Part shown: positions 1 through 64,000 of the stretch, piece after piece
How positions within the stretch are numbered: the first letter of the stretch is position 1
How the letters are laid out: each line of letters begins with the position of its first letter
Source: Dolichospermum sp. DET69
GTDB taxonomy: Bacteria > Cyanobacteriota > Cyanobacteriia > Cyanobacteriales > Nostocaceae
Length of the DNA stretch: 64,000 bases
NCBI GenBank assembly: GCA_017355425.1
Contig: CP070233.1
Location: 474,501-538,500 of the forward strand
Reading direction: 5' to 3'
Made by a program: the position numbers and the translations under genes
Notes under the pieces: model-generated
What the model was told of the DNA's origin: nothing
The model's database searches: none
What the model saw: the letters and a program-made list of their open reading frames with translations, nothing else

Positions 1-479
1 ATGCGACCGTAGGGACCACTACCTTGCAGGGTATTTAAATCAACTTTGAGTTCTTTGGCTAATTTGCGGGCGCGGGGTGAAACTACGACTCTGCCGGGTT
101 GATGGTTAGAACCATTTTGAGATGCGGTGACAGGAGTAGCAACTGCGGCAGCAGCGGTAACTGGTATGGGTGCAGGTGTGGAGGGAGCAGCAGCGCCACC
201 TGCGTTGGCTAAGGACTTGGCTGTGGCTATTTCTGCTTCTGTTTCGGCGATATAAGCGATCGCTGCACCGACTGGGGCAGTTTCACCAGCGGGAACAATA
301 ATATAGGCTAGATATCCTTCATAGAAGGTTTCTACATCCATATCAGCCTTATCTGATTCGACAACCACCACCGTTTCGCCTTTCTCCACTTTATCTCCAG
401 GTGACTTGACCCAGGAGACAATTTTGCCTTCGGTCATGGTGGAACTCAGCGCCGGCATAAATACTTCGTTAATGCTCAT
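1..479 (-). CDS. Dihydrolipoamide acyltransferase (pyruvate dehydrogenase E2), 5' part only
   Basis: The reading frame starts at 479 with MSINEVFMPALSSTMTEG and runs off the left edge of the window. The first ~80 residues are a lipoyl domain with the lipoyl-lysine motif ESDKADMDVE. An Ala/Pro-rich linker follows, and then the start of the peripheral subunit-binding domain (SPRARKLAKEL...GSGPYGR). This is the E2 component of the pyruvate dehydrogenase complex, which passes the acetyl group from E1 to CoA in the cytosol. In cyanobacteria the gene is usually called pdhC or odhB. The catalytic domain lies outside the window, so E2 of another 2-oxoacid dehydrogenase is possible but less likely. 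Confidence 0.9.
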   Translation of the reverse strand, partial: MSINEVFMPALSSTMTEGKIVSWVKSPGDKVEKGETVVVVESDKADMDVETFYEGYLAYIIVPAGETAPVGAAIAYIAETEAEIATAKSLANAGGAAAPSTPAPIPVTAAAAVATPVTASQNGSNHQPGRVVVSPRARKLAKELKVDLNTLQGSGPYGR

Positions 480-871
480 GATATGGTGGTTTCAGAATCA
501 ATAATATATGGACTTTAATCTATAGAATTTTAACAGTTTTGTCATCAAGTGGGTGATTTTTTAGAAAAATCAGGTCTTATGAGAACTATCTGTTTTTTTT
601 CCAGAAAACACAACCGCTTACTTCATTGTCGGCGGTTTTGGGGAATTGAATATATTTCTGTGGGAAGATAGTTCTTCCTTGTCAAGTTTACGATAACAAA
701 TTTAAAATAATTTGTCAACCCTCTTAATTATTAATTTCCCCCCCCCCCCCCAAAGTCAGAGTAGAGGTCAAGCGCAATGCTGATTAGTGTCAACTTACTG
801 CTTATAGGATAGCTTGGTAAGCGTAAAACTCAGTGGCTAAAGCCGGAGAGATATAAGCGACACGGGCGAAT
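480..871. other. Intergenic region with a 14-C homopolymer
   Basis: No gene is visible. The stretch lies upstream of the E2 gene and downstream of the small ORF at 872-1054. It holds a run of 14 C at 738-751 after an AT-rich stretch. It also holds most of a structured repeat (813-880), described separately. The E2 promoter should lie in the first ~200 bases, but no box is clear enough to mark. Confidence 0.6.
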
Positions 872-880
872 TTATTCGCC
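813..880 (-). repeat. Structured dispersed repeat, copy B
   Basis: Read on the minus strand this gives GCGAATAAATTCGC (hairpin), then CGTGTCGCTT, then CCGGCTTTAGCC (second hairpin), then ACTGAGTTT. A second copy on the plus strand at 59322-59389 has the same order, with GTGAATAAATTCAC in the first stem. The paired T/A for C/G change keeps the stem. The repeat overlaps the stop codon of the small ORF at 872-1054. Confidence 0.7.
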
Positions 881-1054
881 TTCAATCTTCATTTCTTCTA
901 TAAGCTTATCAGTAAATTCTCTTAATCGTTCTTGCCAGTTTGGGACGGCCTTTAACTTTGCCTTGACTCCAGGTAACACTTTAAAGCAAACAGGGTCTTT
1001 GTCAAACGGCTGTTTACTTGCGAAACCTAATTTGTTATTTTTTTGAAATGGCAT
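872..1054 (-). CDS. Small hypothetical protein, 60 aa
   Basis: A short charged protein starting MPFQKNNKLGF and ending in a Glu/Lys-rich helix (TDKLIEEMKIEGE). I recall similar small proteins (MPF.KNN..GF start, NWQERLR core) as a multicopy cyanobacterial family of unknown function; this is from memory and not verified. It is transcribed divergently from the TnpB gene, with starts about 59 bp apart, so it may be carried by the same mobile unit, but that is inference. No nuclease or transposase motif is present. Its stop codon lies inside the first hairpin of structured repeat copy B. Confidence 0.55.
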   Translation of the reverse strand: MPFQKNNKLGFASKQPFDKDPVCFKVLPGVKAKLKAVPNWQERLREFTDKLIEEMKIEGE

Positions 1055-1112
1055 CGCTATTTACTAAATATGTTGATATACTAACAATATCACAGCATTG
1101 CAGGTCGAAACA

Positions 1113-2435
1113 ATGTCTAAGGCTAAAAAGTTAATGGGGGTCCAACAAGTTTTATTATCCCCAGATAACGAAACAAAAACGGTATTAGAGTATCTTTGTC
1201 AACAATCAGGCAAGATTTATAATAGTGGTGTTTACTTTGCTCGACAGACATTTTTCAAAACTGGAAAGTTGCTAACTAACAAGTTTGATTTGATTTACGA
1301 AAAATCTATCAGTAAATCACTTGTAGCTCAATCAATGCCGTCAGTCCCGATGCAACAAACTTTGATGTCAGTAGCTGAAAGTTTTAAATCTTTTAAAGAA
1401 TTACGCTCTTTGTTTCTCAAAGGTCAATTACATTTTAAACCTAAAGTACCAGATTACTTAACAGGTTCTAAACTTTTCAAGGTCGCTTATCCAAATTCAG
1501 GAGGACAACCCCCAACATTAATTAACGGGCAACTTAGATTTTCTCTAGGATTAACTGTTAGACGATGGTTTGGTATTTCTGATTTTTTCCTAACAATGCC
1601 TTCAAACATTGATTACTCAAAGGTTAAAGAGTTTACTATCCTCCCTAAGAATGAGGCTTTTTATCTGGAAATTTCTTATGAAGTCGAGAGACAAAAGCAT
1701 GATTTAGATATTAGCCAAGCTCTGTCAATTGACTTAGGAACTGCCGATAATTTAGCTGCTTGTGTTGATACTTTGGGTAATTCTTTATTGATTGATGCTC
1801 GTTCGATGAAAGCAATGAATCAGTTATGGAATAAGAAAGTATCAACCCGTAAAGAAAATAAACCAGAAGCTTACTGGGATAATTGGTTAGACAGAGTAAC
1901 CCGTAAACGCAACCATCAAATGAAAGATGGCATTAATAAAGCTGCAAAACTAATTATTGACCATTGCCTAAAGTACAGCATTGGTACATTAGTAATTGGC
2001 TGGAATGAAGGTTTTAAATCTAATGCCAATATGGGTAAATTAAACAATCAAAAGTTCGTTCAAATGCCTTTGGGTAAACTCAAAGACCGACTAAAACAAT
2101 TATGTGATTTACACGGAATTAGATTTCAAGAAACTGAAGAATCTTATACGTCAAAAGCATCTTTCTTGGATGGAGACTCCCTACCCGTTTATGGTCAAAA
2201 ACCAGAAGGGTGGAAAGCATCGGGTAAGCGCGTTAAACGTGGATTGTATCAGTCAGCTAATGGTTCAATTGTTAACGCTGATCTAAACGGCGCAGCGAAC
2301 ATTTTAAGAAAAGTAGCCAGCAATCTAAGCTTAGACTTAGGCTCACTGGGTAGGCGTTGTTTGACGAACGCAGCGAGAATTAGGCTTTGGGTTTTACCTA
2401 AATCTATTCTGTCAGTAGAATCTCAGTGTCTTTAG
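1113..2435 (+). CDS. TnpB family RNA-guided nuclease (IS200/IS605 OrfB-like)
   Basis: TnpB-type protein of 440 residues from ATG 1113; a TTG at 1098 would add five residues. The RuvC-like core is visible: LSIDLGTADN (first Asp), LVIGWNEGF (Glu), and NADLNGAANI (last Asp). These proteins are transposon-carried endonucleases guided by an RNA from the element's right end. The usual CxxC...CxxC zinc ribbon between the second and third motifs is missing; the region instead reads TSKASFLDGDSLPVYG. No TnpA lies beside it, so the unit is non-autonomous (IS1341-like). The catalytic residues look intact, so activity is possible. Left end of the element not located. Confidence 0.9.
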   Translation: MSKAKKLMGVQQVLLSPDNETKTVLEYLCQQSGKIYNSGVYFARQTFFKTGKLLTNKFDLIYEKSISKSLVAQSMPSVPMQQTLMSVAESFKSFKELRSLFLKGQLHFKPKVPDYLTGSKLFKVAYPNSGGQPPTLINGQLRFSLGLTVRRWFGISDFFLTMPSNIDYSKVKEFTILPKNEAFYLEISYEVERQKHDLDISQALSIDLGTADNLAACVDTLGNSLLIDARSMKAMNQLWNKKVSTRKENKPEAYWDNWLDRVTRKRNHQMKDGINKAAKLIIDHCLKYSIGTLVIGWNEGFKSNANMGKLNNQKFVQMPLGKLKDRLKQLCDLHGIRFQETEESYTSKASFLDGDSLPVYGQKPEGWKASGKRVKRGLYQSANGSIVNADLNGAANILRKVASNLSLDLGSLGRRCLTNAARIRLWVLPKSILSVESQCL

Positions 2436-2450
2436 ACCTGAGAGTGTCAA
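2290..2450 (+). ncRNA. Candidate omega-RNA / right end of the TnpB element
   Basis: TnpB guide RNAs come from the 3' end of the gene and the adjoining element end. Here the segment has a stem GCGTT...AACGC near 2354-2371 and an imperfect hairpin CTCAGTGTCTTTAGACCTGAG cut at 2422-2442, just past and across the stop codon. The element probably ends near 2450 (GAGAGTGTCAA). The position is inferred from the family; no terminus was confirmed. Confidence 0.35.
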
Positions 2451-2490
2451 TCTTATGAAAATGAATTTTAGAAGGATCTAGTTTTGATAA

Positions 2491-2545
2491 CTGTGGAGGC
2501 AGAGCCTCTGTGATAGCATTCCCAGTCAGAGACTGGGAACGAGAT
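2491..2545. repeat. Double-hairpin dispersed repeat
   Basis: Two adjacent inverted repeats: GAGGC-AGA-GCCTC and then TTCCCAGTC-AGA-GACTGGGAA. They fill the gap between the TnpB element and the YlqD-like gene. Such double hairpins are common dispersed repeats in cyanobacteria. It could also end transcription for either neighbour, as both genes point towards it. Confidence 0.6.
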
Positions 2546-2574
2546 ATGCTAAACTTCTACTTCAGTGGTAATGT

Positions 2575-3024
2575 TTAGATATCACCACGAATTTCTTCGA
2601 CAATGCCATCACGCAGGACAACTTCAACCTGCATTTTACTAATCAGGTTATCTCCTAGTTCAATGCGGAAAAAGCTTTCCATTTGAAATTGGTTGACTTC
2701 TTGATCTAATTCCAACAATTGTACTTGTTGGAGGTTTTGCAGCATTTGATTTTTCTGCTCTAGAAGTTCACTTTTCTTCTGATTGACTTGAAGTTGAACA
2801 TTGTCAATTTGTTGGAGTGTTTGTGGTCCTGGGGGTTGAACACTCTGTTTTTGAATGGCGCTAACTGCTCTTTGACCTTCAACGTCTAGTTGTTGCAGTT
2901 GTTGGTCAACTTGGTTAATCTGACCTTGTAGTTGCTGTTGCACTTCCTCTTTCCAGAGACTCGTAACTATGGCTTTGACATTAATCGGGCGTTTTAAAAG
3001 CAATTGCGGGTTGGAGACATCCAT
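2575..3024 (-). CDS. YlqD-like coiled-coil protein
   Basis: 149 residues from the ATG at 3024 (MDVSNPQLLLKRPI). An upstream ATG at 3093 would add 23 residues lying inside the neighbouring ligase gene, so it is less likely. The N-terminus (residues ~1-30) carries the conserved LLLKRPINVKAIVT segment. A long Gln-rich coiled coil covers ~30-115. The C-terminus is a small beta-rich domain (FFRIELGDNLISKMQVEVVLRDGIVEEI, split here by position only). This matches the YlqD family, whose role is unknown. It sits 19 bp downstream of the acyl-activating ligase on the same strand, so the two may be co-transcribed. Confidence 0.75.
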   Translation of the reverse strand: MDVSNPQLLLKRPINVKAIVTSLWKEEVQQQLQGQINQVDQQLQQLDVEGQRAVSAIQKQSVQPPGPQTLQQIDNVQLQVNQKKSELLEQKNQMLQNLQQVQLLELDQEVNQFQMESFFRIELGDNLISKMQVEVVLRDGIVEEIRGDI

Positions 3025-3043
3025 AAATATTGTACTTAGGAAA

Positions 3044-4984
3044 TTATTTGGTAAACATTCCGTCAATAATATCGCAATATCGTTCCATAACAATATGACG
3101 ACGGATTTTGAGAGTTTGTGTCATTAGTCCATTTTCAATTGAGAATTGTTCCTCAATGAGTTTGAACGGTCCAATACGATCATCGGCTCGATAGCTGGGA
3201 CGGTTTTGAACTTCTCTATTTAATTCTTGACGAAATAAATCCTGGACTATTTTACCCTCTAAGTCAATCTTTTGAGTATTATTTTGAGTTTGGTCCCATT
3301 TTGCTAAGGCTTCCAGGTTAGGAACAATCAAAGCGCCAATGCTCCGTTGATCTTGTCCTACTAACATGATTTGGTCAATGTAGGGCGATCGCAAACAAGC
3401 ATCTTCTATGGGCTGAGGTTCGATATTTTCGCCGTTGGTTAAGACAATGGTATCCTTTGCTCTACCTGTTAATACTAGGTCATTTTCGGGAGTTACCCAA
3501 CCTAAATCACCGCTATCAAACCAACCCTCTGCGTCTATAGCTTTCTTTGTGGCTTCGGGATTTTGATAATAGCCCTGCATGATTTGTGGCCCTTTGAGCA
3601 GAACTAAACCCCGTTCTCCTACTGGTAGAGGTTGACGAGTTTCCGGATTGACAATTTTAACTTCCGTACCGGGAATTGGCTGTCCTGACGAACCCCGTAA
3701 ATTCCGCCAAGGACGACGGGCATTAGTTACGGGTGAGGTTTCCGTCAAACCATAACCTTGTAATATTTCAACGCCGACAATTTCAAAAAAGTTATCTATG
3801 TATCCAGGTAGCGCCCCACCACCACTAATGACGTGCTTAATGTTGCCACCTGTGGCTTCTCGCACTTTGCCATAAACTAATTTTTCACCTAGTTTATGGA
3901 ACGATAACAAACCTAATTCTACTATTTTGGCTTGCGATCGCTCAATCACTGAAGCATGAAGATGATTCAAACTCAATCCTTGAGAAATGCGTCGCGCTTC
4001 AATATATTTCTGGCTCATTTCCAGTAAAAACTTCACCAAGCTTTGTTTTTTGGCTGGTTGTTCGCGGAATTGCTTTTGCACTCCTTCATAAATTGACTCC
4101 CATAATCGAGGCACAGCAATCATGTAATTGGGTTTAAATTTCTTTAAATCTCCTTTAACAGAACGCAAGTTAGTGTAAATTTGGGTACAGCCTTGAGAAA
4201 TTAAGAAATACTCACCACTGCGTTCATAACTATGCCATGTAGGTAAAATGCTGAGAGCTATATCTCCTTTTTCTGGTTGTACTACCGTTCCCAAATTTTT
4301 AACTTGGTGCAGCAAATTTTTGTGAGATAGCATCACACCCTTAGGTTTTCCCGTAGTTCCAGAGGTATAAATTAGGGTGGCTAAAGTTTCGCCGCTGTAT
4401 TTAGTTGCTACTAAGGTGTTGTTACTACCAATGTCTAATAACTGAGAAAAGTTCACCACTTGAAAATTAAGTTCTGTGGATGGTATTTCATCAGAAATCA
4501 GCACTACCAGTTTAATCGGTAATTCATTGAGGCTTTCTCCTAGTTTATTGAGAGTTTTGATATCCTCAACTACTAGCGCTGTACTACCACTATGGGAAAT
4601 AATATAAAGTAATTCTTCTTTGTCTGCTTGGGCGCTACGAACTGCATTTACCGCTCCAGCAGTCATGATACCCTGATCGGCAATAAACCAACGGGGACTA
4701 TTATCAGCAATTAGAGAAACCCTTTCACCATAGGTAACTCCTAATGTCTGCAAACCAGCCGCAAATTGTTGAATTTGCTCTGACAACTGACTATAGGTAA
4801 TTTTAACTTCTGGTTTAGAGTGGGGATTATGTAGAGCCACAATATTACCAAATTTCTTGGCAGCTAAAGTCCAAATTTCTGGTAGTGACTCAACTTTTGT
4901 GTAATCCACTAAACTCTGTAATGCCAGGCTTTCTCGCTCGGAAATATTAGCTAAGAAAGAAGTTGCAGATTGGTTATTTGTCAT
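3044..4984 (-). CDS. Long-chain acyl-CoA / acyl-ACP synthetase (AMP-binding)
   Basis: 646 residues of the ANL adenylating superfamily. The phosphate-binding motif YTSGTTGKPKG is near residue 210. GYGLTETSP and the hinge segment DSGDLGWV...LTGRAKDTIVL follow in the expected order. The protein activates a fatty acid as acyl-AMP and then transfers it to CoA or ACP. In cyanobacteria the single long-chain enzyme of this type (Aas) recycles free fatty acids to acyl-ACP, and the length fits. I cannot separate Aas from a CoA ligase by motif. It is followed at once by the YlqD-like gene. No defect is visible. Confidence 0.85.
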   Translation of the reverse strand: MTNNQSATSFLANISERESLALQSLVDYTKVESLPEIWTLAAKKFGNIVALHNPHSKPEVKITYSQLSEQIQQFAAGLQTLGVTYGERVSLIADNSPRWFIADQGIMTAGAVNAVRSAQADKEELLYIISHSGSTALVVEDIKTLNKLGESLNELPIKLVVLISDEIPSTELNFQVVNFSQLLDIGSNNTLVATKYSGETLATLIYTSGTTGKPKGVMLSHKNLLHQVKNLGTVVQPEKGDIALSILPTWHSYERSGEYFLISQGCTQIYTNLRSVKGDLKKFKPNYMIAVPRLWESIYEGVQKQFREQPAKKQSLVKFLLEMSQKYIEARRISQGLSLNHLHASVIERSQAKIVELGLLSFHKLGEKLVYGKVREATGGNIKHVISGGGALPGYIDNFFEIVGVEILQGYGLTETSPVTNARRPWRNLRGSSGQPIPGTEVKIVNPETRQPLPVGERGLVLLKGPQIMQGYYQNPEATKKAIDAEGWFDSGDLGWVTPENDLVLTGRAKDTIVLTNGENIEPQPIEDACLRSPYIDQIMLVGQDQRSIGALIVPNLEALAKWDQTQNNTQKIDLEGKIVQDLFRQELNREVQNRPSYRADDRIGPFKLIEEQFSIENGLMTQTLKIRRHIVMERYCDIIDGMFTK

Positions 4985-5192
4985 TGTTAAATTAAATTAA
5001 TAACGCTATCTAATATTTAGTTTACATATTATTGGATAAAAATTACTGAATTATTCCCCCGTTCCATCTACAAAAATCTATGCTAAACTGATTATAGATA
5101 AACTAAATACTATGGTTACGTCTTATTACTTTCCATATATTTTAAGACTAACCAAACTGTTCCTATGTAATTTCGTTTGGGAATAATTCCCT

Positions 5193-5438
5193 ATGGGTTT
5201 AATGGATGTATTATTGCTTACCGTCATCAATGCTGGGGCTTGTTTAGTTTTACCAAAGCTGCTATCTATGATTGTGGTTCGTAAACCTGAACAATCTTCC
5301 CTATTTTCCCTTGCTTCTAGTTGCAAATCCGCCAATAGGAAAATGACGAGTTTCCCATATTGTACAGTTTACTCATTAACTGGTAGTCAATTTTGTAAAT
5401 TTAGTCCGCGTTTTTGTGATCAATGTTCTCTTAATTAA
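5193..5438 (+). CDS. Small hypothetical membrane protein, 81 aa
   Basis: Starts MGLMDVLLLTVINAGACL, giving one hydrophobic segment over residues ~4-28, followed by a hydrophilic Ser-rich tail with five cysteines. Short cyanobacterial proteins with a similar start (one membrane helix ending in LPKLLS) seem familiar to me, but the C-terminal half here looks unlike them and may have drifted. No strong ribosome binding site precedes it. A perfect hairpin at 5426-5444 overlaps the end of the ORF. An opposing ORF (5126-5335) has no recognisable character, so this strand is preferred. Confidence 0.4.
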   Translation: MGLMDVLLLTVINAGACLVLPKLLSMIVVRKPEQSSLFSLASSCKSANRKMTSFPYCTVYSLTGSQFCKFSPRFCDQCSLN

Positions 5439-5444
5439 AGAGAA
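5426..5444. terminator. Hairpin with AT-rich flank
   Basis: TTCTCTT-AATTA-AAGAGAA forms a 7-bp stem followed by TAAAATTTTA. It lies between the small plus-strand ORF and the 3' end of recQ on the minus strand. It could end transcription from either side. Confidence 0.45.
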
Positions 5445-5496
5445 TAAAATTTTAAGTGTAATCAAACGCAGATAAATTGGCTTTGTCTGCGAAAAA

Positions 5497-7686
5497 CTAA
5501 AAGTCAATATCATTTTTAATGGATTTCTGTTTTTCACGGCGCCATTTTGCTCTAACTAAACGAATATCGTCAAAACTGTAGCTTTCACCTAAATTTTCTC
5601 GAATGGGTGTGAGCGCAATATCACCAACAATTTCTAAGACGTTCCAGATTTTTTTCTGGCGTTCTAAGGGGACTAATTGACTTAAATCTAGAGGTTGTTT
5701 TTTCTCAATTAAGTCGGAGAGATGACGAATAATTGTTGTAGGACGGATGTTGCGTTTGTGCGCGATTTCCTGAATACTCAAACCCTGGTTATATAACTCT
5801 AATGTTGTTAGTTCTGTATCGGAGGGTGAGTTAGGAGAAGGTGAGAAATGAACTTGATTAATGGTTTTTTCTGGTAAACCTTGTTCTTGACGATATGCTT
5901 GAATTTCTGCTAGGAAACTTTTGCCATATTGGGATAATTTATGACTACCAACTCCAGAAAGATTGCCAAATTCATCTAAAGTGTTAGGCTGCATTTGTGC
6001 CATTAATTTTAAGGTAGAATCATGGAAGATGACGTAGGGTGGCACTGCTTGTTCGTCTGCGAGTTGTTTACGAAGCGATCGCAATTTTTGCATGAGAACT
6101 TCCACATCTGCGGCTTTACCACCACTATCTTCCCAAGTAACTTTTTGAGCAATGGGAACAGCAATAGAAACTGTGCGTTGTTTTCGCATTACTTCCCAAC
6201 TTAAAGCATTAAGTTTTAAAATTGAATAACCATCAGATGTTTGTTCTAATAAACCTTGATGTAAAAGTGATCTTCCTAACATTCTCCATTCATCTACTGT
6301 TTTATCTTTACCAATTCCATAGGTAGAAAGTTGATCATGTTTATTAACAACGATTTTCTGATTTTTTCCACCTCTTAACACATCAATAATATGTAACATC
6401 CCAAATCTTTCTTTAGACCTAGCCACACAAGATAAAAATTTCATGGCTTCAATTGTCCAATCTTGGATAGGTTTGGGGTAAAGACAATTATCACAATTTC
6501 CGCAATTTCCCGGAAATCTTTCCCCAAAATAACTTAATTGAATTGTGCGTCTACAATCTGTTCCTTCTGCATAATCAATAACTTGACGAAGTTGCTGTTT
6601 AGCTATTAGCTGTTCTTGCGGATCTGGTTTTTGATTAATACTCCATTCAATGGTTTTAATATCACCATAATTAAAAAATAGTGTACATTTGGAAGGTTCA
6701 TCATCTCTGCCGGCTCGTCCTGACTCTTGATAATAACTTTCTAAATTTCGGGGTAAATCAGAATGAACTACAAACCGGACATCAGGTTTATTAATGCCCA
6801 TACCAAAGGCAACTGTGGCTACCATTACCCGCACATCATCCCGAATAAATCGAGTTTGATTTTTTGATCTTTCATCATCACTTAAACCAGCATGATAAGG
6901 CAGAACTGAAACTTGATCATTTTGTAATTTTAAAGTTATTTCATCAACTTTTTTCCGGGTTAAACAATAGATAATTCCTGAACCTTCATTTTCTCTAACT
7001 ATTGCTAATAATTCGGCATAAGCGCGGTTACTTTTAGCGCGGACTTCATAATGAAGATTTTGGCGGTTAAAACTAGCAATATGAATACTTGGCTGTTTTA
7101 ATCCTAATTGTTCAATAATATCAGCCTTGACTCTATCTGTAGCAGTAGCAGTTAAAGCAACTGTAGGCACATTAGGATAACGTTTTCTGAGTAATCTTAG
7201 TTGCCGATATTCTGGGCGGAAATCATGCCCCCATTCGGAGACACAATGGGCTTCATCAATAGCAAATGTAGAAATACCAAATTTTTCTTTAACTACGTCT
7301 AAAAGAGGGAGAAATCGGTCACTGACGAGACGTTCTGGGGCGACATAAAGTAATTTTATTTTACCATTCATGATCGCTTCTTCACGGGAGCGAACTTTAT
7401 AGGCATTAAGACTACTATTCAGAAATGTGGCGGAAATATTATTAGTTCGCAGTGCTTCTACTTGATCTTGCATTAAAGCTATCAATGGTGACACTACCAC
7501 TGTTAAACCTGGTTTTAATAGTGCTGGTAATTGAAAGCATAGAGATTTTCCGCCACCTGTGGGCATAATTACCATTAAATCACGATTTGCTAAGGCATCT
7601 TCAATAATTTGCCTTTGTCCAGGGCGAAATTGATCATAACCAAAATGATGTTTTAAGTGTTTTTCTAAGTCCGGGTACTGAAGCAT
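5497..7686 (-). CDS. recQ: ATP-dependent DNA helicase RecQ
   Basis: 729 residues. The helicase core covers ~1-340: Walker A MPTGGGKSLCFQLPAL, the DEAH box in AIDEAHCVSEWGHDFR, and motif VI QESGRAGRD. The zinc-binding RecQ-CT region (DCRR...CGNCDNC) is near 375-400, and an HRDC domain is near 530-600. A C-terminal helix-turn-helix (LYNQGLSIQEIAHKRNI, ~640-690) is the extra domain found in many bacterial RecQ proteins. It unwinds DNA 3' to 5' during recombination repair and fork restart. All expected catalytic motifs are present. It is monocistronic, with repeats upstream. Confidence 0.97.
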   Translation of the reverse strand: MLQYPDLEKHLKHHFGYDQFRPGQRQIIEDALANRDLMVIMPTGGGKSLCFQLPALLKPGLTVVVSPLIALMQDQVEALRTNNISATFLNSSLNAYKVRSREEAIMNGKIKLLYVAPERLVSDRFLPLLDVVKEKFGISTFAIDEAHCVSEWGHDFRPEYRQLRLLRKRYPNVPTVALTATATDRVKADIIEQLGLKQPSIHIASFNRQNLHYEVRAKSNRAYAELLAIVRENEGSGIIYCLTRKKVDEITLKLQNDQVSVLPYHAGLSDDERSKNQTRFIRDDVRVMVATVAFGMGINKPDVRFVVHSDLPRNLESYYQESGRAGRDDEPSKCTLFFNYGDIKTIEWSINQKPDPQEQLIAKQQLRQVIDYAEGTDCRRTIQLSYFGERFPGNCGNCDNCLYPKPIQDWTIEAMKFLSCVARSKERFGMLHIIDVLRGGKNQKIVVNKHDQLSTYGIGKDKTVDEWRMLGRSLLHQGLLEQTSDGYSILKLNALSWEVMRKQRTVSIAVPIAQKVTWEDSGGKAADVEVLMQKLRSLRKQLADEQAVPPYVIFHDSTLKLMAQMQPNTLDEFGNLSGVGSHKLSQYGKSFLAEIQAYRQEQGLPEKTINQVHFSPSPNSPSDTELTTLELYNQGLSIQEIAHKRNIRPTTIIRHLSDLIEKKQPLDLSQLVPLERQKKIWNVLEIVGDIALTPIRENLGESYSFDDIRLVRAKWRREKQKSIKNDIDF

Positions 7687-7805
7687 GGTAGATGGCCACT
7701 GCGTGTCTGGGTTGTGATGAAGATATTAAAATTTTAACTCACGTTGGGGAATTGGAAGAGGGATAGTAGTTATAATTATAGACACAAGATTAATGAAAAT
7801 TGTCT

Positions 7806-7831
7806 GATAGCGAAGCGTGGCGTTAGCCATA
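7806..7831. repeat. Dispersed ~24-bp GATAGCG...GCCATA repeat
   Basis: GATAGCGAAGCGTGGCGTTA followed by GCCATA. Related copies are at 11794-11817, 18743-18770, 34399-34422 and 59160-59188, in both orientations. The inner part (CGTAGCGTGGC type) is partly palindromic. All copies lie between genes, next to other repeats or broken genes. Confidence 0.6.
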
Positions 7832-8060
7832 TCAGGATTTCCACCGATTTTAGGATTGACAGAATGAAGATGAGGGTTTTCTCCGTAATTACCATTTATA
7901 GGAAATTGTCAGAATCAGGATTTCCACCGATTTTAGGATTTACAGGATGAAGACGAGGGTTTTCTCCGTAATTACCAATTATGGGAAATTGTCAGAATCA
8001 GGATTTTAGAGATTTACAGAATGAAGATGAGGGTTTTCTCCGTAATTACCATTTATAGGA
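7832..8060 (+). repeat. Tandem repeat, 83-bp period, three copies
   Basis: Each copy has TCAGGATTTCCACCGATTTT, then AGGATTTACAGGATGAAGA (with changes), then GGGTTTTCTCCGTAATTACC and TATAGGAAAT. Copies begin near 7832, 7915 and 7998; the third has lost part of its first section. The last copy ends in ATAGGAAATAACA, which supplies the purine-rich stretch just before the ATG of the DUF29 gene at 8068. The TCAGGATTT/AGGATTTACAGGAT core is shared with the large satellite at 26.7-30.1 kb. Confidence 0.85.
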
Positions 8061-8067
8061 AATAACA

Positions 8068-8577
8068 ATGACACAAGAATTGATGGAATTAAGACAAAGT
8101 ATCTTGGAAGGACGTTATGATGATGCGTTGGAAATTGTTGATGATTTGGAGGATATGAGTAAACAGGGAACTTTGCGAAAAATAGAAGCTTTTTTAGTTA
8201 GGTTGGTTATTCATCTGATTAAAAATCAACTTGAACAGCGGTTAACTAATTCTTGGATTGCTTCTATTTCTGATTCTGTGATTCAAATTGCTAAATTAAA
8301 TATTAAAGATAATCAAAAATCCTATTATATTAAATCTGATGAATGGGGTGAATATTTAGTGGAATCTGTAGAAATGGCAATTCGTCCAGCTAGTGCGGAG
8401 ATTTTTAGTGGGACGTTAAAACCAAGTCAAGTTTCTCAAAGATTGAATCGAGAAGAATTGATTGATTTTGCGGAAAATCTTTTGTTGTTAACTTATGAAT
8501 ATCAACCTAAAGAGTTAGCAAAAATGATTGATAATTATTTAGCAGAATTACCAGGTGGTGAAGATTGGTTTGAGTAA
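8068..8577 (+). CDS. DUF29 family protein
   Basis: 169 residues, close to the usual DUF29 length. It shows the family pattern: an N-terminal acidic helix, an RKIEAFLVRLVIHLIKNQLE segment (~50), NSWIASISDSVIQI (~70), and a C-terminal LLLLTYEYQPKELAKMIDNY helix. DUF29 proteins are widespread in cyanobacteria, often in many copies; the role is unknown. The start is supported by GGAAAT 9 bp upstream, which is part of a tandem repeat. No partner gene is evident. Confidence 0.85.
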   Translation: MTQELMELRQSILEGRYDDALEIVDDLEDMSKQGTLRKIEAFLVRLVIHLIKNQLEQRLTNSWIASISDSVIQIAKLNIKDNQKSYYIKSDEWGEYLVESVEMAIRPASAEIFSGTLKPSQVSQRLNREELIDFAENLLLLTYEYQPKELAKMIDNYLAELPGGEDWFE

Positions 8578-8643
8578 TTTTGAAAGGATAGATATTTTGG
8601 CTATATTTTTAATTAAGTTTGAAGCTGCTAAACTAATCAAGAA

Positions 8644-10047
8644 TCAGAACTGATGCCAAGCTTGATAAAATTCTGGATAGGGCATATTTTGGGCGCAGTT
8701 CCAAATCAGATCATAGTCTTCACTATCTAGTTTATAGCGACGTAAGACTTGTAGCACCAAAGATATATCTTGAGTGCTAGTGACTATCTTCCCTAAGCTT
8801 TTAGCTGCTAGTTTATGGGTATATTCATTCTGTGATTTATCCAAAAGTTGCACTAAAGCGGAAATGGCTTTTTCATTGCCCATACCTATATTGCCTAAGC
8901 TTTCTACTGCCCAAACAATAGTTTCATCATTTTCTGATGTATTTATAAGTTGCAATAAAGTAGAGATAGATTTTTCATTCCCATGATCTATATTCCCTAA
9001 GCTTTCAGCTACTTGTACAAGGATAGATTCATTCTGGGATGTATCCAAGATTTGCACTAAAGCAGCAATGGCTTTTTTATCATCAGCGCCTATTTCTCCT
9101 AATATATAAGCTGCTTGACTAAGCGTGTCATCATCTTCTGATGTATCTATAAGTTGGATTAAATCAGCGATCGCTTTTTCGTTATCAGTTTCTATTTTCT
9201 GTGGGTTTTTAACCGCTTGCAAAAAGATGGCTTTTTCCTTGTCAGTGTCTATTTTCCCTAATCTATAACCTGCCAACGGACGAGGATATTTATTGTCTGA
9301 TATATTCAATAATTGTAATAAAGCGGAGATGGCTTTTTCATTGCCAATGCCTATCTTTCCTAAGCTTTCAGCCGCTTGATTACGGGTGTCATTATTCTGT
9401 GACATATCCAGAATTTGCACTAAGGCAGATATGGCTTTTTCATGACCCATACCTATTTCCCCTAAACTTTTCATCGCTCGTATACGGATATTTTCCTCCT
9501 GTGATGTATCCAGAAGTTGTACTAAAGCATCTATTGCTTTTTCATTACCTATGGCTATTTTCTCTAAACTTGTAATTGCGAGAAAAAGGGTAAAATTATG
9601 TTGTAATGTATTTATTAATGGTACTAAAATATCTATAGCTGTTGTGCGCTCGGTTTCTTGCAATCCTACTGTAACTGGTTCTTCAATACTATTAAAACGA
9701 TAATAATCTAATTTCCAATTAACAAGTTGCTGGACTATTTCATTGGCTTTTTCACAGTCTTTGAATTCAGCAATTGCCGCAGCCGCTAAAAAATAGGCTT
9801 GATATCCATAAAAACCTTTACCTTCATATTGCACACAACCATCTTCAAAATCTACCAAAGCTTGAATGAATGCCTCTTTTTCCTGTTTGGGTAAATCTTC
9901 GCGCCTAAACCAGGACAATATTGCTGGTTTCCATTGTGGTTCAAAAATGCGGTATTGTTGGGTTTCTACGGGTTGATTTTTATGGTTTCTGGGTAAAAAA
10001 AAGTCCCAGTCATCAATCGCTGCTGTTACAAAATCTTTTGGTTCCAT
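8644..10047 (-). CDS. HEAT-repeat protein
   Basis: 467 residues. Residues ~1-130 are a non-repeat domain (FLPRNHKNQPVETQQYRIFE start) rich in aromatic residues. From ~145 to ~435 there are about eight HEAT/PBS-lyase-like repeats of ~36 residues, each of the type GNEKAISALVQLLD...A.ESLGKIG. Such solenoids usually bind proteins; some cyanobacterial members are phycobilin lyases. No lyase-specific feature was recognised, so a binding or scaffold role is all that can be said. The repeats are very similar at protein level, suggesting recent expansion. Confidence 0.85.
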   Translation of the reverse strand: MEPKDFVTAAIDDWDFFLPRNHKNQPVETQQYRIFEPQWKPAILSWFRREDLPKQEKEAFIQALVDFEDGCVQYEGKGFYGYQAYFLAAAAIAEFKDCEKANEIVQQLVNWKLDYYRFNSIEEPVTVGLQETERTTAIDILVPLINTLQHNFTLFLAITSLEKIAIGNEKAIDALVQLLDTSQEENIRIRAMKSLGEIGMGHEKAISALVQILDMSQNNDTRNQAAESLGKIGIGNEKAISALLQLLNISDNKYPRPLAGYRLGKIDTDKEKAIFLQAVKNPQKIETDNEKAIADLIQLIDTSEDDDTLSQAAYILGEIGADDKKAIAALVQILDTSQNESILVQVAESLGNIDHGNEKSISTLLQLINTSENDETIVWAVESLGNIGMGNEKAISALVQLLDKSQNEYTHKLAAKSLGKIVTSTQDISLVLQVLRRYKLDSEDYDLIWNCAQNMPYPEFYQAWHQF

Positions 10048-10199
10048 AAATTTACTATAAATTAAGCTGCATAAAAGTTATTTCGATAGTTATAGTGGAT
10101 ATTTCACAAAAGCTCATACCAAAATCCAGTATATCACTTCAATAAACAGTCATATTAAATGTAACAATATAAATTGTTAACTTTTTTGAAACTCACATC

Positions 10200-10481
10200 A
10201 TGAAAGCAATTTGGAACGGCGCAGTTTTAGCCGAAAGCGATAATACCGTAATTGTCGACAGAAATCATTATTTCCCTGCTGACAGCATTAACAAGCAATA
10301 CTTCACAGACAGCAGCACCCACACTACTTGTTCTTGGAAAGGAGTTGCTAGTTATTACAGTGTTGAAGTTGATGGACAAATCAATCAAGATGCAGCTTGG
10401 TACTATCCTAGTGCTAAAGAGAAAGCTAAAAATATAGAAGGTTATGTTGCTTTCTGGAAAGGTGTAAAAGTTGAAGATTAG
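10200..10481 (+). CDS. DUF427 domain protein
   Basis: 93 residues, the normal length of a stand-alone DUF427 domain. The conserved pattern is visible: AIWNGAVLAESDNTVIVDRNHYFP at the start (given by position only), TTCSWKGVASYYSV in the middle, and AAWYYPSAKEKAKNIEGYVAFW at the end. The fold is a small beta-rich domain of unknown activity, common in cyanobacteria and actinobacteria. It stands alone; tandem repeats follow directly downstream. Confidence 0.93.
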   Translation: MKAIWNGAVLAESDNTVIVDRNHYFPADSINKQYFTDSSTHTTCSWKGVASYYSVEVDGQINQDAAWYYPSAKEKAKNIEGYVAFWKGVKVED

Positions 10482-10490
10482 ATTAATATG

Positions 10491-11163
10491 AGCGGGGTTT
10501 CCCTGCCCTCGATTGTATTTCATCTGACCGAGAACCGCTATGTCTTTTAGCCAGGGAATAAATTCCCTGTCTAATAGCTAAAGTCGGTTAAAACCGACTA
10601 ATTATTTCGTTGTGATCTAAATCTTTTTCTAATCTTTAGCTATGACAATATCATTAGATTTAATCACAGCATAAGTTACTATATAGCGGTATGCACTTGA
10701 ATGAGATCCAGTAGTTTCCCCGCCCCTACTATATTGCTATTCTTTTATCCAGGGAATCAATTCCCTGTCTAATAGCTAAAGTCGGTTAAAACCGACTAAT
10801 TATTTCGTTGTGATCTAAATCTTTTTCTAATCTTTAGCTATGACAATATCATTAGATTTAATCACAGCATAAGTTACTATATAGCGGTATGCACTTGAAT
10901 GAGATCCAGTAGTTTCCCCGCCCCTACTATATTGCTATTCTTTTATCCAGGGAATAAATTCCCTGTCTAATAGCTAAAGTCGGTTAAAACCGACTAATTA
11001 TTTCGTTGTGATCTAAATCTTTTTCTCATCTTTAGCTATGACAATATCATTAGATTTAATCACAGCATAAGTTACTATATAGCGGTATGCACTTGAATGA
11101 GATCCAGGGATTAAATTTCAAAATACCTGTAGGGGCGGGGTTTCCCCGCCCTCAATTGTATTG
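10491..11163. repeat. 198-bp tandem duplication containing the 3' end of the molbindin-like gene
   Basis: The marker GCTAAAGTCGGTT starts at 10577, 10775, 10973 and 11163, giving periods of 198, 198 and 190 bp. Each unit holds a CCAGGGAAT...ATTCCCTG hairpin, an AGTCGGTT/AACCGACT hairpin, about 45 bp equal to the last ~15 codons of the gene at 11215-11649, and a TATAGCGGTATGCACTTGA segment that is half of the MITE seen at 24314-24413. The other half of that MITE is at 10491-10541. This fills the whole gap between the DUF427 and molbindin-like genes. Confidence 0.85.
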
Positions 11164-11167
11164 CTAA

Positions 11168-11185
11168 AGTCGGTTAAAACCGACT
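11168..11185 (-). terminator. Hairpin after the molbindin-like gene
   Basis: AGTCGGTT-AA-AACCGACT is a perfect 8-bp stem lying 30 bp beyond the stop codon of the gene at 11215-11649. No long T tract follows on the minus strand. It is also carried in each 198-bp duplication unit. Confidence 0.4.
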
Positions 11186-11214
11186 AATTATTTCGTTGTG
11201 ATCTAAATCCTTTT

Positions 11215-11649
11215 CTAATCTTTAGCTATGACAATATCATTAGATTTGATCACAGCATAAGCTTCTGTACCTTCAAATAATTCTAACTCTTCAGCCGAAA
11301 CTTTAGTAATCATTGAAGTTAACTCAACCCTATGAACAATTTCTAAAGTTACTTCGGTATTAACGCTTCCTGTCGTTATGCGTTTGACAACTCCTTTTAA
11401 AACATTACGCGAACTGACTTTTAAAGCTTTTTTGGGACTAACAATCTCAAATTCAGGATGCTTATTTTCTACTTTTTCTTGTGAAGTTGATGATGATATA
11501 TTCGGTGATGAATATTTATTAAGTCCCCGCACTAACTCCCGCAAAATCTCTGTTTTAGTCCGCTGGGAGTTTTGACAAAACTCTTCTAAAATCTTGCGTT
11601 CTTCTTCTGATGTTTGGAATGTCACCCAACCTTGGTCTTTTCTTGGCAT
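11215..11649 (-). CDS. Molbindin-like (Mop/TOBE) protein with ribbon-helix-helix N-terminus
   Basis: 144 residues. The N-terminal ~45 residues (WVTFQTSEEERKILEEF... TKTEILRELVRGL) look like a ribbon-helix-helix DNA-binding domain. Residues ~78-144 are a Mop/TOBE domain: SSRNVLKGVVKRI, VNTEVTLEI, LTSMITKVSAEEL and TEAYAVIKSNDIVIA. Mop domains bind molybdate or tungstate. The combination suggests a metal-responsive DNA-binding protein, but that is inference. No molybdate transport genes are adjacent. Its last ~15 codons are repeated three times downstream. Confidence 0.8.
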   Translation of the reverse strand: MPRKDQGWVTFQTSEEERKILEEFCQNSQRTKTEILRELVRGLNKYSSPNISSSTSQEKVENKHPEFEIVSPKKALKVSSRNVLKGVVKRITTGSVNTEVTLEIVHRVELTSMITKVSAEELELFEGTEAYAVIKSNDIVIAKD

Positions 11650-11733
11650 AAAATTACTACTTTATTTAGTAAGTAAGTATAATATTTATATAGCAATCCT
11701 AAATAATTTCTGAAAAATAAAATAGTAAGTAGT

Positions 11734-11788
11734 GTAGGGTGGGCAATACCCACCAGAGGCTGGTTTTAGTGGGCAATGCCCACCCTAC
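11734..11788. repeat. Long inverted repeat (GGGTGGGCAA...TTGCCCACCC type)
   Basis: GTAGGGTGGGCAATACCCAC (11734-) pairs with GTGGGCAATGCCCACCCTAC (11769-11788) across a 15-bp loop. Each arm is itself nearly palindromic. It is followed by a copy of the 24-bp TATGGCTACGCTACG repeat at 11794-11817. It is probably a dispersed cyanobacterial repeat and not a terminator for either flanking gene. Confidence 0.7.
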
Positions 11789-11914
11789 GTATAGTATGGC
11801 TACGCTACGCAAGCTATCAAAAATCAAATAGGAATCCTATACAATACTAGCAAGAGTCAATGTTTTTTACTTACTTGTATAATTGAATAGAACATATCAA
11901 AGCATTTTAATTTT

Positions 11915-12769
11915 GTGAACTTTTATATCGGGTGTGCAGTTTGGGCTTATAAAGGTTGGGGGGGTAAACTTTATCCCCCAGGGACTCGCAGTGGTGACTT
12001 CTTAAATCTTTACAGTCGTCGCTTTACTACTGTAGAAGGAAACACTACTTTCTATGCTACACCTAATGCAGAAACTGTTACCCGTTGGGCGACGGAAACA
12101 CCACCAGGGTTTGAATTTTGTCTGAAATTACCTAAAAATATCACCCACCAAAAATTACTACAACCCCATATTTCCGAAGCTTTAGCTTTTTTAGAGCAAA
12201 TGCGCCCTTTAGGTACGCATTTGGGTTCTCTATTTGCCCAACTCCCTCCCAGCTATTCTCCGGCTTTACTGGAGGATTTGATGGCTTTTTTGACGGCTTG
12301 GCCACGTTCAGAGACACCCTTAGCATTGGAAGTTAGACATATTGACTGGTTTCAAGAACCTCATGCTAGTAATTTGACAAGTTTGCTAGAGGAATTAGGG
12401 GTAGGGAGGGTATTATTAGATTCACGTCCCATTTATACCGGAGATGATGACCCACAGTTATTATCAGAACGACGTAAACCTAAATTACCTGTGCAATTTA
12501 GTGTCACCGCGCCCTTTACTTTGATTCGCTTCATTTCTCACCCACAGTTATCAATGAATCAGATATTTATGGAAGAGTGGGTTAGGCAAATTCAAGAATG
12601 GTTACAAGCAGGAATAAAAATTTATTTCTTTGTGCATTGTCCCACGGAAGATATGTCTCCTATTAATGCTCGTTATTTCCAACAGTTATTAGAAGAAAGT
12701 GGTGTAGTCGTTCCCCCTCTTCCTGGGAACAATTTGCAACAATCTCCTCATCAACTCAGTTTGTGGTAA
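11915..12769 (+). CDS. DUF72 (YecE-like) TIM-barrel protein
   Basis: 284 residues from a GTG start at 11915. The N-terminal IGCAVWAYKGWGGKLYPPGT and VEGNTTFYATPN motifs are hallmarks of DUF72/YecE. LPLAL...EVRHIDWF and the C-terminal FFVHCP segment also fit. The fold is a TIM barrel; the biochemical role is not known. The predicted start follows an AT-rich stretch without a clear ribosome binding site. The next gene follows after 32 bp on the same strand. Confidence 0.92.
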   Translation: MNFYIGCAVWAYKGWGGKLYPPGTRSGDFLNLYSRRFTTVEGNTTFYATPNAETVTRWATETPPGFEFCLKLPKNITHQKLLQPHISEALAFLEQMRPLGTHLGSLFAQLPPSYSPALLEDLMAFLTAWPRSETPLALEVRHIDWFQEPHASNLTSLLEELGVGRVLLDSRPIYTGDDDPQLLSERRKPKLPVQFSVTAPFTLIRFISHPQLSMNQIFMEEWVRQIQEWLQAGIKIYFFVHCPTEDMSPINARYFQQLLEESGVVVPPLPGNNLQQSPHQLSLW

Positions 12770-12801
12770 TAAAATAATAATTAACACCAAAGGATCTGAA
12801 A

Positions 12802-13230
12802 ATGAATCGGCTGCTTTATGAAAGTTCTGTGTCATATAAAGGATATTTAATTATCCCTTTTATTTTTGGTAAATTTGATGATTATGAAATTTATTCATAT
12901 AAGTTATTGGCAGAAAATGGGCATAAAAGCCGATTTCATGCTGCGGACAATCCAGCAAAAATGTATGGTAATACTGTTACCAATATTCTTGATATTGCTA
13001 AAGAACATATTGATATAAAGATAGACTTTATAAATCAAGGTGATTATTTTAAAACTCGCTATATTTATCGTCATAATCTAATTATTGTTTATCAAAAAAA
13101 TGGTAGATGTTATTATGACCATTATGCACCAGAATCATTAATTAATATTGCTGCACCCAAATTATTTTCATCATCTTATGAATGTTTAAATTGGGTACAA
13201 AAAGGTTTAGATGGGAGAAATAAAGGTTAA
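12802..13230 (+). CDS. Hypothetical protein, 142 aa
   Basis: Not recognised. The product is rich in aromatic residues and mixed alpha/beta in character, without membrane segments or signal peptide. AAGGATCTGAAAATG gives a good ribosome binding site. A central segment (AADNPAKMYGNTVTNILDIAKE, seen around residues 48-70) and the end SSYECLNWVQKGLDG are the most structured parts. It lies 32 bp after the DUF72 gene and could share its transcript. Confidence 0.65.
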   Translation: MNRLLYESSVSYKGYLIIPFIFGKFDDYEIYSYKLLAENGHKSRFHAADNPAKMYGNTVTNILDIAKEHIDIKIDFINQGDYFKTRYIYRHNLIIVYQKNGRCYYDHYAPESLINIAAPKLFSSSYECLNWVQKGLDGRNKG

Positions 13231-13380
13231 TGTTACTATAATTAAAACTATTTTATTCCGGGTATATTGCCTGTCAATTTTATTAATTATGGCATTTTTC
13301 TTGCTCATAATTACACTCATTTAATAGTGGATCTGACGTTGTGTCAATTAATACAGATGACCATGATTGAAACAAATCTT

Positions 13381-13806
13381 TCATTCTAAATAGATTCTTT
13401 GAAAAGGTTGTTTTCGATAACGACGGTAAATATCAAAATCACTGTCTAATGTAATAATTGCGGAAATATTTAACCTTTCAGAGATAGCAATTAGAGATAG
13501 GTCAGCAAAATCACCAGGTAAATCAGCGTACTGTTCATTGAGTTGTCTGATTCGAGTAAAGTCTTCTGGTAACAAAGGAATACATTGATAAAGTTTTTGT
13601 GCTAAATCGTTGAGAAATTCATTTTGTGTCCGATAATCTTTATTCAAAAGATACATTACTTCAGTCACACAAGGAATGGTAGTAATTAGTTGACTTGAAC
13701 ATTGCTCAAAAAAATTAAAAACTGAGTTATGATAATTGTCTTTAGCACTGTAATAAGCTACTAAAATACTGCTATCAGTGAGAATAATAGGGGGATAATC
13801 TTTCAT
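13381..13806 (-). CDS. PIN-domain toxin (VapC-like)
   Basis: 141 residues with PIN-domain layout: ILTDSSILVAYYSAKD at the start (first Asp), TIPCVTEVMYLL (Glu) near 44, and DFADLSLIAISERL...IITLDSDFDIY near the end, which carries the C-terminal acidic residues. VapC toxins cleave RNA and are neutralised by the upstream antitoxin. Its start overlaps the stop of the antitoxin gene by 4 bp (ATGA), typical of translational coupling. All four acidic positions appear present. Confidence 0.88.
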   Translation of the reverse strand: MKDYPPIILTDSSILVAYYSAKDNYHNSVFNFFEQCSSQLITTIPCVTEVMYLLNKDYRTQNEFLNDLAQKLYQCIPLLPEDFTRIRQLNEQYADLPGDFADLSLIAISERLNISAIITLDSDFDIYRRYRKQPFQRIYLE

Positions 13807-14069
13807 TGATTATATTGTTGATGACGATTTTCAATATATTCAGCAACGATTTTTTTACGGGTTTCTCGTAATGATAAATCAGCAGGAGCATCTTGTAGGA
13901 TATTTTGAGGATGACCTCCTCTACGTTCCGCTAAGGTTTGGCGAGGTTTTAATGTTTGCCAATGTTGGTGAATTAGTTTTTTAAGCAGTTCTTCAGATGT
14001 CATATTTTCTTGAGTCATGATTTCTGCTAGGTAGGTTTCTGTTTCTCGATCTAGGTTGATAGATAACAT
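13803..14069 (-). CDS. Antitoxin of the PIN toxin at 13381-13806
   Basis: 88 residues. The N-terminus (MLSINLDRETETYLAEIM... TSEELLKKLIHQHW) fits a ribbon-helix-helix DNA-binding domain; the C-terminal half is a charged tail that would wrap the toxin. It precedes and overlaps the PIN gene by 4 bp. Such antitoxins usually repress their own operon. Confidence 0.8.
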   Translation of the reverse strand: MLSINLDRETETYLAEIMTQENMTSEELLKKLIHQHWQTLKPRQTLAERRGGHPQNILQDAPADLSLRETRKKIVAEYIENRHQQYNQ

Positions 14070-14228
14070 TGTTACTTCCTGTGATAGTCTTTTATATTTT
14101 ATAATATTTTTAAGGATATCTAATTATTTTTTTGTTTTTGAAAAATTTAATTATAATCATTATGTACCATTTTGATGACTAAGAAAAGGTTAACCTATGT
14201 CAGAATAAAAGCATAGAGTTTGCAGGTT

Positions 14229-14456
14229 ATGACAATGAGTATTTTAGAAACCATTATCAGAGAACTATCATCAGCACCAGAAGCATTGCTATTGCAGGTT
14301 TTCAGCTTTATCCAGTCTGCAAAAGATGATTCTACTTTAGAATCCAATTCCTCTAGTTTGCCACGAATTCCAGGCTTACATCAAGGAGAAATTTGGATAA
14401 GTGATGATTTTAATGATCCTTTACCGGATGAATTTTGGTTAGGTGAAGATGAATGA
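14229..14456 (+). CDS. DUF2281-like antitoxin
   Basis: 75 residues from ATG 14229; a TTG at 14220 would add three residues. The N-terminal helix pair (ILETIIRELSSAPEALLLQV) and C-terminal FNDPLPDEFWLGE tail are typical of small antitoxins paired with PIN toxins in cyanobacteria. It overlaps the start of the PIN gene at 14453 by 4 bp. The toxin gene is frameshifted, so the antitoxin may be an orphan. Confidence 0.75.
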   Translation: MTMSILETIIRELSSAPEALLLQVFSFIQSAKDDSTLESNSSSLPRIPGLHQGEIWISDDFNDPLPDEFWLGEDE

Positions 14457-14831
14457 AAGTTTTGATTGATACTCATGTATTTATTTGGTGGACAAGTGAT
14501 TCTCAAAAGCTCTCACTTCTGGTTTACAATCTTCTCGGTGATTCCAATACTCAAGTATTTTTAAGTGTTGTCAGTATTTGGGAAATGCAAATTAAGTTAT
14601 CTTTGGGTAAGCTTCAGTTAAAAACGGCGTTACCTGAACTTATTGAGGATGAGATTAAGCGCAATCGAATTAAGTTGTTACCTCTGGATTTATCTCATAT
14701 TTATTAATCTATCTAACCATCATCGAGATCCTTTTGATCGCTTGTTGATATCTCAATCACAGAGCGAAAAATTAGTAATTGTCAGTATTGATGCGAAATT
14801 TGATGGTTATGAGATAGAGCGATTATGGTAA
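14453..14831 (+). pseudogene. PIN-domain toxin (VapC), frameshifted
   Basis: The first frame (14453-14707) encodes MKVLIDTHVFIWWTSD...VVSIWEMQIK...LLPLDLSHIY and then stops. A frame shifted by one base carries on with NLSNHHRDPFDRLLISQSQS and IVSIDAKFDGYEIERLW to 14831. Removing one T in the ATTTATTAATC stretch near 14700-14707 restores a normal ~125-residue VapC. The break falls before the essential C-terminal Asp motif (HHRDPFDRLL), so the toxin is very likely inactive unless the frameshift is suppressed or is a sequencing error. Confidence 0.85.
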
Positions 14832-14893
14832 ATTATATTTTTCATAATTTTTGTAGAGAAATTCCAGAGAATATCTCTACAATCTTTTTCATT

Positions 14894-15667
14894 TTAAGCA
14901 ATATTAGAAAAACCTAAATCAGGAGGAATATCTTGCAGTCTTCCTGGTCCGATAGCTTGTAATCCTTCTTTGAGGATAATATCACCAGTATACAAGGCTT
15001 TACCGACTATCACACCTGTTACACCTTGAGGTTCTAAAGCTAATAAACTTAATAAATCGATGACAGAACTTACACCACCAGAAGCAATTACGGGTATGGA
15101 AATTGCCCCAGCGAGTTCTCGTAATGCGTCTAAATTCGGGCCTTCTAAAGTACCATCACGGTTGATATCAGTGTAAATGATGGCTGCTGCACCTAATTCT
15201 TGCATTTGTACAGCTAATTGGGTGGCTAATACTGTTGATGTTTCCAACCAACCACGAGTAGCAACTAAGCCATTACGGGCATCTATGCCAATAATAATCT
15301 GTTCGGGAAATTCTGCACAGAGTTCTTGGACTAGCTGGGGTTGTTCGACGGCGACAGTGCCAAGAATTGCCCAATTGACACCCAGATTAAATAATTGTAC
15401 AACACTGGAGCGATCGCGCAATCCTCCCCCAACTTCAATGGGTATATCAAGTTCATTTCTAATGGCTTCAATGGCTGCTAAGTTAACGATTTTCCCAGCC
15501 TTCGCGCCGTCTAAATCAACTAAATGTAGTCTTGTCGCGCCTTGGTCTGCCCACATTTTGGCAACTTCCAGGGGGTTTTCGCTGAATACTTGAGATTGTG
15601 CGTAATCTCCTTTGTATAGTCGCACGCAGCGACCTTCTAGTAAATCAATTGCGGGGATTACTTCCAT
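14894..15667 (-). CDS. hisA: HisA, ProFAR isomerase
   Basis: 257 residues, normal for HisA. It converts ProFAR to PRFAR, the fourth step of histidine synthesis. Both catalytic Asp motifs are visible: [15 protein letters not shown] at the start and [15 protein letters not shown] near 170. The phosphate-binding loops EVGGGLRD and IASGGVSS are also present. The gene stands alone, as is usual in cyanobacteria where his genes are scattered; hisIE lies 45 kb away in this window. A heptamer array lies directly upstream of the start codon. Confidence 0.97.
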
Positions 15668-15670
15668 AAT

Positions 15671-15786
15671 TTGTCAGTTGTCAGTTGTTAGTTGTCAGTT
15701 GTTAGTTGTCAGTTGTCAGTTGTCAGTTGTTAGTTGTTAGTTGTCAGTTGTTAGTTGTCAGTTGTCAGTTGTTAGTTGTCAGTTGT
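15671..15786. repeat. Heptamer tandem array (TTGTCAG / TTGTTAG)
   Basis: About 16.5 units of a 7-bp repeat alternating between TTGTCAG and TTGTTAG. This is the short tandemly repeated repetitive (STRR) type known from heterocystous cyanobacteria. It fills the gap between hisA and the DUF3593 gene, so the hisA promoter or leader must include it or lie upstream in the DUF3593 gene. Confidence 0.95.
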
Positions 15787-15788
15787 GA

Positions 15789-16112
15789 TTAAATAATTAT
15801 TCTCTGTTCCCTGTTCCGGTGTTCCCTGTTCCCTAATTCTTGTACTGCTTGGCGAAAGCCTAATACTAGTAAGATATTAGCAAGGGTTAAAAATACTTCG
15901 GCACTGCCATGCAACCAGTCTACATTGGCTAGTTGTTCTCCATACTGCATTTTGGCGTAAATGGCGGCGGGAATGGTGATAGCCACAAATACCAATGTCC
16001 CGTAAAATCCATATAGGGCTAAACGTGGCATTTGTGGACTGCGGCTGATAAACCACAAGAAACCCAAGTAGGGAAACAAAGACAGGGCAAAGAGGGCTTC
16101 TTTTGATATCAT
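15789..16112 (-). CDS. DUF3593 membrane protein
   Basis: 107 residues with three hydrophobic segments (~5-20, ~32-52, ~72-90). It ends in a charged tail rich in Glu, Arg and Asn (NREHRNREQR), which may be extended by repeat expansion. It overlaps the DUF2499 gene by 4 bp. The DUF2499-DUF3593 pair is conserved side by side in cyanobacteria and has plastid relatives in plants, which suggests a role in the thylakoid; the function is unknown. Confidence 0.85.
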   Translation of the reverse strand: MISKEALFALSLFPYLGFLWFISRSPQMPRLALYGFYGTLVFVAITIPAAIYAKMQYGEQLANVDWLHGSAEVFLTLANILLVLGFRQAVQELGNREHRNREQRIII

Positions 16113-16444
16113 TGTTCTGATTTGATAGATTGTGTCTCAATGGGGCTTACAGACTTGGTGGAACGCCAAATTATATAAGCTGCTGCCCAGAGAGTAAAGT
16201 TACCAACTAATGTCATGGTAGCTTGGAGGGTGACAACCCATTCTAAAGATTCGGAATTGTCGAAATAATGCCAAGTGCAAGCACACATTGCGCTAATTAA
16301 AGCTGGTAACATGGCAAAGGATAATCCCCACCAACTCCGATTTTCTGTCAGTTCACCGTATCTCCAAATTAGCCAAATTGCGGCTATCCACTCAATGACG
16401 CTAGAAATATGAATTATCCAGGTGGGAATTGAAAGGGCGTGCAT
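16109..16444 (-). CDS. DUF2499 membrane protein
   Basis: 111 residues with three hydrophobic helices. Conserved features include IPTWIIHISSVIEWIAA at the start and CACTWHYFDNSE near the middle. It is the first gene of a two-gene unit with DUF3593, with which it overlaps by 4 bp, indicating coupled translation. Probably an inner or thylakoid membrane protein of unknown role. Confidence 0.88.
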   Translation of the reverse strand: MHALSIPTWIIHISSVIEWIAAIWLIWRYGELTENRSWWGLSFAMLPALISAMCACTWHYFDNSESLEWVVTLQATMTLVGNFTLWAAAYIIWRSTKSVSPIETQSIKSEQ

Positions 16445-16471
16445 AATTAATTTAAAATCTAAAATCTAAAA

Positions 16472-17518
16472 ATGGGGAAAATGCGGGTTTTATTGTCTGG
16501 GTATTACGGTAAAGGTAATGGTGGTGATGAAGCTTTGTTAGCCACACTTCTGCAAATGTTACCATCTGATGTTACGCCGGTGGTGCTTTCTGGAAATCCT
16601 GAAGAAACTCATCGGCATTATGGTGTGGAATGTTACAACCGCATGGCGTTTTTGTCCGTTTTTAAGGCTTTGCGTTCTTGTGATGCTTTTGTTTGGGGTG
16701 GAGGAAGTTTAATTCAAGATGTGACTAGTACCATTAGCCCTTTTTATTATGGGGGATTGATGGCTTTAGCTCAAGTTATGGGTTTGAAAACTGTGGCTTG
16801 GGGACAGGGTATAGGTCCTCTGTTACATTATCCAACTCGGTTTTTAGCCAGGAGAAATTTTGCAGGTTGTACTCATGTGAGTGTGCGCGATCGCTCTAGT
16901 TCTGCATTATTATCAAATTGGAGTATACCTCATATTATTGCACCTGACCCGGTTTGGGCATTGGAATCGAAGCCAGTCCCGAAATTAGTAGATTTACCAA
17001 AACCCAGAATTGCAGTTACTTTAAGAAATCATCCTCAATTAACAGAAAATCGGTTAATAAATTTAACTCAGGCTTTAGTTAATTTGCAGAAAGAGACCCA
17101 AGCTTTTATTCTCTTATTACCATTTCAAAAAAGCGAAGATTTAGGAATTGCGGAAAAAATTCACACTCAATTAAAAGATGTGAGTAGAGTTATTTGTTCA
17201 GAAGATCCGCAAATTTTAAAAGGTGTATTTCGCGGTGTGGAAATGTCCATAGGAATGCGTCTTCATAGTTTAATTATGGCAGCTAGTGAAGGTTCTCGTT
17301 GTTTTGCATTGAGTTATGATCCTAAAGTCAACCGATTAATGGAAGATTTAGACATACCTGGCTGGGATTTAAAGGATTTACCAGATGATGTAGATTTAAT
17401 TAGTAAAACTTGGATTAATTATTATGATCATGGTGCATCTTTGTCATCGGAGAAAATCCAATCTTTGGTAGATAAGGCTTTTTTGCATCGGGATTTATTA
17501 AAGGAAGCGTTAAAATGA
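16472..17518 (+). CDS. csaB: CsaB polysaccharide pyruvyl transferase
   Basis: 348 residues. The N-terminal VLLSGYYGKGNGGDEALLA and the central WGGGSLIQDVTS and GQGIGPL motifs are characteristic of the CsaB branch of polysaccharide pyruvyl transferases; SIGMRLHSLIMAA near 255 also fits. CsaB adds ketal-pyruvate to a cell-wall polysaccharide, the ligand for SLH domains. The two SLH porins in this window would need such a ligand. The second ATG (16481) follows GGGGAAA and is an equally good start. It diverges from DUF2499. Confidence 0.9.
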   Translation: MGKMRVLLSGYYGKGNGGDEALLATLLQMLPSDVTPVVLSGNPEETHRHYGVECYNRMAFLSVFKALRSCDAFVWGGGSLIQDVTSTISPFYYGGLMALAQVMGLKTVAWGQGIGPLLHYPTRFLARRNFAGCTHVSVRDRSSSALLSNWSIPHIIAPDPVWALESKPVPKLVDLPKPRIAVTLRNHPQLTENRLINLTQALVNLQKETQAFILLLPFQKSEDLGIAEKIHTQLKDVSRVICSEDPQILKGVFRGVEMSIGMRLHSLIMAASEGSRCFALSYDPKVNRLMEDLDIPGWDLKDLPDDVDLISKTWINYYDHGASLSSEKIQSLVDKAFLHRDLLKEALK

Positions 17519-17630
17519 AATTTAGCTAAATTTGAGATCGTAGACATTTGTAGGTGTCAGCGTCCAAATATGAGAATTTAAAGGCATACTCTCAGCACCA
17601 ATCCGGGTTTTTTAGTTTAGATGGTGAGTC

Positions 17631-17650
17631 TATGCCTTTTCATCTGTCTG
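17631..17650 (+). repeat. 20-bp direct repeat, left copy
   Basis: TATGCCTTTTCATCTGTCTG, identical to 18507-18526. The two copies flank the antitoxin/PIN pair between 17705 and 18377. A partial reverse copy (AAGGCATA) occurs at 17581. Confidence 0.7.
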
Positions 17651-17704
17651 GGGTGTGGGGGTATCAGCAATATCGCTCTTATAAACCCATAGATAATTTG
17701 ATTT

Positions 17705-18118
17705 TTAATCTTTAAACAATATCAGAAATCCCTCTTGTGTAAAATGTTTATCATGGGTTAAAATTTCCATGATGTTGAGATTTTTCATTGTTATCATAGA
17801 AATACAGTCTGTTAAACTATATCCTTTATCAAATCTTTGTTGAAATAACTCTAAACCTGCTAGAAATGATTCATGAGTCTGAGGTATTACTTGAATATTA
17901 TGATCTTGAATAATTTGAACTACTAGCCGAGAAACTGCTACTCTCATTGGTGTGGGAAAGGAAGCAAAAAAATTTATTGTTTCTGTTAAAACTTCCTCTG
18001 TTGTAATAATTTCAATATTTTCAAGATTAACCCTATAGCTTTTTACAGGCTGATACCACGAATCACTTTTATTAATCAACGCTATCCAATAAAACGTATC
18101 TGCAAAAACTCTTTTCAT
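17705..18118 (-). CDS. PIN-domain toxin
   Basis: 137 residues with PIN motifs: VFADTFYWIALINKSD at the start, TTEEVLTETINFFAS (~40), and GYSLTDCISMITMKNL...ILTHDKHF near the end, which supply the acidic residues. This belongs to the PIN toxin group whose antitoxin is a small helical protein rather than a ribbon-helix-helix protein. Its start lies 13 bp downstream of the antitoxin stop, so the two form an operon. Predicted ribonuclease. Confidence 0.87.
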   Translation of the reverse strand: MKRVFADTFYWIALINKSDSWYQPVKSYRVNLENIEIITTEEVLTETINFFASFPTPMRVAVSRLVVQIIQDHNIQVIPQTHESFLAGLELFQQRFDKGYSLTDCISMITMKNLNIMEILTHDKHFTQEGFLILFKD

Positions 18119-18131
18119 TATTTATTGTCTA

Positions 18132-18377
18132 TTATTGTATGGATTTTTGTTGATAAAGATAGTAATCATGTTTTTCTGCTCCATCAGTAGGAAGTGTTTC
18201 TAAGACTTCTTCAGGAATGTCTTTAATAATATCATCAGCTACTTCCCAAATAGGTTTATATTCAGTTGGTTTCGAGTTGGTTTTTTCTTTGATAGCACGA
18301 ACGAAATTAAGTATTTGGGTTAGTTCAATTTCTGGTATTTGCTGTATTTCTTGTATAATTAGTTCTTTGGTTTGCAT
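18132..18377 (-). CDS. Antitoxin of the PIN toxin at 17705-18118
   Basis: 81 residues. The N-terminal helix IQEIQQIPEIELTQILNFV and the C-terminal IPEEVLETLPTDGAEKHDYY tail match the DUF2281-like antitoxin type seen also at 14229-14456. It is the first gene of the two-gene unit. Confidence 0.8.
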   Translation of the reverse strand: MQTKELIIQEIQQIPEIELTQILNFVRAIKEKTNSKPTEYKPIWEVADDIIKDIPEEVLETLPTDGAEKHDYYLYQQKSIQ

Positions 18378-18788
18378 AAGATGATGGTATTTTAAGGGAT
18401 GACTAATATGATTTTAGCAAGAGTTTTGCAAAGAAGTATAAACAAAAGGCCAAGCCAGAAAAAAGAAATCATTGGGGAAGTTGGTTTTTTACCATAATAG
18501 TTTGTTTATGCCTTTTCATCTGTCTGAAGTTTGTTTTTGGCGATTAAATATTTTGAGACTTGACAAGATGTAAAAACTATGTTATGATTACGAGTCTATC
18601 CGCGCATATATAGTATAATTTTGTATTATTAACATCATTAAATATCCCTAATTTCTTTGATCCAATCATGCTGTATCAAAATCAATTATCCTAGAAGTTG
18701 AGGATCTAAATCCTGTTAATCCTTAAATCCTGTAAATCCTGATATGGCTTGCGCCACGCTACGCTATCAGACAAAATATTATTTCATC
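18378..18788. other. Intergenic region with repeats, no gene
   Basis: Holds the right copy of the 20-bp direct repeat (18507-18526), a TCCTGTTAATCC/TCCTGTAAATCC stretch near 18711-18741 that matches the core of the large satellite in reverse, and a copy of the 24-bp dispersed repeat at 18743-18770. No coding sequence could be supported. Confidence 0.6.
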
Positions 18789-18947
18789 ATGTTACAACCA
18801 GGCAAATGTTTAAAACAACGTCCTCATTTTGTTATGGAAGCAGAAATTGGTATTGGAGGTTTTGGTGTTACTTATAAAGCAAAACATCAAGATTTGAATT
18901 TTCCCGTTGTTATTACGTTCTCGCTACAGTTCAGGGTTTACATTTAA
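18789..18947 (+). pseudogene. Ser/Thr protein kinase, N-terminal fragment
   Basis: From ATG 18789 the frame reads MLQPGKCLKQRPHFVMEAEI and GIGGFGVTYKAKHQDLNFPV, the start and glycine-rich ATP loop of a Hanks-type kinase. It then runs into unrelated sequence and stops. The invariant lysine (expected after VV) and the whole catalytic lobe are missing. Just after, another frame (to 18987) reads VLATVQGLHLTCDFIVYSA before a stop, which looks like the tail of a different gene. The likely cause is a deletion joining two genes. Confidence 0.75.
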
Positions 18948-18991
18948 CTTGTGATTTTATTGTTTACTCTGCTGCTTTGTATAGTTGATAT

Positions 18992-19582
18992 TTATTCAGA
19001 TTTAAAATCAATTTTGTCATAAATATCTACCAGAGAAATTTGACAAGGAACAGAAGTTAAATTTAAAGTATCATTAATATCTTCATATTCTAAAAACGTC
19101 CATTTTTTATTATCAGTTTTCACGTATTGTTCAACGTGAATTGTATATTGATCAATTAAAATATATTCTTGAAAATTGCCAATAGTCCGATAAGCTGCAA
19201 ATTTTTCATCTCTATCATAACCTTTAGTAGATTTTGATAAGACTTCAGCTATCATCACAGGGTTAGTGATAGTGTCATTTCTTCCTTCTTCAAATATTAG
19301 AGGAGTTTGGACAACCATGACATCAGGATAAGTATGAATCCGTCGTTTAGGAATCCAAAGCCGTTGGTCTGTATAATAGACTTCGTAAGGCTGACGCTTG
19401 AGGGCAAAATGTATGGCAACATATAAATTACCAGCTATTTTATTATGACTTGGTGTTCCGCCTGTCATGGGTATAATTAGACCATCAATATATTCGTGAC
19501 GTAGTTCTGAATTTACCTCAAATTCCAGGTATTCTTCAGGTGAATAGTAGCGTGTTTCTTGTGCAAGAGTCATGATATTCAT
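18992..19582 (-). CDS. Uma2 family (DUF820) nuclease-like protein
   Basis: 196 residues. The PD-(D/E)XK-type core is visible: HEYIDGLIIPMTGGTPSHN, YPDVMVVQTP (Asp), NPVMIAEVLSKSTKGYDR (Glu and Lys), and FAAYRTIGNFQEYILID. Uma2 proteins are very common in cyanobacteria in many copies. They are nuclease-fold proteins with no confirmed cellular role. Starts at ATG 19582; another ATG four codons in (MTLAQETR) is more like the family start. Confidence 0.92.
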   Translation of the reverse strand: MNIMTLAQETRYYSPEEYLEFEVNSELRHEYIDGLIIPMTGGTPSHNKIAGNLYVAIHFALKRQPYEVYYTDQRLWIPKRRIHTYPDVMVVQTPLIFEEGRNDTITNPVMIAEVLSKSTKGYDRDEKFAAYRTIGNFQEYILIDQYTIHVEQYVKTDNKKWTFLEYEDINDTLNLTSVPCQISLVDIYDKIDFKSE

Positions 19583-19631
19583 ATCCTCAAAATACTTTTT
19601 GCATTTCCTTTGATTAGTTCTTGTTTTGCTG

Positions 19632-20243
19632 TCATGACTTTACATCGTTTATTTCGTGATTTATATCATTTTTATTTGAGTGTTTTTTTGTAAGTTGTTT
19701 TAGCTGTTTAAGTACCCGATAACGGTTACGTCCTGATATTACATCATCGGTTGGTTGATTTTCATAATCAGTTGGTTGATTCTCGTACCATTGATTCACC
19801 ACAGAAACAATATCATTTATTGCCTCGTTGGTTAATTTTCTAAATTCTGGATTTGGATTTAACTTCAGTTTGTTACTTTTTTCTTGATCAAGAATTGGTT
19901 CGAGAATCCATTTGTAATATCCATTATCATTATCCAGAGTAAAGAAAAATAGACATATTGGAAAATTACACTTTGTAAATCGTGATTGCAGAACATTTAT
20001 ATCTGCTCCTTCTATATTGAAAATATCATCATTTTGAATTATTTTAGGTGTGGATTTTACAGCTTTTATTTCCACACCAAAAAGCCTATTAATATCCTCA
20101 CCTTTTTTGCTAATGGAAACTAGAACATCTAAATCATAATCTTTTGTATCTCTATAAACAATCAAATCATCACGTTCAGTTAAAGATACTATTGCTAAAG
20201 CTTTTGAACGTAAACCAATATACCAAGGTTGTTCTGTTTGCAT
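19632..20243 (-). CDS. Putative PD-(D/E)XK-fold protein, 203 aa
   Basis: No family recognised with certainty. Residues ~36-65 give DYDLDVLVSI...RLFGVEIKAVKS, the Asp...Glu-x-Lys pattern of PD-(D/E)XK nucleases. The C-terminal third is Asn/Lys-rich with a duplicated QPTDYENQPTD segment. It lies 4 bp after the frameshifted nuclease-like gene at 20248-20726, on the same strand. The pair looks like one operon. A DUF4365-like assignment is possible. Confidence 0.6.
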   Translation of the reverse strand: MQTEQPWYIGLRSKALAIVSLTERDDLIVYRDTKDYDLDVLVSISKKGEDINRLFGVEIKAVKSTPKIIQNDDIFNIEGADINVLQSRFTKCNFPICLFFFTLDNDNGYYKWILEPILDQEKSNKLKLNPNPEFRKLTNEAINDIVSVVNQWYENQPTDYENQPTDDVISGRNRYRVLKQLKQLTKKHSNKNDINHEINDVKS

Positions 20244-20247
20244 TGCT

Positions 20248-20726
20248 TCATCTCCATTTAAACTGGGAACTTAAATTGTTTTGTTTATTCTGTGTATAAG
20301 GTTTCCAGAAATCATTGACTTCATTCCAAAGGATTTCTCTATTTTGTTTATCAATAGGAAATTCAGTAGATAGGCTTGAGAGAGATTTTAAATTTTCTCC
20401 ATTAGCAGAAACTATATAACCTGTTCTTTGAATTTCATCAATTCCAACTATATAAGTTGGTGCTGGATAAGATGCTATACCAATTACAGATTTTTTTTCT
20501 ACTTTCACATTGAGGCGGTTATTTTTAGTACAACCTTGTCTGGTAGTTTTGACTTGTACAAAGAAATAGGGAACACAAGAAACAGCACCTACTCAACAAT
20601 AAAATCAACATACTGCCATTTATCTCCTAAAAACTGTGGCTTAAAAATTGGACCATCATCAGAGTGAAATTCTGTGATTAAAAGGTTAAATAACCATTCA
20701 CCTCTTTGTCCTAGTGCATCCCTCAT
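20248..20726 (-). pseudogene. Nuclease-fold (DUF4365-like) protein, frameshifted
   Basis: From ATG 20726 the frame reads MRDALGQRGEWLFNLLITEF ... GDKWQYVDFIVE and then stops near 20590. Adding one base restores VPYFFVQVKTTRQGC and the rest to 20248, ending SSQFKWR. The joined protein of ~159 residues has D-x(n)-QVK, the core of a PD-(D/E)XK fold. The break lies between the catalytic Asp and the Gln-x-Lys, so the gene is inactive as read. The 86-residue distal ORF starting at 20508 is only its C-terminal part. Confidence 0.75.
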
Positions 20727-20842
20727 TTTCTTATATATATCCCTATTTTAATTGAAGTTATAATTTTATTCATATAATAACAGGGTAGGCAATTTTGCCC
20801 ACCCCATACAGATTTTACACAGTTATACGAAACTAACCTAAA

Positions 20843-22813
20843 TTAATTCCCTTCCCGCAACTTATCCAAAACACCACGATCTTCAAGAGTCGAAGTATCC
20901 CCGGATATTTCCTGACCTGCTGCCAGATTCCGCAATAAACGCCGCATAATCTTACCAGAACGGGTTTTCGGTAACGCATCAGTAAACCTGATTTCACCAG
21001 GTCGAGCGATCGCCCCTATTTCATTAACAACGTGCTTCTTGAGTTCCTTACTCAACTCCTCACTGGCTTGATAAGTCCCCTGCAAAGTCACAAAAGCCAC
21101 AACTTCCTCACCCTTTAACTCATCCGGTTTACCGACAACAGCAGCCTCAGCTACCGCCGGATGAGACACCAAAGCAGATTCTACTTCCATCGTTCCTAGG
21201 CGGTGTCCAGACACATTCAGGACATCATCGACGCGCCCCATGACCCAGAAATAGCCATCTTCATCCTTTCTTGCACCATCGCCAGCAAAGTACGTATAAT
21301 TACCATCTTGGGGTGGAATATGTTCCCAGTAGGTGCGACGGAAACGATCTGGATCACCATACACATTCCGCATCATCCCTGGCCAAGGATGACGAATCGC
21401 TAAATAACCGCCTTCATTTTCTGGAACAGAATTACCTGACAAATCCACAACATCCGCGATAATACCAGGGAAAGGCAGGGTAGCTGAACCTGGTTTAGTG
21501 GCAATTGCCCCAGGTAGAGGTGTAATCATTATTCCACCTGTTTCCGTTTGCCACCAAGTATCCACAATCGGACAGCGTTCACCACCGATGATTTTGTGAT
21601 ACCACATCCAAGCTTCAGGGTTGATAGGTTCACCCACACTTCCCAATAAACGCAGAGAAGAAAGATTCCGGGCTTTGGGTAAATGTTCACCCATTTTGAT
21701 AAAGGCGCGAATTGCCGTTGGTGCAGTATAAAAAGTTGTTACACCATATTTTTCAATCACATCCCAGAAACAACCAGGATTAGAGGCACGGGGCGCACCT
21801 TCATACATGAGAGTGGTTGCACCGTTGGAAAGGGGACCATAAACTATATAGCTGTGTCCAGTAATCCAACCTACATCAGCAGTACACCAATATACATCTG
21901 TGTCTTGGAGATCAAAAATCCATTTGCTGGTGATATGACTATATAAGTTATAACCGCCTGTGGTATGAACTATCCCCTTCGGTTTGCCCGTACTACCGGA
22001 AGTGTAGAGAACAAACAGCATATCCTCGCTGTCCATTGGTTCTGCGGGACAATCAGCAGAAACGCCTTTTTGTAAATCGTGCCACCAATGGTCCCGTCCC
22101 GCTGCCATCGGTGTCGTTTGATTTGTACGTTTCACCACTAGCACATCTGTAACGCTGGGGACTGCGTTATTGTCTAAAGCTTTATCTACCTGCTCTTTGA
22201 GAGGGACAATTGCATCTTTGCGCCAACCACCATCGGCTGTGATTACTAATTTAGCTTCTGTATCGTTCAAGCGATCGCGCAAAGCTTCAGCACTAAAACC
22301 ACCAAACACAACGCTATGGGGTGCGCCAATTCTCGCACAGGCTAACATAGCAATAGCTGCTTCGGGAATCATTGGCATATAGATACCAATGCGATCGCCT
22401 TTTTTTGCTCCCAACTGCTTCAATACATTAGCAAATTGACAAACTTCTCGATGTAATTGGGCATAAGTCAGAGTCCGTGAATCTCCCGGTTCACCTTCCC
22501 AAATCAAAGCCGCCTTATTTTTCCGCCAAGTGGTAAGGTGTCTGTCAAGACAGTTGTAAGAAATATTAATCTTACCGTTGACAAACCACTTAGCAAAAGG
22601 TGGTTGCCAATCTAGCACAGTGTCCCATTTTTGAAACCAATCTAACTCAGATTCTGCTAATTCTGCCCAAAATTGCTGAGGATCAGCTTTTGCTTTGTCG
22701 TAAAGACGCTGATAGTCTGCTAAACTTTTGATCTGGGCTTTTTCCGAAAAATCACTAGCAGGCTGAAATAGCCGCTTTTCCTGTAAAATGGATTCTATAG
22801 TTGGTTGAGACAT
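20843..22813 (-). CDS. acs: Acetyl-CoA synthetase (AMP-forming)
   Basis: 656 residues, full length. It converts acetate, ATP and CoA to acetyl-CoA. [19 protein letters not shown] is the ATP-binding motif, WWQTETGG the substrate region, and [12 protein letters not shown] carries the conserved lysine that is acetylated in bacterial Acs. The TVDHHLTTW-like segment (here CLDRHLTTW) is typical of Acs. Monocistronic; 274 bp of AT-rich DNA separate its start from the next gene, which diverges. Confidence 0.98.
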
Positions 22814-23087
22814 AATGATGGATGCAAATGATATTGTGACTGAAAACTATTTTTAACGAAGTTGGGCAAAAAAACTGGAAAGTTTCATGAAATCGCGCTC
22901 AGTGTAAAGATTATTTACGGATATGTTAATCTAGTCTTACTTTAGTTTGACAATTAACTAATGCTGAATTGTTCAGTACCGCCGGAAGATACCATAATAA
23001 TAATAATGTTTTTAACAACTTTATTTACCGATTTAGTAGGATATAACTCTTTAGATACTGTGTTAGTGTTTTACAATAGGGTATAGT

Positions 23088-23780
23088 TTGCAAGCAAGAG
23101 AAATTAAGGATAAACTAAATTTACTGATCGAGCGAGCTTCTGGGATAGATCCAAATCTCACCACAAAACTAAGAGAGATAGACCGTTGGATTAAACATAT
23201 CAAGCTTGGTTCTCTGATATCCAAACCCATCGTTGTCGCTTTTTTATTAGAAGTGATTACGGACTCTAAGGTTTGGTTAGCAATTAAATCTTTACCTTCA
23301 GAGGAAGACCAAAGACTACAGTTTGAGCAAATGACCGCCAATGAGAGGTATTGGTACGGTTATCTATTTCCTAAATGGATAAATGCCACAGACACCAAAT
23401 TTTATATTTGGAAGAAAAAAATGATGGCGGGGGAGTTTAATCAGGCTGATAGTGATATTATTAAATATATAGCTCAGGATGTTGTTCACCGGGAAGGGGA
23501 TTTTTGGCGGCGTTATATAGCTGACCTTTCTATGGCAACAGACCTAATTGTTAGCAATCAACAAAATAAACCACTCTGTATTCAAGTTACCAGTGTAAGT
23601 GAAGAATTCCATAACACAAAATATCAAAAGTGGCAAAATTCACTGCAATTGTGGGAAATAGGACGAGGATTGTTTCTCAGTTACAATCCCCAAGAAAATG
23701 ATTTTATCCATCAGTTAGTCAATGTGGCACTGTATAACAGTGATCATCTTGACGAAGGAAAGTATGTGAATTTTTCCTGA
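23088..23780 (+). CDS. Unknown protein, 230 aa, possible degenerate nuclease fold
   Basis: Starts with TTG at 23088. Not recognised. The N-terminal ~110 residues are mainly helical. Residues ~145-200 read ATDLIVSNQQNKPLCIQVTS followed by a helix (KYQKWQNSLQLWEIGRGLF), which resembles the Asp...(E/Q)-x-(K/T) arrangement of PD-(D/E)XK-like folds, though the Lys is replaced. It is followed after 66 bp by a second unknown acidic protein on the same strand, so the two may work together. No membrane segment is present. Confidence 0.65.
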   Translation: MQAREIKDKLNLLIERASGIDPNLTTKLREIDRWIKHIKLGSLISKPIVVAFLLEVITDSKVWLAIKSLPSEEDQRLQFEQMTANERYWYGYLFPKWINATDTKFYIWKKKMMAGEFNQADSDIIKYIAQDVVHREGDFWRRYIADLSMATDLIVSNQQNKPLCIQVTSVSEEFHNTKYQKWQNSLQLWEIGRGLFLSYNPQENDFIHQLVNVALYNSDHLDEGKYVNFS

Positions 23781-23846
23781 TTCCCAAATATTGAAATCGA
23801 AATCTGTGTCCTAGCCAACATCATTAATCCGCTGAAAATACCATTT

Positions 23847-24305
23847 ATGGTTAACCAACAACAGACTAATAATAGCGCTCAACTCGAAGACTTGACTGAA
23901 GCGTTAGCAGCAGCCAGGAATATGCAGCAAGATTGGCTAAATTATGGACTTAATTTTGTCCATATTTATGTAGAAGATGTGGAAAGTGATTGGCTAGAAA
24001 GTTGGGGAGATGATGAAATATCCAATCCTTTATTTGATGCTATTAAAGACTTTTTAGTGAGTGATGATGATGTAGCTATCAAAATTAGAAAGTATATAGG
24101 AGATACATCATTGTTTGATTTAGCAGTAGACTTAGAAGAATGTTTGAGAATATCTAGAGAAAATGATAAAACATCTGCTGTGAAAGAGGTGTTAGCAAAT
24201 GATATTGATTTTGATATTGATGATCTGGAATTATGGAATTTAGCTAATAATTTTGTAGATAGATGTTATCCAAAAAATTTAGAATCTAGAACTATTGAAG
24301 TATAG
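23847..24305 (+). CDS. Unknown acidic protein, 152 aa
   Basis: Very acidic helical protein (Asp/Glu-rich through ~50-130, for example DIDFDIDDLELWNLANNF). Not recognised. It follows the 230-residue unknown protein by 66 bp on the same strand. Its size, acidity and place after a possible nuclease-fold protein would suit an inhibitor or immunity partner, but nothing in the sequence proves this. A MITE lies 9 bp after its stop. Confidence 0.6.
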   Translation: MVNQQQTNNSAQLEDLTEALAAARNMQQDWLNYGLNFVHIYVEDVESDWLESWGDDEISNPLFDAIKDFLVSDDDVAIKIRKYIGDTSLFDLAVDLEECLRISRENDKTSAVKEVLANDIDFDIDDLELWNLANNFVDRCYPKNLESRTIEV

Positions 24306-24313
24306 TTTGAGGT

Positions 24314-24413
24314 TATAGCGGTTCTCGGTCGGATGAAATACAATCGAGGGCGGGGAAACCCTACAGGGTTTGTAATTTAATGACTGTATCTCATCTAAGT
24401 GCATACCGCTATA
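24314..24413. mobile_element. 100-bp MITE-like element (TATAGCGGT ends)
   Basis: Bounded by TATAGCGGT and ACCGCTATA. Its interior has CGAGGGCGGGGAAACC and CATCTAAGTGCATACC. The same element in reverse is found split and amplified at 10491-11163. No coding capacity. A target duplication could not be confirmed. Confidence 0.65.
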
Positions 24414-24723
24414 TTACTTTTCAATTAACCCTGTGGAGACTTTTCATAAAACGTTTCCATATTATTCTATCCATATGTAGATGACATCACTTACCTAAAA
24501 CGGATATGAATCTTAATAATTTATTCTTAACCAAAAGATAATTTATCACTCTTTGTTGCTATAATAACGATCAATGTATCAGTAAATTAAACTAGATACA
24601 ATAAATCATTAGAAACACAAATCTTATTCATAAATCAATATATATACATAATCAGGTTCAAAAATTGTTCCTGAAGTGTTGCTATTGATTCTTAACTTTA
24701 TAACCAATCTGTGAGGAGTCTCT

Positions 24724-26532
24724 ATGAACATAAAAATAGCTAATGCTTGTGGTATAGGCGTGCTGTACCTATTTGCAGGAATATTACCTGCACAAGCGAT
24801 GGATGCGTTTGCTGAAGGTTTTGCTAGTTTAGGTGAAGATACACATAATAGTCAAACTGTCAACTCTTCCAAAATTAGCACAGCAGGATTAAGTGATCAA
24901 AAAGTCGCTTCTTCAGCGACCGACGATAAGACACAGACAGATTCATCAATGGAACAGGTAACATCTGTATCTCAACTTTCCGATGTTCAGCCTAATTCAT
25001 GGGCTTTTGGAGCATTACAGTCTTTAGTTGAGCGATATGGCTGTATTGCAGGATATCCCAACGGGACATTTCGCGGGAATCGGGCTTTAAGTCGCTATGA
25101 ATTTGCGGCTGGTTTAAATGCTTGTTTAGATAGAATTAACGAGTTAATTGCCACTGCAACTGCTGATTTACCATCAAAGCAGGATTTAGAGACATTAAAA
25201 AAACTGCAAGCAGACTTTTCCACCGAAGTAGCCACATTACGGGGAAGAGTAGATGTAGTAGCAGCACGGACAGCAGAGTTAGAAAAAAATCAATTTTCTA
25301 CAACCACTAAATTAAGTGGAGAAGCGATTATTTCTGCTATTGGTGCTACAGGGGGTACTCCTGGTGGAAGTGATCCAAAGATAGTTTTAAACAACCGAGT
25401 TCGTTTAAACCTGCTCACTAGCTTCACAGGTAAAGACTTACTTATCACTGGGTTGCAAGCACATAACTTTTTGGGTGGTGTGGATGGTACTGGTAGCGTC
25501 CAAAACGGTTTGGGATTATCTTCAGGTTTACTCAGTGCTAGTAGCGCTCGCACCAGCTTTGAACCGCAATTTCCCGGAGTTGACCCTAAAAATTTATCGG
25601 CTGTTGGTGCAAACTCAGTTCAGCTTTACAAACTGCTGTATATCTTCCCCGTTGCTAAAAAATTAACCTTATTTGCGGGAACGGGTGCAGAAGTATCTGA
25701 TGCTTTCCCTGCGGTTACACCCTTCTATGGAGAGGGACAGGAATCTATTTCTCGGTTTGCTAACTTAAACCCTGTCGTCAGGGTTTCTGGAGGGACTTCT
25801 GGCTCTGGTTTAGCCTCTGCGGCTGGCTTTATTTACAGTGTATCCCCTCAACTTGATTTGAGAGCTTTATACGGTAGCGTAAATGCAAATCTGCCTCAAA
25901 GTGCGGCTGATATAGCCCCTGGAGTTTCCGGGACACCTTTAGGCTCAGGAGTCTTTAGTGGTAGTAGCGTTATAGCTACACAATTAACTTTTAAACCCTC
26001 CAAATCCATAGATATTGGCTTGAACTATGCGAATAGTTATCACCAAATCAATATTTTAGGTACGGGATTAACTAGTAGTGATATTGGCGCATTAGCAACA
26101 GTTCCTTTGGGAACACCTGTCAAACTCAACTCATTTGGTGGAACTGTTAATTTGCGGTTTTCTCCCAAAATAGCTTTGTCTGGTTATGGTGCAGCTATGT
26201 TTGTGGATGATTCTTCTCCCTCTGTGACTGCTTCCACAACCTTTACTAGTTGGATGGTAGGTTTACACTTTAATGATTTAATCAAACAGGGTAATAATGC
26301 CGGTTTGATTTTTGGACAACCTCTATATCGGACTGATGCTAGTGGAGATGCTAAACTTGCTGACGCTGGGGTAAATAGAGCCGTTCCTTATCATTTAGAA
26401 GGTTACTACCGTTTCCGTGTGAATGATCATGTGAGTATTACTCCAGGTGCGATTGTCCTGTTTAATCCTGAAGGAAACAAAGATAACGAAACCACAACTA
26501 TCGGGGTGCTGCGGACTACCTTTACTTTCTAA
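24724..26532 (+). CDS. SLH-domain iron-uptake porin
   Basis: 602 residues. Signal peptide at 1-25 (ending AQAMDA). An SLH domain at ~80-135 carries LSDVQPNSWAFGALQSLVER and GYPNGTFRGNRALSRYEFAA. A coiled coil (~145-190) and an OprB-type beta barrel follow, ending in the C-terminal Phe (TTFTF) that marks outer-membrane proteins. The SLH domain holds the outer membrane to pyruvylated cell-wall polysaccharide; homologues are linked to inorganic ion and iron uptake. Ribosome binding site GTGAGGAG. A second copy lies at 43113-44918. Confidence 0.93.
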   Translation: MNIKIANACGIGVLYLFAGILPAQAMDAFAEGFASLGEDTHNSQTVNSSKISTAGLSDQKVASSATDDKTQTDSSMEQVTSVSQLSDVQPNSWAFGALQSLVERYGCIAGYPNGTFRGNRALSRYEFAAGLNACLDRINELIATATADLPSKQDLETLKKLQADFSTEVATLRGRVDVVAARTAELEKNQFSTTTKLSGEAIISAIGATGGTPGGSDPKIVLNNRVRLNLLTSFTGKDLLITGLQAHNFLGGVDGTGSVQNGLGLSSGLLSASSARTSFEPQFPGVDPKNLSAVGANSVQLYKLLYIFPVAKKLTLFAGTGAEVSDAFPAVTPFYGEGQESISRFANLNPVVRVSGGTSGSGLASAAGFIYSVSPQLDLRALYGSVNANLPQSAADIAPGVSGTPLGSGVFSGSSVIATQLTFKPSKSIDIGLNYANSYHQINILGTGLTSSDIGALATVPLGTPVKLNSFGGTVNLRFSPKIALSGYGAAMFVDDSSPSVTASTTFTSWMVGLHFNDLIKQGNNAGLIFGQPLYRTDASGDAKLADAGVNRAVPYHLEGYYRFRVNDHVSITPGAIVLFNPEGNKDNETTTIGVLRTTFTF

Positions 26533-26585
26533 GCAAAAATCAGTTTAAATTTTTCATTAGAAATTGAAAATCAAAAGATAGTTGT

Positions 26586-26610
26586 AGGGGTTTAGCAGTG
26601 CTAAATCCCT
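26586..26610 (+). terminator. Terminator hairpin after the first porin
   Basis: AGGGGTTTAGCAGTGCTAAATCCCT forms a long stem and is followed by ATTTTTAC. It lies 54 bp after the porin stop. Nearly the same hairpin follows the second porin at 44946-44970. Confidence 0.75.
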
Positions 26611-26686
26611 ATTTTTACGCTAAATCATTTATTTTTTAAGGTGCGTCAGACTCGATAATTTAGTAACAATCAAGAGGCAGTTGATA

Positions 26687-29600
26687 GATGGTTTAGATTG
26701 CTAAATTGTCTGCATCAGGATTTACAGGATTGTTGTTTGTGGGTTGTTTGTGATGATTCAATGATTCAATTGTCTGAATCAGGATTTACAGGATTTTAGG
26801 ATTTACAGGATTGTTGTTTGTGGGTTGTTTGTGATGATTCAATGATTCAATTGTCTGAATCAGGATTTACAGGATTTTAGGATTTACAGGATTGTTGTTT
26901 GTGGGTTGTTTATGATGATTCAATGATTCAATTGTCTGAATCAGGATTTACAGGATTTTAGGATTTACAGGATTGTTGTTTGTGGGTTGTTTGTGATAAT
27001 TCAATGATTCAATTGTCTGAATCAGGATTTACAGGATTTTAGGATTTACAGGATTGTTGTTTGTGGGTTGTTTGTGATGATTCAATGATTCAATTGTCTG
27101 AATCAGGATTTACAGGATTTTAGGATTTACAGGATTGTTGTTTGTGGGTTGTTTATGATGATTCAATGATTCAATTGTCTGAATCAGGATTTACAGGATT
27201 TTAGGATTTACAGGATTGTTGTTTGTGGGGTGTTTATGATGATTCAATGATTCAATTGTCTGAATCAGGATTTACAGGATTTTAGGATTTACAGGATTGT
27301 TGTTTGTGGGGTGTTTATGATGATTCAATGATTCAATTGTCTGAATCAGGATTTACAGGATTTTAGGATTTACAGGATTGTTGTTTGTGGGTTGTTTATG
27401 ATGATTCAATGATTCAATTGTCTGAATCAGGATTTACAGGATTTTAAGATTTACAGGATTGTTGTTTGTGGGTTGTTTGTGATGATTCAATGATTCAATT
27501 GTCTGAATCAGGATTTACAGGATTTTAGGATTTACAGGATTGTTGTTTGTGGGTTGTTTATGATGATTCAATGATTCAATTGTCTGAATCAGGATTTACA
27601 GGATTTTAGGATTTACAGGATTGTTGTTTGTGGGGTGTTTATGATGATTCAATGATTCAATTGTCTGAATCAGGATTTACAGGATTTTAGGATTTACAGG
27701 ATTGTTGTTTGTGGGTTGTTTATGATGATTCAATGATTCAATTGTCTGAATCAGGATTTACAGGATTTTAAGATTTACAGGATTGTTGTTTGTGGGTTGT
27801 TTGTGATGATTCAATGATTCAATTGTCTGAATCAGGATTTACAGGATTTTAGGATTTACAGGATTGTTGTTTGTGGGTTGTTTGTGATGATTCAATGATT
27901 CAATTGTCTGAATCAGGATTTACAGGATTTTAGGATTTACAGGATTGTTGTTTGTGGGTTGTTTGTGATAATTCAATGATTCAATTGTCTGAATCAGGAT
28001 TTACAGGATTTTAGGATTTACAGGATTGTTGTTTGTGGGTTGTTTGTGATAATTCAATGATTCAATTGTCTGAATCAGGATTTACAGGATTTTAGGATTT
28101 ACAGGATTGTTGTTTGTGGGGTGTTTATGATGATTCAATGATTCAATTGTCTGAATCAGGATTTACAGGATTTTAGGATTTACAGGATTGTTGTTTGTGG
28201 GTTGTTTGTGATGATTCAATGATTCAATTGTCTGAATCAGGATTTACAGGATTTTAAGATTTACAGGATTGTTGTTTGTGGGTTGTTTGTGATGATTCAA
28301 TGATTCAATTGTCTGAATCAGGATTTACAGGATTTTAGGATTTATAGGATTGTTGTTTGTGGGTTGTTTATGATGATTCAATGATTCAATTGTCTGAATC
28401 AGGATTTACAGGATTTTAGGATTTACAGGATTGTTGTTTGTGGGTTGTTTATGATGATTCAATGATTCAATTGTCTGAATCAGGATTTACAGGATTTTAG
28501 GATTTACAGGATTGTTGTTTGTGGGTTGTTTATGATGATTCAATGATTCAATTGTCTGAATCAGGATTTACAGGATTTTAGGATTTACAGGATTGTTGTT
28601 TGTGGGTTGTTTGTGATAATTCAATGATTCAATTGTCTGAATCAGGATTTACAGGATTTTAGGATTTACAGGATTGTTGTTTGTGGGTTGTTTGTGATGA
28701 TTCAATGATTCAATTGTCTGAATCAGGATTTACAGGATTTTAGGATTTACAGGATTGTTGTTTGTGGGTTGTTTGTGATGATTCAATGATTCAATTGTCT
28801 GAATCAGGATTTACAAGATTTTAGGATTTACAGGATTGTTGTTTGTGGGTTGTTTATGATGATTCAATGATTCAATTGTCTGAATCAGGATTTACAGGAT
28901 TTTAGGATTTACAGGATTGTTGTTTGTGGGTTGTTTATGATGATTCAATGATTCAATTGTCTGAATCAGGATTTACAGGATTTTAGGATTTACAGGATTG
29001 TTGTTTGTGGGTTGTTTATGATGATTCAATGATTCAATTGTCTGAATCAGGATTTACAGGATTTTAGGATTTACAGGATTGTTGTTTGTGGGTTGTTTGT
29101 GATAATTCAATGATTCAATTGTCTGAATCAGGATTTACAGGATTTTAGGATTTACAGGATTGTTGTTTGTGGGTTGTTTGTGATAATTCAATGATTCAAT
29201 TGTCTGAATCAGGATTTACAGGATTTTAGGATTTACAGGATTGTTGTTTGTGGGTTGTTTATGATGATTCAATGATTCAATTGTCTGAATCAGGATTTAC
29301 AGGATTTTAGGATTTACAGGATTGTTGTTTGTGGGTTGTTTGTGATGATTCAATGATTCAATTGTCTGAATCAGGATTTACAGGATTTTAGGATTTACAG
29401 GATTGTTGTTTGTGGGTTGTTTGTGATGATTCAATGATTCAATTGTCTGAATCAGGATTTACAGGATTTTAGGATTTACAGGATTGTTGTTTGTGGGTTG
29501 TTTGTGATGATTCAATGATTCAATTGTCTGAATCAGGATTTACAGGATTGTTGTTTGTGGGTTGTTTGTGATGATTCAATGATTCAATTGTCTGAATCAG

Positions 29601-30148
29601 GATTTACAGGATTTTAGGATTTACAGGATTGTTGTTTGTGGGTTGTTTGTGATAATTCAATGATTCAATTGTCTGAATCAGGATTTACAGGATTTTAGGA
29701 TTTACAGGATTGTTGTTTGTGGGTTGTTTATGATGATTCAATGATTCAATTGTCTGAATCAGGATTTACAGGATTTTAGGATTTACAGGATTGTTGTTTG
29801 TGGGTTGTTTGTGATGATTCAATGATTCAATTGTCTGAATCAGGATTTACAGGATTTTAGGATTTACAGGATTGTTGTTTGTGGGGTGTTTATGATGATT
29901 CAATGATTCAATTGTCTGAATCAGGATTTACAGGATTTTAGGATTTACAGGATTGTTGTTTGTGGGGTGTTTATGATGATTCAATGATTCAATTGTCTGA
30001 ATCAGGATTTACAGGATTTTAGGATTTACAGGATTGTTGTTTGTGGGTTGTTTATGATGATTCAATGATTCAATTGTCTGAATCAGGATTTACAGGATTT
30101 TAGGATTTACAGGATTGTTGTTTGTGGGTTGTTTATGATGGTTTAGAT
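26687..30148. repeat. 3.4-kb satellite of 81-bp tandem units (about 43 copies)
   Basis: The marker ATGATTCAATTGTCTGAATC recurs every 81 bp from 26761 to 30065. The spacing equals 41 periods once one 17-bp deletion (near 29550) is allowed for. A shorter leading unit at ~26700 lacks the same 17 bp. Each unit contains the inverted repeat TGATTCA-ATTGTC-TGAATCA and a 17-bp direct duplication (GGATTTACAGGATTTTA type). Units differ at only four or five positions. Variant order repeats in blocks of four units around 27247-27814, showing block-wise duplication. All frames hold stops. Both ends carry GATGGTTTAGAT. Confidence 0.98.
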
Positions 30149-30150
30149 AA

Positions 30151-30345
30151 TTCAGACAAAAAATAGACTCAAAAACATCCTGAAAATCCTTTAATCCTGA
30201 AAATCCTGATTCAGACAAAAAATAGACTCAAAAACATCCTGAAAATCCTTGAATCCTGAAAATCCTGATTCAGACAAAAAATATGCTCAAAGACATTCTG
30301 AAAATCCTTTAATCCTGAAAATCCTTTAATCCTGAAAATCCCATT
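30151..30345. repeat. 59-bp tandem repeat, three copies
   Basis: TTCAGACAAAAAATAGACTC starts at 30151, 30210 and (with a change) 30269. Each unit continues CATCCTGAAAATCC and AATCCTGAAAATCCTGA. The core is a reverse-orientation relative of the TCAGGATTTACAGGAT motif of the neighbouring satellite, so the two arrays face each other. Confidence 0.85.
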
Positions 30346-30561
30346 AAAGTCAACAGACTAGGCTACCTTCTGGAAACAAATTTTCCTTTCTGACTGAGCT
30401 TTAAAGTCAGAACTAAAGTTTTAGGGAATAGAACACTTTCTGTTTCCTGTTTTCTATTGCCTTTTTTTGTAAATTTTTCTTAAAACAGTATATTAATCCA
30501 ACATATATTAATCTCATACAGTAGAATAGCGTAGAGAGTAATAAACTAAGTATTAACCGTT

Positions 30562-31311
30562 ATGAATTTGCCAAAATATTTCCTGTACCTAAGAAAACTA
30601 ATCAGCATTATTTCACCCACACTATTAATTACATCTGCCCTGCCTACACAGTTACTGGCACAGCCATTACCAATGAAAATAAGTCTGGAGTTCCCGTCTG
30701 GAGATTCTAGAGGCACACCTAAATCAACACTAGGTGGAGGAAGAAGAGGAAATTCGTGTCTCACACGTGACAAAAAGAAAGCCTCTTTAACTGCCTTAAT
30801 GCCCAACCGAAGTAATAAAAGCCTCACAGTTTCCGCAACTCCAGAATTCTATTTTTATGTTCCTACAAGTACTGCAACCACCGGAGAATTTGTTATCAGA
30901 TCCGGTGAAGAAGATGGTTTCGAAACAACCTTTCAAGTACCTAGTAAATCAGGAATAGTAAAACTGCAACTCCCCTCCCAATTCCCTCTGAAAACAGGTT
31001 TAACATATAAATGGTACTTTGCAGTCATCTGTGATGATCTTGACAGAAGTGCCGATGAATATACACAGGGAATAATAGAACGAACAGCTATCAGTAAATC
31101 TTCGAATGAGGCTCTTCAGCAAGCAACTCCTTTAAAACAAGCAAAAATTTATGCTCAGTATAATATTTGGTCAGAAACTCTCACCAATATTGCCCAGTTA
31201 CGCATCCAAAAGCCAAATGAATGGAAAGAACTGCTAAAATCAGTTGGTTTAGAGGCAATAGCCGAAGAACAGCTAGTTGATTGTTGCCAATTAAACCCTA
31301 AACTTAAGTAA
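30562..31311 (+). CDS. DUF928 protein
   Basis: 249 residues. N-terminal signal peptide (~1-35, ending QLLAQPLP). The following GGGRRGNSCLTRD, TALMPNRSNKSLTVSATPEF and KTGLTYKWYFAVICD segments are characteristic of DUF928, a family almost limited to cyanobacteria. The protein is likely exported to the periplasm. The stop is 2 bp before the start of the CHASE2-cyclase gene, so they are co-transcribed. DUF928/CHASE2 pairing recurs in cyanobacteria and hints that DUF928 supports the CHASE2 sensor. Confidence 0.9.
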   Translation: MNLPKYFLYLRKLISIISPTLLITSALPTQLLAQPLPMKISLEFPSGDSRGTPKSTLGGGRRGNSCLTRDKKKASLTALMPNRSNKSLTVSATPEFYFYVPTSTATTGEFVIRSGEEDGFETTFQVPSKSGIVKLQLPSQFPLKTGLTYKWYFAVICDDLDRSADEYTQGIIERTAISKSSNEALQQATPLKQAKIYAQYNIWSETLTNIAQLRIQKPNEWKELLKSVGLEAIAEEQLVDCCQLNPKLK

Positions 31312-31313
31312 AA

Positions 31314-33548
31314 ATGGATGCAAACAATCTGAAAAATTTTCTTTGGCAAGGACGCGGCTTGTGGAGTACCACACCAATAATTGCCTTAGCAGTAATTCTC
31401 ATCCGTTTTGTAGGTTTATTACAGAGCTGGGAATGGGGCGTTTTTGACCAATATGTGCGTTGGCGACCCCCAGAAACCCGTGACGACCGCATTGTTATTG
31501 TTGGTATTGATGAAGAAGACTTGGCTAATCTCAAACAAGTAAAGATTACAGATCAAGTATTAGCTAACTTCCTCAACAAACTTAAAGCCAAAAAACCAAG
31601 AGCCATTGGACTTGATCTGTATCGTAACTTACCTGAATCACCCGGTACTTCAGAATTAGAACAGGTATTTAAATCTACCCCTAATCTAGTTGGTATCGAG
31701 AAAGTAGTAGGAAAAAGCAGATACGAACGAGTAGCACCACCACCAGTCCTCAAATCTTTGGGTCAAGTGGGTGCAAATGACTTAATGGTTGATTCAGATA
31801 ACAAAGTGCGGCGCGCTTTGATGTATGTAGATACGGAAGACAAGAAAAAAGCTTACAGTTTCAGCTTACATTTAGCTTTGCGTTATCTGGAAAAAGAAGG
31901 AATTGTCGTCAGCAAAGATTTTCGACTAGGGAAAACTAAATTTATTCCCTTTGAAAGTAATGATGGTGGTTATGTTCATGCTGATGCTAATTCCTACCAG
32001 ATATTAATGAACTATCGAGGAAACAACAGTTACTTCGACACCGTTTCCATGACAGATATTATGGAAGACAAAGTACCTGCTGGTTGGGGGAGAGAGCGTA
32101 TCATCCTCATTGGATATACAGGAGAGAGTTTCAAAGACTCATTTTTTACTCCATACAGCAGCGAACTTCTCAGCTTCTCAAAACAAATGAGTGGGATAGA
32201 AATTCATGCCAATATCACCAGCCAAATTATCAGTGCAGCCTTAGAAAATCGCCATCTATTTAAAACTTTCTCAGAACCTCAAGAGTGGGTATGGATAATA
32301 TTTTGGAGTGGGGTTGGTGCGTTATTGACTTGGAACTTGCGATTACAAGACCTATTCACATTTCAGAGGGCAGCGGCTGCTGTACTGGCAGGAGGCGCTT
32401 TACTAGGTAGCACCTATCTAGCTTTTCTATGGGGTTGGTGGCTACCCGTAGTTCCACCATTTTTAGCACTCATAGGCTCAGTGGTTGCCATCACAGCTTA
32501 CATTGCTCGTACTGCTGGAAATATCCGCAAGATCTTTGGGCGTTACTTAACGGATGAAGTTGTAGCTAATATACTAGAAAGTCCAGAAGGATTGAAACTT
32601 GGTGGTGAACGGCGGCAAATTACCATTTTTACATCCGACTTAAGAGGATTTACAGCAACATCAGAAAGATTACCACCTGAAGAAGTTGTCAAAATCCTCA
32701 ACTTTTATCTGGAATGTATGGCAGATGAAATTACCAGGTATCAGGGAACTATTGATGAATTCATGGGTGATGGGATTTTGGTACTTTTTGGCGCTCCTAC
32801 AGCCAGAGAAGATGATGCTGTTAGAGCCGTTGCTTGCGGTATCGCCATGCAGTTAGCTATGGTCAAAGTTAACGCTAAAATGCAGGAATGGGGTTTACCA
32901 GCCCTAGAAATGGGCATCGGTATTAATACAGGTGTTGTGGTCGTGGGCAATATTGGCTCGGAAAAGCGCACTAAATATGGCATCGTTGGTAGTCAAGTAA
33001 ATTTAACTTATCGCATTGAGGGCTATACCACAGGTGGTGAAATTATTATTTCTGAATCTACTTTTCAAGAAGTAGAGTCAATAGTGGTAATTGATAGTCA
33101 AATGCAAGTTACTCCAAAAGGGGTTCAAGAACCAATCAATGTTTATAAAATAGCTGGCATTACCGGGCAATACAATCTTTTTCTCTCTCAACATCAAGAA
33201 GAATTATGCACTCTTCCTGAACCCCTTGCTATTGAATATGCGTTGGTAGATGGTAAAGATATTGGTAGTTTATCTGTCAAAGGACTTTTAGTGCGACTTT
33301 CAATCAATGAAGCAGAAATTTGTTTTGTCAGTGAAGAACTTCAAGAACCACCATCTTGCTTAACCAATATCAAACTTAATTTATGTACACCCAATCAATC
33401 GGGAGAAACAGGCGATATATATGCCAAAGTTTTAGAAAAATCTGCCCAAATAGGGCATTTTTGTATTCGCTTTACTGCCAAACCTCCAGAAATTATCAGC
33501 AAATTTAGTAATTTAATTGAACAAATTAATTCACAAAATTCTCAATAA
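31314..33548 (+). CDS. CHASE2 sensor nucleotide cyclase
   Basis: 744 residues. One N-terminal membrane helix (~17-37), a periplasmic CHASE2 domain (~45-320; RIVIVGIDEEDL, RAIGLDLYRN), three membrane helices (~325-405), and a class III cyclase domain (~430-600). Metal-binding Asp442 (FTSDLRGF) and Asp486 (FMGDGILV) and the VNLTYRIE catalytic Asn/Arg are present. The two residues that select adenine (Lys and Asp) are here Glu482 and Ser560, the pattern of guanylate-type enzymes. An extra domain at ~635-744 (DIGSLSVKGLLVRLS) is weakly PilZ-like. Co-transcribed with DUF928. Confidence 0.93.
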   Translation: MDANNLKNFLWQGRGLWSTTPIIALAVILIRFVGLLQSWEWGVFDQYVRWRPPETRDDRIVIVGIDEEDLANLKQVKITDQVLANFLNKLKAKKPRAIGLDLYRNLPESPGTSELEQVFKSTPNLVGIEKVVGKSRYERVAPPPVLKSLGQVGANDLMVDSDNKVRRALMYVDTEDKKKAYSFSLHLALRYLEKEGIVVSKDFRLGKTKFIPFESNDGGYVHADANSYQILMNYRGNNSYFDTVSMTDIMEDKVPAGWGRERIILIGYTGESFKDSFFTPYSSELLSFSKQMSGIEIHANITSQIISAALENRHLFKTFSEPQEWVWIIFWSGVGALLTWNLRLQDLFTFQRAAAAVLAGGALLGSTYLAFLWGWWLPVVPPFLALIGSVVAITAYIARTAGNIRKIFGRYLTDEVVANILESPEGLKLGGERRQITIFTSDLRGFTATSERLPPEEVVKILNFYLECMADEITRYQGTIDEFMGDGILVLFGAPTAREDDAVRAVACGIAMQLAMVKVNAKMQEWGLPALEMGIGINTGVVVVGNIGSEKRTKYGIVGSQVNLTYRIEGYTTGGEIIISESTFQEVESIVVIDSQMQVTPKGVQEPINVYKIAGITGQYNLFLSQHQEELCTLPEPLAIEYALVDGKDIGSLSVKGLLVRLSINEAEICFVSEELQEPPSCLTNIKLNLCTPNQSGETGDIYAKVLEKSAQIGHFCIRFTAKPPEIISKFSNLIEQINSQNSQ

Positions 33549-33617
33549 TTTAGAAGTTAGGCATCAGAAATCAAAATAATTGTAAAATTAATATATTCGA
33601 TACCGAATAATAGCAAA

Positions 33618-34400
33618 ATGACAAAATTGATATTTTTAGGTTCTGGTTCAGCTTTTACAGTTGGTGCCAATAACTTCCAGTCTAATATGATCTTAGTAAC
33701 TGAGCAAAATCATAAACTATTAATTGATTGTGGCACAGATATTAGACTTTCTCTCCATGCGGCTGGTTTATCATATCTTGATATTACCGATATTTATATT
33801 AGTCATCTCCATTCTGATCATGTAGGAGGACTTGAATATATTGCTTTTAGTACATTATTTGACCCCAGGTGTCAAAAGCCAACTATTTATTTAAGCAAAG
33901 ATGTTTCTAGTAATCTTTGGGATAGAACTTTATCAGGTGGACTCAGATTTCTTGATGGCGATATTGCGACGATAGATACATTTTTTAAAGAGCATAAAAT
34001 TAATCATCATGGTCATTTTACCTGGCAAGAAATCAAATTTGACCTCGTCAAAGTTAGTCATGTTAATAATGGCTTTTATCTGATGCCTAGCTATGGATTA
34101 TTTTTTACATTAGAAGGCGTTAAAATATTTTTATCCACCGATGCTCAATTATGTTTAAATACAAATGGAGAATACTATGAGCAAGCAGATATAATTTTTC
34201 ATGATTGTGAAACATCACGTTATCAAACTCCTGTTCATGCCAATTATGAACAATTATCAATGCTACCAGCAAAAATCAAAAATAAAATGTGGCTATATGG
34301 TTATCAACCGGGTTTTCTGCCTGATGCTAAAAAAGACGGTTTTTGCGGTTTTGTAAAGTGTGGTCAGGTTTTTGAATTTTCATCTTTAGAGAATGTTTGA
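33618..34400 (+). CDS. MBL-fold metallo-hydrolase
   Basis: 260 residues. The metal-binding motif SHLHSDHVGG lies at ~60, a second His in VKVSHVNNG (~150), Asp in FLSTDAQ (~172), and the last His in IFHDCETS (~195). This is the metallo-beta-lactamase hydrolase fold. The subgroup, with FLGSGSAFTVGANNFQSNM at the start, is common in cyanobacteria and has no known substrate. It is followed by a 24-bp repeat and the remains of a starch-binding-domain gene. Confidence 0.9.
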   Translation: MTKLIFLGSGSAFTVGANNFQSNMILVTEQNHKLLIDCGTDIRLSLHAAGLSYLDITDIYISHLHSDHVGGLEYIAFSTLFDPRCQKPTIYLSKDVSSNLWDRTLSGGLRFLDGDIATIDTFFKEHKINHHGHFTWQEIKFDLVKVSHVNNGFYLMPSYGLFFTLEGVKIFLSTDAQLCLNTNGEYYEQADIIFHDCETSRYQTPVHANYEQLSMLPAKIKNKMWLYGYQPGFLPDAKKDGFCGFVKCGQVFEFSSLENV

Positions 34401-34422
34401 TAGCTTGCGTAGCGTAGCCATA
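34399..34422. repeat. Dispersed 24-bp repeat at the CBM20 gene start
   Basis: GATAGCTTGCGTAGCGTAGC followed by CATA, a member of the family described at 7806-7831. It overlaps the stop codon of the MBL gene and abuts the GTG that opens the CBM20 frame. It may have replaced the original start of that gene. Confidence 0.6.
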
Positions 34423-34424
34423 AA

Positions 34425-34656
34425 GTGTTTCGCTTTAATGGCATTCATACTCAACCAGGTGAGGTAGTTGTAGTAACAGGAGATTGTCCTGAATTGGGCA
34501 ATTGGGATATTAGTAAAGCTTGTGTTCTAGAATACATCAATCAAAATACTTGGTTTGGAGAAATACCTTTTGATCAAAGTGCTGGTCAAGCGATCGCTGA
34601 TAAATATGCCATTTTTAGGGAAAACCAAACCCCCCTGCGCGAAAATATCGTTAGCC
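34425..34656 (+). pseudogene. CBM20 starch-binding protein, 5' part, cut by IS607
   Basis: Frame from GTG 34425: FRFNGIHTQPGEVVVVTGDC, PELGNWDISKA, NTWFGEIPFDQS, YAIFRENQTPLRENIVS. This is a CBM20 domain, which binds starch or glycogen. At 34655-34656 it meets the insertion element. The continuation is at 36852-36912; joining the two restores a protein of ~96 residues. The first codons may also be lost, since a dispersed repeat sits where the start is expected. Confidence 0.88.
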
Positions 34657-36851
34657 ACACTCTCTAATCTCAAAATAACGTAGTATACTGGGGTTAATCG
34701 TATTTAACCGAAAGATGAAATACCTAACCCCAGAACAAGTTTATAAACAGTTCGGCTATCACCCTAAGACGACGGCAGAATGGGCTGACTTAGGGAAAAT
34801 AGAATGTATCCGTTCCCCTGGTGGACATCGAAGATATCCAGAATCAGCGTTTATAAAAACAGTCTCAACGGATAAAGAGCGGGTTCTTTACGCCCGTGTC
34901 AGCACAAAAACCCAGTTGTTAGACCTTGACACACAAATAGAATTTTTAGGTAAAACCTACCCAGGATGTCGAGTCGTCAAGGATGTGGCTAGTGGCATGA
35001 ATTGGAAGCGGAAAAACTTTCTTAAATTAATGACTCAAGTTGCCCAGAATCAAATCTCTGAAATTGTCGTAGGGCATAAAGACAGATTATGCAGATTTGG
35101 ATTTGAGTTCGTTGAGTGGTTTTGCAACCTTCACAGCTGCAAAATTGTTGTGGTAAACAATGCCAAGTTATCACCACACGAAGAGTTAATGCAGGACTTT
35201 ATGGCTATCATGCACTGCTTTTCCTCCAAACTTTACTTCCTTCGGGCTTACAAGAAAAAAATAGCCGAAGAGCAAAATATTCATGAAACAAATAGTAGTC
35301 AATACGAGTCAATGGGTGTATAGTAGTAAAAGACGTAGTAATCCAAACTCATGAAACTCAAGGTAAAGAATCAGTTAACCGTTACGAGAATCGCTATTTT
35401 AGGAACTGAAAAACTAAATAACTGGAAATCTAACGAGCTTGATTTGATCGCTTTGAGCTTGGGTAAACTACGCTCTGACCTGTGGAACGAGTTCGGGTCG
35501 TTGAAAGCCTGGGGTGTTTCTAAATTTGAGATTGACAAACAGCTACGCACCTTAAAAGACAAATATCAATTACCTGCTAAGTTATGGGAAGCGACTCTCT
35601 ATGACGTAATTGATGATATTCATTTAGTTCAGGCTGCTTGTGTTGAGAAGGTGATAAAATCTTTGGGGCAATCGTTCCAGTCTTTTCAGGCTAAAAAAGG
35701 AGTTTTACAACTTACCTTAGAAAGTCGGGAATGGTTGGAACATCCCAAACTTTGCACCTTAGTTAGAAAGTTTTGGTATCGAGGACACACGAAAGTTTGT
35801 AACCAAATTATTGTAAAGGCTTATGATACTAAAACAGATGATAAAGGTGTGGTGTGGTTGCGTTTTGGAGGTTTAACTCCATGTAAAACTCTCAAACTAC
35901 CAACGACTTTACCAACAGAAATCAAGTGTCAGATAAGGCTAATTAAGCGTAATAGTAGATGGGAAATTCATTACACAACTGATATCCAAAAAGCTGAAAA
36001 AAAGACCGAGGGTAAAATAATTGGATGTGATAGAGGTTACACCGAAGTTTATGCCACATCTTCTAATGATGGTGCTAGATTTTTAGGTAATGATTTTGGT
36101 AAAATCCAAACTCAAGAAACCGATTACAGAACAGCGAAACAAGTAAAACGTAATAAAATCAAGTCAGTTTTTAACAAGTCTACAGCTAAAGGAAATGGTG
36201 CTAAGGCTGATAGAATTAAACGGAATAATCTTGGTAGAATCAAGTGGGACAATCGGGAAACATCCTTTAAAGGTAGGATTCAAACAATAGTTTTTACAGC
36301 TACGCATGACTTGATGACAGATGCGATCAAGGTAGCTTTTGAAGATTTGACGGAGCAAATAAAAGGCAAAAAGCCCATGAGAAAGCGCATGAAGAGAAAT
36401 GTTTCTTCATGGTGCAAGGGGATAGTTGCGGATGCCCTCAAACAAGTTTCAACCCGTGTAGGTTGCACGGTTGTTAGTGTTAATTGTGCGTATACGTCAC
36501 AACTTGACTCCAGATTTAGTACCTTAACGGGGACTAGAAATGGTGACAAGTTTACCGGACATGATGGGGTCGTGATGCACTCAGATACTAACGCTGCTGA
36601 TAACGTTCTAGTAAGAATGGGTGACGTTGAAATCACTCGTTACATGAAACATTCAAACGTAAAAGTAATATTACTAGAACGAACTCAGAAGTTTCGGGAA
36701 TCCCTAATAGTGGAGACTGAAGCGAAACCGGGCAAGGATAAGCCCCAGACTCTAGAACCTAAAAGCAAACTTGCGAACAAGGTCAATCAGAGAGCGAACT
36801 ATAAGCAATTGACGTTGTTTGACCAAGGTTTAACTACGTTATTTGTGTATC
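34657..36851 (+). mobile_element. Complete IS607-type insertion element
   Basis: About 2195 bp carrying a serine recombinase and a TnpB. The boundaries follow from the split CBM20 frame: left host sequence ends GTTAGCC, right host sequence resumes CCGTCGCTGG, with the shared CC (GG on the other strand) at the joint. IS607 elements recombine at a GG dinucleotide and leave no larger duplication. Near the ends lie inverted repeats AAATAACGTAGT (34673-34684) and ACTACGTTATTT (36833-36844). Confidence 0.92.
34715..35323 (+). CDS. IS607 TnpA serine recombinase
   Basis: 202 residues. An N-terminal MerR-like helix-turn-helix (~1-50: TPEQVYKQFGYHPKTTAEWA, PGGHRRYPE) precedes a small serine recombinase domain. 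The catalytic Ser lies in LYARVSTKTQ (~65). VVGHKDRLCRFGFEF supplies conserved Arg residues. The protein catalyses excision and integration of the element at GG dinucleotides. It is 27 bp upstream of the TnpB gene. No frameshift, so the element could be active. Confidence 0.95.
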   Translation: MKYLTPEQVYKQFGYHPKTTAEWADLGKIECIRSPGGHRRYPESAFIKTVSTDKERVLYARVSTKTQLLDLDTQIEFLGKTYPGCRVVKDVASGMNWKRKNFLKLMTQVAQNQISEIVVGHKDRLCRFGFEFVEWFCNLHSCKIVVVNNAKLSPHEELMQDFMAIMHCFSSKLYFLRAYKKKIAEEQNIHETNSSQYESMGV

Positions 36852-36868
36852 CCGTCGCTGGATTTTAG
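35351..36868 (+). CDS. IS607-associated TnpB nuclease
   Basis: 505 residues, longer than typical TnpB (~400). RuvC-like motifs: IIGCDRGYTEVYATS (~225), KVAFEDLTEQIKGK (~330) and HSDTNAADNVL (~415). The zinc-ribbon cysteines are absent: the interval reads CAYTSQLDSRFSTLTGTRNG. A long C-terminal extension (~430-505) follows. The last five or so codons and the stop lie beyond the element boundary at 36851, in host DNA, so the exact C-terminus depends on the insertion site. Expected to be an RNA-guided nuclease that favours element retention. Confidence 0.92.
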   Translation: MKLKVKNQLTVTRIAILGTEKLNNWKSNELDLIALSLGKLRSDLWNEFGSLKAWGVSKFEIDKQLRTLKDKYQLPAKLWEATLYDVIDDIHLVQAACVEKVIKSLGQSFQSFQAKKGVLQLTLESREWLEHPKLCTLVRKFWYRGHTKVCNQIIVKAYDTKTDDKGVVWLRFGGLTPCKTLKLPTTLPTEIKCQIRLIKRNSRWEIHYTTDIQKAEKKTEGKIIGCDRGYTEVYATSSNDGARFLGNDFGKIQTQETDYRTAKQVKRNKIKSVFNKSTAKGNGAKADRIKRNNLGRIKWDNRETSFKGRIQTIVFTATHDLMTDAIKVAFEDLTEQIKGKKPMRKRMKRNVSSWCKGIVADALKQVSTRVGCTVVSVNCAYTSQLDSRFSTLTGTRNGDKFTGHDGVVMHSDTNAADNVLVRMGDVEITRYMKHSNVKVILLERTQKFRESLIVETEAKPGKDKPQTLEPKSKLANKVNQRANYKQLTLFDQGLTTLFVYPVAGF

Positions 36869-36912
36869 CAGAACAAGGAACTGTGAAATGGCGCGACAAT
36901 TGGGCTAGTTAA
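36852..36912 (+). pseudogene. CBM20 starch-binding protein, 3' part
   Basis: Reads SRRWILAEQGTVKWRDNWAS and a stop at 36910-36912, the normal end of a cyanobacterial CBM20 protein (GTVKWRD is a conserved tail). It joins in frame to 34425-34655 once the IS607 element is removed. Confidence 0.88.
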
Positions 36913-36941
36913 CCGTGGGGTTTGGTGTCTTTATCAATCAC

Positions 36942-38120
36942 CTAATCACTCACAAAAAACTGGCTTTTTGTGAATAAATCTAGAACTACCGTCACCATAC
37001 AAGCACCAGCCACAAGAGCAATTAAAACCACAGGAGATAAATTATTTCCCGCAATAGCTAAGAATAAAACAAAACTTCCCGCGCCCAGACGATAGACACT
37101 CAAAATTCTCCCTGTTTGCATTTTATCTAAAACACAAGTCGAGAAATTAATCACGGCTAAAACCATTAAGCATAGTGTTACCGCACCACAAAAAAGCCAA
37201 CGTTCATTTCCTGGTAGAACATTAACTCCACTTTTAGCAATTATATGCTCAACCCCTACCCCCATTGCTCCTAAACCTATAGCTAGGAACAGGTGAGAAT
37301 AAAGCCAAGTGAGAAAGATTTTGACTCTACCTGCTTTCATAGTTTCTAGTGGTGAAACATCAACGCTATCGAAATAAAGCCACCAAAAACTAAAAGCAAT
37401 ACTCACACCTAACACAGCCATTAATATTGATGAGGTATCCCATTGTTTTCCTGCTACCCCCCGCACGACTGCGTGCATTGATTCACCCAAGACAATAATT
37501 GTAAATAGTCCTAGACGTTCGGGAACATGAGACATATTTGGTGGGATTTGAACTGCTAAATTACCTGTACCTAGCGGAGTCATAAATTCTATTAGCAAAC
37601 CTAATACCCAGAATCCAAACCGCCAGGGAACTGGCACAAACAGTGAAACTAACCACAATGCTATACCAATACTAAAACCTTTGACATACCAATTAGTTAA
37701 GGGACGAGCTTCTGTGACATAGTGTCCGGCAATCAGATATTGAAGAATAAGAATACAACGAGCAACTATGTAAGAAATAGCAAATTCTTGAGAAGATGTA
37801 CTTAAACCATGATGTAAATTTACCGTCAAAGCGACAATAATTGACATTTGTAGTAAAGTTAGCAAGCGATCGCCAAGGTCGTCAGTATCAAAAAGTGTAG
37901 CGTAAAAAGTAGCACCTATCCAACACCACCAAATAGGTATAAACAGAGCCACAAAACCAATAAATCCCCCCAAAGAAACATCTTTACTGAGATTATGAGA
38001 TAATTCAGCGATCGCTACTACAAACACTAAATCATAGAAAAGTTCCAACCAAGTTGCACGTCTTTCTTCATGCTCCTCGTCAATGCGTAATCTAGGCGGT
38101 TGCCATAAATTTTTTTTCAT
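36942..38120 (-). CDS. LtrA family membrane protein
   Basis: 392 residues with about ten hydrophobic segments. The start RATWLELFYDLVFVVAIAEL is the hallmark of the LtrA (low temperature requirement A) family; RLGLFTIIVLGESMHAVVRG near 205 also fits. LtrA is an integral inner-membrane protein of unknown function, named after a Listeria gene. It converges on the CBM20 remnant and is separated from the multicopper oxidase gene by a MITE. Confidence 0.9.
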   Translation of the reverse strand: MKKNLWQPPRLRIDEEHEERRATWLELFYDLVFVVAIAELSHNLSKDVSLGGFIGFVALFIPIWWCWIGATFYATLFDTDDLGDRLLTLLQMSIIVALTVNLHHGLSTSSQEFAISYIVARCILILQYLIAGHYVTEARPLTNWYVKGFSIGIALWLVSLFVPVPWRFGFWVLGLLIEFMTPLGTGNLAVQIPPNMSHVPERLGLFTIIVLGESMHAVVRGVAGKQWDTSSILMAVLGVSIAFSFWWLYFDSVDVSPLETMKAGRVKIFLTWLYSHLFLAIGLGAMGVGVEHIIAKSGVNVLPGNERWLFCGAVTLCLMVLAVINFSTCVLDKMQTGRILSVYRLGAGSFVLFLAIAGNNLSPVVLIALVAGACMVTVVLDLFTKSQFFVSD

Positions 38121-38264
38121 GAGTTTAGGTACTAAAAACTACTAGCCAAAAACTATTTTAGGGGGTTTAGGAGATATTTTTATAAAAAATTTACAGCACT
38201 TCCCGATGTTATGATGTTCGTCATATGATCAAAAACTGCGGTACATTTAACAATTAGGATTAAA

Positions 38265-38528
38265 TAGGGTTTGCTGAAAAAGTCTTCTCGTGAAGGCTAG
38301 GAGTCACCGAGTCAGGAGTCACCGAGTCAGGAGGAATAAAGAGGAGGAAGAAGAAGGAAGAGAAGGTTGGACAATTAGTCCTCAAATTTACGCGATTATT
38401 TTTGATGAAAATGCCAGGGTTTTAAACATCTATTGTCAATAATCTTGCACTTGTTTGGTTATAAAACCCTGCAAACCTTTATCTATCAACTCTTTTGCTT
38501 TCTTTTATGCAAACCCTAAATATTGAAA
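38265..38528. mobile_element. MITE-like element with TAGGGTTTGC ends
   Basis: The 10-bp ends TAGGGTTTGC (38265-38274) and GCAAACCCTA (38519-38528) are perfect inverted repeats. The 264-bp interior has no coding potential; it includes GAGTCACCGAGTCAG repeats and a further AAAACCCTGCAAACC block. The left end (TAGGGTTTGCTGAAAAAGTC) looks like the end of a DDE-type insertion sequence from which the transposase has been lost. It occupies about half of the 584-bp gap between LtrA and the oxidase; nothing else was recognised in the rest. Confidence 0.65.
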
Positions 38529-38704
38529 ACCCTGTTAGATAAGAGAACTTCACAAAAAAGATGATCCAAATTTCTGATATCAAAATGTTAAAGAATAACA
38601 CTACGTGTTGTATCATATTTAATAGAACCGACATAGATCACGTGGAAAATAAACATTCAAATAGCTTTTTCAACTAATTTTTGTAACCTTGGAGCATTTT
38701 CATC

Positions 38705-41700
38705 ATGACATTACAAAATAGATACATTATCGGTACTGACAATTTTCAGAACTGGAGTAAGGGTTATAACACATCAGGTTACTTAAAAGTATTGCCGCAT
38801 CCAGACCTAAAAGTTGTCTTTAAAGACCCATTTGCTAACTGGCAAAAAGATCATCAAAATGGTCAGTATAAATCAACAGATGCAACTGGTACGTACTACT
38901 CCAGTTGGGGACCAGATAAAGAGTTAAATGTCACGTTAGACATGAAGTACCTAAGCCAGATCAGCATTGATGGTTTTGGTACTTTAAAAGCAGGTGACGG
39001 GATCATTCCTTGGTTAAAAGACCAAACAGGAAGTCAGGAAACAACAGCCTATGAATTTCTCCGGGCATATAATGGTTTAGTTCCTGGACCATTGCTAGTT
39101 GCAGAACCTGGCGACACCATCAAAATTACCCTCAAAAATAACTTAAAACCTAGCTCAGTTGCGCCATCTGCTCCAGAACAACCAACAAATCTACATACAC
39201 ATGGACTACACGTTTCACCCGTAGGAGCAGGAGATAACGTTCTTGTTAGCGTTGCTGCTGGAGATACTAGAGAGATATCAATTAAATTACCTGATAATCA
39301 CGCTATTGGATTTGACTGGTATCATCCTCACTTGCACGGGATAACTAGTGAGCAAGTGGCTTCCGGTTTAGAAGGTCTTTTATCAATTAACGCTCCATAC
39401 AACCTCCCCGATCTAGACAAATTTAATGTTACAAAAGAGCCAATCTATACCCTATCCATTAATACATTTGGGATTCAGCAAGAACTAAGAAATGCCAGCA
39501 ATGATGATCCTTTAAACCAGAGTGCAGATGGATTAAAAGTTCCTGCTGGTACACCCCTACAAATAACTGATGGGGCTTATCAACTTTCTGATGCAGTTTT
39601 TGGAGGTTACAACGCTAAACCAGGATTCTATGATCCAAAATACCCGGTTGGAAATCCTACAACCCGTTCATTTGAATACGGTGGCGGAGGTTTATCAGAA
39701 CCAGTAGAAAATGTCATTCACACCGTTAATGGACAATACAACCCCACAATAGAAAACGTTCACACAGGCAAATGGAGTCTCTTTAACTTCGCCAACATGA
39801 GTATCAACTCATTCCACCTCTTACAGTTGGTGCATGAAGATGAAGATGGTCATCTGACCCCTGAAGAAGTTACCTTGGTGTCTATTGACGGTAACGCCAG
39901 CGGTGTCGTAGAGGGGACGAGAAGAGAAGTCACACAGTTTCCAGTCCTAGCACCTGGAGATCGTGTTGCTATTCAACACGCTTTTACCAAGCCAGGTAAA
40001 TACTACTTTCTTTCCAATGGCACAAATGAAATTCTCGATCAACAATACGTATCCAAACTTATTAATAATGGTAAAGGCTTTAACGATGGTCACTTAATTT
40101 GGGCTCCTCAAGTTTTAGCTACTATTGAAGTCACGGGTGATGAATTGGCAGTAACTGATTTACCTCCCTTCCCTGAAGTTTATGACGTTTTAGTCGAAGA
40201 AAGTAACAAGATTAATGCGACTATAGAAGCTGCCAAAAAGGGTGTTGATCGGGAAAGAACTTTTGTTTGGGATGCCAACGTAGGTGGTGCTATCCTGGCT
40301 GGCAATTCTCCTAGTGATACCAAAGTCAAAACCTTTGAAGGCACATATACAATCAACGGGGAATATTTTTCCACACAGCCCGGTGAGAGTATGCCCCCCC
40401 TGGCAATGCCTATGTTGGGGACAAAAGAAATTTGGACTATTGTGAATAAATCGGGATTGCTAAATCCCAATTTACCCCAAGGTTTAAATATTCCTTTGTC
40501 AGAGTGGCATCCATTCCACATTCACCAAAATGACTTTACTCTTTTAGAAATCAATGGCTTGAAGGTAGAAGATATTCAGCAAACCTACTTAGCTGGCATC
40601 TTAGCTGATACGATTTCTCTACCACCTGCCTATGTTGATGGTACTATTACCAAAGATAATCCTTACGGTACACCGTTCAATAGTCAAGTCAATAACCCTG
40701 CTACAGGTAAAGCATCAGAGGTGAAAATCCTGATGAATTTTGAGGATTTTCCTGGCAGCTATGTCAATCACTGTCATATTCTTTTTCATGAAGATGCCGG
40801 GATGATGGCTACTATCAGAGTCATTCTCAACACAGAAGATACCTGGTTGGGTTTGGGGGTGGATCAGAATGCTAAAGGACAAATAGAGTTGGTTAGAGCT
40901 AACAACTATCAACAAAGCATTACTCTCAACCCCTATGGTGACAACTTCAACGCAGGAATTGATCTAGCGATCGCTGATGTCAAGTATAAAACCATCAATT
41001 CAGCAGAAAATCAGAACGTTACTGATAACGTTACTGACATCATCACCATTCAGAAATCCCTGGAAAAAGCTAACGATAAATTTACCGTTAAAGTATTTGA
41101 TGGTGAAACATTAATTCACAAACAAGAAACAGGGACTAAAAAAATTACAGAGGCAGAAAACGCTGCCCTGTTAATTACAGAATTCAATCCCTTCCAAAAT
41201 ATCACTGCATCCAAAAACCAAATTGCCTCAGTCGCATCAGGTGACATTGATGGTGATGGCTTTGCAGATATCATCGTGGGTTTAGGTGGGGACATAGCAC
41301 CCATAATTGAGATTTACAGCGGTAAAGATTTTCAGTTGATGAGTCGCATTAGTGCCTTCCATCACGAAACTTTCACAGGTAAAATCAACCTAGCAGTTGG
41401 CGATATCAACGGTGATAACTATGACGACATCATTGTGGGACAAGGCAGTGGTGGACGTGGCTTAGTCGAAGTCTATGACGGGATCTTAATTCAGGAAAAA
41501 GGTAGTTTGGTTGGCAAAGATACAGCACATGATACAAAACTGCTATCCCAAGTTTTCCAACCCTACGGCACTAACTACACTGGTGAAGTAGATATCACCT
41601 CTGGTTATGTTCTCCAAAGACCAGATGAACCCAATGGCTTCCGTGTTCAGACCAACAATGCCAACCTGACTACAATCGCTAAGGGTAATAAACCTGAAGA

Positions 41701-42991
41701 TTATGAACAAATTCAGGTATTTACCTATATGGGTGGAACTCATCATGAGGATCATCAAAGTAGCTCCCAGGAAGAGGAACTTCGTCTTGATGTCTCATTA
41801 ACCCCCACTGGTAACACCCAAGAAATCTTGGGAACTTTTGCGGATCTGACTGGCTTACCCAAAGGTGAACCAGTTATGTTTACCCGCAGGAAAAATGGTG
41901 AGTATGAAATTATTCACCTGGGAGCAAAAAACACCCCTGAATCCTGGACATTTGGTGAAGCCACTAACCAGTCAGTTACAGAAATAAGTAAAGGGAATGG
42001 CAAAGATATTTTCACGCTCAACGGTGGTAGTAACGGCAAAATCAAATTAAAAGTCACCCTGGAAGAATACAGTTCTAGTTTCGTCAACGAAATGGGAGTA
42101 TTTTCTGTTGATGGTGATGATGGTAACATTGGCGGTATAGCTCCGGGAGCATCTGGTTACACTGAGGCAGCTTTAGCACGATCCAAAGTTGTGTTTTCAT
42201 CCATTGCCAATTTACCTACAGGCTTTAATAACACTGGTATATCTAGCCTATTAGAATTTAACTCTGGTGAGAGAGTGAGATTCTTGTTAGTTAATAACAG
42301 CACTTTAAACGCTGTATCATCTGGAGTCACCCCGAAAACAGAAGTGTTGTTTTCCGAAACATCCCAACAAATTGATACTTTAACAGGTGGTGAATTTTCC
42401 CTCAAATGGCAAGATAAATCTGCCAACAGTAACCTTAAAGTCAAAATTAAAGCTACCAGTGAAAGTTTATTGCAGGGTACGAGCCTGCAAGGTAATTTGG
42501 CCGGAGAAATCCTTGATTTTAGATCTGCTACCACTGATGTCAAGGCTGAGTTTAAGGTTTACAGAGAAGCAGCATTTAACAACTTTGTCGGTTTTTATCC
42601 CATCTTAGATGCAACAGGGAAAATTGATACTAACAAAGATGGTAAAGCCGATTTTGCCCCAGGTGATGCAGGTTATCTCCAAGCCGCTATTAATTCATAC
42701 CTGAAAGATATGCGACTATCTGTCAGCAACCAAGGGGAAGCAACTTACCAAGGGACTTTTGCCAAAGGCTCACTCTTTGCACCATTTATGATTGCTGATG
42801 GCACACCAGAGGCAGTTTTAGGCAATTCTGGTAACATTCCCGCAGTTTATTTCCCATTCTTAGGAGCTAATTCAGATCGGGCTGATCATATTCGTCTACT
42901 AGGCAATAACGTCTTTGGTTTTGAAGATTTACCAAATGGTAGTAGTGACAGAGATTACAATGATATCATTGTGAAAATTACTGTGGTTTAA
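38705..42991 (+). CDS. Multicopper oxidase fused to FG-GAP repeats and DUF4114
   Basis: 1428 residues. Multicopper oxidase at ~110-720 with all four copper motifs: HTHGLHVSP (~164), WYHPHLHG (~206), HPFHIHQNDF (~602) and NHCHILFHEDAGMM (~688), the last with the type 1 Cys, His and Met. FG-GAP/integrin-like calcium repeats follow (~840-930: GDIDGDGFADIIVG, GDINGDNYDDIIVG). Two spirited DUF4114-like regions end the protein, the last with FGFEDLPNGSSDRDYNDIIV. There is no N-terminal signal peptide, so export by a type I system is likely. Substrate unknown; metal or phenol oxidation at the cell surface is plausible. An SLH porin gene follows. Confidence 0.92.
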   Translation: MTLQNRYIIGTDNFQNWSKGYNTSGYLKVLPHPDLKVVFKDPFANWQKDHQNGQYKSTDATGTYYSSWGPDKELNVTLDMKYLSQISIDGFGTLKAGDGIIPWLKDQTGSQETTAYEFLRAYNGLVPGPLLVAEPGDTIKITLKNNLKPSSVAPSAPEQPTNLHTHGLHVSPVGAGDNVLVSVAAGDTREISIKLPDNHAIGFDWYHPHLHGITSEQVASGLEGLLSINAPYNLPDLDKFNVTKEPIYTLSINTFGIQQELRNASNDDPLNQSADGLKVPAGTPLQITDGAYQLSDAVFGGYNAKPGFYDPKYPVGNPTTRSFEYGGGGLSEPVENVIHTVNGQYNPTIENVHTGKWSLFNFANMSINSFHLLQLVHEDEDGHLTPEEVTLVSIDGNASGVVEGTRREVTQFPVLAPGDRVAIQHAFTKPGKYYFLSNGTNEILDQQYVSKLINNGKGFNDGHLIWAPQVLATIEVTGDELAVTDLPPFPEVYDVLVEESNKINATIEAAKKGVDRERTFVWDANVGGAILAGNSPSDTKVKTFEGTYTINGEYFSTQPGESMPPLAMPMLGTKEIWTIVNKSGLLNPNLPQGLNIPLSEWHPFHIHQNDFTLLEINGLKVEDIQQTYLAGILADTISLPPAYVDGTITKDNPYGTPFNSQVNNPATGKASEVKILMNFEDFPGSYVNHCHILFHEDAGMMATIRVILNTEDTWLGLGVDQNAKGQIELVRANNYQQSITLNPYGDNFNAGIDLAIADVKYKTINSAENQNVTDNVTDIITIQKSLEKANDKFTVKVFDGETLIHKQETGTKKITEAENAALLITEFNPFQNITASKNQIASVASGDIDGDGFADIIVGLGGDIAPIIEIYSGKDFQLMSRISAFHHETFTGKINLAVGDINGDNYDDIIVGQGSGGRGLVEVYDGILIQEKGSLVGKDTAHDTKLLSQVFQPYGTNYTGEVDITSGYVLQRPDEPNGFRVQTNNANLTTIAKGNKPEDYEQIQVFTYMGGTHHEDHQSSSQEEELRLDVSLTPTGNTQEILGTFADLTGLPKGEPVMFTRRKNGEYEIIHLGAKNTPESWTFGEATNQSVTEISKGNGKDIFTLNGGSNGKIKLKVTLEEYSSSFVNEMGVFSVDGDDGNIGGIAPGASGYTEAALARSKVVFSSIANLPTGFNNTGISSLLEFNSGERVRFLLVNNSTLNAVSSGVTPKTEVLFSETSQQIDTLTGGEFSLKWQDKSANSNLKVKIKATSESLLQGTSLQGNLAGEILDFRSATTDVKAEFKVYREAAFNNFVGFYPILDATGKIDTNKDGKADFAPGDAGYLQAAINSYLKDMRLSVSNQGEATYQGTFAKGSLFAPFMIADGTPEAVLGNSGNIPAVYFPFLGANSDRADHIRLLGNNVFGFEDLPNGSSDRDYNDIIVKITVV

Positions 42992-42998
42992 GTTATGG

Positions 42999-43020
42999 GG
43001 GGTGAATTTACGTTTACCCC
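42999..43020 (+). terminator. Hairpin after the oxidase gene
   Basis: GGGGTGAA-TTTACG-TTTACCCC, a stem with one mismatch located 8 bp after the stop codon. The following sequence (TAATCAATTT) is only weakly T-rich. Confidence 0.45.
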
Positions 43021-43112
43021 TAATCAATTTAGAATTCTCCTGTATGTACTTATGACAGATGAGAATTTAAACCATAAAAATTGTTTTGATTACGTGGTGT
43101 GAGATTAATAAA

Positions 43113-44918
43113 ATGTTGGCATTAATAAAATTACTCGCTAGTCCAATGGTAGTCGTGGGAGCGATCGCTACTTCAACTTTAATAAGTAGTATTGCTGCTG
43201 CTCAGGTAGTATTGACAGATAATTCCTCCCCATCTGAATCAACTACCCTATCTAATTCAATTGATCCTCTCCTGGATAGTTCCTCTACTGTTAGCCCTGT
43301 TTTAGATCAAAATGGCAGCAAAGCAACTACCCTATCCAATTCAGTTGATCATCTCCTAGATAGTTCCTCTACTGTTAACCCTATTTTGGATCAAGTTGAT
43401 AGCAGTGCCGATCAAGATATGGCACAAATTAATAGTGTGGCTCAGTTTTCTGATGTTCAACCAACAGACTGGGCTTTTGGTGCTTTACAGTCCCTAGTTG
43501 AACGCTATGGCTGTATTGCAGGTTATCCTAATGGGACATTCCGTGGAAACCGTGCTATCAGCCGTTATGAATTTGCGGCAGGGTTAAATGCTTGCTTAGA
43601 TCGGATTAAAGAATTAATCGCCACAGGCACGAAGGATATTGTCGTCAAAGCTGATTTAGTTTCTTTGCAGCGGTTAGAACAAGATTTCTCCTCTGAACTA
43701 GCAACTCTCCGGGGACGTGTAGATACATTAGAAGCTAAAACTACCGAAATATCTGAAAATCAGTTCTCTACTACTACTAAACTATTTGGTAATTTAAGAG
43801 TTCAAAATAATGCCTATTTCTCCGGTGATGGTAATCCCCAAGCTAATATGCAATACAACCTATTCCTGGGGTTACTTACTAGTTTCACAGGTAAGGATTT
43901 GTTACTCACTGCACTTGGTGCTACCAGCAGTGAATTTCCTAATTTAACTACAAACAATAATGGTAGAGATGTGGGTTCTACCAGAGAAGGTGCCAGTGAT
44001 ACCACTGGTTCAGGTGATACTGGAGGAAATGTCAGAATTATAGGTTTGGAATATCAATTCCCTGTCGGAGAGAATTTAGTTATAGATGTAGTAGCTGCTA
44101 ATCGTTATCGTTTTAGTCCCGTTTTACTATCTAAATTTGCTCCTTATTATCGGATTGGCGGTGGTCCAACCAGTGCCTTTGCTGAAGCACCTCCTATTTA
44201 TCTCGTTGGTGCTGGATCTGGTGTTTCTGCCAGTTATAAGGTTGTAGACTCGACAGTGCTAACTTTGACTTATTTATCAACTTTTGCCAATGATGCCAAT
44301 GCCGGGGGTTTATTTAACGGAGATTATGTAGCGTCTGGACAGATTAACTATAATCCCAATCCTGGGCTGTTTTTACAATTGTTATACCAGAACGGCTACT
44401 TTGCTCCTGGTAATTTTGGTTTTAATAATGGTCAAACTTTTAGAGGTAACGGTTTTGTAGGTAGTGCTTTAGCAAATCGCTTTGATGATACTGGTGTATT
44501 ATTCCGTGATGCTTCTGCTGTTAGTAGTAATGCTTATCAGGCTGGTGGCTATGTTGCTATTAGTCCCAAGGTACTAATTGGCGGTTGGGCTAACTTAATC
44601 AAAGCTAGGCTAATTGGTAAAGGGGATGCTGATATCTGGACTTACTCAATTCAAACGGCTTTTCCTGATTTGTTTAAGCGAGGGAATCAGGGGGGGTTAA
44701 TTGTGGGAATGGAACCTACTCTCACAGATGTGAGAAGTCAATTACCTTACGCACAATTCAAAAAAGATAAATCATTGCACATAGAAGCATATTACAAGCA
44801 TCAGATTACAGACAATATCTCAATTACTCCTTCTGTCACCTGGATTACAGCCCCTAATCAAGATGCTGACAACAAAGATATTGTTATGGGTGGGCTGAGA
44901 ACAACATTCAACTTTTAG
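43113..44918 (+). CDS. SLH-domain iron-uptake porin, second copy
   Basis: 601 residues from ATG 43113, which opens a clear signal peptide (LALIKLLASPMVVVGAIATS, cleavage after AAAQ). A TTG at 43086 would add nine residues before it and is rejected. An Asp/Ser-rich linker has an internal duplication (LLDSSSTVSPVLDQ and LLDSSSTVNPILDQ). The SLH domain (FSDVQPTDWAFGALQSLVER) is nearly identical to that of the first porin, while the beta barrel (~200-601, ending RTTFNF) has diverged. Role as for the first copy; it follows the multicopper oxidase by 121 bp. Confidence 0.92.
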   Translation: MLALIKLLASPMVVVGAIATSTLISSIAAAQVVLTDNSSPSESTTLSNSIDPLLDSSSTVSPVLDQNGSKATTLSNSVDHLLDSSSTVNPILDQVDSSADQDMAQINSVAQFSDVQPTDWAFGALQSLVERYGCIAGYPNGTFRGNRAISRYEFAAGLNACLDRIKELIATGTKDIVVKADLVSLQRLEQDFSSELATLRGRVDTLEAKTTEISENQFSTTTKLFGNLRVQNNAYFSGDGNPQANMQYNLFLGLLTSFTGKDLLLTALGATSSEFPNLTTNNNGRDVGSTREGASDTTGSGDTGGNVRIIGLEYQFPVGENLVIDVVAANRYRFSPVLLSKFAPYYRIGGGPTSAFAEAPPIYLVGAGSGVSASYKVVDSTVLTLTYLSTFANDANAGGLFNGDYVASGQINYNPNPGLFLQLLYQNGYFAPGNFGFNNGQTFRGNGFVGSALANRFDDTGVLFRDASAVSSNAYQAGGYVAISPKVLIGGWANLIKARLIGKGDADIWTYSIQTAFPDLFKRGNQGGLIVGMEPTLTDVRSQLPYAQFKKDKSLHIEAYYKHQITDNISITPSVTWITAPNQDADNKDIVMGGLRTTFNF

Positions 44919-44945
44919 ACGGCTTAATCATTTAATTCTGTGAGT

Positions 44946-44970
44946 AGGGGTTTAGCAGTGCTAAACCCTT
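44946..44970 (+). terminator. Terminator hairpin after the second porin
   Basis: AGGGGTTTAGCAGTGCTAAACCCTT, nearly identical to the hairpin after the first porin (26586-26610), followed by AAAAATC. Its conservation at both loci could reflect duplication of the gene with its terminator, or a dispersed repeat. Confidence 0.7.
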
Positions 44971-45358
44971 AAAAATCTAGTAATTTCGTAAAAGTCCATG
45001 TCCCAAATGTGTTTAGTATAATTAAGCAATATCAACCAAATTATCGGTAAAAAGTGTGAGAAATAATCCCAGCCTTTTTACCAACAAGTAAGAATTGTTA
45101 ACCTAATCTTAATTTAGTTACAAGTTAAATCCCACATTCCGCACCCTTGACTGTCACAAACGGTGATTACGGAGGTAAATTGATAAAAAAGGAGTAAAAA
45201 AATACATTTGTTCCTTTTCTGATAAAACATTGGTGGCAATTATAAACTACAACATAATATTCCGAGTTTATGCTGTATACTCAAAAAAGGTTAGTTAACC
45301 ATTAATTGAGAATAGAATTCAAAATCCAGTGGATACCTTGATAGAGGGTTCTTTTTAG
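44971..45358. other. AT-rich gap, no gene
   Basis: Nothing was recognised between the porin terminator and the TnpB remnant. The DNA is AT-rich, without coding potential on either strand. Confidence 0.5.
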
Positions 45359-45509
45359 GAACTACGGTCAGAAACGGTAAGTTCTACCGAGATTGTCTGT
45401 GGAGCGGGCAAACAAGATTAGAAGTCATTCTAAGACCGCGATGAAGCAGGAAATAAACACTAAGATTATCGCTGTCCAGATGTGTCTAGACTTTGGTAAT
45501 TTTGGGTAA
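45359..45509 (+). pseudogene. Remnant of a TnpB gene 3' end
   Basis: One frame from 45359 reads ELRSETVSSTEIVCGAGKQD, like the C-terminal zinc-ribbon tail of IS891/IS1341-type TnpB. After stop codons, another frame reads MKQEINTKIIAVQMCLDFG to 45509, again like the terminal residues of that group. The remainder of the element is gone. It lies upstream of the IcfG-type locus and may have supplied its leader. Confidence 0.5.
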
Positions 45510-45618
45510 GTTTTATAGAACGGCTAACAAATCTTGGTTTCTGATTACGGAACTAGAATTGTAAATCTCAATTGTTACATAGTTGATAGATGCCAAGATA
45601 ATTAGGAAAAGTCAAGCT

Positions 45619-45960
45619 ATGAAGTATGAAAATGCCGTTTTAGATGATTTAGAACTTCAAGAGGCTTTAAAACAGATAAATCCGAAATTTGGTGATTTTG
45701 TTACGCGAGTAGCAGGTGAAGCTTGGGGACTGCCATTAATTGACCAAAAAACCAAAGCCTTGATTACCATTGCTGTTGATGTCGTCAACCAAGGACAAGC
45801 AGGACCTGGAAGCCCCTTTGGTGCTCATGTCGGTATGGCTCTCAAACAGGGAGCAACTCCTGAAGAAATCGAAGAACTGTTATTGTTTCTTTGCGCTTAT
45901 GCAGGATTTAATAAAGTTGCAGGCTGCTTTGGGGCTTTGAATGAAATTATGAGAAAATAA
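45619..45960 (+). CDS. Carboxymuconolactone decarboxylase family protein
   Basis: 113 residues from ATG 45619, preceded by AGGAAAAG; the longer TTG start at 45583 has no such site. FGAHVGMALKQGATPEEIEELL is the conserved helix region with the His, followed by FLCAYAGFNKVAGCF. The CxxC pair of AhpD-type peroxidase helpers is not present, so a decarboxylase-like or other role is more likely. In the Synechocystis icfG locus proteins of this family (slr1852/slr1853) occupy the same position. The N-terminal half of the 1052-residue protein at 47937 is a close paralogue. Confidence 0.88.
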   Translation: MKYENAVLDDLELQEALKQINPKFGDFVTRVAGEAWGLPLIDQKTKALITIAVDVVNQGQAGPGSPFGAHVGMALKQGATPEEIEELLLFLCAYAGFNKVAGCFGALNEIMRK

Positions 45961-46103
45961 TTTTCGGTGTAATTCTGGAATCGGCTAACCTTGATTTGTA
46001 GTTAAAGAAAGTGTAATTATTGAAGTGCAGAAACACGGATATTTGGGAAAAATAAAATCCTATTTTTTCACAAAGAAAAGTTCAGTTGTATGCCACTGTA
46101 AGA

Positions 46104-46130
46104 GTTAATATAGAAATGATAATTATTAAC
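46104..46130. promoter_or_regulatory. Possible operator upstream of the EthD gene
   Basis: GTTAATA and TATTAAC form perfect 7-bp arms around 13 bp (TAGAAATGATAAT). It lies in the 421-bp gap before the gene at 46382; the gap holds no ORF of its own. The sequence AATGATAATTATTA inside it is also loosely like a Fur box. No binding protein can be assigned. Confidence 0.3.
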
Positions 46131-46381
46131 CTTAAAAAAACAGACATAACAACTCACTTTTAGTTTGAGACAATTGCATTAAACGACTTCAACCTTGTCG
46201 CTGAATAAACTTTTTCAAATATTCTGCCTCTGTCTAGTGGTAGAAAATAAGTCCGAGTGTAAATATAGGCGATCGCTTGATTTGTAAAACTTAATTATTA
46301 TCAGCTTTTAGCCTTTATTTTCATCAAAGTAACATCAACAGTAATTGAAATTTAAGTATTGGTGGAAAAAGGACAGCAATA

Positions 46382-47935
46382 ATGCTTTCAGCAATTAATA
46401 ACGCAATCAAAACTGATTATTCAGCACGGGATCAAAAAGGAAAAGTAGCCTTTTATGTACTCCTGTGGAAAAGACAAGGAATCTCCCTAGAGCTTTTTGA
46501 TGACTATTGGAGAGACGTACACGGACCAGTTTGTGCGAGATTACCAGGACAGCATCAATACTGGCAATTTCATGTAGGACATAATCAAGGTGGTTTCTAT
46601 CCAGAAATTCCCAGACTAGACTATACAAATGACTCAGAAGATAATTTTGATGGGATTGCCGAGCTAACATTTGCTAGTGACGCAGATCGTCAGACATGGT
46701 TTACAGCCTCAGCCATCCTCATGGATGACGAACATAACCTATTTCGTAAAGCCATCGGTTACAACAGCAATCCTGGCAATTCTATTACATACATAGATAG
46801 AATACCTACAGGCGATCCCAACGGCGAAAGTGGCGCGATCAAATTTCACGTCATGGTGAAAAAAGCCAATGGTGCAAGTACGGAAGCTTTTCGGCGTTAT
46901 TTCACCGAAACTTTTGCCCCTAAAGTTAGCAGTAGTGATTCCATCCTCAAATTCCGACTACATTTATTTGAAGAAGTAGATAATTCTCGTCCAGATGCAG
47001 CAGGAGTTGGTCATTATGAACCAGCCGAAAAGCAATATCATGCAGCTTATGAAATTGCCTTTGCTAATCATCTAGAAAGAGAAAAGTTTTTCGCATCTTC
47101 TGAATATTTAGCAGCAGTAAAAGATGCCGCTAAATATATTAAACAAATCCAACCATTTCCTGAAAGATCAGCTTATACCTTTGTTTATGAAGGTGATATG
47201 ACTCTGGCTGGAAAACGCAGTTCCTCCGTAGCAGAACTGATCACAGAAATTGGTGCAGTTAATCAAATTCAAGAAGACATAGAATCTCTCATGCTAAATC
47301 AAACTCTTTACAGTCAACAAACCAACGGATCTTCTTCCCAAACCAGCCAAAACCAGCCAAAAGCAATGAAAAAAAGAACAAGTTATTATACTGGCTTATC
47401 AGCCGATTATTCTCGTCCCGGTTTAGTTACTCCTTACGTAGCCAAAAAACTGATCGAGGATGGAGAAAGAATTGTAGCGATGAAAGAACCAAAATTACCA
47501 GAAATTGGTCCGTATTACACCCTCGCACAAATAGAACAAGAAAACAGAGATTGGTGGCCTACCCATTGTGAAGCCTTAAGACAAGGAAGAGGCGATATCT
47601 TAACTGGAGAATATCGTGATGATCTAGTTTATTTTTGTCAGGATGGACCATACCAAGGTTTAGAACAACAAAAAGAAAGAGAAAAACATTGGTGGGCTTT
47701 AATTGCTCAACCAGGAGTGACAATGTGCTGGCCAATTGTCATGTTTTTTGGTGAACATACTTACTTTGAATGGAAGTGTGTGGATGATGAAACCAACGAA
47801 ACATTAGCTAAAGGTAATGTAACTTGGGTGCGTCGTGGACATCGTGGTGCTTGCTATTTGAAGACAGAGCAACTAACTTTCTATCGTGATGTTTTTGCTG
47901 CTAATGAATTATTGACTTTGATCACTACTGCTTAA
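46382..47935 (+). CDS. Tandem EthD-domain protein with NTF2/SnoaL-like C-terminus
   Basis: 517 residues. The first ferredoxin-like EthD domain (~20-135) shows FYVLLWKRQG and LFDDYWRDVHGPVCARLPGQ. A second, more distant one (~150-270) shows KFHVMVKKANGAS and YHAAYEIAFANHLEREKF. A Ser/Gln-rich linker (~300-325) leads to an NTF2/SnoaL-like domain (~345-510; WPTHCEALRQGRGDILTGEY, YFEWKCVDDETNETLAKGNV). EthD and SnoaL folds usually act on small aromatic or polyketide-like compounds. Residues 1-290 closely match the middle of the next protein. It stops 1 bp before the next ATG, so the two are co-translated. The substrate is unknown. Confidence 0.85.
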   Translation: MLSAINNAIKTDYSARDQKGKVAFYVLLWKRQGISLELFDDYWRDVHGPVCARLPGQHQYWQFHVGHNQGGFYPEIPRLDYTNDSEDNFDGIAELTFASDADRQTWFTASAILMDDEHNLFRKAIGYNSNPGNSITYIDRIPTGDPNGESGAIKFHVMVKKANGASTEAFRRYFTETFAPKVSSSDSILKFRLHLFEEVDNSRPDAAGVGHYEPAEKQYHAAYEIAFANHLEREKFFASSEYLAAVKDAAKYIKQIQPFPERSAYTFVYEGDMTLAGKRSSSVAELITEIGAVNQIQEDIESLMLNQTLYSQQTNGSSSQTSQNQPKAMKKRTSYYTGLSADYSRPGLVTPYVAKKLIEDGERIVAMKEPKLPEIGPYYTLAQIEQENRDWWPTHCEALRQGRGDILTGEYRDDLVYFCQDGPYQGLEQQKEREKHWWALIAQPGVTMCWPIVMFFGEHTYFEWKCVDDETNETLAKGNVTWVRRGHRGACYLKTEQLTFYRDVFAANELLTLITTA

Positions 47936-47936
47936 A

Positions 47937-50900
47937 ATGCAACAGGAGCGAGTGGACAAAAACGCGGTTTTGGATGACCTTGAACTTCAAAAAGGTCTAA
48001 AACAAATTAATCCCAAATTTGGTGATTTTGTCATTCGGGTCGCAGGTGAAGGTTGGGGTTTGCCATTAATTGACCAAAAAACTAAGGCTTTGATTACCAT
48101 CGCTATTGATGTTGTTAATCAGGATCATAGAGGTCCTGGCAACCCTTTCGCTGCTCATGTAAACATGGCTCTCCAGCAAGGTGCAACTCGCGCAGAAATT
48201 GAAGAACTGCTTTTGTTTCTTTGTCCTTATGCGGGATTCAATAAAGTTGCGGCTTGCTTTGCTAACCTGAATTTGATTTTTGATCATGCAAATAGCACAC
48301 CAAGGATAGCAGAAATGCTGACAATGAGTAGAAAGGCAATCACAGCAGATTATTCAGACCGGGATCAAGAAGGGAAAGTCGCCTTTTATGTACTCCTGTG
48401 GAAAAGACACGGCATCTCTCTAGAGCTTTTTGATAACTATTGGAAAGACGTACATGGGCCAGTTTGTGCCAGATTACCTGGACAACATCAATATTGGCAG
48501 TTTCATGTAGCTCATAACCAAGGTGGATTCTGTCCAGAGATTCCTGGTTTAGACGATACAACAGACTCAGAAGATAACTTTGATGGTATTGCCGAGTTAA
48601 CATTTGCCAGTGATGCAGACCGTCAAAAATGGTTTACAGCTTCTGCCATTCTGATGGATGATGAACACAACTTATTCCGCAAAGCCATCGGTTATAACAG
48701 CAGTCCTGGCAATTCTATTACATACATAGATAGGATTCCTAACGGCGATCCCAACGGCGAAGTTGGCGCAATCAAATTTCACGTCATGGTGAAAAAAGCT
48801 AATGGTGCAAGTACAGAAGCTTTTCGACGTTATCTCACCGAAACTTTTGCCCCCAAAGTTAGCAGTAGTGATTCCGTCCTCAAATTCCGACTACATTTAT
48901 TTGAAGAAGTAGATAATTCTCGTCCAGATGCAGCAGGAGTTGGTCATTATGAACCAGCCGAAAAGCAATATCATGCAGCTTATGAAATTGCCTTTGCTAA
49001 TCATCTAGAAAGAGAGAAATTTTTTGCCTCTTCCGAGTATTCAGCAGCCATAAAAGATGCCGCTAAATATATTCAACAAATTCAGCCATTTCCCGAAAGA
49101 ACAGCTTATACCTTTGTTTACGATGGTCAAATGACCCTGGCAGGTCAACGGAGTGCCAAAGTAGCAGAGTTAATTACTAAAATTGGAGCTGCTAATCAAA
49201 TCAAAAATGATATTGTTACCTTAATGGTTGGTGGTCAAACTAATGGCAAAGGTTTAATCAACAATGGTCAAACTGATTTAAAGCATACCCCCTTGACTAC
49301 TTCTGGTTTAGGTCATTTGTTGCAAGGCGTTCAACACGTCGGTGTCACAGTTGATGACATGAAACAATCCCTCGAATTTTACACAGAAATATTAGGAGGG
49401 AAATTAGTTGCTGGTGAAAATGAGTTAGTCGGTGATGTCATTCAAAATACTCTTTTTCAACAAGAAGAACTAGATGCGATCGCCAAAGGTATTGATCCAA
49501 AAAACCTAACTATTCCCCATCTCAGAAGCACCAAAGAAGACGCATTAGATGTCAAGTTTATTTCTTTTGGTAACACCGCTGTAGAACTAATCTACTTCCG
49601 AGAAGCGGGTAAACCTCATGCCTCTCATGCTTCAGTTCCTACCATTCCTTCCCACATTGGTAATGTCAATGCCATGCACATTTCTTTCAACGTCAAAGAA
49701 GGCGTTGATTTGAATGTTTTTGCCAATATGTTAGAAGCAGAATGTCATAAAAGAGGGATGACAAACGTCGTTTGTAACCGAGTTGTCCACGTCAAATCTG
49801 AAGCCGAAAGAAGAGCCGTTGCCCTCAGATATAATTCTTTTAAATTTTGGAACGAACCAGAGTCTTTAGCAGCAGGAGAACCAGAAATAGATTGGAGTCA
49901 TGACCCAATGGAAGGTTGGTCTTTGTTCTACTGCAAAGGACCAAATGGGGAACAATTGGAATTTAACCAAGTTACCCGTAAAGTTAAAACCAGCTTCCAA
50001 AAAGGAATGGCAGAATATAACCAAGCCAACGGCACTACATTCACCTTTCCAGAAGCAATAGTTACCAACTTCAATCACACAGGAAACGGCCAACATCCTC
50101 AAATTGACCAGATGCAAAATCACAACTCTGGCAATTTAACAGCAACCAATAATGGAACTATCTCCATGTCCAAACAATTTCCCGGAACAAATACAGACTT
50201 AGTAAAGCGATTATTCTCCAGAGGGGAAGCCTTTGATGCCGAAGGTTTCATTGCTTTTTTTACAGATACACCAGTTTATCAATTTGGTAACTTTGATGTC
50301 TGTTTGAATAAAGAAGCCATCAAAAAATCAGCCGATGCTTTCTTTAGTCAAATTGATGCGGTTTACCACGAAATCAAAATGATCTGGGAAGTCGGCAACG
50401 TCGTCTTCGTAGAAATGGATGTTCTCTATTGGCGTAAAGATGGCTCAGTTATCTCACTTCCTTGTAGTGACATCTTCCGAGTTGAAGGAGATAAATTCAG
50501 CGAACTGCGGATTTTTATGGATGTAAATCCCGTATTTAACCCTACAATTCCTGTGCCTAAATCTGCTTCTGTGTTAACAGTTAGCAAAGGACAAAAAATG
50601 GTTCCTCCCGACACCATGAGGAGACATTTTGCCGAACATCCTGAAGGTAAACAAAGAGTAGCCCAAGGATTTATTCCTAAATGGTCAATTGCCGGGCCAA
50701 AATGGCCTATAGATGGTGTTCAACCGCCATCACCACAATTACAAGTAGTTGGGGAACTATCAGCCGCAATCATGGCTGAAGATTGGGAAAAAGTCAAAAC
50801 TTACCTGACAGATGACCTGTTTTATAAGGTTGGTTCAGGTGAGCCAATGTATGGACCCAATGCAGTTGTAGATTTCTTTAAACACACCTTTAAAACTACT

Positions 50901-51095
50901 GCTAAGTTTTATGGTCATGATGCTCGAAAAATTTGGATAGAACCAGACATCATCACCATTGAAATGGACGCTAAATATGAAATGGTGGGCAGTAAGAAAC
51001 ACGTGGTAGTTGCCTGTTGTGATATCTATCGGATGCGGGGAAATAAGGTCAGTGAATGGCGAGTTTATGCTGATATGACCCCGTGGCAAAACTGA
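47937..51095 (+). CDS. 1052-aa fusion: CMD - EthD - EthD - VOC - NTF2 - NTF2
   Basis: Six domains in one frame. Carboxymuconolactone decarboxylase-like at ~10-118 (FAAHVNMALQQGATRAEIEE); EthD at ~145-265 (LFDNYWKDVHGPVCARLPGQ); second EthD-like at ~285-400; vicinal-oxygen-chelate (glyoxalase-type) at ~460-680, with the metal ligands His (QHVGVTV), Glu (AVELIYF), His (AMHISFN) and Glu (QLEFNQV) all present; two NTF2/SnoaL domains at ~749-890 and ~930-1052. This fuses in one chain what the two preceding genes encode apart, and adds the VOC domain. A cytosolic multi-step enzyme acting on a small organic compound is inferred. No known protein of this architecture comes to mind. Confidence 0.88.
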   Translation: MQQERVDKNAVLDDLELQKGLKQINPKFGDFVIRVAGEGWGLPLIDQKTKALITIAIDVVNQDHRGPGNPFAAHVNMALQQGATRAEIEELLLFLCPYAGFNKVAACFANLNLIFDHANSTPRIAEMLTMSRKAITADYSDRDQEGKVAFYVLLWKRHGISLELFDNYWKDVHGPVCARLPGQHQYWQFHVAHNQGGFCPEIPGLDDTTDSEDNFDGIAELTFASDADRQKWFTASAILMDDEHNLFRKAIGYNSSPGNSITYIDRIPNGDPNGEVGAIKFHVMVKKANGASTEAFRRYLTETFAPKVSSSDSVLKFRLHLFEEVDNSRPDAAGVGHYEPAEKQYHAAYEIAFANHLEREKFFASSEYSAAIKDAAKYIQQIQPFPERTAYTFVYDGQMTLAGQRSAKVAELITKIGAANQIKNDIVTLMVGGQTNGKGLINNGQTDLKHTPLTTSGLGHLLQGVQHVGVTVDDMKQSLEFYTEILGGKLVAGENELVGDVIQNTLFQQEELDAIAKGIDPKNLTIPHLRSTKEDALDVKFISFGNTAVELIYFREAGKPHASHASVPTIPSHIGNVNAMHISFNVKEGVDLNVFANMLEAECHKRGMTNVVCNRVVHVKSEAERRAVALRYNSFKFWNEPESLAAGEPEIDWSHDPMEGWSLFYCKGPNGEQLEFNQVTRKVKTSFQKGMAEYNQANGTTFTFPEAIVTNFNHTGNGQHPQIDQMQNHNSGNLTATNNGTISMSKQFPGTNTDLVKRLFSRGEAFDAEGFIAFFTDTPVYQFGNFDVCLNKEAIKKSADAFFSQIDAVYHEIKMIWEVGNVVFVEMDVLYWRKDGSVISLPCSDIFRVEGDKFSELRIFMDVNPVFNPTIPVPKSASVLTVSKGQKMVPPDTMRRHFAEHPEGKQRVAQGFIPKWSIAGPKWPIDGVQPPSPQLQVVGELSAAIMAEDWEKVKTYLTDDLFYKVGSGEPMYGPNAVVDFFKHTFKTTAKFYGHDARKIWIEPDIITIEMDAKYEMVGSKKHVVVACCDIYRMRGNKVSEWRVYADMTPWQN

Positions 51096-51120
51096 ACTGA
51101 AATCATTTAGGAGAATAGTT

Positions 51121-52629
51121 ATGTCACATAAAGTAATAGACCTATTACAAGCAGCTTTTGATCAACCCAATCTACAACAGCAACTGCATTCTGCTAATAC
51201 GGCTGAACAGTTTGTCAAGATTGCTAGAGAAAACGGCTATGAATTAAGTCAGCAAGAATTGGCAGCAGCACTTGGCAAAGTTCATATGGTTTTTGGCCAA
51301 GTTGTGGAGTCAATGATGGGTGATTTGATGGCACAAGGCGCAACTGATAATGCCGAAACTGCCAGCATAGAGAGTATTTCTGGAACTAATACAGACTTAG
51401 TAAAACGCTTGTTTTCCAGAGGTGAAGCTTTTGATGCTGAAGGTTTCATTACTTTCTTTACCGACACACCAGTTTATCAATTTGGTAATTTTGATGTCTG
51501 TTTAAATAAAGCAGATATTAAAAAATCAGCCGATGCTTTCTTTAGTCAAATTGATGCCGTATACCACGAGATCAAAATGATCTGGGAAGAAGGAGATGCG
51601 GTATTCGTAGAAATGGACGTGACATACTGGCGCAAAGATGGCTCAGTTGTTTCACTGCCTTGTTTTGATATCTTCCGAGTTGAGGAAGATAAATTCAGTG
51701 AATTGCGGATTTTTATGGATGTAAATCCTGTATTTAATCCCTCAATTCCCGTTCCTGAATCTGCTTCTGTATTAACAGTTAGCAAAGGACAGCAAATGCT
51801 TCCTCCCGGCACAATGAGAAGACATTTTGCCGAACATCCTGAAGGTAAACAAAGAGTATCTCAAGGATTTATTCCTAAATGGTCAATTGCCGGACCAAAG
51901 TGGTCAGTAGATGGGAATATGGAAATGCCGTCAGAACAGTTACAAGTAGTTGGGGAACTATCAGCCGCAATCATGGCGGAAGATTGGGAAAAAGTCAAAA
52001 CTTACCTGACAGATGATCTATTTTATAAAGTTGGTTCAGGTGAGCCAATGTATGGACCAAATGCAGTTGTAGACTTCTTTAAACACACCTTTAAAACTAC
52101 TGCTAAGTTTTATGGTCATGAGGCTCGAAAAATTTGGATAGAGCCAGACATCATCACCATTGAAATGGACGCTGAATATGAAATGGTGGGCAGTAAGAAA
52201 CACGTGACAGTAGCTTGCTGTGATATCTATCGAATGCGGGGCAACAAGGTCAGCGAATGGCGCGTTTATGCTGATATGTCTCCTTGGGGTGAAGCTGCTG
52301 GTAAATCCGTTGCGCTGGATAAAGAAAAGGCTTCCCAAGTGTTTCCAGTAATTGTGGTATTTGAAGTCGAAACATGGAAACAACAAGAGATTTTAAAGAG
52401 CATTGTTGATTACATGGAAAACCACGTTAAATACCAACCAGGCTTTATTTCCTCCACTTTGCACAGAAGTTTAGATGGTACTAGAGTGATCAACTATTCC
52501 CAGTGGGAAAGCCCAGAATTCTTTAAGAAATCCATTGATGGTAAAATGCGATCGCTCGAACCAAAAATATTCCAAGAAATCTCTCCAGACGGACATCTAT
52601 ACGAGATTTATCACCAAGCCACAGCTTAA
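51121..52629 (+). CDS. Nif11-like - NTF2 - NTF2 - antibiotic monooxygenase fusion
   Basis: 502 residues. Residues ~1-60 (NLQQQLHSANTAEQFVKIAR, ENGYELSQQELAAALG) fit the Nif11 domain, best known as a leader of ribosomal peptide precursors. Two NTF2/SnoaL domains (~87-230 and ~270-392) are nearly identical to those ending the 1052-residue protein. The last ~100 residues form an antibiotic biosynthesis monooxygenase (ABM) domain (QPGFISSTLHRSLDGTRVIN, YSQWESPEFFKK). Here the Nif11 segment precedes enzymes, not a core peptide, so it may be a docking domain. Ribosome binding site TAGGAGAA; 25 bp after the previous gene. Confidence 0.87.
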   Translation: MSHKVIDLLQAAFDQPNLQQQLHSANTAEQFVKIARENGYELSQQELAAALGKVHMVFGQVVESMMGDLMAQGATDNAETASIESISGTNTDLVKRLFSRGEAFDAEGFITFFTDTPVYQFGNFDVCLNKADIKKSADAFFSQIDAVYHEIKMIWEEGDAVFVEMDVTYWRKDGSVVSLPCFDIFRVEEDKFSELRIFMDVNPVFNPSIPVPESASVLTVSKGQQMLPPGTMRRHFAEHPEGKQRVSQGFIPKWSIAGPKWSVDGNMEMPSEQLQVVGELSAAIMAEDWEKVKTYLTDDLFYKVGSGEPMYGPNAVVDFFKHTFKTTAKFYGHEARKIWIEPDIITIEMDAEYEMVGSKKHVTVACCDIYRMRGNKVSEWRVYADMSPWGEAAGKSVALDKEKASQVFPVIVVFEVETWKQQEILKSIVDYMENHVKYQPGFISSTLHRSLDGTRVINYSQWESPEFFKKSIDGKMRSLEPKIFQEISPDGHLYEIYHQATA

Positions 52630-52692
52630 AGTTACCCCAAATCAAGAAATTTATTGATCTGCAATATTCTTGATTTAAGCAGCATTAACTAG

Positions 52693-52712
52693 GGGTAAAC
52701 GGTTGTTTACCC
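52693..52712 (+). terminator. Hairpin between the NTF2/ABM and DJ-1 genes
   Basis: GGGTAAAC-GGTT-GTTTACCC is a perfect 8-bp stem with a 4-base loop, 64 bp after the stop. It is followed by TTACCTCTAAAC and not a run of T, so it may be partial or a processing site; the gap to the next start is 171 bp and could hold a new promoter. Confidence 0.55.
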
Positions 52713-52800
52713 TTACCTCTAAACTATTGTATTTTTTCACTCTGTCATACAGTTTTTACAATTCTCTTAATTTTCCAAATCACCAAGGATTAAAATTTAG

Positions 52801-53403
52801 ATGACAGCTACTAGTAAAGGTAAAATCGGTGTACTCGTTGAAGAACATTTTGACGGCACAGAGTTCCGCCGTTTTAATGAATATTTTCCTGAACAGGGTT
52901 ATGAAGTAGAGTATATTTCCCATCTTTGGGGCAACAAAGAACTACACTTTGGTTCCAACCCCGAAAATGATCAAGTAGAATATCATGTCACTGTCAGCAC
53001 AGAAGTTAAAGACGTAAAACCCAGCGACTATAAAGGCATTATTTGTATCGGAGCCTATGCAATGGATAGACTCCGATATGAAGTCAATGTCAAAAAAGGG
53101 CAAAAAAATCAAGCTCCAGCCGTGGTTTTTCTGCGTGATGCCGTCGCTGAAGATAAAGTTAAATTAGGGACAATTTGCCATAGCTTATGGCTATTTTGTG
53201 CAGATCCAGACCTAATTAAAGGTAAAAAAGTCACCTGCGCTCATAACATCATCTGTGATGTAGAAAATGCTGGAGCAGATGTTATTTATGAAGGTGATGT
53301 TACTACAGATTTAGTCATTGATGGTAATCTGATTACAGGCAAACATCCCGGCATGGTTGACCAATTTATGGAAATTTTTGTCCAAGAAATTGAAAAAAAT
53401 TAG
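52801..53403 (+). CDS. DJ-1/PfpI family protein
   Basis: 200 residues of the class I glutamine amidotransferase-like DJ-1/PfpI fold. The nucleophile elbow GTICHSLWLF (Cys near 124) and the N-terminal IGVLVEEHFDGTEFRRF (the Glu near 14) supply the usual pair. DJ-1/PfpI proteins act as glyoxalases, chaperones or deglycases; which applies here is not visible. Synechocystis slr1854 in the icfG cluster is the positional counterpart. The AGE-fold gene follows after 54 bp. Confidence 0.88.
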   Translation: MTATSKGKIGVLVEEHFDGTEFRRFNEYFPEQGYEVEYISHLWGNKELHFGSNPENDQVEYHVTVSTEVKDVKPSDYKGIICIGAYAMDRLRYEVNVKKGQKNQAPAVVFLRDAVAEDKVKLGTICHSLWLFCADPDLIKGKKVTCAHNIICDVENAGADVIYEGDVTTDLVIDGNLITGKHPGMVDQFMEIFVQEIEKN

Positions 53404-53457
53404 TCCTGTACGTACGTAATTTAACCCAATCAATTCTTAACAAAACGAGGATATCTT

Positions 53458-55278
53458 ATGACTACCAAGGTAGATTTTACCTTTTCTGACCTCATCGCTG
53501 GCTACGTTACCGAATATGACGGTAATAGCGATACCTTTGGACTAAAAACTTCTGATGGCAGAGAATTTGAAGTTAAAATCAGTCCCATGGCCTATGCGAA
53601 GTTAATTCAAAACTTTGATGAAGGCTATCCTGATGCAACTGCCAGCATGAGAGCTATGCTATTACCAGGAAGGTATTTGTTTACATACGGGGTATTTTAT
53701 CCAGATAAAGATATCTTTGATGCTAAACAGATAGTTTTTGCTGGTCGTCAGAAAACAGATTACGTTTTCGAGAAACAAGATTGGTGGATAAAACAGGTGA
53801 ATGCTTTAGGTAAATTTTACCTCAAAGCTCAATTTGGCGATGGTGACTACGACTACCGCAGGTATCGCACTACTTTAAATCTCAGTGGTGTACAATCAAC
53901 CACCAATTTCCGCCAAGAAACCGATACTATTTCTCGTCTAGTCTATGGTTTTGCGACTGCTTTCTTGATGACAGGGAATGATAGCTTCCTCAAAGCTGCT
54001 GAAAATGGGACTGAGTACCTGCGGGAACACATGAGGTTTGTAGACTTAGACGAAGGGATTGTCTACTGGTATCACGGTATTGATGTCAAGGGAGAAAAAG
54101 AAGATAAAATCTTTGCTTCTGAATTTGGGGATGATTACTATGCTATCCCTGCTTATGAACAAATTTACGCCCTAGCGGGTCCGATTCAAACCTATCGGTG
54201 TACTGGTGATCCCCGCATTATGGATGACACGGAGAAAACCATTAAGCTATTTAACGAGTTTCTACTCGATAAAAGTGAACAGGGCGGATATTTCTCTCAC
54301 CTCGATCCATTGACATTAGATCCTCTCAGCGACTCATTAGGACAGAACAAGGGAACAAAAAACTGGAACTCCGTCGGTGATCATGCTCCAGCTTACCTAA
54401 TTAACCTGTGGTTAGCGACAGGTAAACAAGAATATGCTGATATGTTGGAGTCTACTTTTGACACTATCGAAAAGCATTTCCCTGACGACGAAAATAGTCC
54501 ATTTGTCCAAGAACGTTTCTTCCAAGACTGGTCTAAAGACACATCTTGGGGTTGGCAACAAAACCGCGCTGTCGTCGGTCACAACCTGAAAATTGCCTGG
54601 AATTTGATGCGGATGCAAAGCCTCAAAGCTAAGGATAGCTATGTCAATCTCGCTCAAAAAATTGCTGATGTCATGCCAGCAGTGGGTAGTGATCAGCAAC
54701 GTGGTGGCTGGTACGACGTTGTAGAACGCACCCTAGCAGAAGGTGAAGAGCATTATCGCTTTGTTTGGCATGATCGCAAAGCTTGGTGGCAACAGGAACA
54801 AGCTATCTTAGCCTATCAAATTCTCGCAGGTATTCTGGATAACAAAGAATATCACCGCTTGGCTCGTGAATCCGCAGCATTTTATAACGCTTGGTTCTTA
54901 GATTTAGAAGAGGGTGGGGTTTATTTCAACGTTTTAGCTAACGGTATTCCCTATCTAGCTGGGGGTAACGAACGGGGTAAAGGTTCTCACTCCATGAGTG
55001 GTTATCACTCCTTTGAATTATGTTATTTAGCAGCAGTTTATACAAACCTGCTAATTACTAAGCAGCCTATGGACTTCTACTTTAAGCCTATTCCCGGTGG
55101 ATTCCCTGACGATATTCTGCGAGTATCACCTGATATTTTACCACCCGGTAGCGTAAAAATTGGTAAGTGCGAAATTGACGGCGAACCTTATAGCAATTTC
55201 GATGCAGAAGCTTTAACTGTCACATTACCCAAAACCAGCGAACGGGTTAAAGTTAAGGTACAGATTGTGCCTGTATAA
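53458..55278 (+). CDS. N-acylglucosamine 2-epimerase (AGE)-fold protein
   Basis: 606 residues. An N-terminal beta-rich domain (~1-95) precedes an (alpha/alpha)6 barrel (~110-540) of the AGE/cellobiose epimerase superfamily. Likely pocket segments include FRQETDTISRLVYGFATAFL, FSHLDPLTLDPL, WGWQQNRAVVGHNLKIAW and FVWHDRKAWWQQEQAILAYQ. The superfamily isomerises sugars at C2. The N-terminal extra domain and the place beside GlgX suggest a role in carbon reserves. Counterpart of slr1855 in the icfG cluster. Ribosome binding site CGAGGA. Confidence 0.85.
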   Translation: MTTKVDFTFSDLIAGYVTEYDGNSDTFGLKTSDGREFEVKISPMAYAKLIQNFDEGYPDATASMRAMLLPGRYLFTYGVFYPDKDIFDAKQIVFAGRQKTDYVFEKQDWWIKQVNALGKFYLKAQFGDGDYDYRRYRTTLNLSGVQSTTNFRQETDTISRLVYGFATAFLMTGNDSFLKAAENGTEYLREHMRFVDLDEGIVYWYHGIDVKGEKEDKIFASEFGDDYYAIPAYEQIYALAGPIQTYRCTGDPRIMDDTEKTIKLFNEFLLDKSEQGGYFSHLDPLTLDPLSDSLGQNKGTKNWNSVGDHAPAYLINLWLATGKQEYADMLESTFDTIEKHFPDDENSPFVQERFFQDWSKDTSWGWQQNRAVVGHNLKIAWNLMRMQSLKAKDSYVNLAQKIADVMPAVGSDQQRGGWYDVVERTLAEGEEHYRFVWHDRKAWWQQEQAILAYQILAGILDNKEYHRLARESAAFYNAWFLDLEEGGVYFNVLANGIPYLAGGNERGKGSHSMSGYHSFELCYLAAVYTNLLITKQPMDFYFKPIPGGFPDDILRVSPDILPPGSVKIGKCEIDGEPYSNFDAEALTVTLPKTSERVKVKVQIVPV

Positions 55279-55355
55279 CTAGAGAGAGAAAAAAGGGAGG
55301 AGTGTTTCTCACCTCTTCCCCATATCTAAGTATAAATCTACCGGAAGTTGGCAAG

Positions 55356-55703
55356 ATGGAAGAAACTAAAATTGAGATTAATATCACAACGATTGAAGAC
55401 ATAAACATAGTTGTGGTGAAGGGTGATATAGATGCCAGTACAGCACAATCGGTGACAAAAAAAGTTTTACCACTAGTAGAACCAGGAAGTAAAATTCTGC
55501 TCGATATGACTGCTGTACCTTATATGTCCAGTGCGGGTTTGCGAACTTTGTTAAGTGTACATCGGCAAGCAGCATCCAAAGAAGGAAAACTGGTGCTTGT
55601 GGGTTTGGTACAAGATGTTAAAGATACAATGGATGTAACTGGATTCCTAGAACATTTTGTCACTACTGAAAACCTGGAAGCAGGATTAGCAGCCCTCAAA
55701 TAA
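55356..55703 (+). CDS. STAS-domain anti-sigma factor antagonist (first)
   Basis: 115 residues from ATG 55356, chosen because CCGGAAG precedes it and the longer start adds 18 residues with no family character. VKGDIDASTAQSVTKKVLP and DMTAVPYMSSAGLRTLL are the STAS hallmarks; the Ser in MSSAGLR is the residue phosphorylated by the partner kinase. Partner-switching: unphosphorylated STAS protein binds the RsbW-type kinase and frees its target. Counterpart of slr1856. It sits 11 bp before glgX. Confidence 0.93.
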   Translation: MEETKIEINITTIEDINIVVVKGDIDASTAQSVTKKVLPLVEPGSKILLDMTAVPYMSSAGLRTLLSVHRQAASKEGKLVLVGLVQDVKDTMDVTGFLEHFVTTENLEAGLAALK

Positions 55704-55714
55704 GGAAAAGTTTA

Positions 55715-57835
55715 ATGGAAAGAATTGATGTTCATCCAACGCATACTTATGAAGGGTTTAAATTACGCAACGGAAAACCATTTCCGTTTGGTGCAACCCT
55801 AGTTCCAGGAGGGGTTAACTTCTCGATCTTTTCGAGTTATGCCAAATCCTGTACTCTAGTTCTATTTGAAAGACACGCCAAGAAACCATTAGCAGAAATT
55901 CCTTTTCCTGAAGAATTTCGGATTGGTAATGTTTATTGCATGACTGTCTTTGACCTGGATTATGAAAATCTGGAATATGGCTATCGGATGGATGGTCCGA
56001 ATAGTTTCCAGGAAGGTCATTGGTTTGATACTAGCAAAGTCTTGATGGACCCCTACGCCAAGATTATTGGTGGTCGGGATGTTTGGGGTGTAACTCCAGA
56101 CTGGAATGATATTTATCACCATCGGGCGAGAATTGCTTTTGATGATTTTGACTGGGAAAATGATCGTCCGTTGGAAATTCCCCCAGAGGATCAAGTCATC
56201 TATGAAATGCACGTTCGCAGTTTTACCCGTCATCCTTCATCTGGTGTGAAAGACAAGCATCAGGGAACATTTGCGGGTATCAGGGACAAAATTTCTTATC
56301 TCAAAGAGTTGGGTGTCAACGCTGTGGAGTTGATGCCTATTTATGAGTTTGATGAGTTTGAAAACAGTCGTCCTAATCCCCAAACTGGCGAAACTCTATA
56401 TAATTACTGGGGTTACAGTACCGTTGGTTTTTTTGCCCCCAAGGCTGGTTATGCGGCTACGGGCAAATTTGGGATGCAGGTGGATGAGTTAAAAACACTG
56501 GTTAAAGAATTACATAAAAACGGGATTGAGGTAATTCTTGATGTAGTTTTCAACCACACGGCTGAAGGTAATGAGCATGGTCCGACAATTTCTTTTCGAG
56601 GGATTGATAATAAGATCTACTATATGCTGACCCCAGAAGGGTATTATTACAACTTTAGCGGGACTGGTAATACTCTCAACTGTAATAACCCCATTGTTCG
56701 CGGTATAGTTTTAGATTGTCTGCGTTACTGGGCTTCAGAATATCATATTGATGGCTTCCGATTTGACTTGGCGGCTATTTTAGGTCGTGACCCTTGGGGC
56801 GCACCTTTAGCAAATCCACCTCTGCTTGAATCTTTGGCCTTTGACCCGATTTTGGCTAAGTGTAAACTGATTGCTGAAGCTTGGGATGCTGGCGGTTTAT
56901 ACCAAGTAGGTTCTTTCCCAGCTTACGGACGTTGGGCAGAATGGAATGGTAAATACCGTGATGGTATTCGTAAGTTTTTGAAGGGTGATGGTACGGTTGG
57001 GGATGCTGCTCAACGTTTGCAAGGCTCTCCTGATTTGTATGCTTGGTCTGGCCGCGCTCCGGCAACATCAATTAATTTCATTACGGCACACGATGGTTTC
57101 ACCATGATGGATCTGTTTTCCTACGATGGGAAACATAATGAGGCTAATGGTGAAAATAATAACGATGGCACTAATGATAATGATAGCTGGAACTGTGGTT
57201 GGGAAGGTCAAACAGATGATCCAGGTATCAATGCTTTACGCCGTCGGCAAATTAAAAATGCCCTGGCTATGCTGATGGTAAGTCAAGGTGTACCCATGAT
57301 TCTCATGGGTGATGAAGTGGGACGCACTCAGTATGGTAATAATAATACTTATTGCCACGATAATGACTTAAACTGGTTAGACTGGAAACTATTAGAAACT
57401 AATGCAGATTTGTTTAAGTTTTTTAAACACTGTATTGCTTTCCGTAATCTCCACCCAGTGTTAAGAAGTCCCTGGCATTTCCAGAACCGCGATTATGTGG
57501 GCAGTGGTTATGCAGATATCACTTGGCATGGCACACAGGCATGGAATGCAGATTGGTCTGATTCTAACCGCAGTCTGGCTTTTATGCTTTGTGGAAAACA
57601 CGCCAAGCAAGGCACAGTGGAAGATAATTATATCTACGTGGCTATGAATATGCACTGGGAATCTATGTGGTTTGAACTTCCTGGCTTGCCTTTAGGCATG
57701 AATTGGCATATTTTTGCGAATACTGGGGCTACAACACCGCATGATAGTTGGCAACCTGGGACTGAACCAATGTTAGAAAATCAATCGGGGTTGCTTTTGG
57801 GCGATCGCTCTATGGCAATTTTGGTAGGTAAGTAA
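55715..57835 (+). CDS. glgX: Glycogen debranching enzyme GlgX
   Basis: 706 residues, full length. N-terminal CBM48-type domain (~1-150), then a GH13 barrel. Catalytic residues: DGFRFDLAAIL (nucleophile Asp, ~350), LIAEAWDAGG (acid Glu, ~387) and ITAHDGFTMMDL (Asp, ~455); DVVFNHTAEGNEHGP is conserved region I. It removes alpha-1,6 branches of glycogen. It lies between two STAS genes, as slr1857 does in Synechocystis, tying glycogen breakdown to the partner-switching system. Confidence 0.96.
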   Translation: MERIDVHPTHTYEGFKLRNGKPFPFGATLVPGGVNFSIFSSYAKSCTLVLFERHAKKPLAEIPFPEEFRIGNVYCMTVFDLDYENLEYGYRMDGPNSFQEGHWFDTSKVLMDPYAKIIGGRDVWGVTPDWNDIYHHRARIAFDDFDWENDRPLEIPPEDQVIYEMHVRSFTRHPSSGVKDKHQGTFAGIRDKISYLKELGVNAVELMPIYEFDEFENSRPNPQTGETLYNYWGYSTVGFFAPKAGYAATGKFGMQVDELKTLVKELHKNGIEVILDVVFNHTAEGNEHGPTISFRGIDNKIYYMLTPEGYYYNFSGTGNTLNCNNPIVRGIVLDCLRYWASEYHIDGFRFDLAAILGRDPWGAPLANPPLLESLAFDPILAKCKLIAEAWDAGGLYQVGSFPAYGRWAEWNGKYRDGIRKFLKGDGTVGDAAQRLQGSPDLYAWSGRAPATSINFITAHDGFTMMDLFSYDGKHNEANGENNNDGTNDNDSWNCGWEGQTDDPGINALRRRQIKNALAMLMVSQGVPMILMGDEVGRTQYGNNNTYCHDNDLNWLDWKLLETNADLFKFFKHCIAFRNLHPVLRSPWHFQNRDYVGSGYADITWHGTQAWNADWSDSNRSLAFMLCGKHAKQGTVEDNYIYVAMNMHWESMWFELPGLPLGMNWHIFANTGATTPHDSWQPGTEPMLENQSGLLLGDRSMAILVGK

Positions 57836-57840
57836 ATTCA

Positions 57841-57868
57841 AGTTTGGCAAAGTTAAATTTGCCAACTT
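57841..57868 (+). terminator. Hairpin after glgX
   Basis: AGTTTGGCAAA-GTTAAA-TTTGCCAACTT, an 11-base stem with one mismatch, 5 bp after the stop and followed by TCAACTTTCAACTACTTTTTTG. It may separate glgX from the second STAS gene. Confidence 0.65.
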
Positions 57869-57914
57869 TCAACTTTCAACTACTTTTTTGTAATTCAAAT
57901 ACTAACAGGAAATT

Positions 57915-58235
57915 ATGGCTTTAGAAGTAACGCTACAAACAAGTGAAGATATCGCTCAAATTACCTTAGTTGGAGAACTGGATGCTAGTACAGCAACAGT
58001 TTTTAAAGACAAGGTAGAAGAGGCTGCTAAACTTAATCCTCAACGTTTAGTGCTGATGATGCAAGGACTAGAGTACATGGCCAGTGCCGGACTCCGGGTG
58101 CTAATCTTCGCTAAACAAAAGATGGGAACAGATGTAAAAATCTATATGGTTGGCACTCAAGAGACTGTATTAGATACTATTACGAAGACTGGCTTTGACC
58201 AAAGTGTTTATTTGGTAGATGAGTACGACGCTTAA
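57915..58235 (+). CDS. STAS-domain anti-sigma factor antagonist (second)
   Basis: 106 residues. VGELDASTATVFKDKVEEAA and GLEYMASAGLRVLIFAKQKM are STAS hallmarks, with the phosphorylatable Ser in ASAGLR. In Synechocystis two such proteins (Slr1856 and Slr1859) are substrates of the locus kinase and of IcfG. This one is the Slr1859 counterpart. Two STAS proteins allow two inputs or two targets for one kinase. Ribosome binding site CAGGAAA. Confidence 0.93.
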   Translation: MALEVTLQTSEDIAQITLVGELDASTATVFKDKVEEAAKLNPQRLVLMMQGLEYMASAGLRVLIFAKQKMGTDVKIYMVGTQETVLDTITKTGFDQSVYLVDEYDA

Positions 58236-58290
58236 TAAATAAGCAGATTGTAGCAATTTGACATTGCACCAAACACAATCTGAATTTAAT

Positions 58291-58320
58291 TGTAGAGACG
58301 TTCCATGGAACGTCTCTACA
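58291..58320. repeat. Perfect 30-bp palindrome
   Basis: TGTAGAGACGTTCC-AT-GGAACGTCTCTACA reads the same on both strands (28 paired bases around AT). It is a known type of dispersed cyanobacterial repeat. It lies between the second STAS gene and the kinase gene and could act as a terminator or be neutral. Confidence 0.85.
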
Positions 58321-58451
58321 GGGGTTAGGAAATCACAAAAAATCATTTTCATAGATAAAATTAGCAACACTAGAAATTTGAAAAGATATCAATCTTCGTT
58401 TCTGGGAAAGTTGCAAATATTCAACTGAATTATCGATCAATATCAAAACCA

Positions 58452-58877
58452 GTGTTTATGGAAAGTTTAACCGTATCGGGAACATTAGACTCTTTAGGAG
58501 CGATCGCTAAATATGTGATCAAAGCGGCTGAATTAGCGGGCTTGGATAAAAAAGCCACCTATAAGCTGCGTCTAGCAGTTGACGAAATTGCCACTAACAT
58601 AATTATTCATGGCTATGAAGAAGCTGGTTTACAAGGACAATTAGATATATCTGGGACTTTTCAGGAATCAACTTTAACAATTTGTATTGAAGATACAGGA
58701 GCCAAATATGATCCTCACGAAAAGGTGACTGTCGCAGTTGAAGAATTAAATAAGCCATTGGCAGAGCGTCCCATAGGTGGACTGGGAGTATATTTAGCCA
58801 TTCAAGGTGTTGATGAATATTTCTATGAACGTGAAGGAAATAAAAATCGCAACATTTTTATTGTCAATTGCAAATAG
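58452..58877 (+). CDS. RsbW-type anti-sigma factor / serine kinase
   Basis: 141 residues with the GHKL ATPase fold. N box: LAVDEIATNIIIHGYEE (~55); G1: IEDTGAKYDP (~90); G2: IGGLGVYLAIQ (~112). These proteins phosphorylate STAS partners with ATP, and some also hold a sigma factor. Counterpart of Slr1861 of the icfG cluster. Together with the two STAS proteins and the PP2C phosphatase it completes a partner-switching circuit. No sigma factor gene lies in the window. Confidence 0.92.
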   Translation: MFMESLTVSGTLDSLGAIAKYVIKAAELAGLDKKATYKLRLAVDEIATNIIIHGYEEAGLQGQLDISGTFQESTLTICIEDTGAKYDPHEKVTVAVEELNKPLAERPIGGLGVYLAIQGVDEYFYEREGNKNRNIFIVNCK

Positions 58878-59395
58878 ACGAGTTTATAGATGTTTGTTTA
58901 GGGTATATTGAGTTAATTCAGCCCCGATTAATCTAAGTTAGTAGGTTAAGCATTTGCACAATAGAAAACATACAGGTATTAAGCATCTAATTTTTGAGAC
59001 AACTCAGTTTACAAGTTCATGGTGGGAATCATTTGCTTAGGGGGAATGTCACTGACTCAACCCTAAAGGGATTGAGCTTGTAAAGAACAAACTTTACAAC
59101 ACAAGCAGCGACTAGCCCATTGAGACTAATCCTGATACGCACTTCCGAATACTTCCCCAGTATGGCTTACGCCACGCTACGCTATCGGATTATCTGCAAG
59201 ACTGTTTGTTAAGTCGTTGGTTAAAGACAAGACATTTTGGATTAGTTGGGCGAGGGGACTTGAACGGGTTTGCTGGTTCCCGGGATTATATCCATTCAAA
59301 AATCAGCATTTAAATACCACAGTGAATAAATTCACTCGTGTCGCTTCCCTCTCACCGGCTAAAGCCACTGAGTTTCCCGCATACCGCGAGGTTTT
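58878..59395. other. Gap before the phosphatase gene, made of repeats
   Basis: 518 bp with no convincing gene; a 60-residue ORF at 59217 lacks any family feature. The content is a CTCAACCC-TAAA-GGGATTGAG hairpin (~59053), a copy of the 24-bp dispersed repeat (59160-59188), and structured repeat copy A next to the phosphatase start. The first hairpin and following GCTTGTAAAG resemble right ends of IS200/IS605-type elements, so part may be a decayed element. Confidence 0.5.
59322..59389 (+). repeat. Structured dispersed repeat, copy A, in the phosphatase leader
   Basis: GTGAATAAATTCAC (hairpin), CGTGTCGCTT, CCGGCTAAAGCC (second hairpin), ACTGAGTTT, then TACCGCGAGG. It matches copy B (813-880, minus strand) along ~66 bp. 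The stem keeps pairing while its bases differ (GTG/CAC here, GCG/CGC in copy B). Its 3' end supplies GCGAGG, the likely ribosome binding site 6 bp before ATG 59396. Confidence 0.75.
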
Positions 59396-60865
59396 ATGAA
59401 TTTTAACAATCAAACTCAAACAGTAGATTACAAAGAACTAGAATCACTCCGCTGCGAAGTAGCAAAACTCAGAAATGAAAAAGCTGTTTTCAAGGCTCAA
59501 AGTCATTTGCTAGAAAAATTAGTATCAATGGCCCGCTCTTCAACGGAAGGGGAGGTACTAAAATCAGCATTACAGAATACATTAGATGTGGCCACGGATC
59601 AAACTAACTCGGAAAAAGGTAGTTTGTTCTTGCTTGAACCTTCTGGAAAGGTAGCAGACGCAATTTTGTCACGCACAGAAGTAACGTCAGAACAACGCAA
59701 GAATCTGATTGGTAATGTATTAGATAAGGGTTTAGCTGGTTGGGTAATCCGTCACCGTGAACTAGGATTAATTACGGATACTGAAAATGATGATCGCTGG
59801 CTTACCTTGCCTAATCAGCCTTACATTGTCCGTTCGGCTTTGGCTGTTCCCATTATCAGGGGTGAAGAATTACTCGGTATTATTACTTTATTGCATTCTC
59901 AACCGGGGCATTTTAGTCAAGAAACAGCTAATCTGATGCTGCTAACGGCCGACCAGATGGCTTTAGTCTTGGAAAATGCTCGTCTGTACTCCAAACTTGA
60001 TAAATATTCCAAAGCTCTTGATGCTGAACTAGAAAAGGGACGACAAATACAGATTGATTTTCTCCCCTACGAATTGGTTAAATTGCCTAATTGGGAAATT
60101 GCTGCTTGTTTTTATCCAGCCCGTCAAGTAGCTGGAGACTTCTACGATACTTTTGAACTTCCTAATAATCAGGTAGGACTCGTAATTGCGGATGTATGTG
60201 ATAAAGGGGTAGGAGCAGCATTATTCATGGCTTTAATGCGGAGTTTAATCCGTGTTTTTTCTTCAGAAACGCAATTGCGTGGACTGGCTTATCAAATTCT
60301 TGAGGACAATCAGCCCATTGGTGGTTGGATTGGTGAGTCTGACTTCAAAAATTTAGATCACCTAAATGCGCTGCAAGCAGTTTCCAGAACAAATGAATAT
60401 GTTGCCCAAAATCACTGGCAAATGAGTATGTTTGCCACCATGTTTTTTGGTGTTCTAGAACCGGAAACGGGAATACTTACTTATATTAATGGTGGACATG
60501 AACCACTGTTTATTGTTAACCAATCTGGTGTGAAGAATATTCTTAAATCCACTGGGCCAGCGGTAGGGATGATGACTGGGAGTAAATTTAAAATCCAGCA
60601 AGTTCAGCTTGAACCCGGTGATATATTGATTGGTTATACTGACGGTGTGACTGAAGGCAAAAACCCTGAAGGTAAGTTATTTACAGACAAGCGACTGCGA
60701 GATATTCTGGAGCAGCCATCCAGTTCGGCTAAGGATTTGCTCAATTCTATTAGAACTAATTTATTTGCTTTTGTTGCTGATGCTCCACAGTTTGATGATA
60801 TTACAATGCTTTGTGTAGGCAGACTTGCGGAAGATGAAGAAGGAGTCACCGAGTCACCGAGTTAG
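59396..60865 (+). CDS. icfG: GAF-PP2C protein serine phosphatase, IcfG/RsbU-type
   Basis: 489 residues. A short N-terminal coiled coil (~8-35), a GAF domain (~45-195; SEKGSLFLLEPSGKVADAIL, GLAGWVIRH), a linking helix (~200-225) and a SpoIIE/PP2C domain (~235-480). Metal-binding Asp motifs: YPARQVAGDFYDTF, VIADVCDKGVGAALFMALMR, GYTDGVTEGKN and FDDITMLCVG. It removes phosphate from the STAS proteins, with the GAF domain as sensor of an unknown ligand. Synechocystis IcfG (Slr1860) does this and is needed to coordinate inorganic carbon and glucose use. Orthology rests on gene context and domain order. Confidence 0.88.
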   Translation: MNFNNQTQTVDYKELESLRCEVAKLRNEKAVFKAQSHLLEKLVSMARSSTEGEVLKSALQNTLDVATDQTNSEKGSLFLLEPSGKVADAILSRTEVTSEQRKNLIGNVLDKGLAGWVIRHRELGLITDTENDDRWLTLPNQPYIVRSALAVPIIRGEELLGIITLLHSQPGHFSQETANLMLLTADQMALVLENARLYSKLDKYSKALDAELEKGRQIQIDFLPYELVKLPNWEIAACFYPARQVAGDFYDTFELPNNQVGLVIADVCDKGVGAALFMALMRSLIRVFSSETQLRGLAYQILEDNQPIGGWIGESDFKNLDHLNALQAVSRTNEYVAQNHWQMSMFATMFFGVLEPETGILTYINGGHEPLFIVNQSGVKNILKSTGPAVGMMTGSKFKIQQVQLEPGDILIGYTDGVTEGKNPEGKLFTDKRLRDILEQPSSSAKDLLNSIRTNLFAFVADAPQFDDITMLCVGRLAEDEEGVTESPS

Positions 60866-60945
60866 GAGTTAGGAGTCAGAATCAATCAGTCGGGGATACC
60901 CTGCACAGAAGCAGACAACTTCAGATAGTATTGAGTTGTTATTGG

Positions 60946-61596
60946 TTATTTCCGCCGTTCCTGCAACTTGCGATAAACTGCTTTTAAATCAACTTTGTGA
61001 TGTGCTAAAGCTACGAGGGTATGATAAAACAAATCTGCAACCTCACCAGCAATACCATCGGCATCATCATCCTTACAAGCCATGACTACCTCGGCGCTTT
61101 CTTCACCAATCTTTTTCAAAATCTTATTATCACCACCAGCCAATAACTTACAGGTATAAGAACTTTCATTGGGATGATCACGGCGATCGCAGATCACCTC
61201 ATACAACTGTGATAGACTATCCCCTGGTGGTGGTGTTACCGTCCCATCAACCTGATGAAAACAACTACGTTCCCCAGTATGACAAGCAACATCACCTAAC
61301 TGCTCCACCCCTACCAATAGAGCATCGCTATCACAATCATAACGAATACTTTGCACCTTCTGAATATGTCCAGAAGTCTCGCCCTTATGCCAAAATTGCT
61401 GACGAGAGCGACTCCAAAACCAAGTTTCCCCAGTTTCTAAAGTCTTTTGTAATGATTCTTGATTCATCCACGCCATCATGAGTACAGTACCATCCAAATA
61501 ATCTTGGATAATAGCCGGCACTAAACCCTGATCATCGTAGCGAATTTTTTCCACAGGGATAGCAGATTGGAGAGATTGCTGTTTGGAAGAAGACAT
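60946..61596 (-). CDS. hisIE: HisIE, bifunctional PR-AMP cyclohydrolase / PR-ATP pyrophosphatase
   Basis: 216 residues. HisI part (~1-115): [37 protein letters not shown], and metal-binding DCDSDALLV and [10 protein letters not shown]. HisE part (~125-216): [33 protein letters not shown], and [15 protein letters not shown]. It carries out steps 2 and 3 of histidine synthesis. Converges on the phosphatase gene; hemL diverges upstream. Confidence 0.97.
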
Positions 61597-61733
61597 ACTA
61601 GTTAATTTACAATAATTCTTTGACTCAACATACCATTTTCAGCTAATTCTATACCATAGAAATTCACAAGCAACTTTTCACCCTATTCTAAGATAGAAGC
61701 TCAATTTTAATCACCAATCATTAGGAGATACCC

Positions 61734-63032
61734 TTGGTAAACACCTCAATTAAAACCACAAAATCCCAAGAAATCTTTGCTGCTGCTCAAAATCTTATGC
61801 CCGGAGGAGTCAGTTCTCCCGTCCGCGCATTTAAATCCGTTGGTGGACAACCCATAGTATTTGATCGTGTTAATGGCGCTTATGTTTGGGATGTAGACGG
61901 CAACAAATACATTGACTATGTTGGTACATGGGGACCAGCTATTTGTGGTCATGCACATCCAGAAGTAATATCTGCACTACACACAGCCTTAGATAAAGGA
62001 ACAAGCTTTGGCGCTCCCTGTGTCCTCGAAAACGTATTAGCCGAAATGGTTATTGATGCTGTTCCTAGCGTCGAAATGGTAAGATTTGTCAATTCTGGAA
62101 CAGAAGCTTGTATGTCCGTATTACGACTGATGCGAGCCTTCACTAACAGAGAAAAAATTATCAAGTTTGAAGGTTGCTATCACGGACACGCGGATATGTT
62201 CTTGGTAAAAGCTGGTTCTGGTGTCGCTACCCTGGGCTTACCCGACTCACCAGGAGTACCAAAAGCAACAACAGCCAGCACGTTAACCGCGCCTTTCAAT
62301 GATTTGGAAGCCGTAAAAGCCTTATTTGAAGAAAACCCCAAGGAAATCGCTGGTGTCATTCTCGAACCAGTAGTTGGTAACGCCGGTTTTATTACTCCTG
62401 ATGCCGGTTTCTTGGAAGGACTACGGGAACTTACGCAAGAGTATGGAGCATTATTGGTATTTGATGAAGTGATGACAGGCTTCCGCATTGCTTACGGTGG
62501 CGCACAAGCAAAATTTGGTGTTACCCCCGACTTAACCACTATGGGTAAAGTCATTGGTGGTGGTTTACCTGTGGGCGCTTATGGTGGTCGCCGCGACATC
62601 ATGTCAATGGTTGCCCCAGCAGGCCCAGTTTATCAAGCAGGGACTCTATCCGGTAATCCTTTGGCTATGACAGCCGGGATTAAAACCCTAGAACTACTTA
62701 GCAAACCCGGTACTTATGAGTATTTAGAAAAGATTACTAAACAGTTAGCTGATGGGTTGCTAAAAATCTGCTCAGATACGGGTCATGCTGCTTGCGGTGG
62801 TAATATCAGTGCCATGTTTGGGCTGTTCTTTACTGCTGGCCCTGTTCATAACTATGAAGATGCGAAAAAAGCAGATACAGTTAAATTTGGTCGTTTTCAT
62901 CGCGGAATGTTAGAGCATGGTATTTACTTAGCACCATCTCAATTTGAAGCTGGATTCACTTCTTTAGCACACACCCCTGAAGACATTGAACAGACATTAG
63001 TCGCGGCCAAAGAGGTGCTATCTAGTCTGTAA
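61734..63032 (+). CDS. hemL: Glutamate-1-semialdehyde 2,1-aminomutase
   Basis: 432 residues, the usual length. It makes 5-aminolevulinate, the first committed precursor of chlorophyll, haem and bilins. The PLP-binding lysine is in [16 protein letters not shown] (~270); [19 protein letters not shown] at the start and [19 protein letters not shown] are typical. The start is TTG 61734, well placed after TTAGGAGAT, and the family N-terminus begins just there. Monocistronic. Confidence 0.98.
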
Positions 63033-63822
63033 ATAAGCAAGAGGTAAAGGGCAAAAGTAAAGATAAATTTCTTTGCTTTTTCCTCTTTCCTGCCTCTACG
63101 AATAATTTGAGAAATTAAACCAGATTTTTATAGTTAATAATGATTTAATGGCTACAATTTGAAGTAGTATCAAATAGCTTTGGGAAATAGTTTAAAAAAT
63201 TCCCGCATCAATAACTTAGGATAAATTTGAATTTGCTCTTAATCATGTAATACAGCACTTCCTGCTGTTATGAGGTACATCATAGCCCCCTCCTCACTTG
63301 CCTACCGTGTACACACAAGTCCTACCTGTCTTTGTTTCCGGCTATTTAGCCCCCTAAATCCACCAATTCTGGGGGACTTTGAAATTCTTGTTCCCCCAAT
63401 TTTGGGGGTTAGGGGGCGATTCGGTCAGGGCTTGGCTAAATTCAATCACTTGTGTGTACACCGTAGCCTCACTTGCGGGGAGGGGGTTAGGGCTGACAGG
63501 TGTAGGTTTTTTACATTGAGATTTATAATAGGGGCCAGACTTGGCAGACAAGGAGGGAAAGTGGACAAGGAAGAAGGACAAAGAAGAATTAAAACCCATG
63601 AAGATAGGGAACATATCGGGCAGAATTTTCCGGTTCTTTCTCTTCACACTCCCTTGTCTACTTTCCTTCCTGGTCTTCCAAGTCCCGCATAAAACCCAAT
63701 TGTAAAAAACCTATACCTGTCAGGGGGGTTAGGGGTGGGGTTCATGTACCTCACTCAATCAAGAACCGCTGTAAGAGTATAGTTAGACCCATTATTCATC
63801 GGGTAACGAGTTAACAGTGCAT
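63033..63822. other. Long intergenic stretch of repeats
   Basis: No supported gene; a 140-residue ORF at 63270-63692 runs through repeat DNA and has no family character. It includes a TACAGCACTTCCTGCTGTTA palindrome (~63252), also seen in part near 38191, a complete MITE (63302-63466), and purine-rich stretches near 63550-63600. Confidence 0.6.
63302..63466. mobile_element. Complete 165-bp MITE with 10-bp target duplication
   Basis: Ends CTACCGTGTACACACAAGT and ACTTGTGTGTACACCGTAG are 19-bp inverted repeats with one mismatch. The direct repeat CCTCACTTGC flanks it at 63292-63301 and 63467-63476. The interior carries a TTCCCCCAATTTTGGGGG-type inverted region and no gene. The uninterrupted target was ...CCCCCTCCTCACTTGCGGGG.... 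Confidence 0.88.
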
Positions 63823-64000
63823 GAGCTATTGCGTAAATCCCACCTGTTCCAATCCTCAAAATTCAGCCTCTAGTCAGATATGTCAGGCTTGTGGCTCGCA
63901 ATTGCTGTTACGCGATCGCTTTCGCGTGGTAAAACCAATAGGTCAAGGTGGTTTTGGGGCAACATTTTTAGCAGTAGAGGAAAAGCTGCCAGGCAAACCA
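63823..64000 (+). CDS. Ser/Thr protein kinase with N-terminal zinc ribbon, 5' part
   Basis: From ATG 63823: MSYCVNPTCSNPQN, then CQACGSQLLLRDRFRV and the ATP loop PIGQGGFGATFLAVEE, running off the right edge. The CxxxxC...CxxC cluster before the kinase domain defines a group of cyanobacterial Hanks-type kinases. The substrate is unknown. The kinase remnant at 18789 is a different subgroup without the zinc ribbon. Confidence 0.93.

Follow-up and report, generated by a model that had tools for sequence, protein, structure and literature searches.

An icfG-type locus with a metabolic core in Dolichospermum sp. DET69 and possible control of its AGE enzyme by a STAS protein

Gene content of the locus

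The locus lies in a 64,000-nucleotide stretch of Dolichospermum sp. DET69 DNA, here called the window. The following genes and domains were found, with the evidence for each in brackets.

38705 to 42991, + strand: large multicopper oxidase with a laccase-type cupredoxin part, FG-GAP repeats and DUF4114 (Pfam, copper-ligand motifs)
43086 to 44918, + strand: SLH-OprB type porin, iron-uptake porin family NF033921 (family match)
45583 to 45960, + strand: CMD, carboxymuconolactone decarboxylase family, without CxxC (Pfam)
46382 to 47311, + strand: EthD double domain, N-terminal part of the 46382-47935 protein (Pfam, structure model)
47357 to 47932, + strand: NTF2-fold domain without a Pfam match, C-terminal part of the same protein (structure model)
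47937 to 51095, + strand: CMD-EthD-EthD-VOC-SnoaL-SnoaL protein (Pfam)
51121 to 52629, + strand: Nif11-SnoaL-SnoaL-ABM protein (Pfam)
52801 to 53403, + strand: DJ-1/PfpI protein (Pfam)
53458 to 55278, + strand: AGE-type protein, N-acylglucosamine 2-epimerase family (Pfam)
55302 to 55703, + strand: STAS1, in the position of Slr1856, SSAG phosphosite (Pfam, alignment)
55715 to 57835, + strand: GlgX-type debranching enzyme (Pfam)
57915 to 58235, + strand: STAS2, in the position of Slr1859, ASAG phosphosite (Pfam, alignment)
58452 to 58877, + strand: RsbW/SpoIIAB-like kinase, in the position of Slr1861 (Pfam, ATP-site motifs)
59396 to 60865, + strand: GAF-SpoIIE PP2C phosphatase of the IcfG type (Pfam)

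From the CMD gene to the phosphatase gene (45583-60865), every frame is intact, lies on the + strand and has Pfam matches. The preliminary description had read the genes at 52801-60865 as an icfG-type cluster, and the set of DJ-1, AGE, STAS1, GlgX, STAS2, kinase and GAF-PP2C is indeed complete. The three large proteins of CMD, EthD, VOC, NTF2, Nif11 and ABM domains that it had placed upstream of DJ-1 are likewise present. The block also includes the multicopper oxidase and possibly the porin. A scan of 44900-61000 found 30 promoter-like sites against a shuffle mean of 39.7, and 18 terminator-like sites against 12.2 in the shuffles, neither count being informative. An Rfam search of 36000-64000 gave no match and no tRNA was found in the 64-kb window.

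In sequence, the kinase resembles anti-sigma F and RsbW. The N-box and the G-box are the kinase motifs of the RsbW-like type, and both are present in this protein. Two STAS proteins with a phosphosite serine are encoded in the window, with the GlgX gene between them. The kinase sequence and the phosphosite serine are like those of the SpoIIAA-SpoIIAB and RsbV-RsbW switches, but here they are set among metabolic enzymes, and some lineages carry the STAS2-type domain as a fused part of an enzyme.

The icfG cluster of Synechocystis sp. PCC 6803 (slr1852-slr1862) has the kinase, the GAF-PP2C, two STAS proteins, GlgX, AGE, DJ-1 and CMD in a nearly identical order; this likeness was judged through Synechocystis salina (L154) and from the available parts of two papers (PMC12329169, PMC8670252). 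In the window, the NTF2-fold part (fused to EthD), CMD, DJ-1 and AGE are all 5' of STAS1. Unlike the PCC 6803 cluster, the window adds the EthD/VOC/SnoaL/Nif11/ABM multidomain proteins, the EthD-NTF2 fusion and the upstream oxidase and porin, and its kinase gene lies 5' of the phosphatase gene.

The EthD/NTF2/VOC/ABM proteins, which we call the belt enzymes, were analysed domain by domain. The EthD profile (PF07110) scored 64.7 and 61.2 bits, with a curated cut-off of 22. The EthD part is predicted to form a double alpha-beta barrel, and its top structural match was anthrone oxidase-like; to such proteins (5f9p, PenE 9kdp) it has 5% identity, and no PDB entry was matched by sequence. Residues 326-517 of the same protein, the C-terminal 192 residues, belong to a conserved family that many genomes encode as a separate gene. 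An NTF2-like fold was seen in the predicted model. No Pfam family matched this part at E<=1, hence neither the SnoaL nor the NTF2 model, and no PDB entry was matched by sequence. The ABM domain of the 51121-52629 protein scored exactly at the Pfam cut-off of 23.1 bits, and the PDB sequence matches of this protein were ActVA-Orf6 and anthrone monooxygenase. The VOC His/His/Glu pattern is kept in 38/39 rows. EthD-NTF2 fusions were counted in 32 frames and CMD-EthD-VOC-SnoaL fusions in 22; among the frames examined, none fused a domain of the EthD set with one of the AGE set.

For the CMD protein at 45583-45960, the nearest solved sequences are carboxymuconolactone decarboxylases. A CxxC active site marks the AhpD peroxidases within this family, and we rejected an AhpD identity because the translation has no CxxC. 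An aromatic polyketide cluster was also dropped, as no polyketide synthase was recognised when the listed ORFs were read.

Linkage of the block across genomes

EthD was found in 13 of 386 sampled cyanobacterial genomes. In 12 of these 13, a copy lies within 10 kb of AGE, against a rough chance expectation of about 0.06 genomes (for 5-Mb genomes). Counted by copies, 15 of 19 are within this distance and four are farther away. The count drops a weak EthD match of 59 aa (G121, C169) and weak AGE matches (G261; G005, C68), leaving AGE in 35 genomes instead of 36. The lack of linkage between the EthD/NTF2 genes and the icfG cluster that would have spoken against the preliminary description was therefore not seen. 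Around the NTF2-fold gene, EthD was present in 44/80 and AGE in 64/80 loci among the best 80 of 141 relatives, and records of other phyla show the same neighbours there. A search of nine non-cyanobacterial genomes failed to detect EthD in five of them. The NTF2-fold gene occurred in 1 of 247 Acidobacteriota genomes, one that was previously known, and is therefore sporadic there.

The same neighbours in 12/13 EthD genomes and in other phyla stand against the view that the block was joined by a recent insertion and that its adjacency is functionless. On the side of such shuffling, none of eight same-genus genomes yielded AGE, EthD or the large oxidase. Of eight relatives whose hisIE neighbourhood was compared, three (G125, G070, G072) have the left-flank porin next to hisIE, whereas 34 kb separate the two in the window. 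We consider this explanation very improbable.

The icfG-type identity and the conserved linkage thus stand, but one part of the earlier reading does not: Synechocystis was said to have only CMD genes in this place. In S. salina (L154) and in L069, a genome of the same genus group, an NTF2-fold protein and a CMD precede DJ-1, and the NTF2-fold family heads the icfG operon of S. salina. A third genome of the Synechocystis genus group (L063) carries EthD.

A laccase-type oxidase has the copper-ligand motifs HxH, HxH, HxxHxH and HCHxxxH, and all are present in the 38705-42991 protein. It may be that this oxidase, perhaps secreted, oxidises external phenolics, that the porin imports the products and that the EthD, VOC, NTF2, ABM and CMD proteins modify them. 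The copper motifs and the kept VOC pattern are consistent with such a phenolic or quinone island, as is the structural or weak sequence likeness of the belt proteins to anthrone oxidase, ketosteroid isomerase/SnoaL and limonene epoxide hydrolase. The oxidase was matched at E<=1e-60 in 7/386 genomes and lies at an icfG-type locus in six of these seven. However, no such oxidase was found at this threshold in 7/13 EthD genomes, with GlgX and AGE, the core suggests sugars, and a fold alone does not reveal a substrate. Porin matches occurred in 12 of the 80 NTF2-fold loci (best 80 of 141 relatives), five of them at only 28-34% identity. We regard the island, in which the icfG genes would do no more than signal carbon status, as unlikely; it may hold alongside the explanation preferred below. 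In the open-licence literature, no paper was found on a cyanobacterial multicopper oxidase or laccase with FG-GAP repeats, nor on EthD with carboxymuconolactone decarboxylase in cyanobacteria.

Fusion of AGE and STAS domains

A C-terminal STAS-like domain was found on 14 of 91 AGE frames (nine by BLAST and five read from the C-terminal extension); 87 of the 91 frames are distinct, and four genomes are apparently represented twice. In the fused loci, a kinase, PP2C or separate STAS was found in 0/14, four of which extend less than 6 kb downstream, and in 0/10 of those with at least 6 kb. The unfused loci had a kinase or PP2C in 37/47 and a separate STAS in 41/47. The fused domains nest as one set in the STAS2 clade of the tree, of which the STAS2 of the window is a member. 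The fusion, the phosphosite decay and the kinase loss may therefore be one or few events.

The phosphosite serine is present in 66/66 STAS1 and 55/55 STAS2 proteins, a count of 121/121 stand-alone proteins that could be biased by divergent ones escaping BLAST, whereas it is kept in only 4/14 fused domains (Fisher p 4e-6, relatedness ignored). In 5/14 the position is Asp or Glu. One STAS frame below 60 bits (L141), with the serine motif present, was left out of the loci, the tree and these counts.

In a genome-wide search, an RsbW-like kinase was not found in nine of ten genomes with the fusion and was detected in 7/7 others. The tenth (G121) has an unfused locus as well. Four of the nine come from family f25; as the kinases of this family resemble the query at a level of only 24-36%, one may have been missed in these four. 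A missing RsbW-like kinase does not mean that every kinase is missing, as the PmgA interactions given below illustrate. EthD genes are kept in 7/14 of the AGE-STAS loci, which ties the belt enzymes to the AGE/GlgX/NTF2 core more than to the phosphorylation circuit. No paper on a 2-epimerase with a STAS domain and an anti-sigma factor was found in the open-licence literature.

Possible control of AGE by STAS2

The Synechocystis circuit is described in the available part of PMC12329169. Slr1861 phosphorylates Slr1856, Slr1859 and Ssr1600; of the first two, only Slr1856 is dephosphorylated by IcfG. Slr1861 is an anti-SigC factor, with SigC as an output of the kinase. A two-hybrid assay cited there showed binding of PmgA to both Slr1856 and Slr1859, and a figure legend gives the target sigma factors of these two proteins as unknown. 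The genes slr1852-1862 form a single operon that is repressed by salt (PMC8670252, available part).

One reading of these data is purely regulatory: SigC would have STAS1 and STAS2 as its competitors for the kinase, and the genes for AGE, GlgX, EthD and the others would be merely co-transcribed targets or neighbours. The anti-SigC activity (PMC12329169, available part) agrees with it, as does the co-repression of the whole operon, and a SigC output does not require AGE. We find this doubtful. A pure anti-anti-sigma role falls short as an explanation because the STAS2-type domain is kept on AGE in lineages with a decayed phosphosite and no detected kinase.

The fusion within the STAS2 clade, together with this decay and the failure to find a kinase, phosphatase or separate STAS nearby, suggests instead that STAS2 acts directly on AGE. 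We infer that STAS2 would bind the AGE enzyme and set its activity. The kinase would phosphorylate the STAS proteins, and the GAF-PP2C would reverse this for at least STAS1 upon a signal. Carbon flow linked to AGE and GlgX would then be switched along with the sigma-factor branch known from Synechocystis. In the STAS2-AGE fusion, the switch would be hard-wired, and the locus would have lost this kinase and phosphatase. The belt enzymes may belong to the same programme and work on a small compound that is probably cyclic or phenolic/quinone-like, and the circuit may control, or be supplied by, a metabolite of these enzymes.

Judged from sequence comparison, the chances are about even that this mechanism as a whole is correct, with STAS2 directly controlling AGE in an icfG-type locus with a metabolic core; the same balanced judgement covers the locus as a horizontally spread metabolic block with a core of NTF2-fold protein, CMD, DJ-1, AGE and GlgX, the STAS/kinase/phosphatase switch and a variable belt of EthD/VOC/NTF2/ABM proteins, joined in the window by the multicopper oxidase. 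Slightly short of even is the narrower proposal that STAS2 serves AGE as a phospho-switchable regulatory subunit, so that one icfG branch ends on an enzyme, and that fusion hard-wired this in some lineages with serine decay and loss of kinase and phosphatase.

The AGE-STAS fusions with a decayed phosphoserine are the main new result here, and a conserved enzyme neighbourhood is defined, with an operon-heading NTF2-fold family that has no Pfam match. The pattern of fusion and phosphosite names the AGE protein as a testable target of carbon regulation of the Slr1856/Slr1859 type, for which the lineages without a detected kinase offer a natural comparison.

Gene content and left border of the block

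The genome harbouring the window is 6.04 Mb in two contigs, and its closest named relatives mark it as cyanobacterial. Between 45583 and 60865, 11 proteins are encoded on the + strand, all in intact frames:

CMD (carboxymuconolactone decarboxylase family)
46382-47935, EthD protein
CMD-EthD-VOC-SnoaL protein
Nif11-SnoaL-ABM protein
DJ-1
53458-55278, AGE
55302-55703, STAS (STAS1)
GlgX
57915-58235, STAS (STAS2)
RsbW-like kinase
GAF-SpoIIE phosphatase

This confirmed the preliminary description, which had reported three large multidomain proteins and the icfG-type genes. The RsbW-like kinase has the ATP-site motifs and matches the sequences of anti-sigma F and RsbW of solved structures, and both STAS proteins carry the phosphosite serine. 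Downstream follow hisIE (complement) and a hemL-like gene, both named from the sequence.

The listed block stood, but its left border had been set too short, since the large multicopper oxidase at 38705-42991, which has its copper motifs, belongs to it too. With its cupredoxin part as the query, 7 of 386 cyanobacterial genomes gave a match at E<=1e-60. The oxidase was less than 10 kb from EthD in six of them (G000, G072, G318, G255, G322 and G203); the exception was G286 (41% identity), where EthD was not found.

Conserved linkage and distribution

EthD was found in 13 of the 386 genomes in 19 copies, and a copy was within 10 kb of AGE in 12 of these genomes (15 copies), compared to a roughly estimated chance expectation of 0.06. 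The NTF2-fold gene, homologous to the C-terminal part of the EthD protein, occurred in 24 of the 386 genomes, all with AGE and 19 with the two at most 10 kb apart.

In a search with the NTF2-fold gene, the best 80 of 141 relatives were examined over some 10 kb, or less where the contig stopped. Because the loci are cut, the neighbour counts are lower bounds: DJ-1 at least 69, CMD 65, AGE 64, GlgX 51, EthD 44, STAS1 44, STAS2 38, VOC 33, SnoaL 32, PP2C 31, kinase 23 and porin 12. The oxidase matched in 13 of these best 80, three of them weakly (25-26%). Nine of the best 80 have non-cyanobacterial record titles (Acidobacteria, Bryobacteraceae, Bryobacterales, Magnetomicrobium, Methylococcaceae, Methylobacter, Accumulibacter, Competibacteraceae and Terrimicrobiaceae) and carry parts of the core block; EthD was found in the genomes of four. 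Six of the nine loci have a GC content of 54-63%, higher than that of most cyanobacterial loci compared, which is evidence against contamination in these cases. Among 247 Acidobacteriota genomes, one had the NTF2-fold gene. This distribution is consistent with horizontal spread.

A third locus type (L163, L166 and L168) has a distant AGE (35-36%), a distant DJ-1, EthD, CMD, the NTF2-fold gene, DJ-1 and a GlgX-like gene (27%); STAS, kinase and phosphatase were not found in range. In L131, one frame (11391-13691) joins DJ-1 and AGE.

Searches of 8 same-genus genomes found neither AGE nor EthD nor the large oxidase. The hisIE neighbourhood was compared in eight relatives, seven same-genus genomes and G072. 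The counterpart of the porin at 24724-26532 adjoins hisIE in three (G125, G070 and G072), and in G151 the genes preceding that porin do so. In the window, porin and hisIE are 34 kb apart (26532-60946), and G072 has its icfG block at another site (contig C2), away from hisIE. The block was therefore either acquired by or moved within this genome, or lost from the others. The stretch missing from close relatives also contains a TnpA/TnpB-like pair (34715-36868; names read from sequence), and at its left edge, adjoining the porin, lies an 81-bp tandem repeat array (26717-30140, 42.5 copies, 97% matches). A second TnpB-like frame is at 1098-2435.

AGE-STAS fusion and the regulatory circuit

Among 91 AGE frames (87 distinct), 14 have a C-terminal STAS-like domain, nine detected by BLAST and five read from the C-terminal extension. 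Neither kinase, PP2C nor a separate STAS was found in the 14 fused loci, 10 of which extend 6 kb downstream. In the 47 unfused loci with at least 6 kb downstream, kinase or PP2C was present in 37 and a separate STAS in 41; the other six all have distant AGE paralogues (32-41% identical). Whole-genome searches (E<=0.001) did not find this kinase in 9 of 10 fused genomes; four of these nine are from family f25, where divergent kinases may be missed. The tenth, G121, has the kinase and also an unfused locus, and all seven other genomes have the kinase. With STAS2 as the query, stand-alone copies turned up at the icfG locus of every genome that has an unfused locus (8 of 8), and 6 of 9 fused-only genomes gave the fused copy.

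In the STAS tree, which has few columns, many unresolved forks and some long branches, STAS1 comes out as a single group (100/99), with the fused domains nested in a STAS2 clade (99/90; 100/96). Together with L114, a row labelled STAS2 that lies downstream of an AGE truncated at a contig edge, they make up a 15-row set (87/97). The STAS2-labelled proteins of f25 (L084, L085, L086 and L087) were placed apart from other STAS2. The phosphosite is serine in all 66 STAS1 and all 55 STAS2 rows; the 14 fused rows have 4 Ser, 2 Thr, 2 Ala, 1 Asn, 4 Asp and 1 Glu.

In Synechocystis, according to excerpts of PMC12329169, Slr1861 (the kinase position) is an anti-SigC and the kinase of Ssr1600, Slr1856 (STAS1) and Slr1859 (STAS2), and IcfG dephosphorylates Slr1856 but not Slr1859. 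The same excerpts cite two-hybrid interactions of Slr1856 and Slr1859 with PmgA and give their target sigma factors as unknown. Excerpts of PMC11863333 describe the kinase activity of Slr1861 as verified, and those of PMC8670252 report repression of the slr1852-1862 operon by salt.

The preliminary description had proposed that the circuit controls, or is fed by, a metabolite of the EthD-type enzymes. This proposal is partly supported: the linkage it relied on is conserved. However, EthD persists in 7 of 14 fused loci (L075, L089, L091, L111, L116, L139 and L173), a count biased by the four fetched via the NTF2-fold gene; of the fused loci fetched via AGE, 3 of 10 have EthD. EthD is thus tied to the metabolic core and not to the phosphorylation circuit as such.

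The fusion of proteins that are otherwise neighbours suggests a direct partnership, and the simplest reading is that STAS2 may be a regulatory partner of AGE. On this reading, the icfG-type kinase and phosphatase would be dispensable once STAS2 and AGE are joined. That STAS2 acts on AGE is a proposal open to testing.
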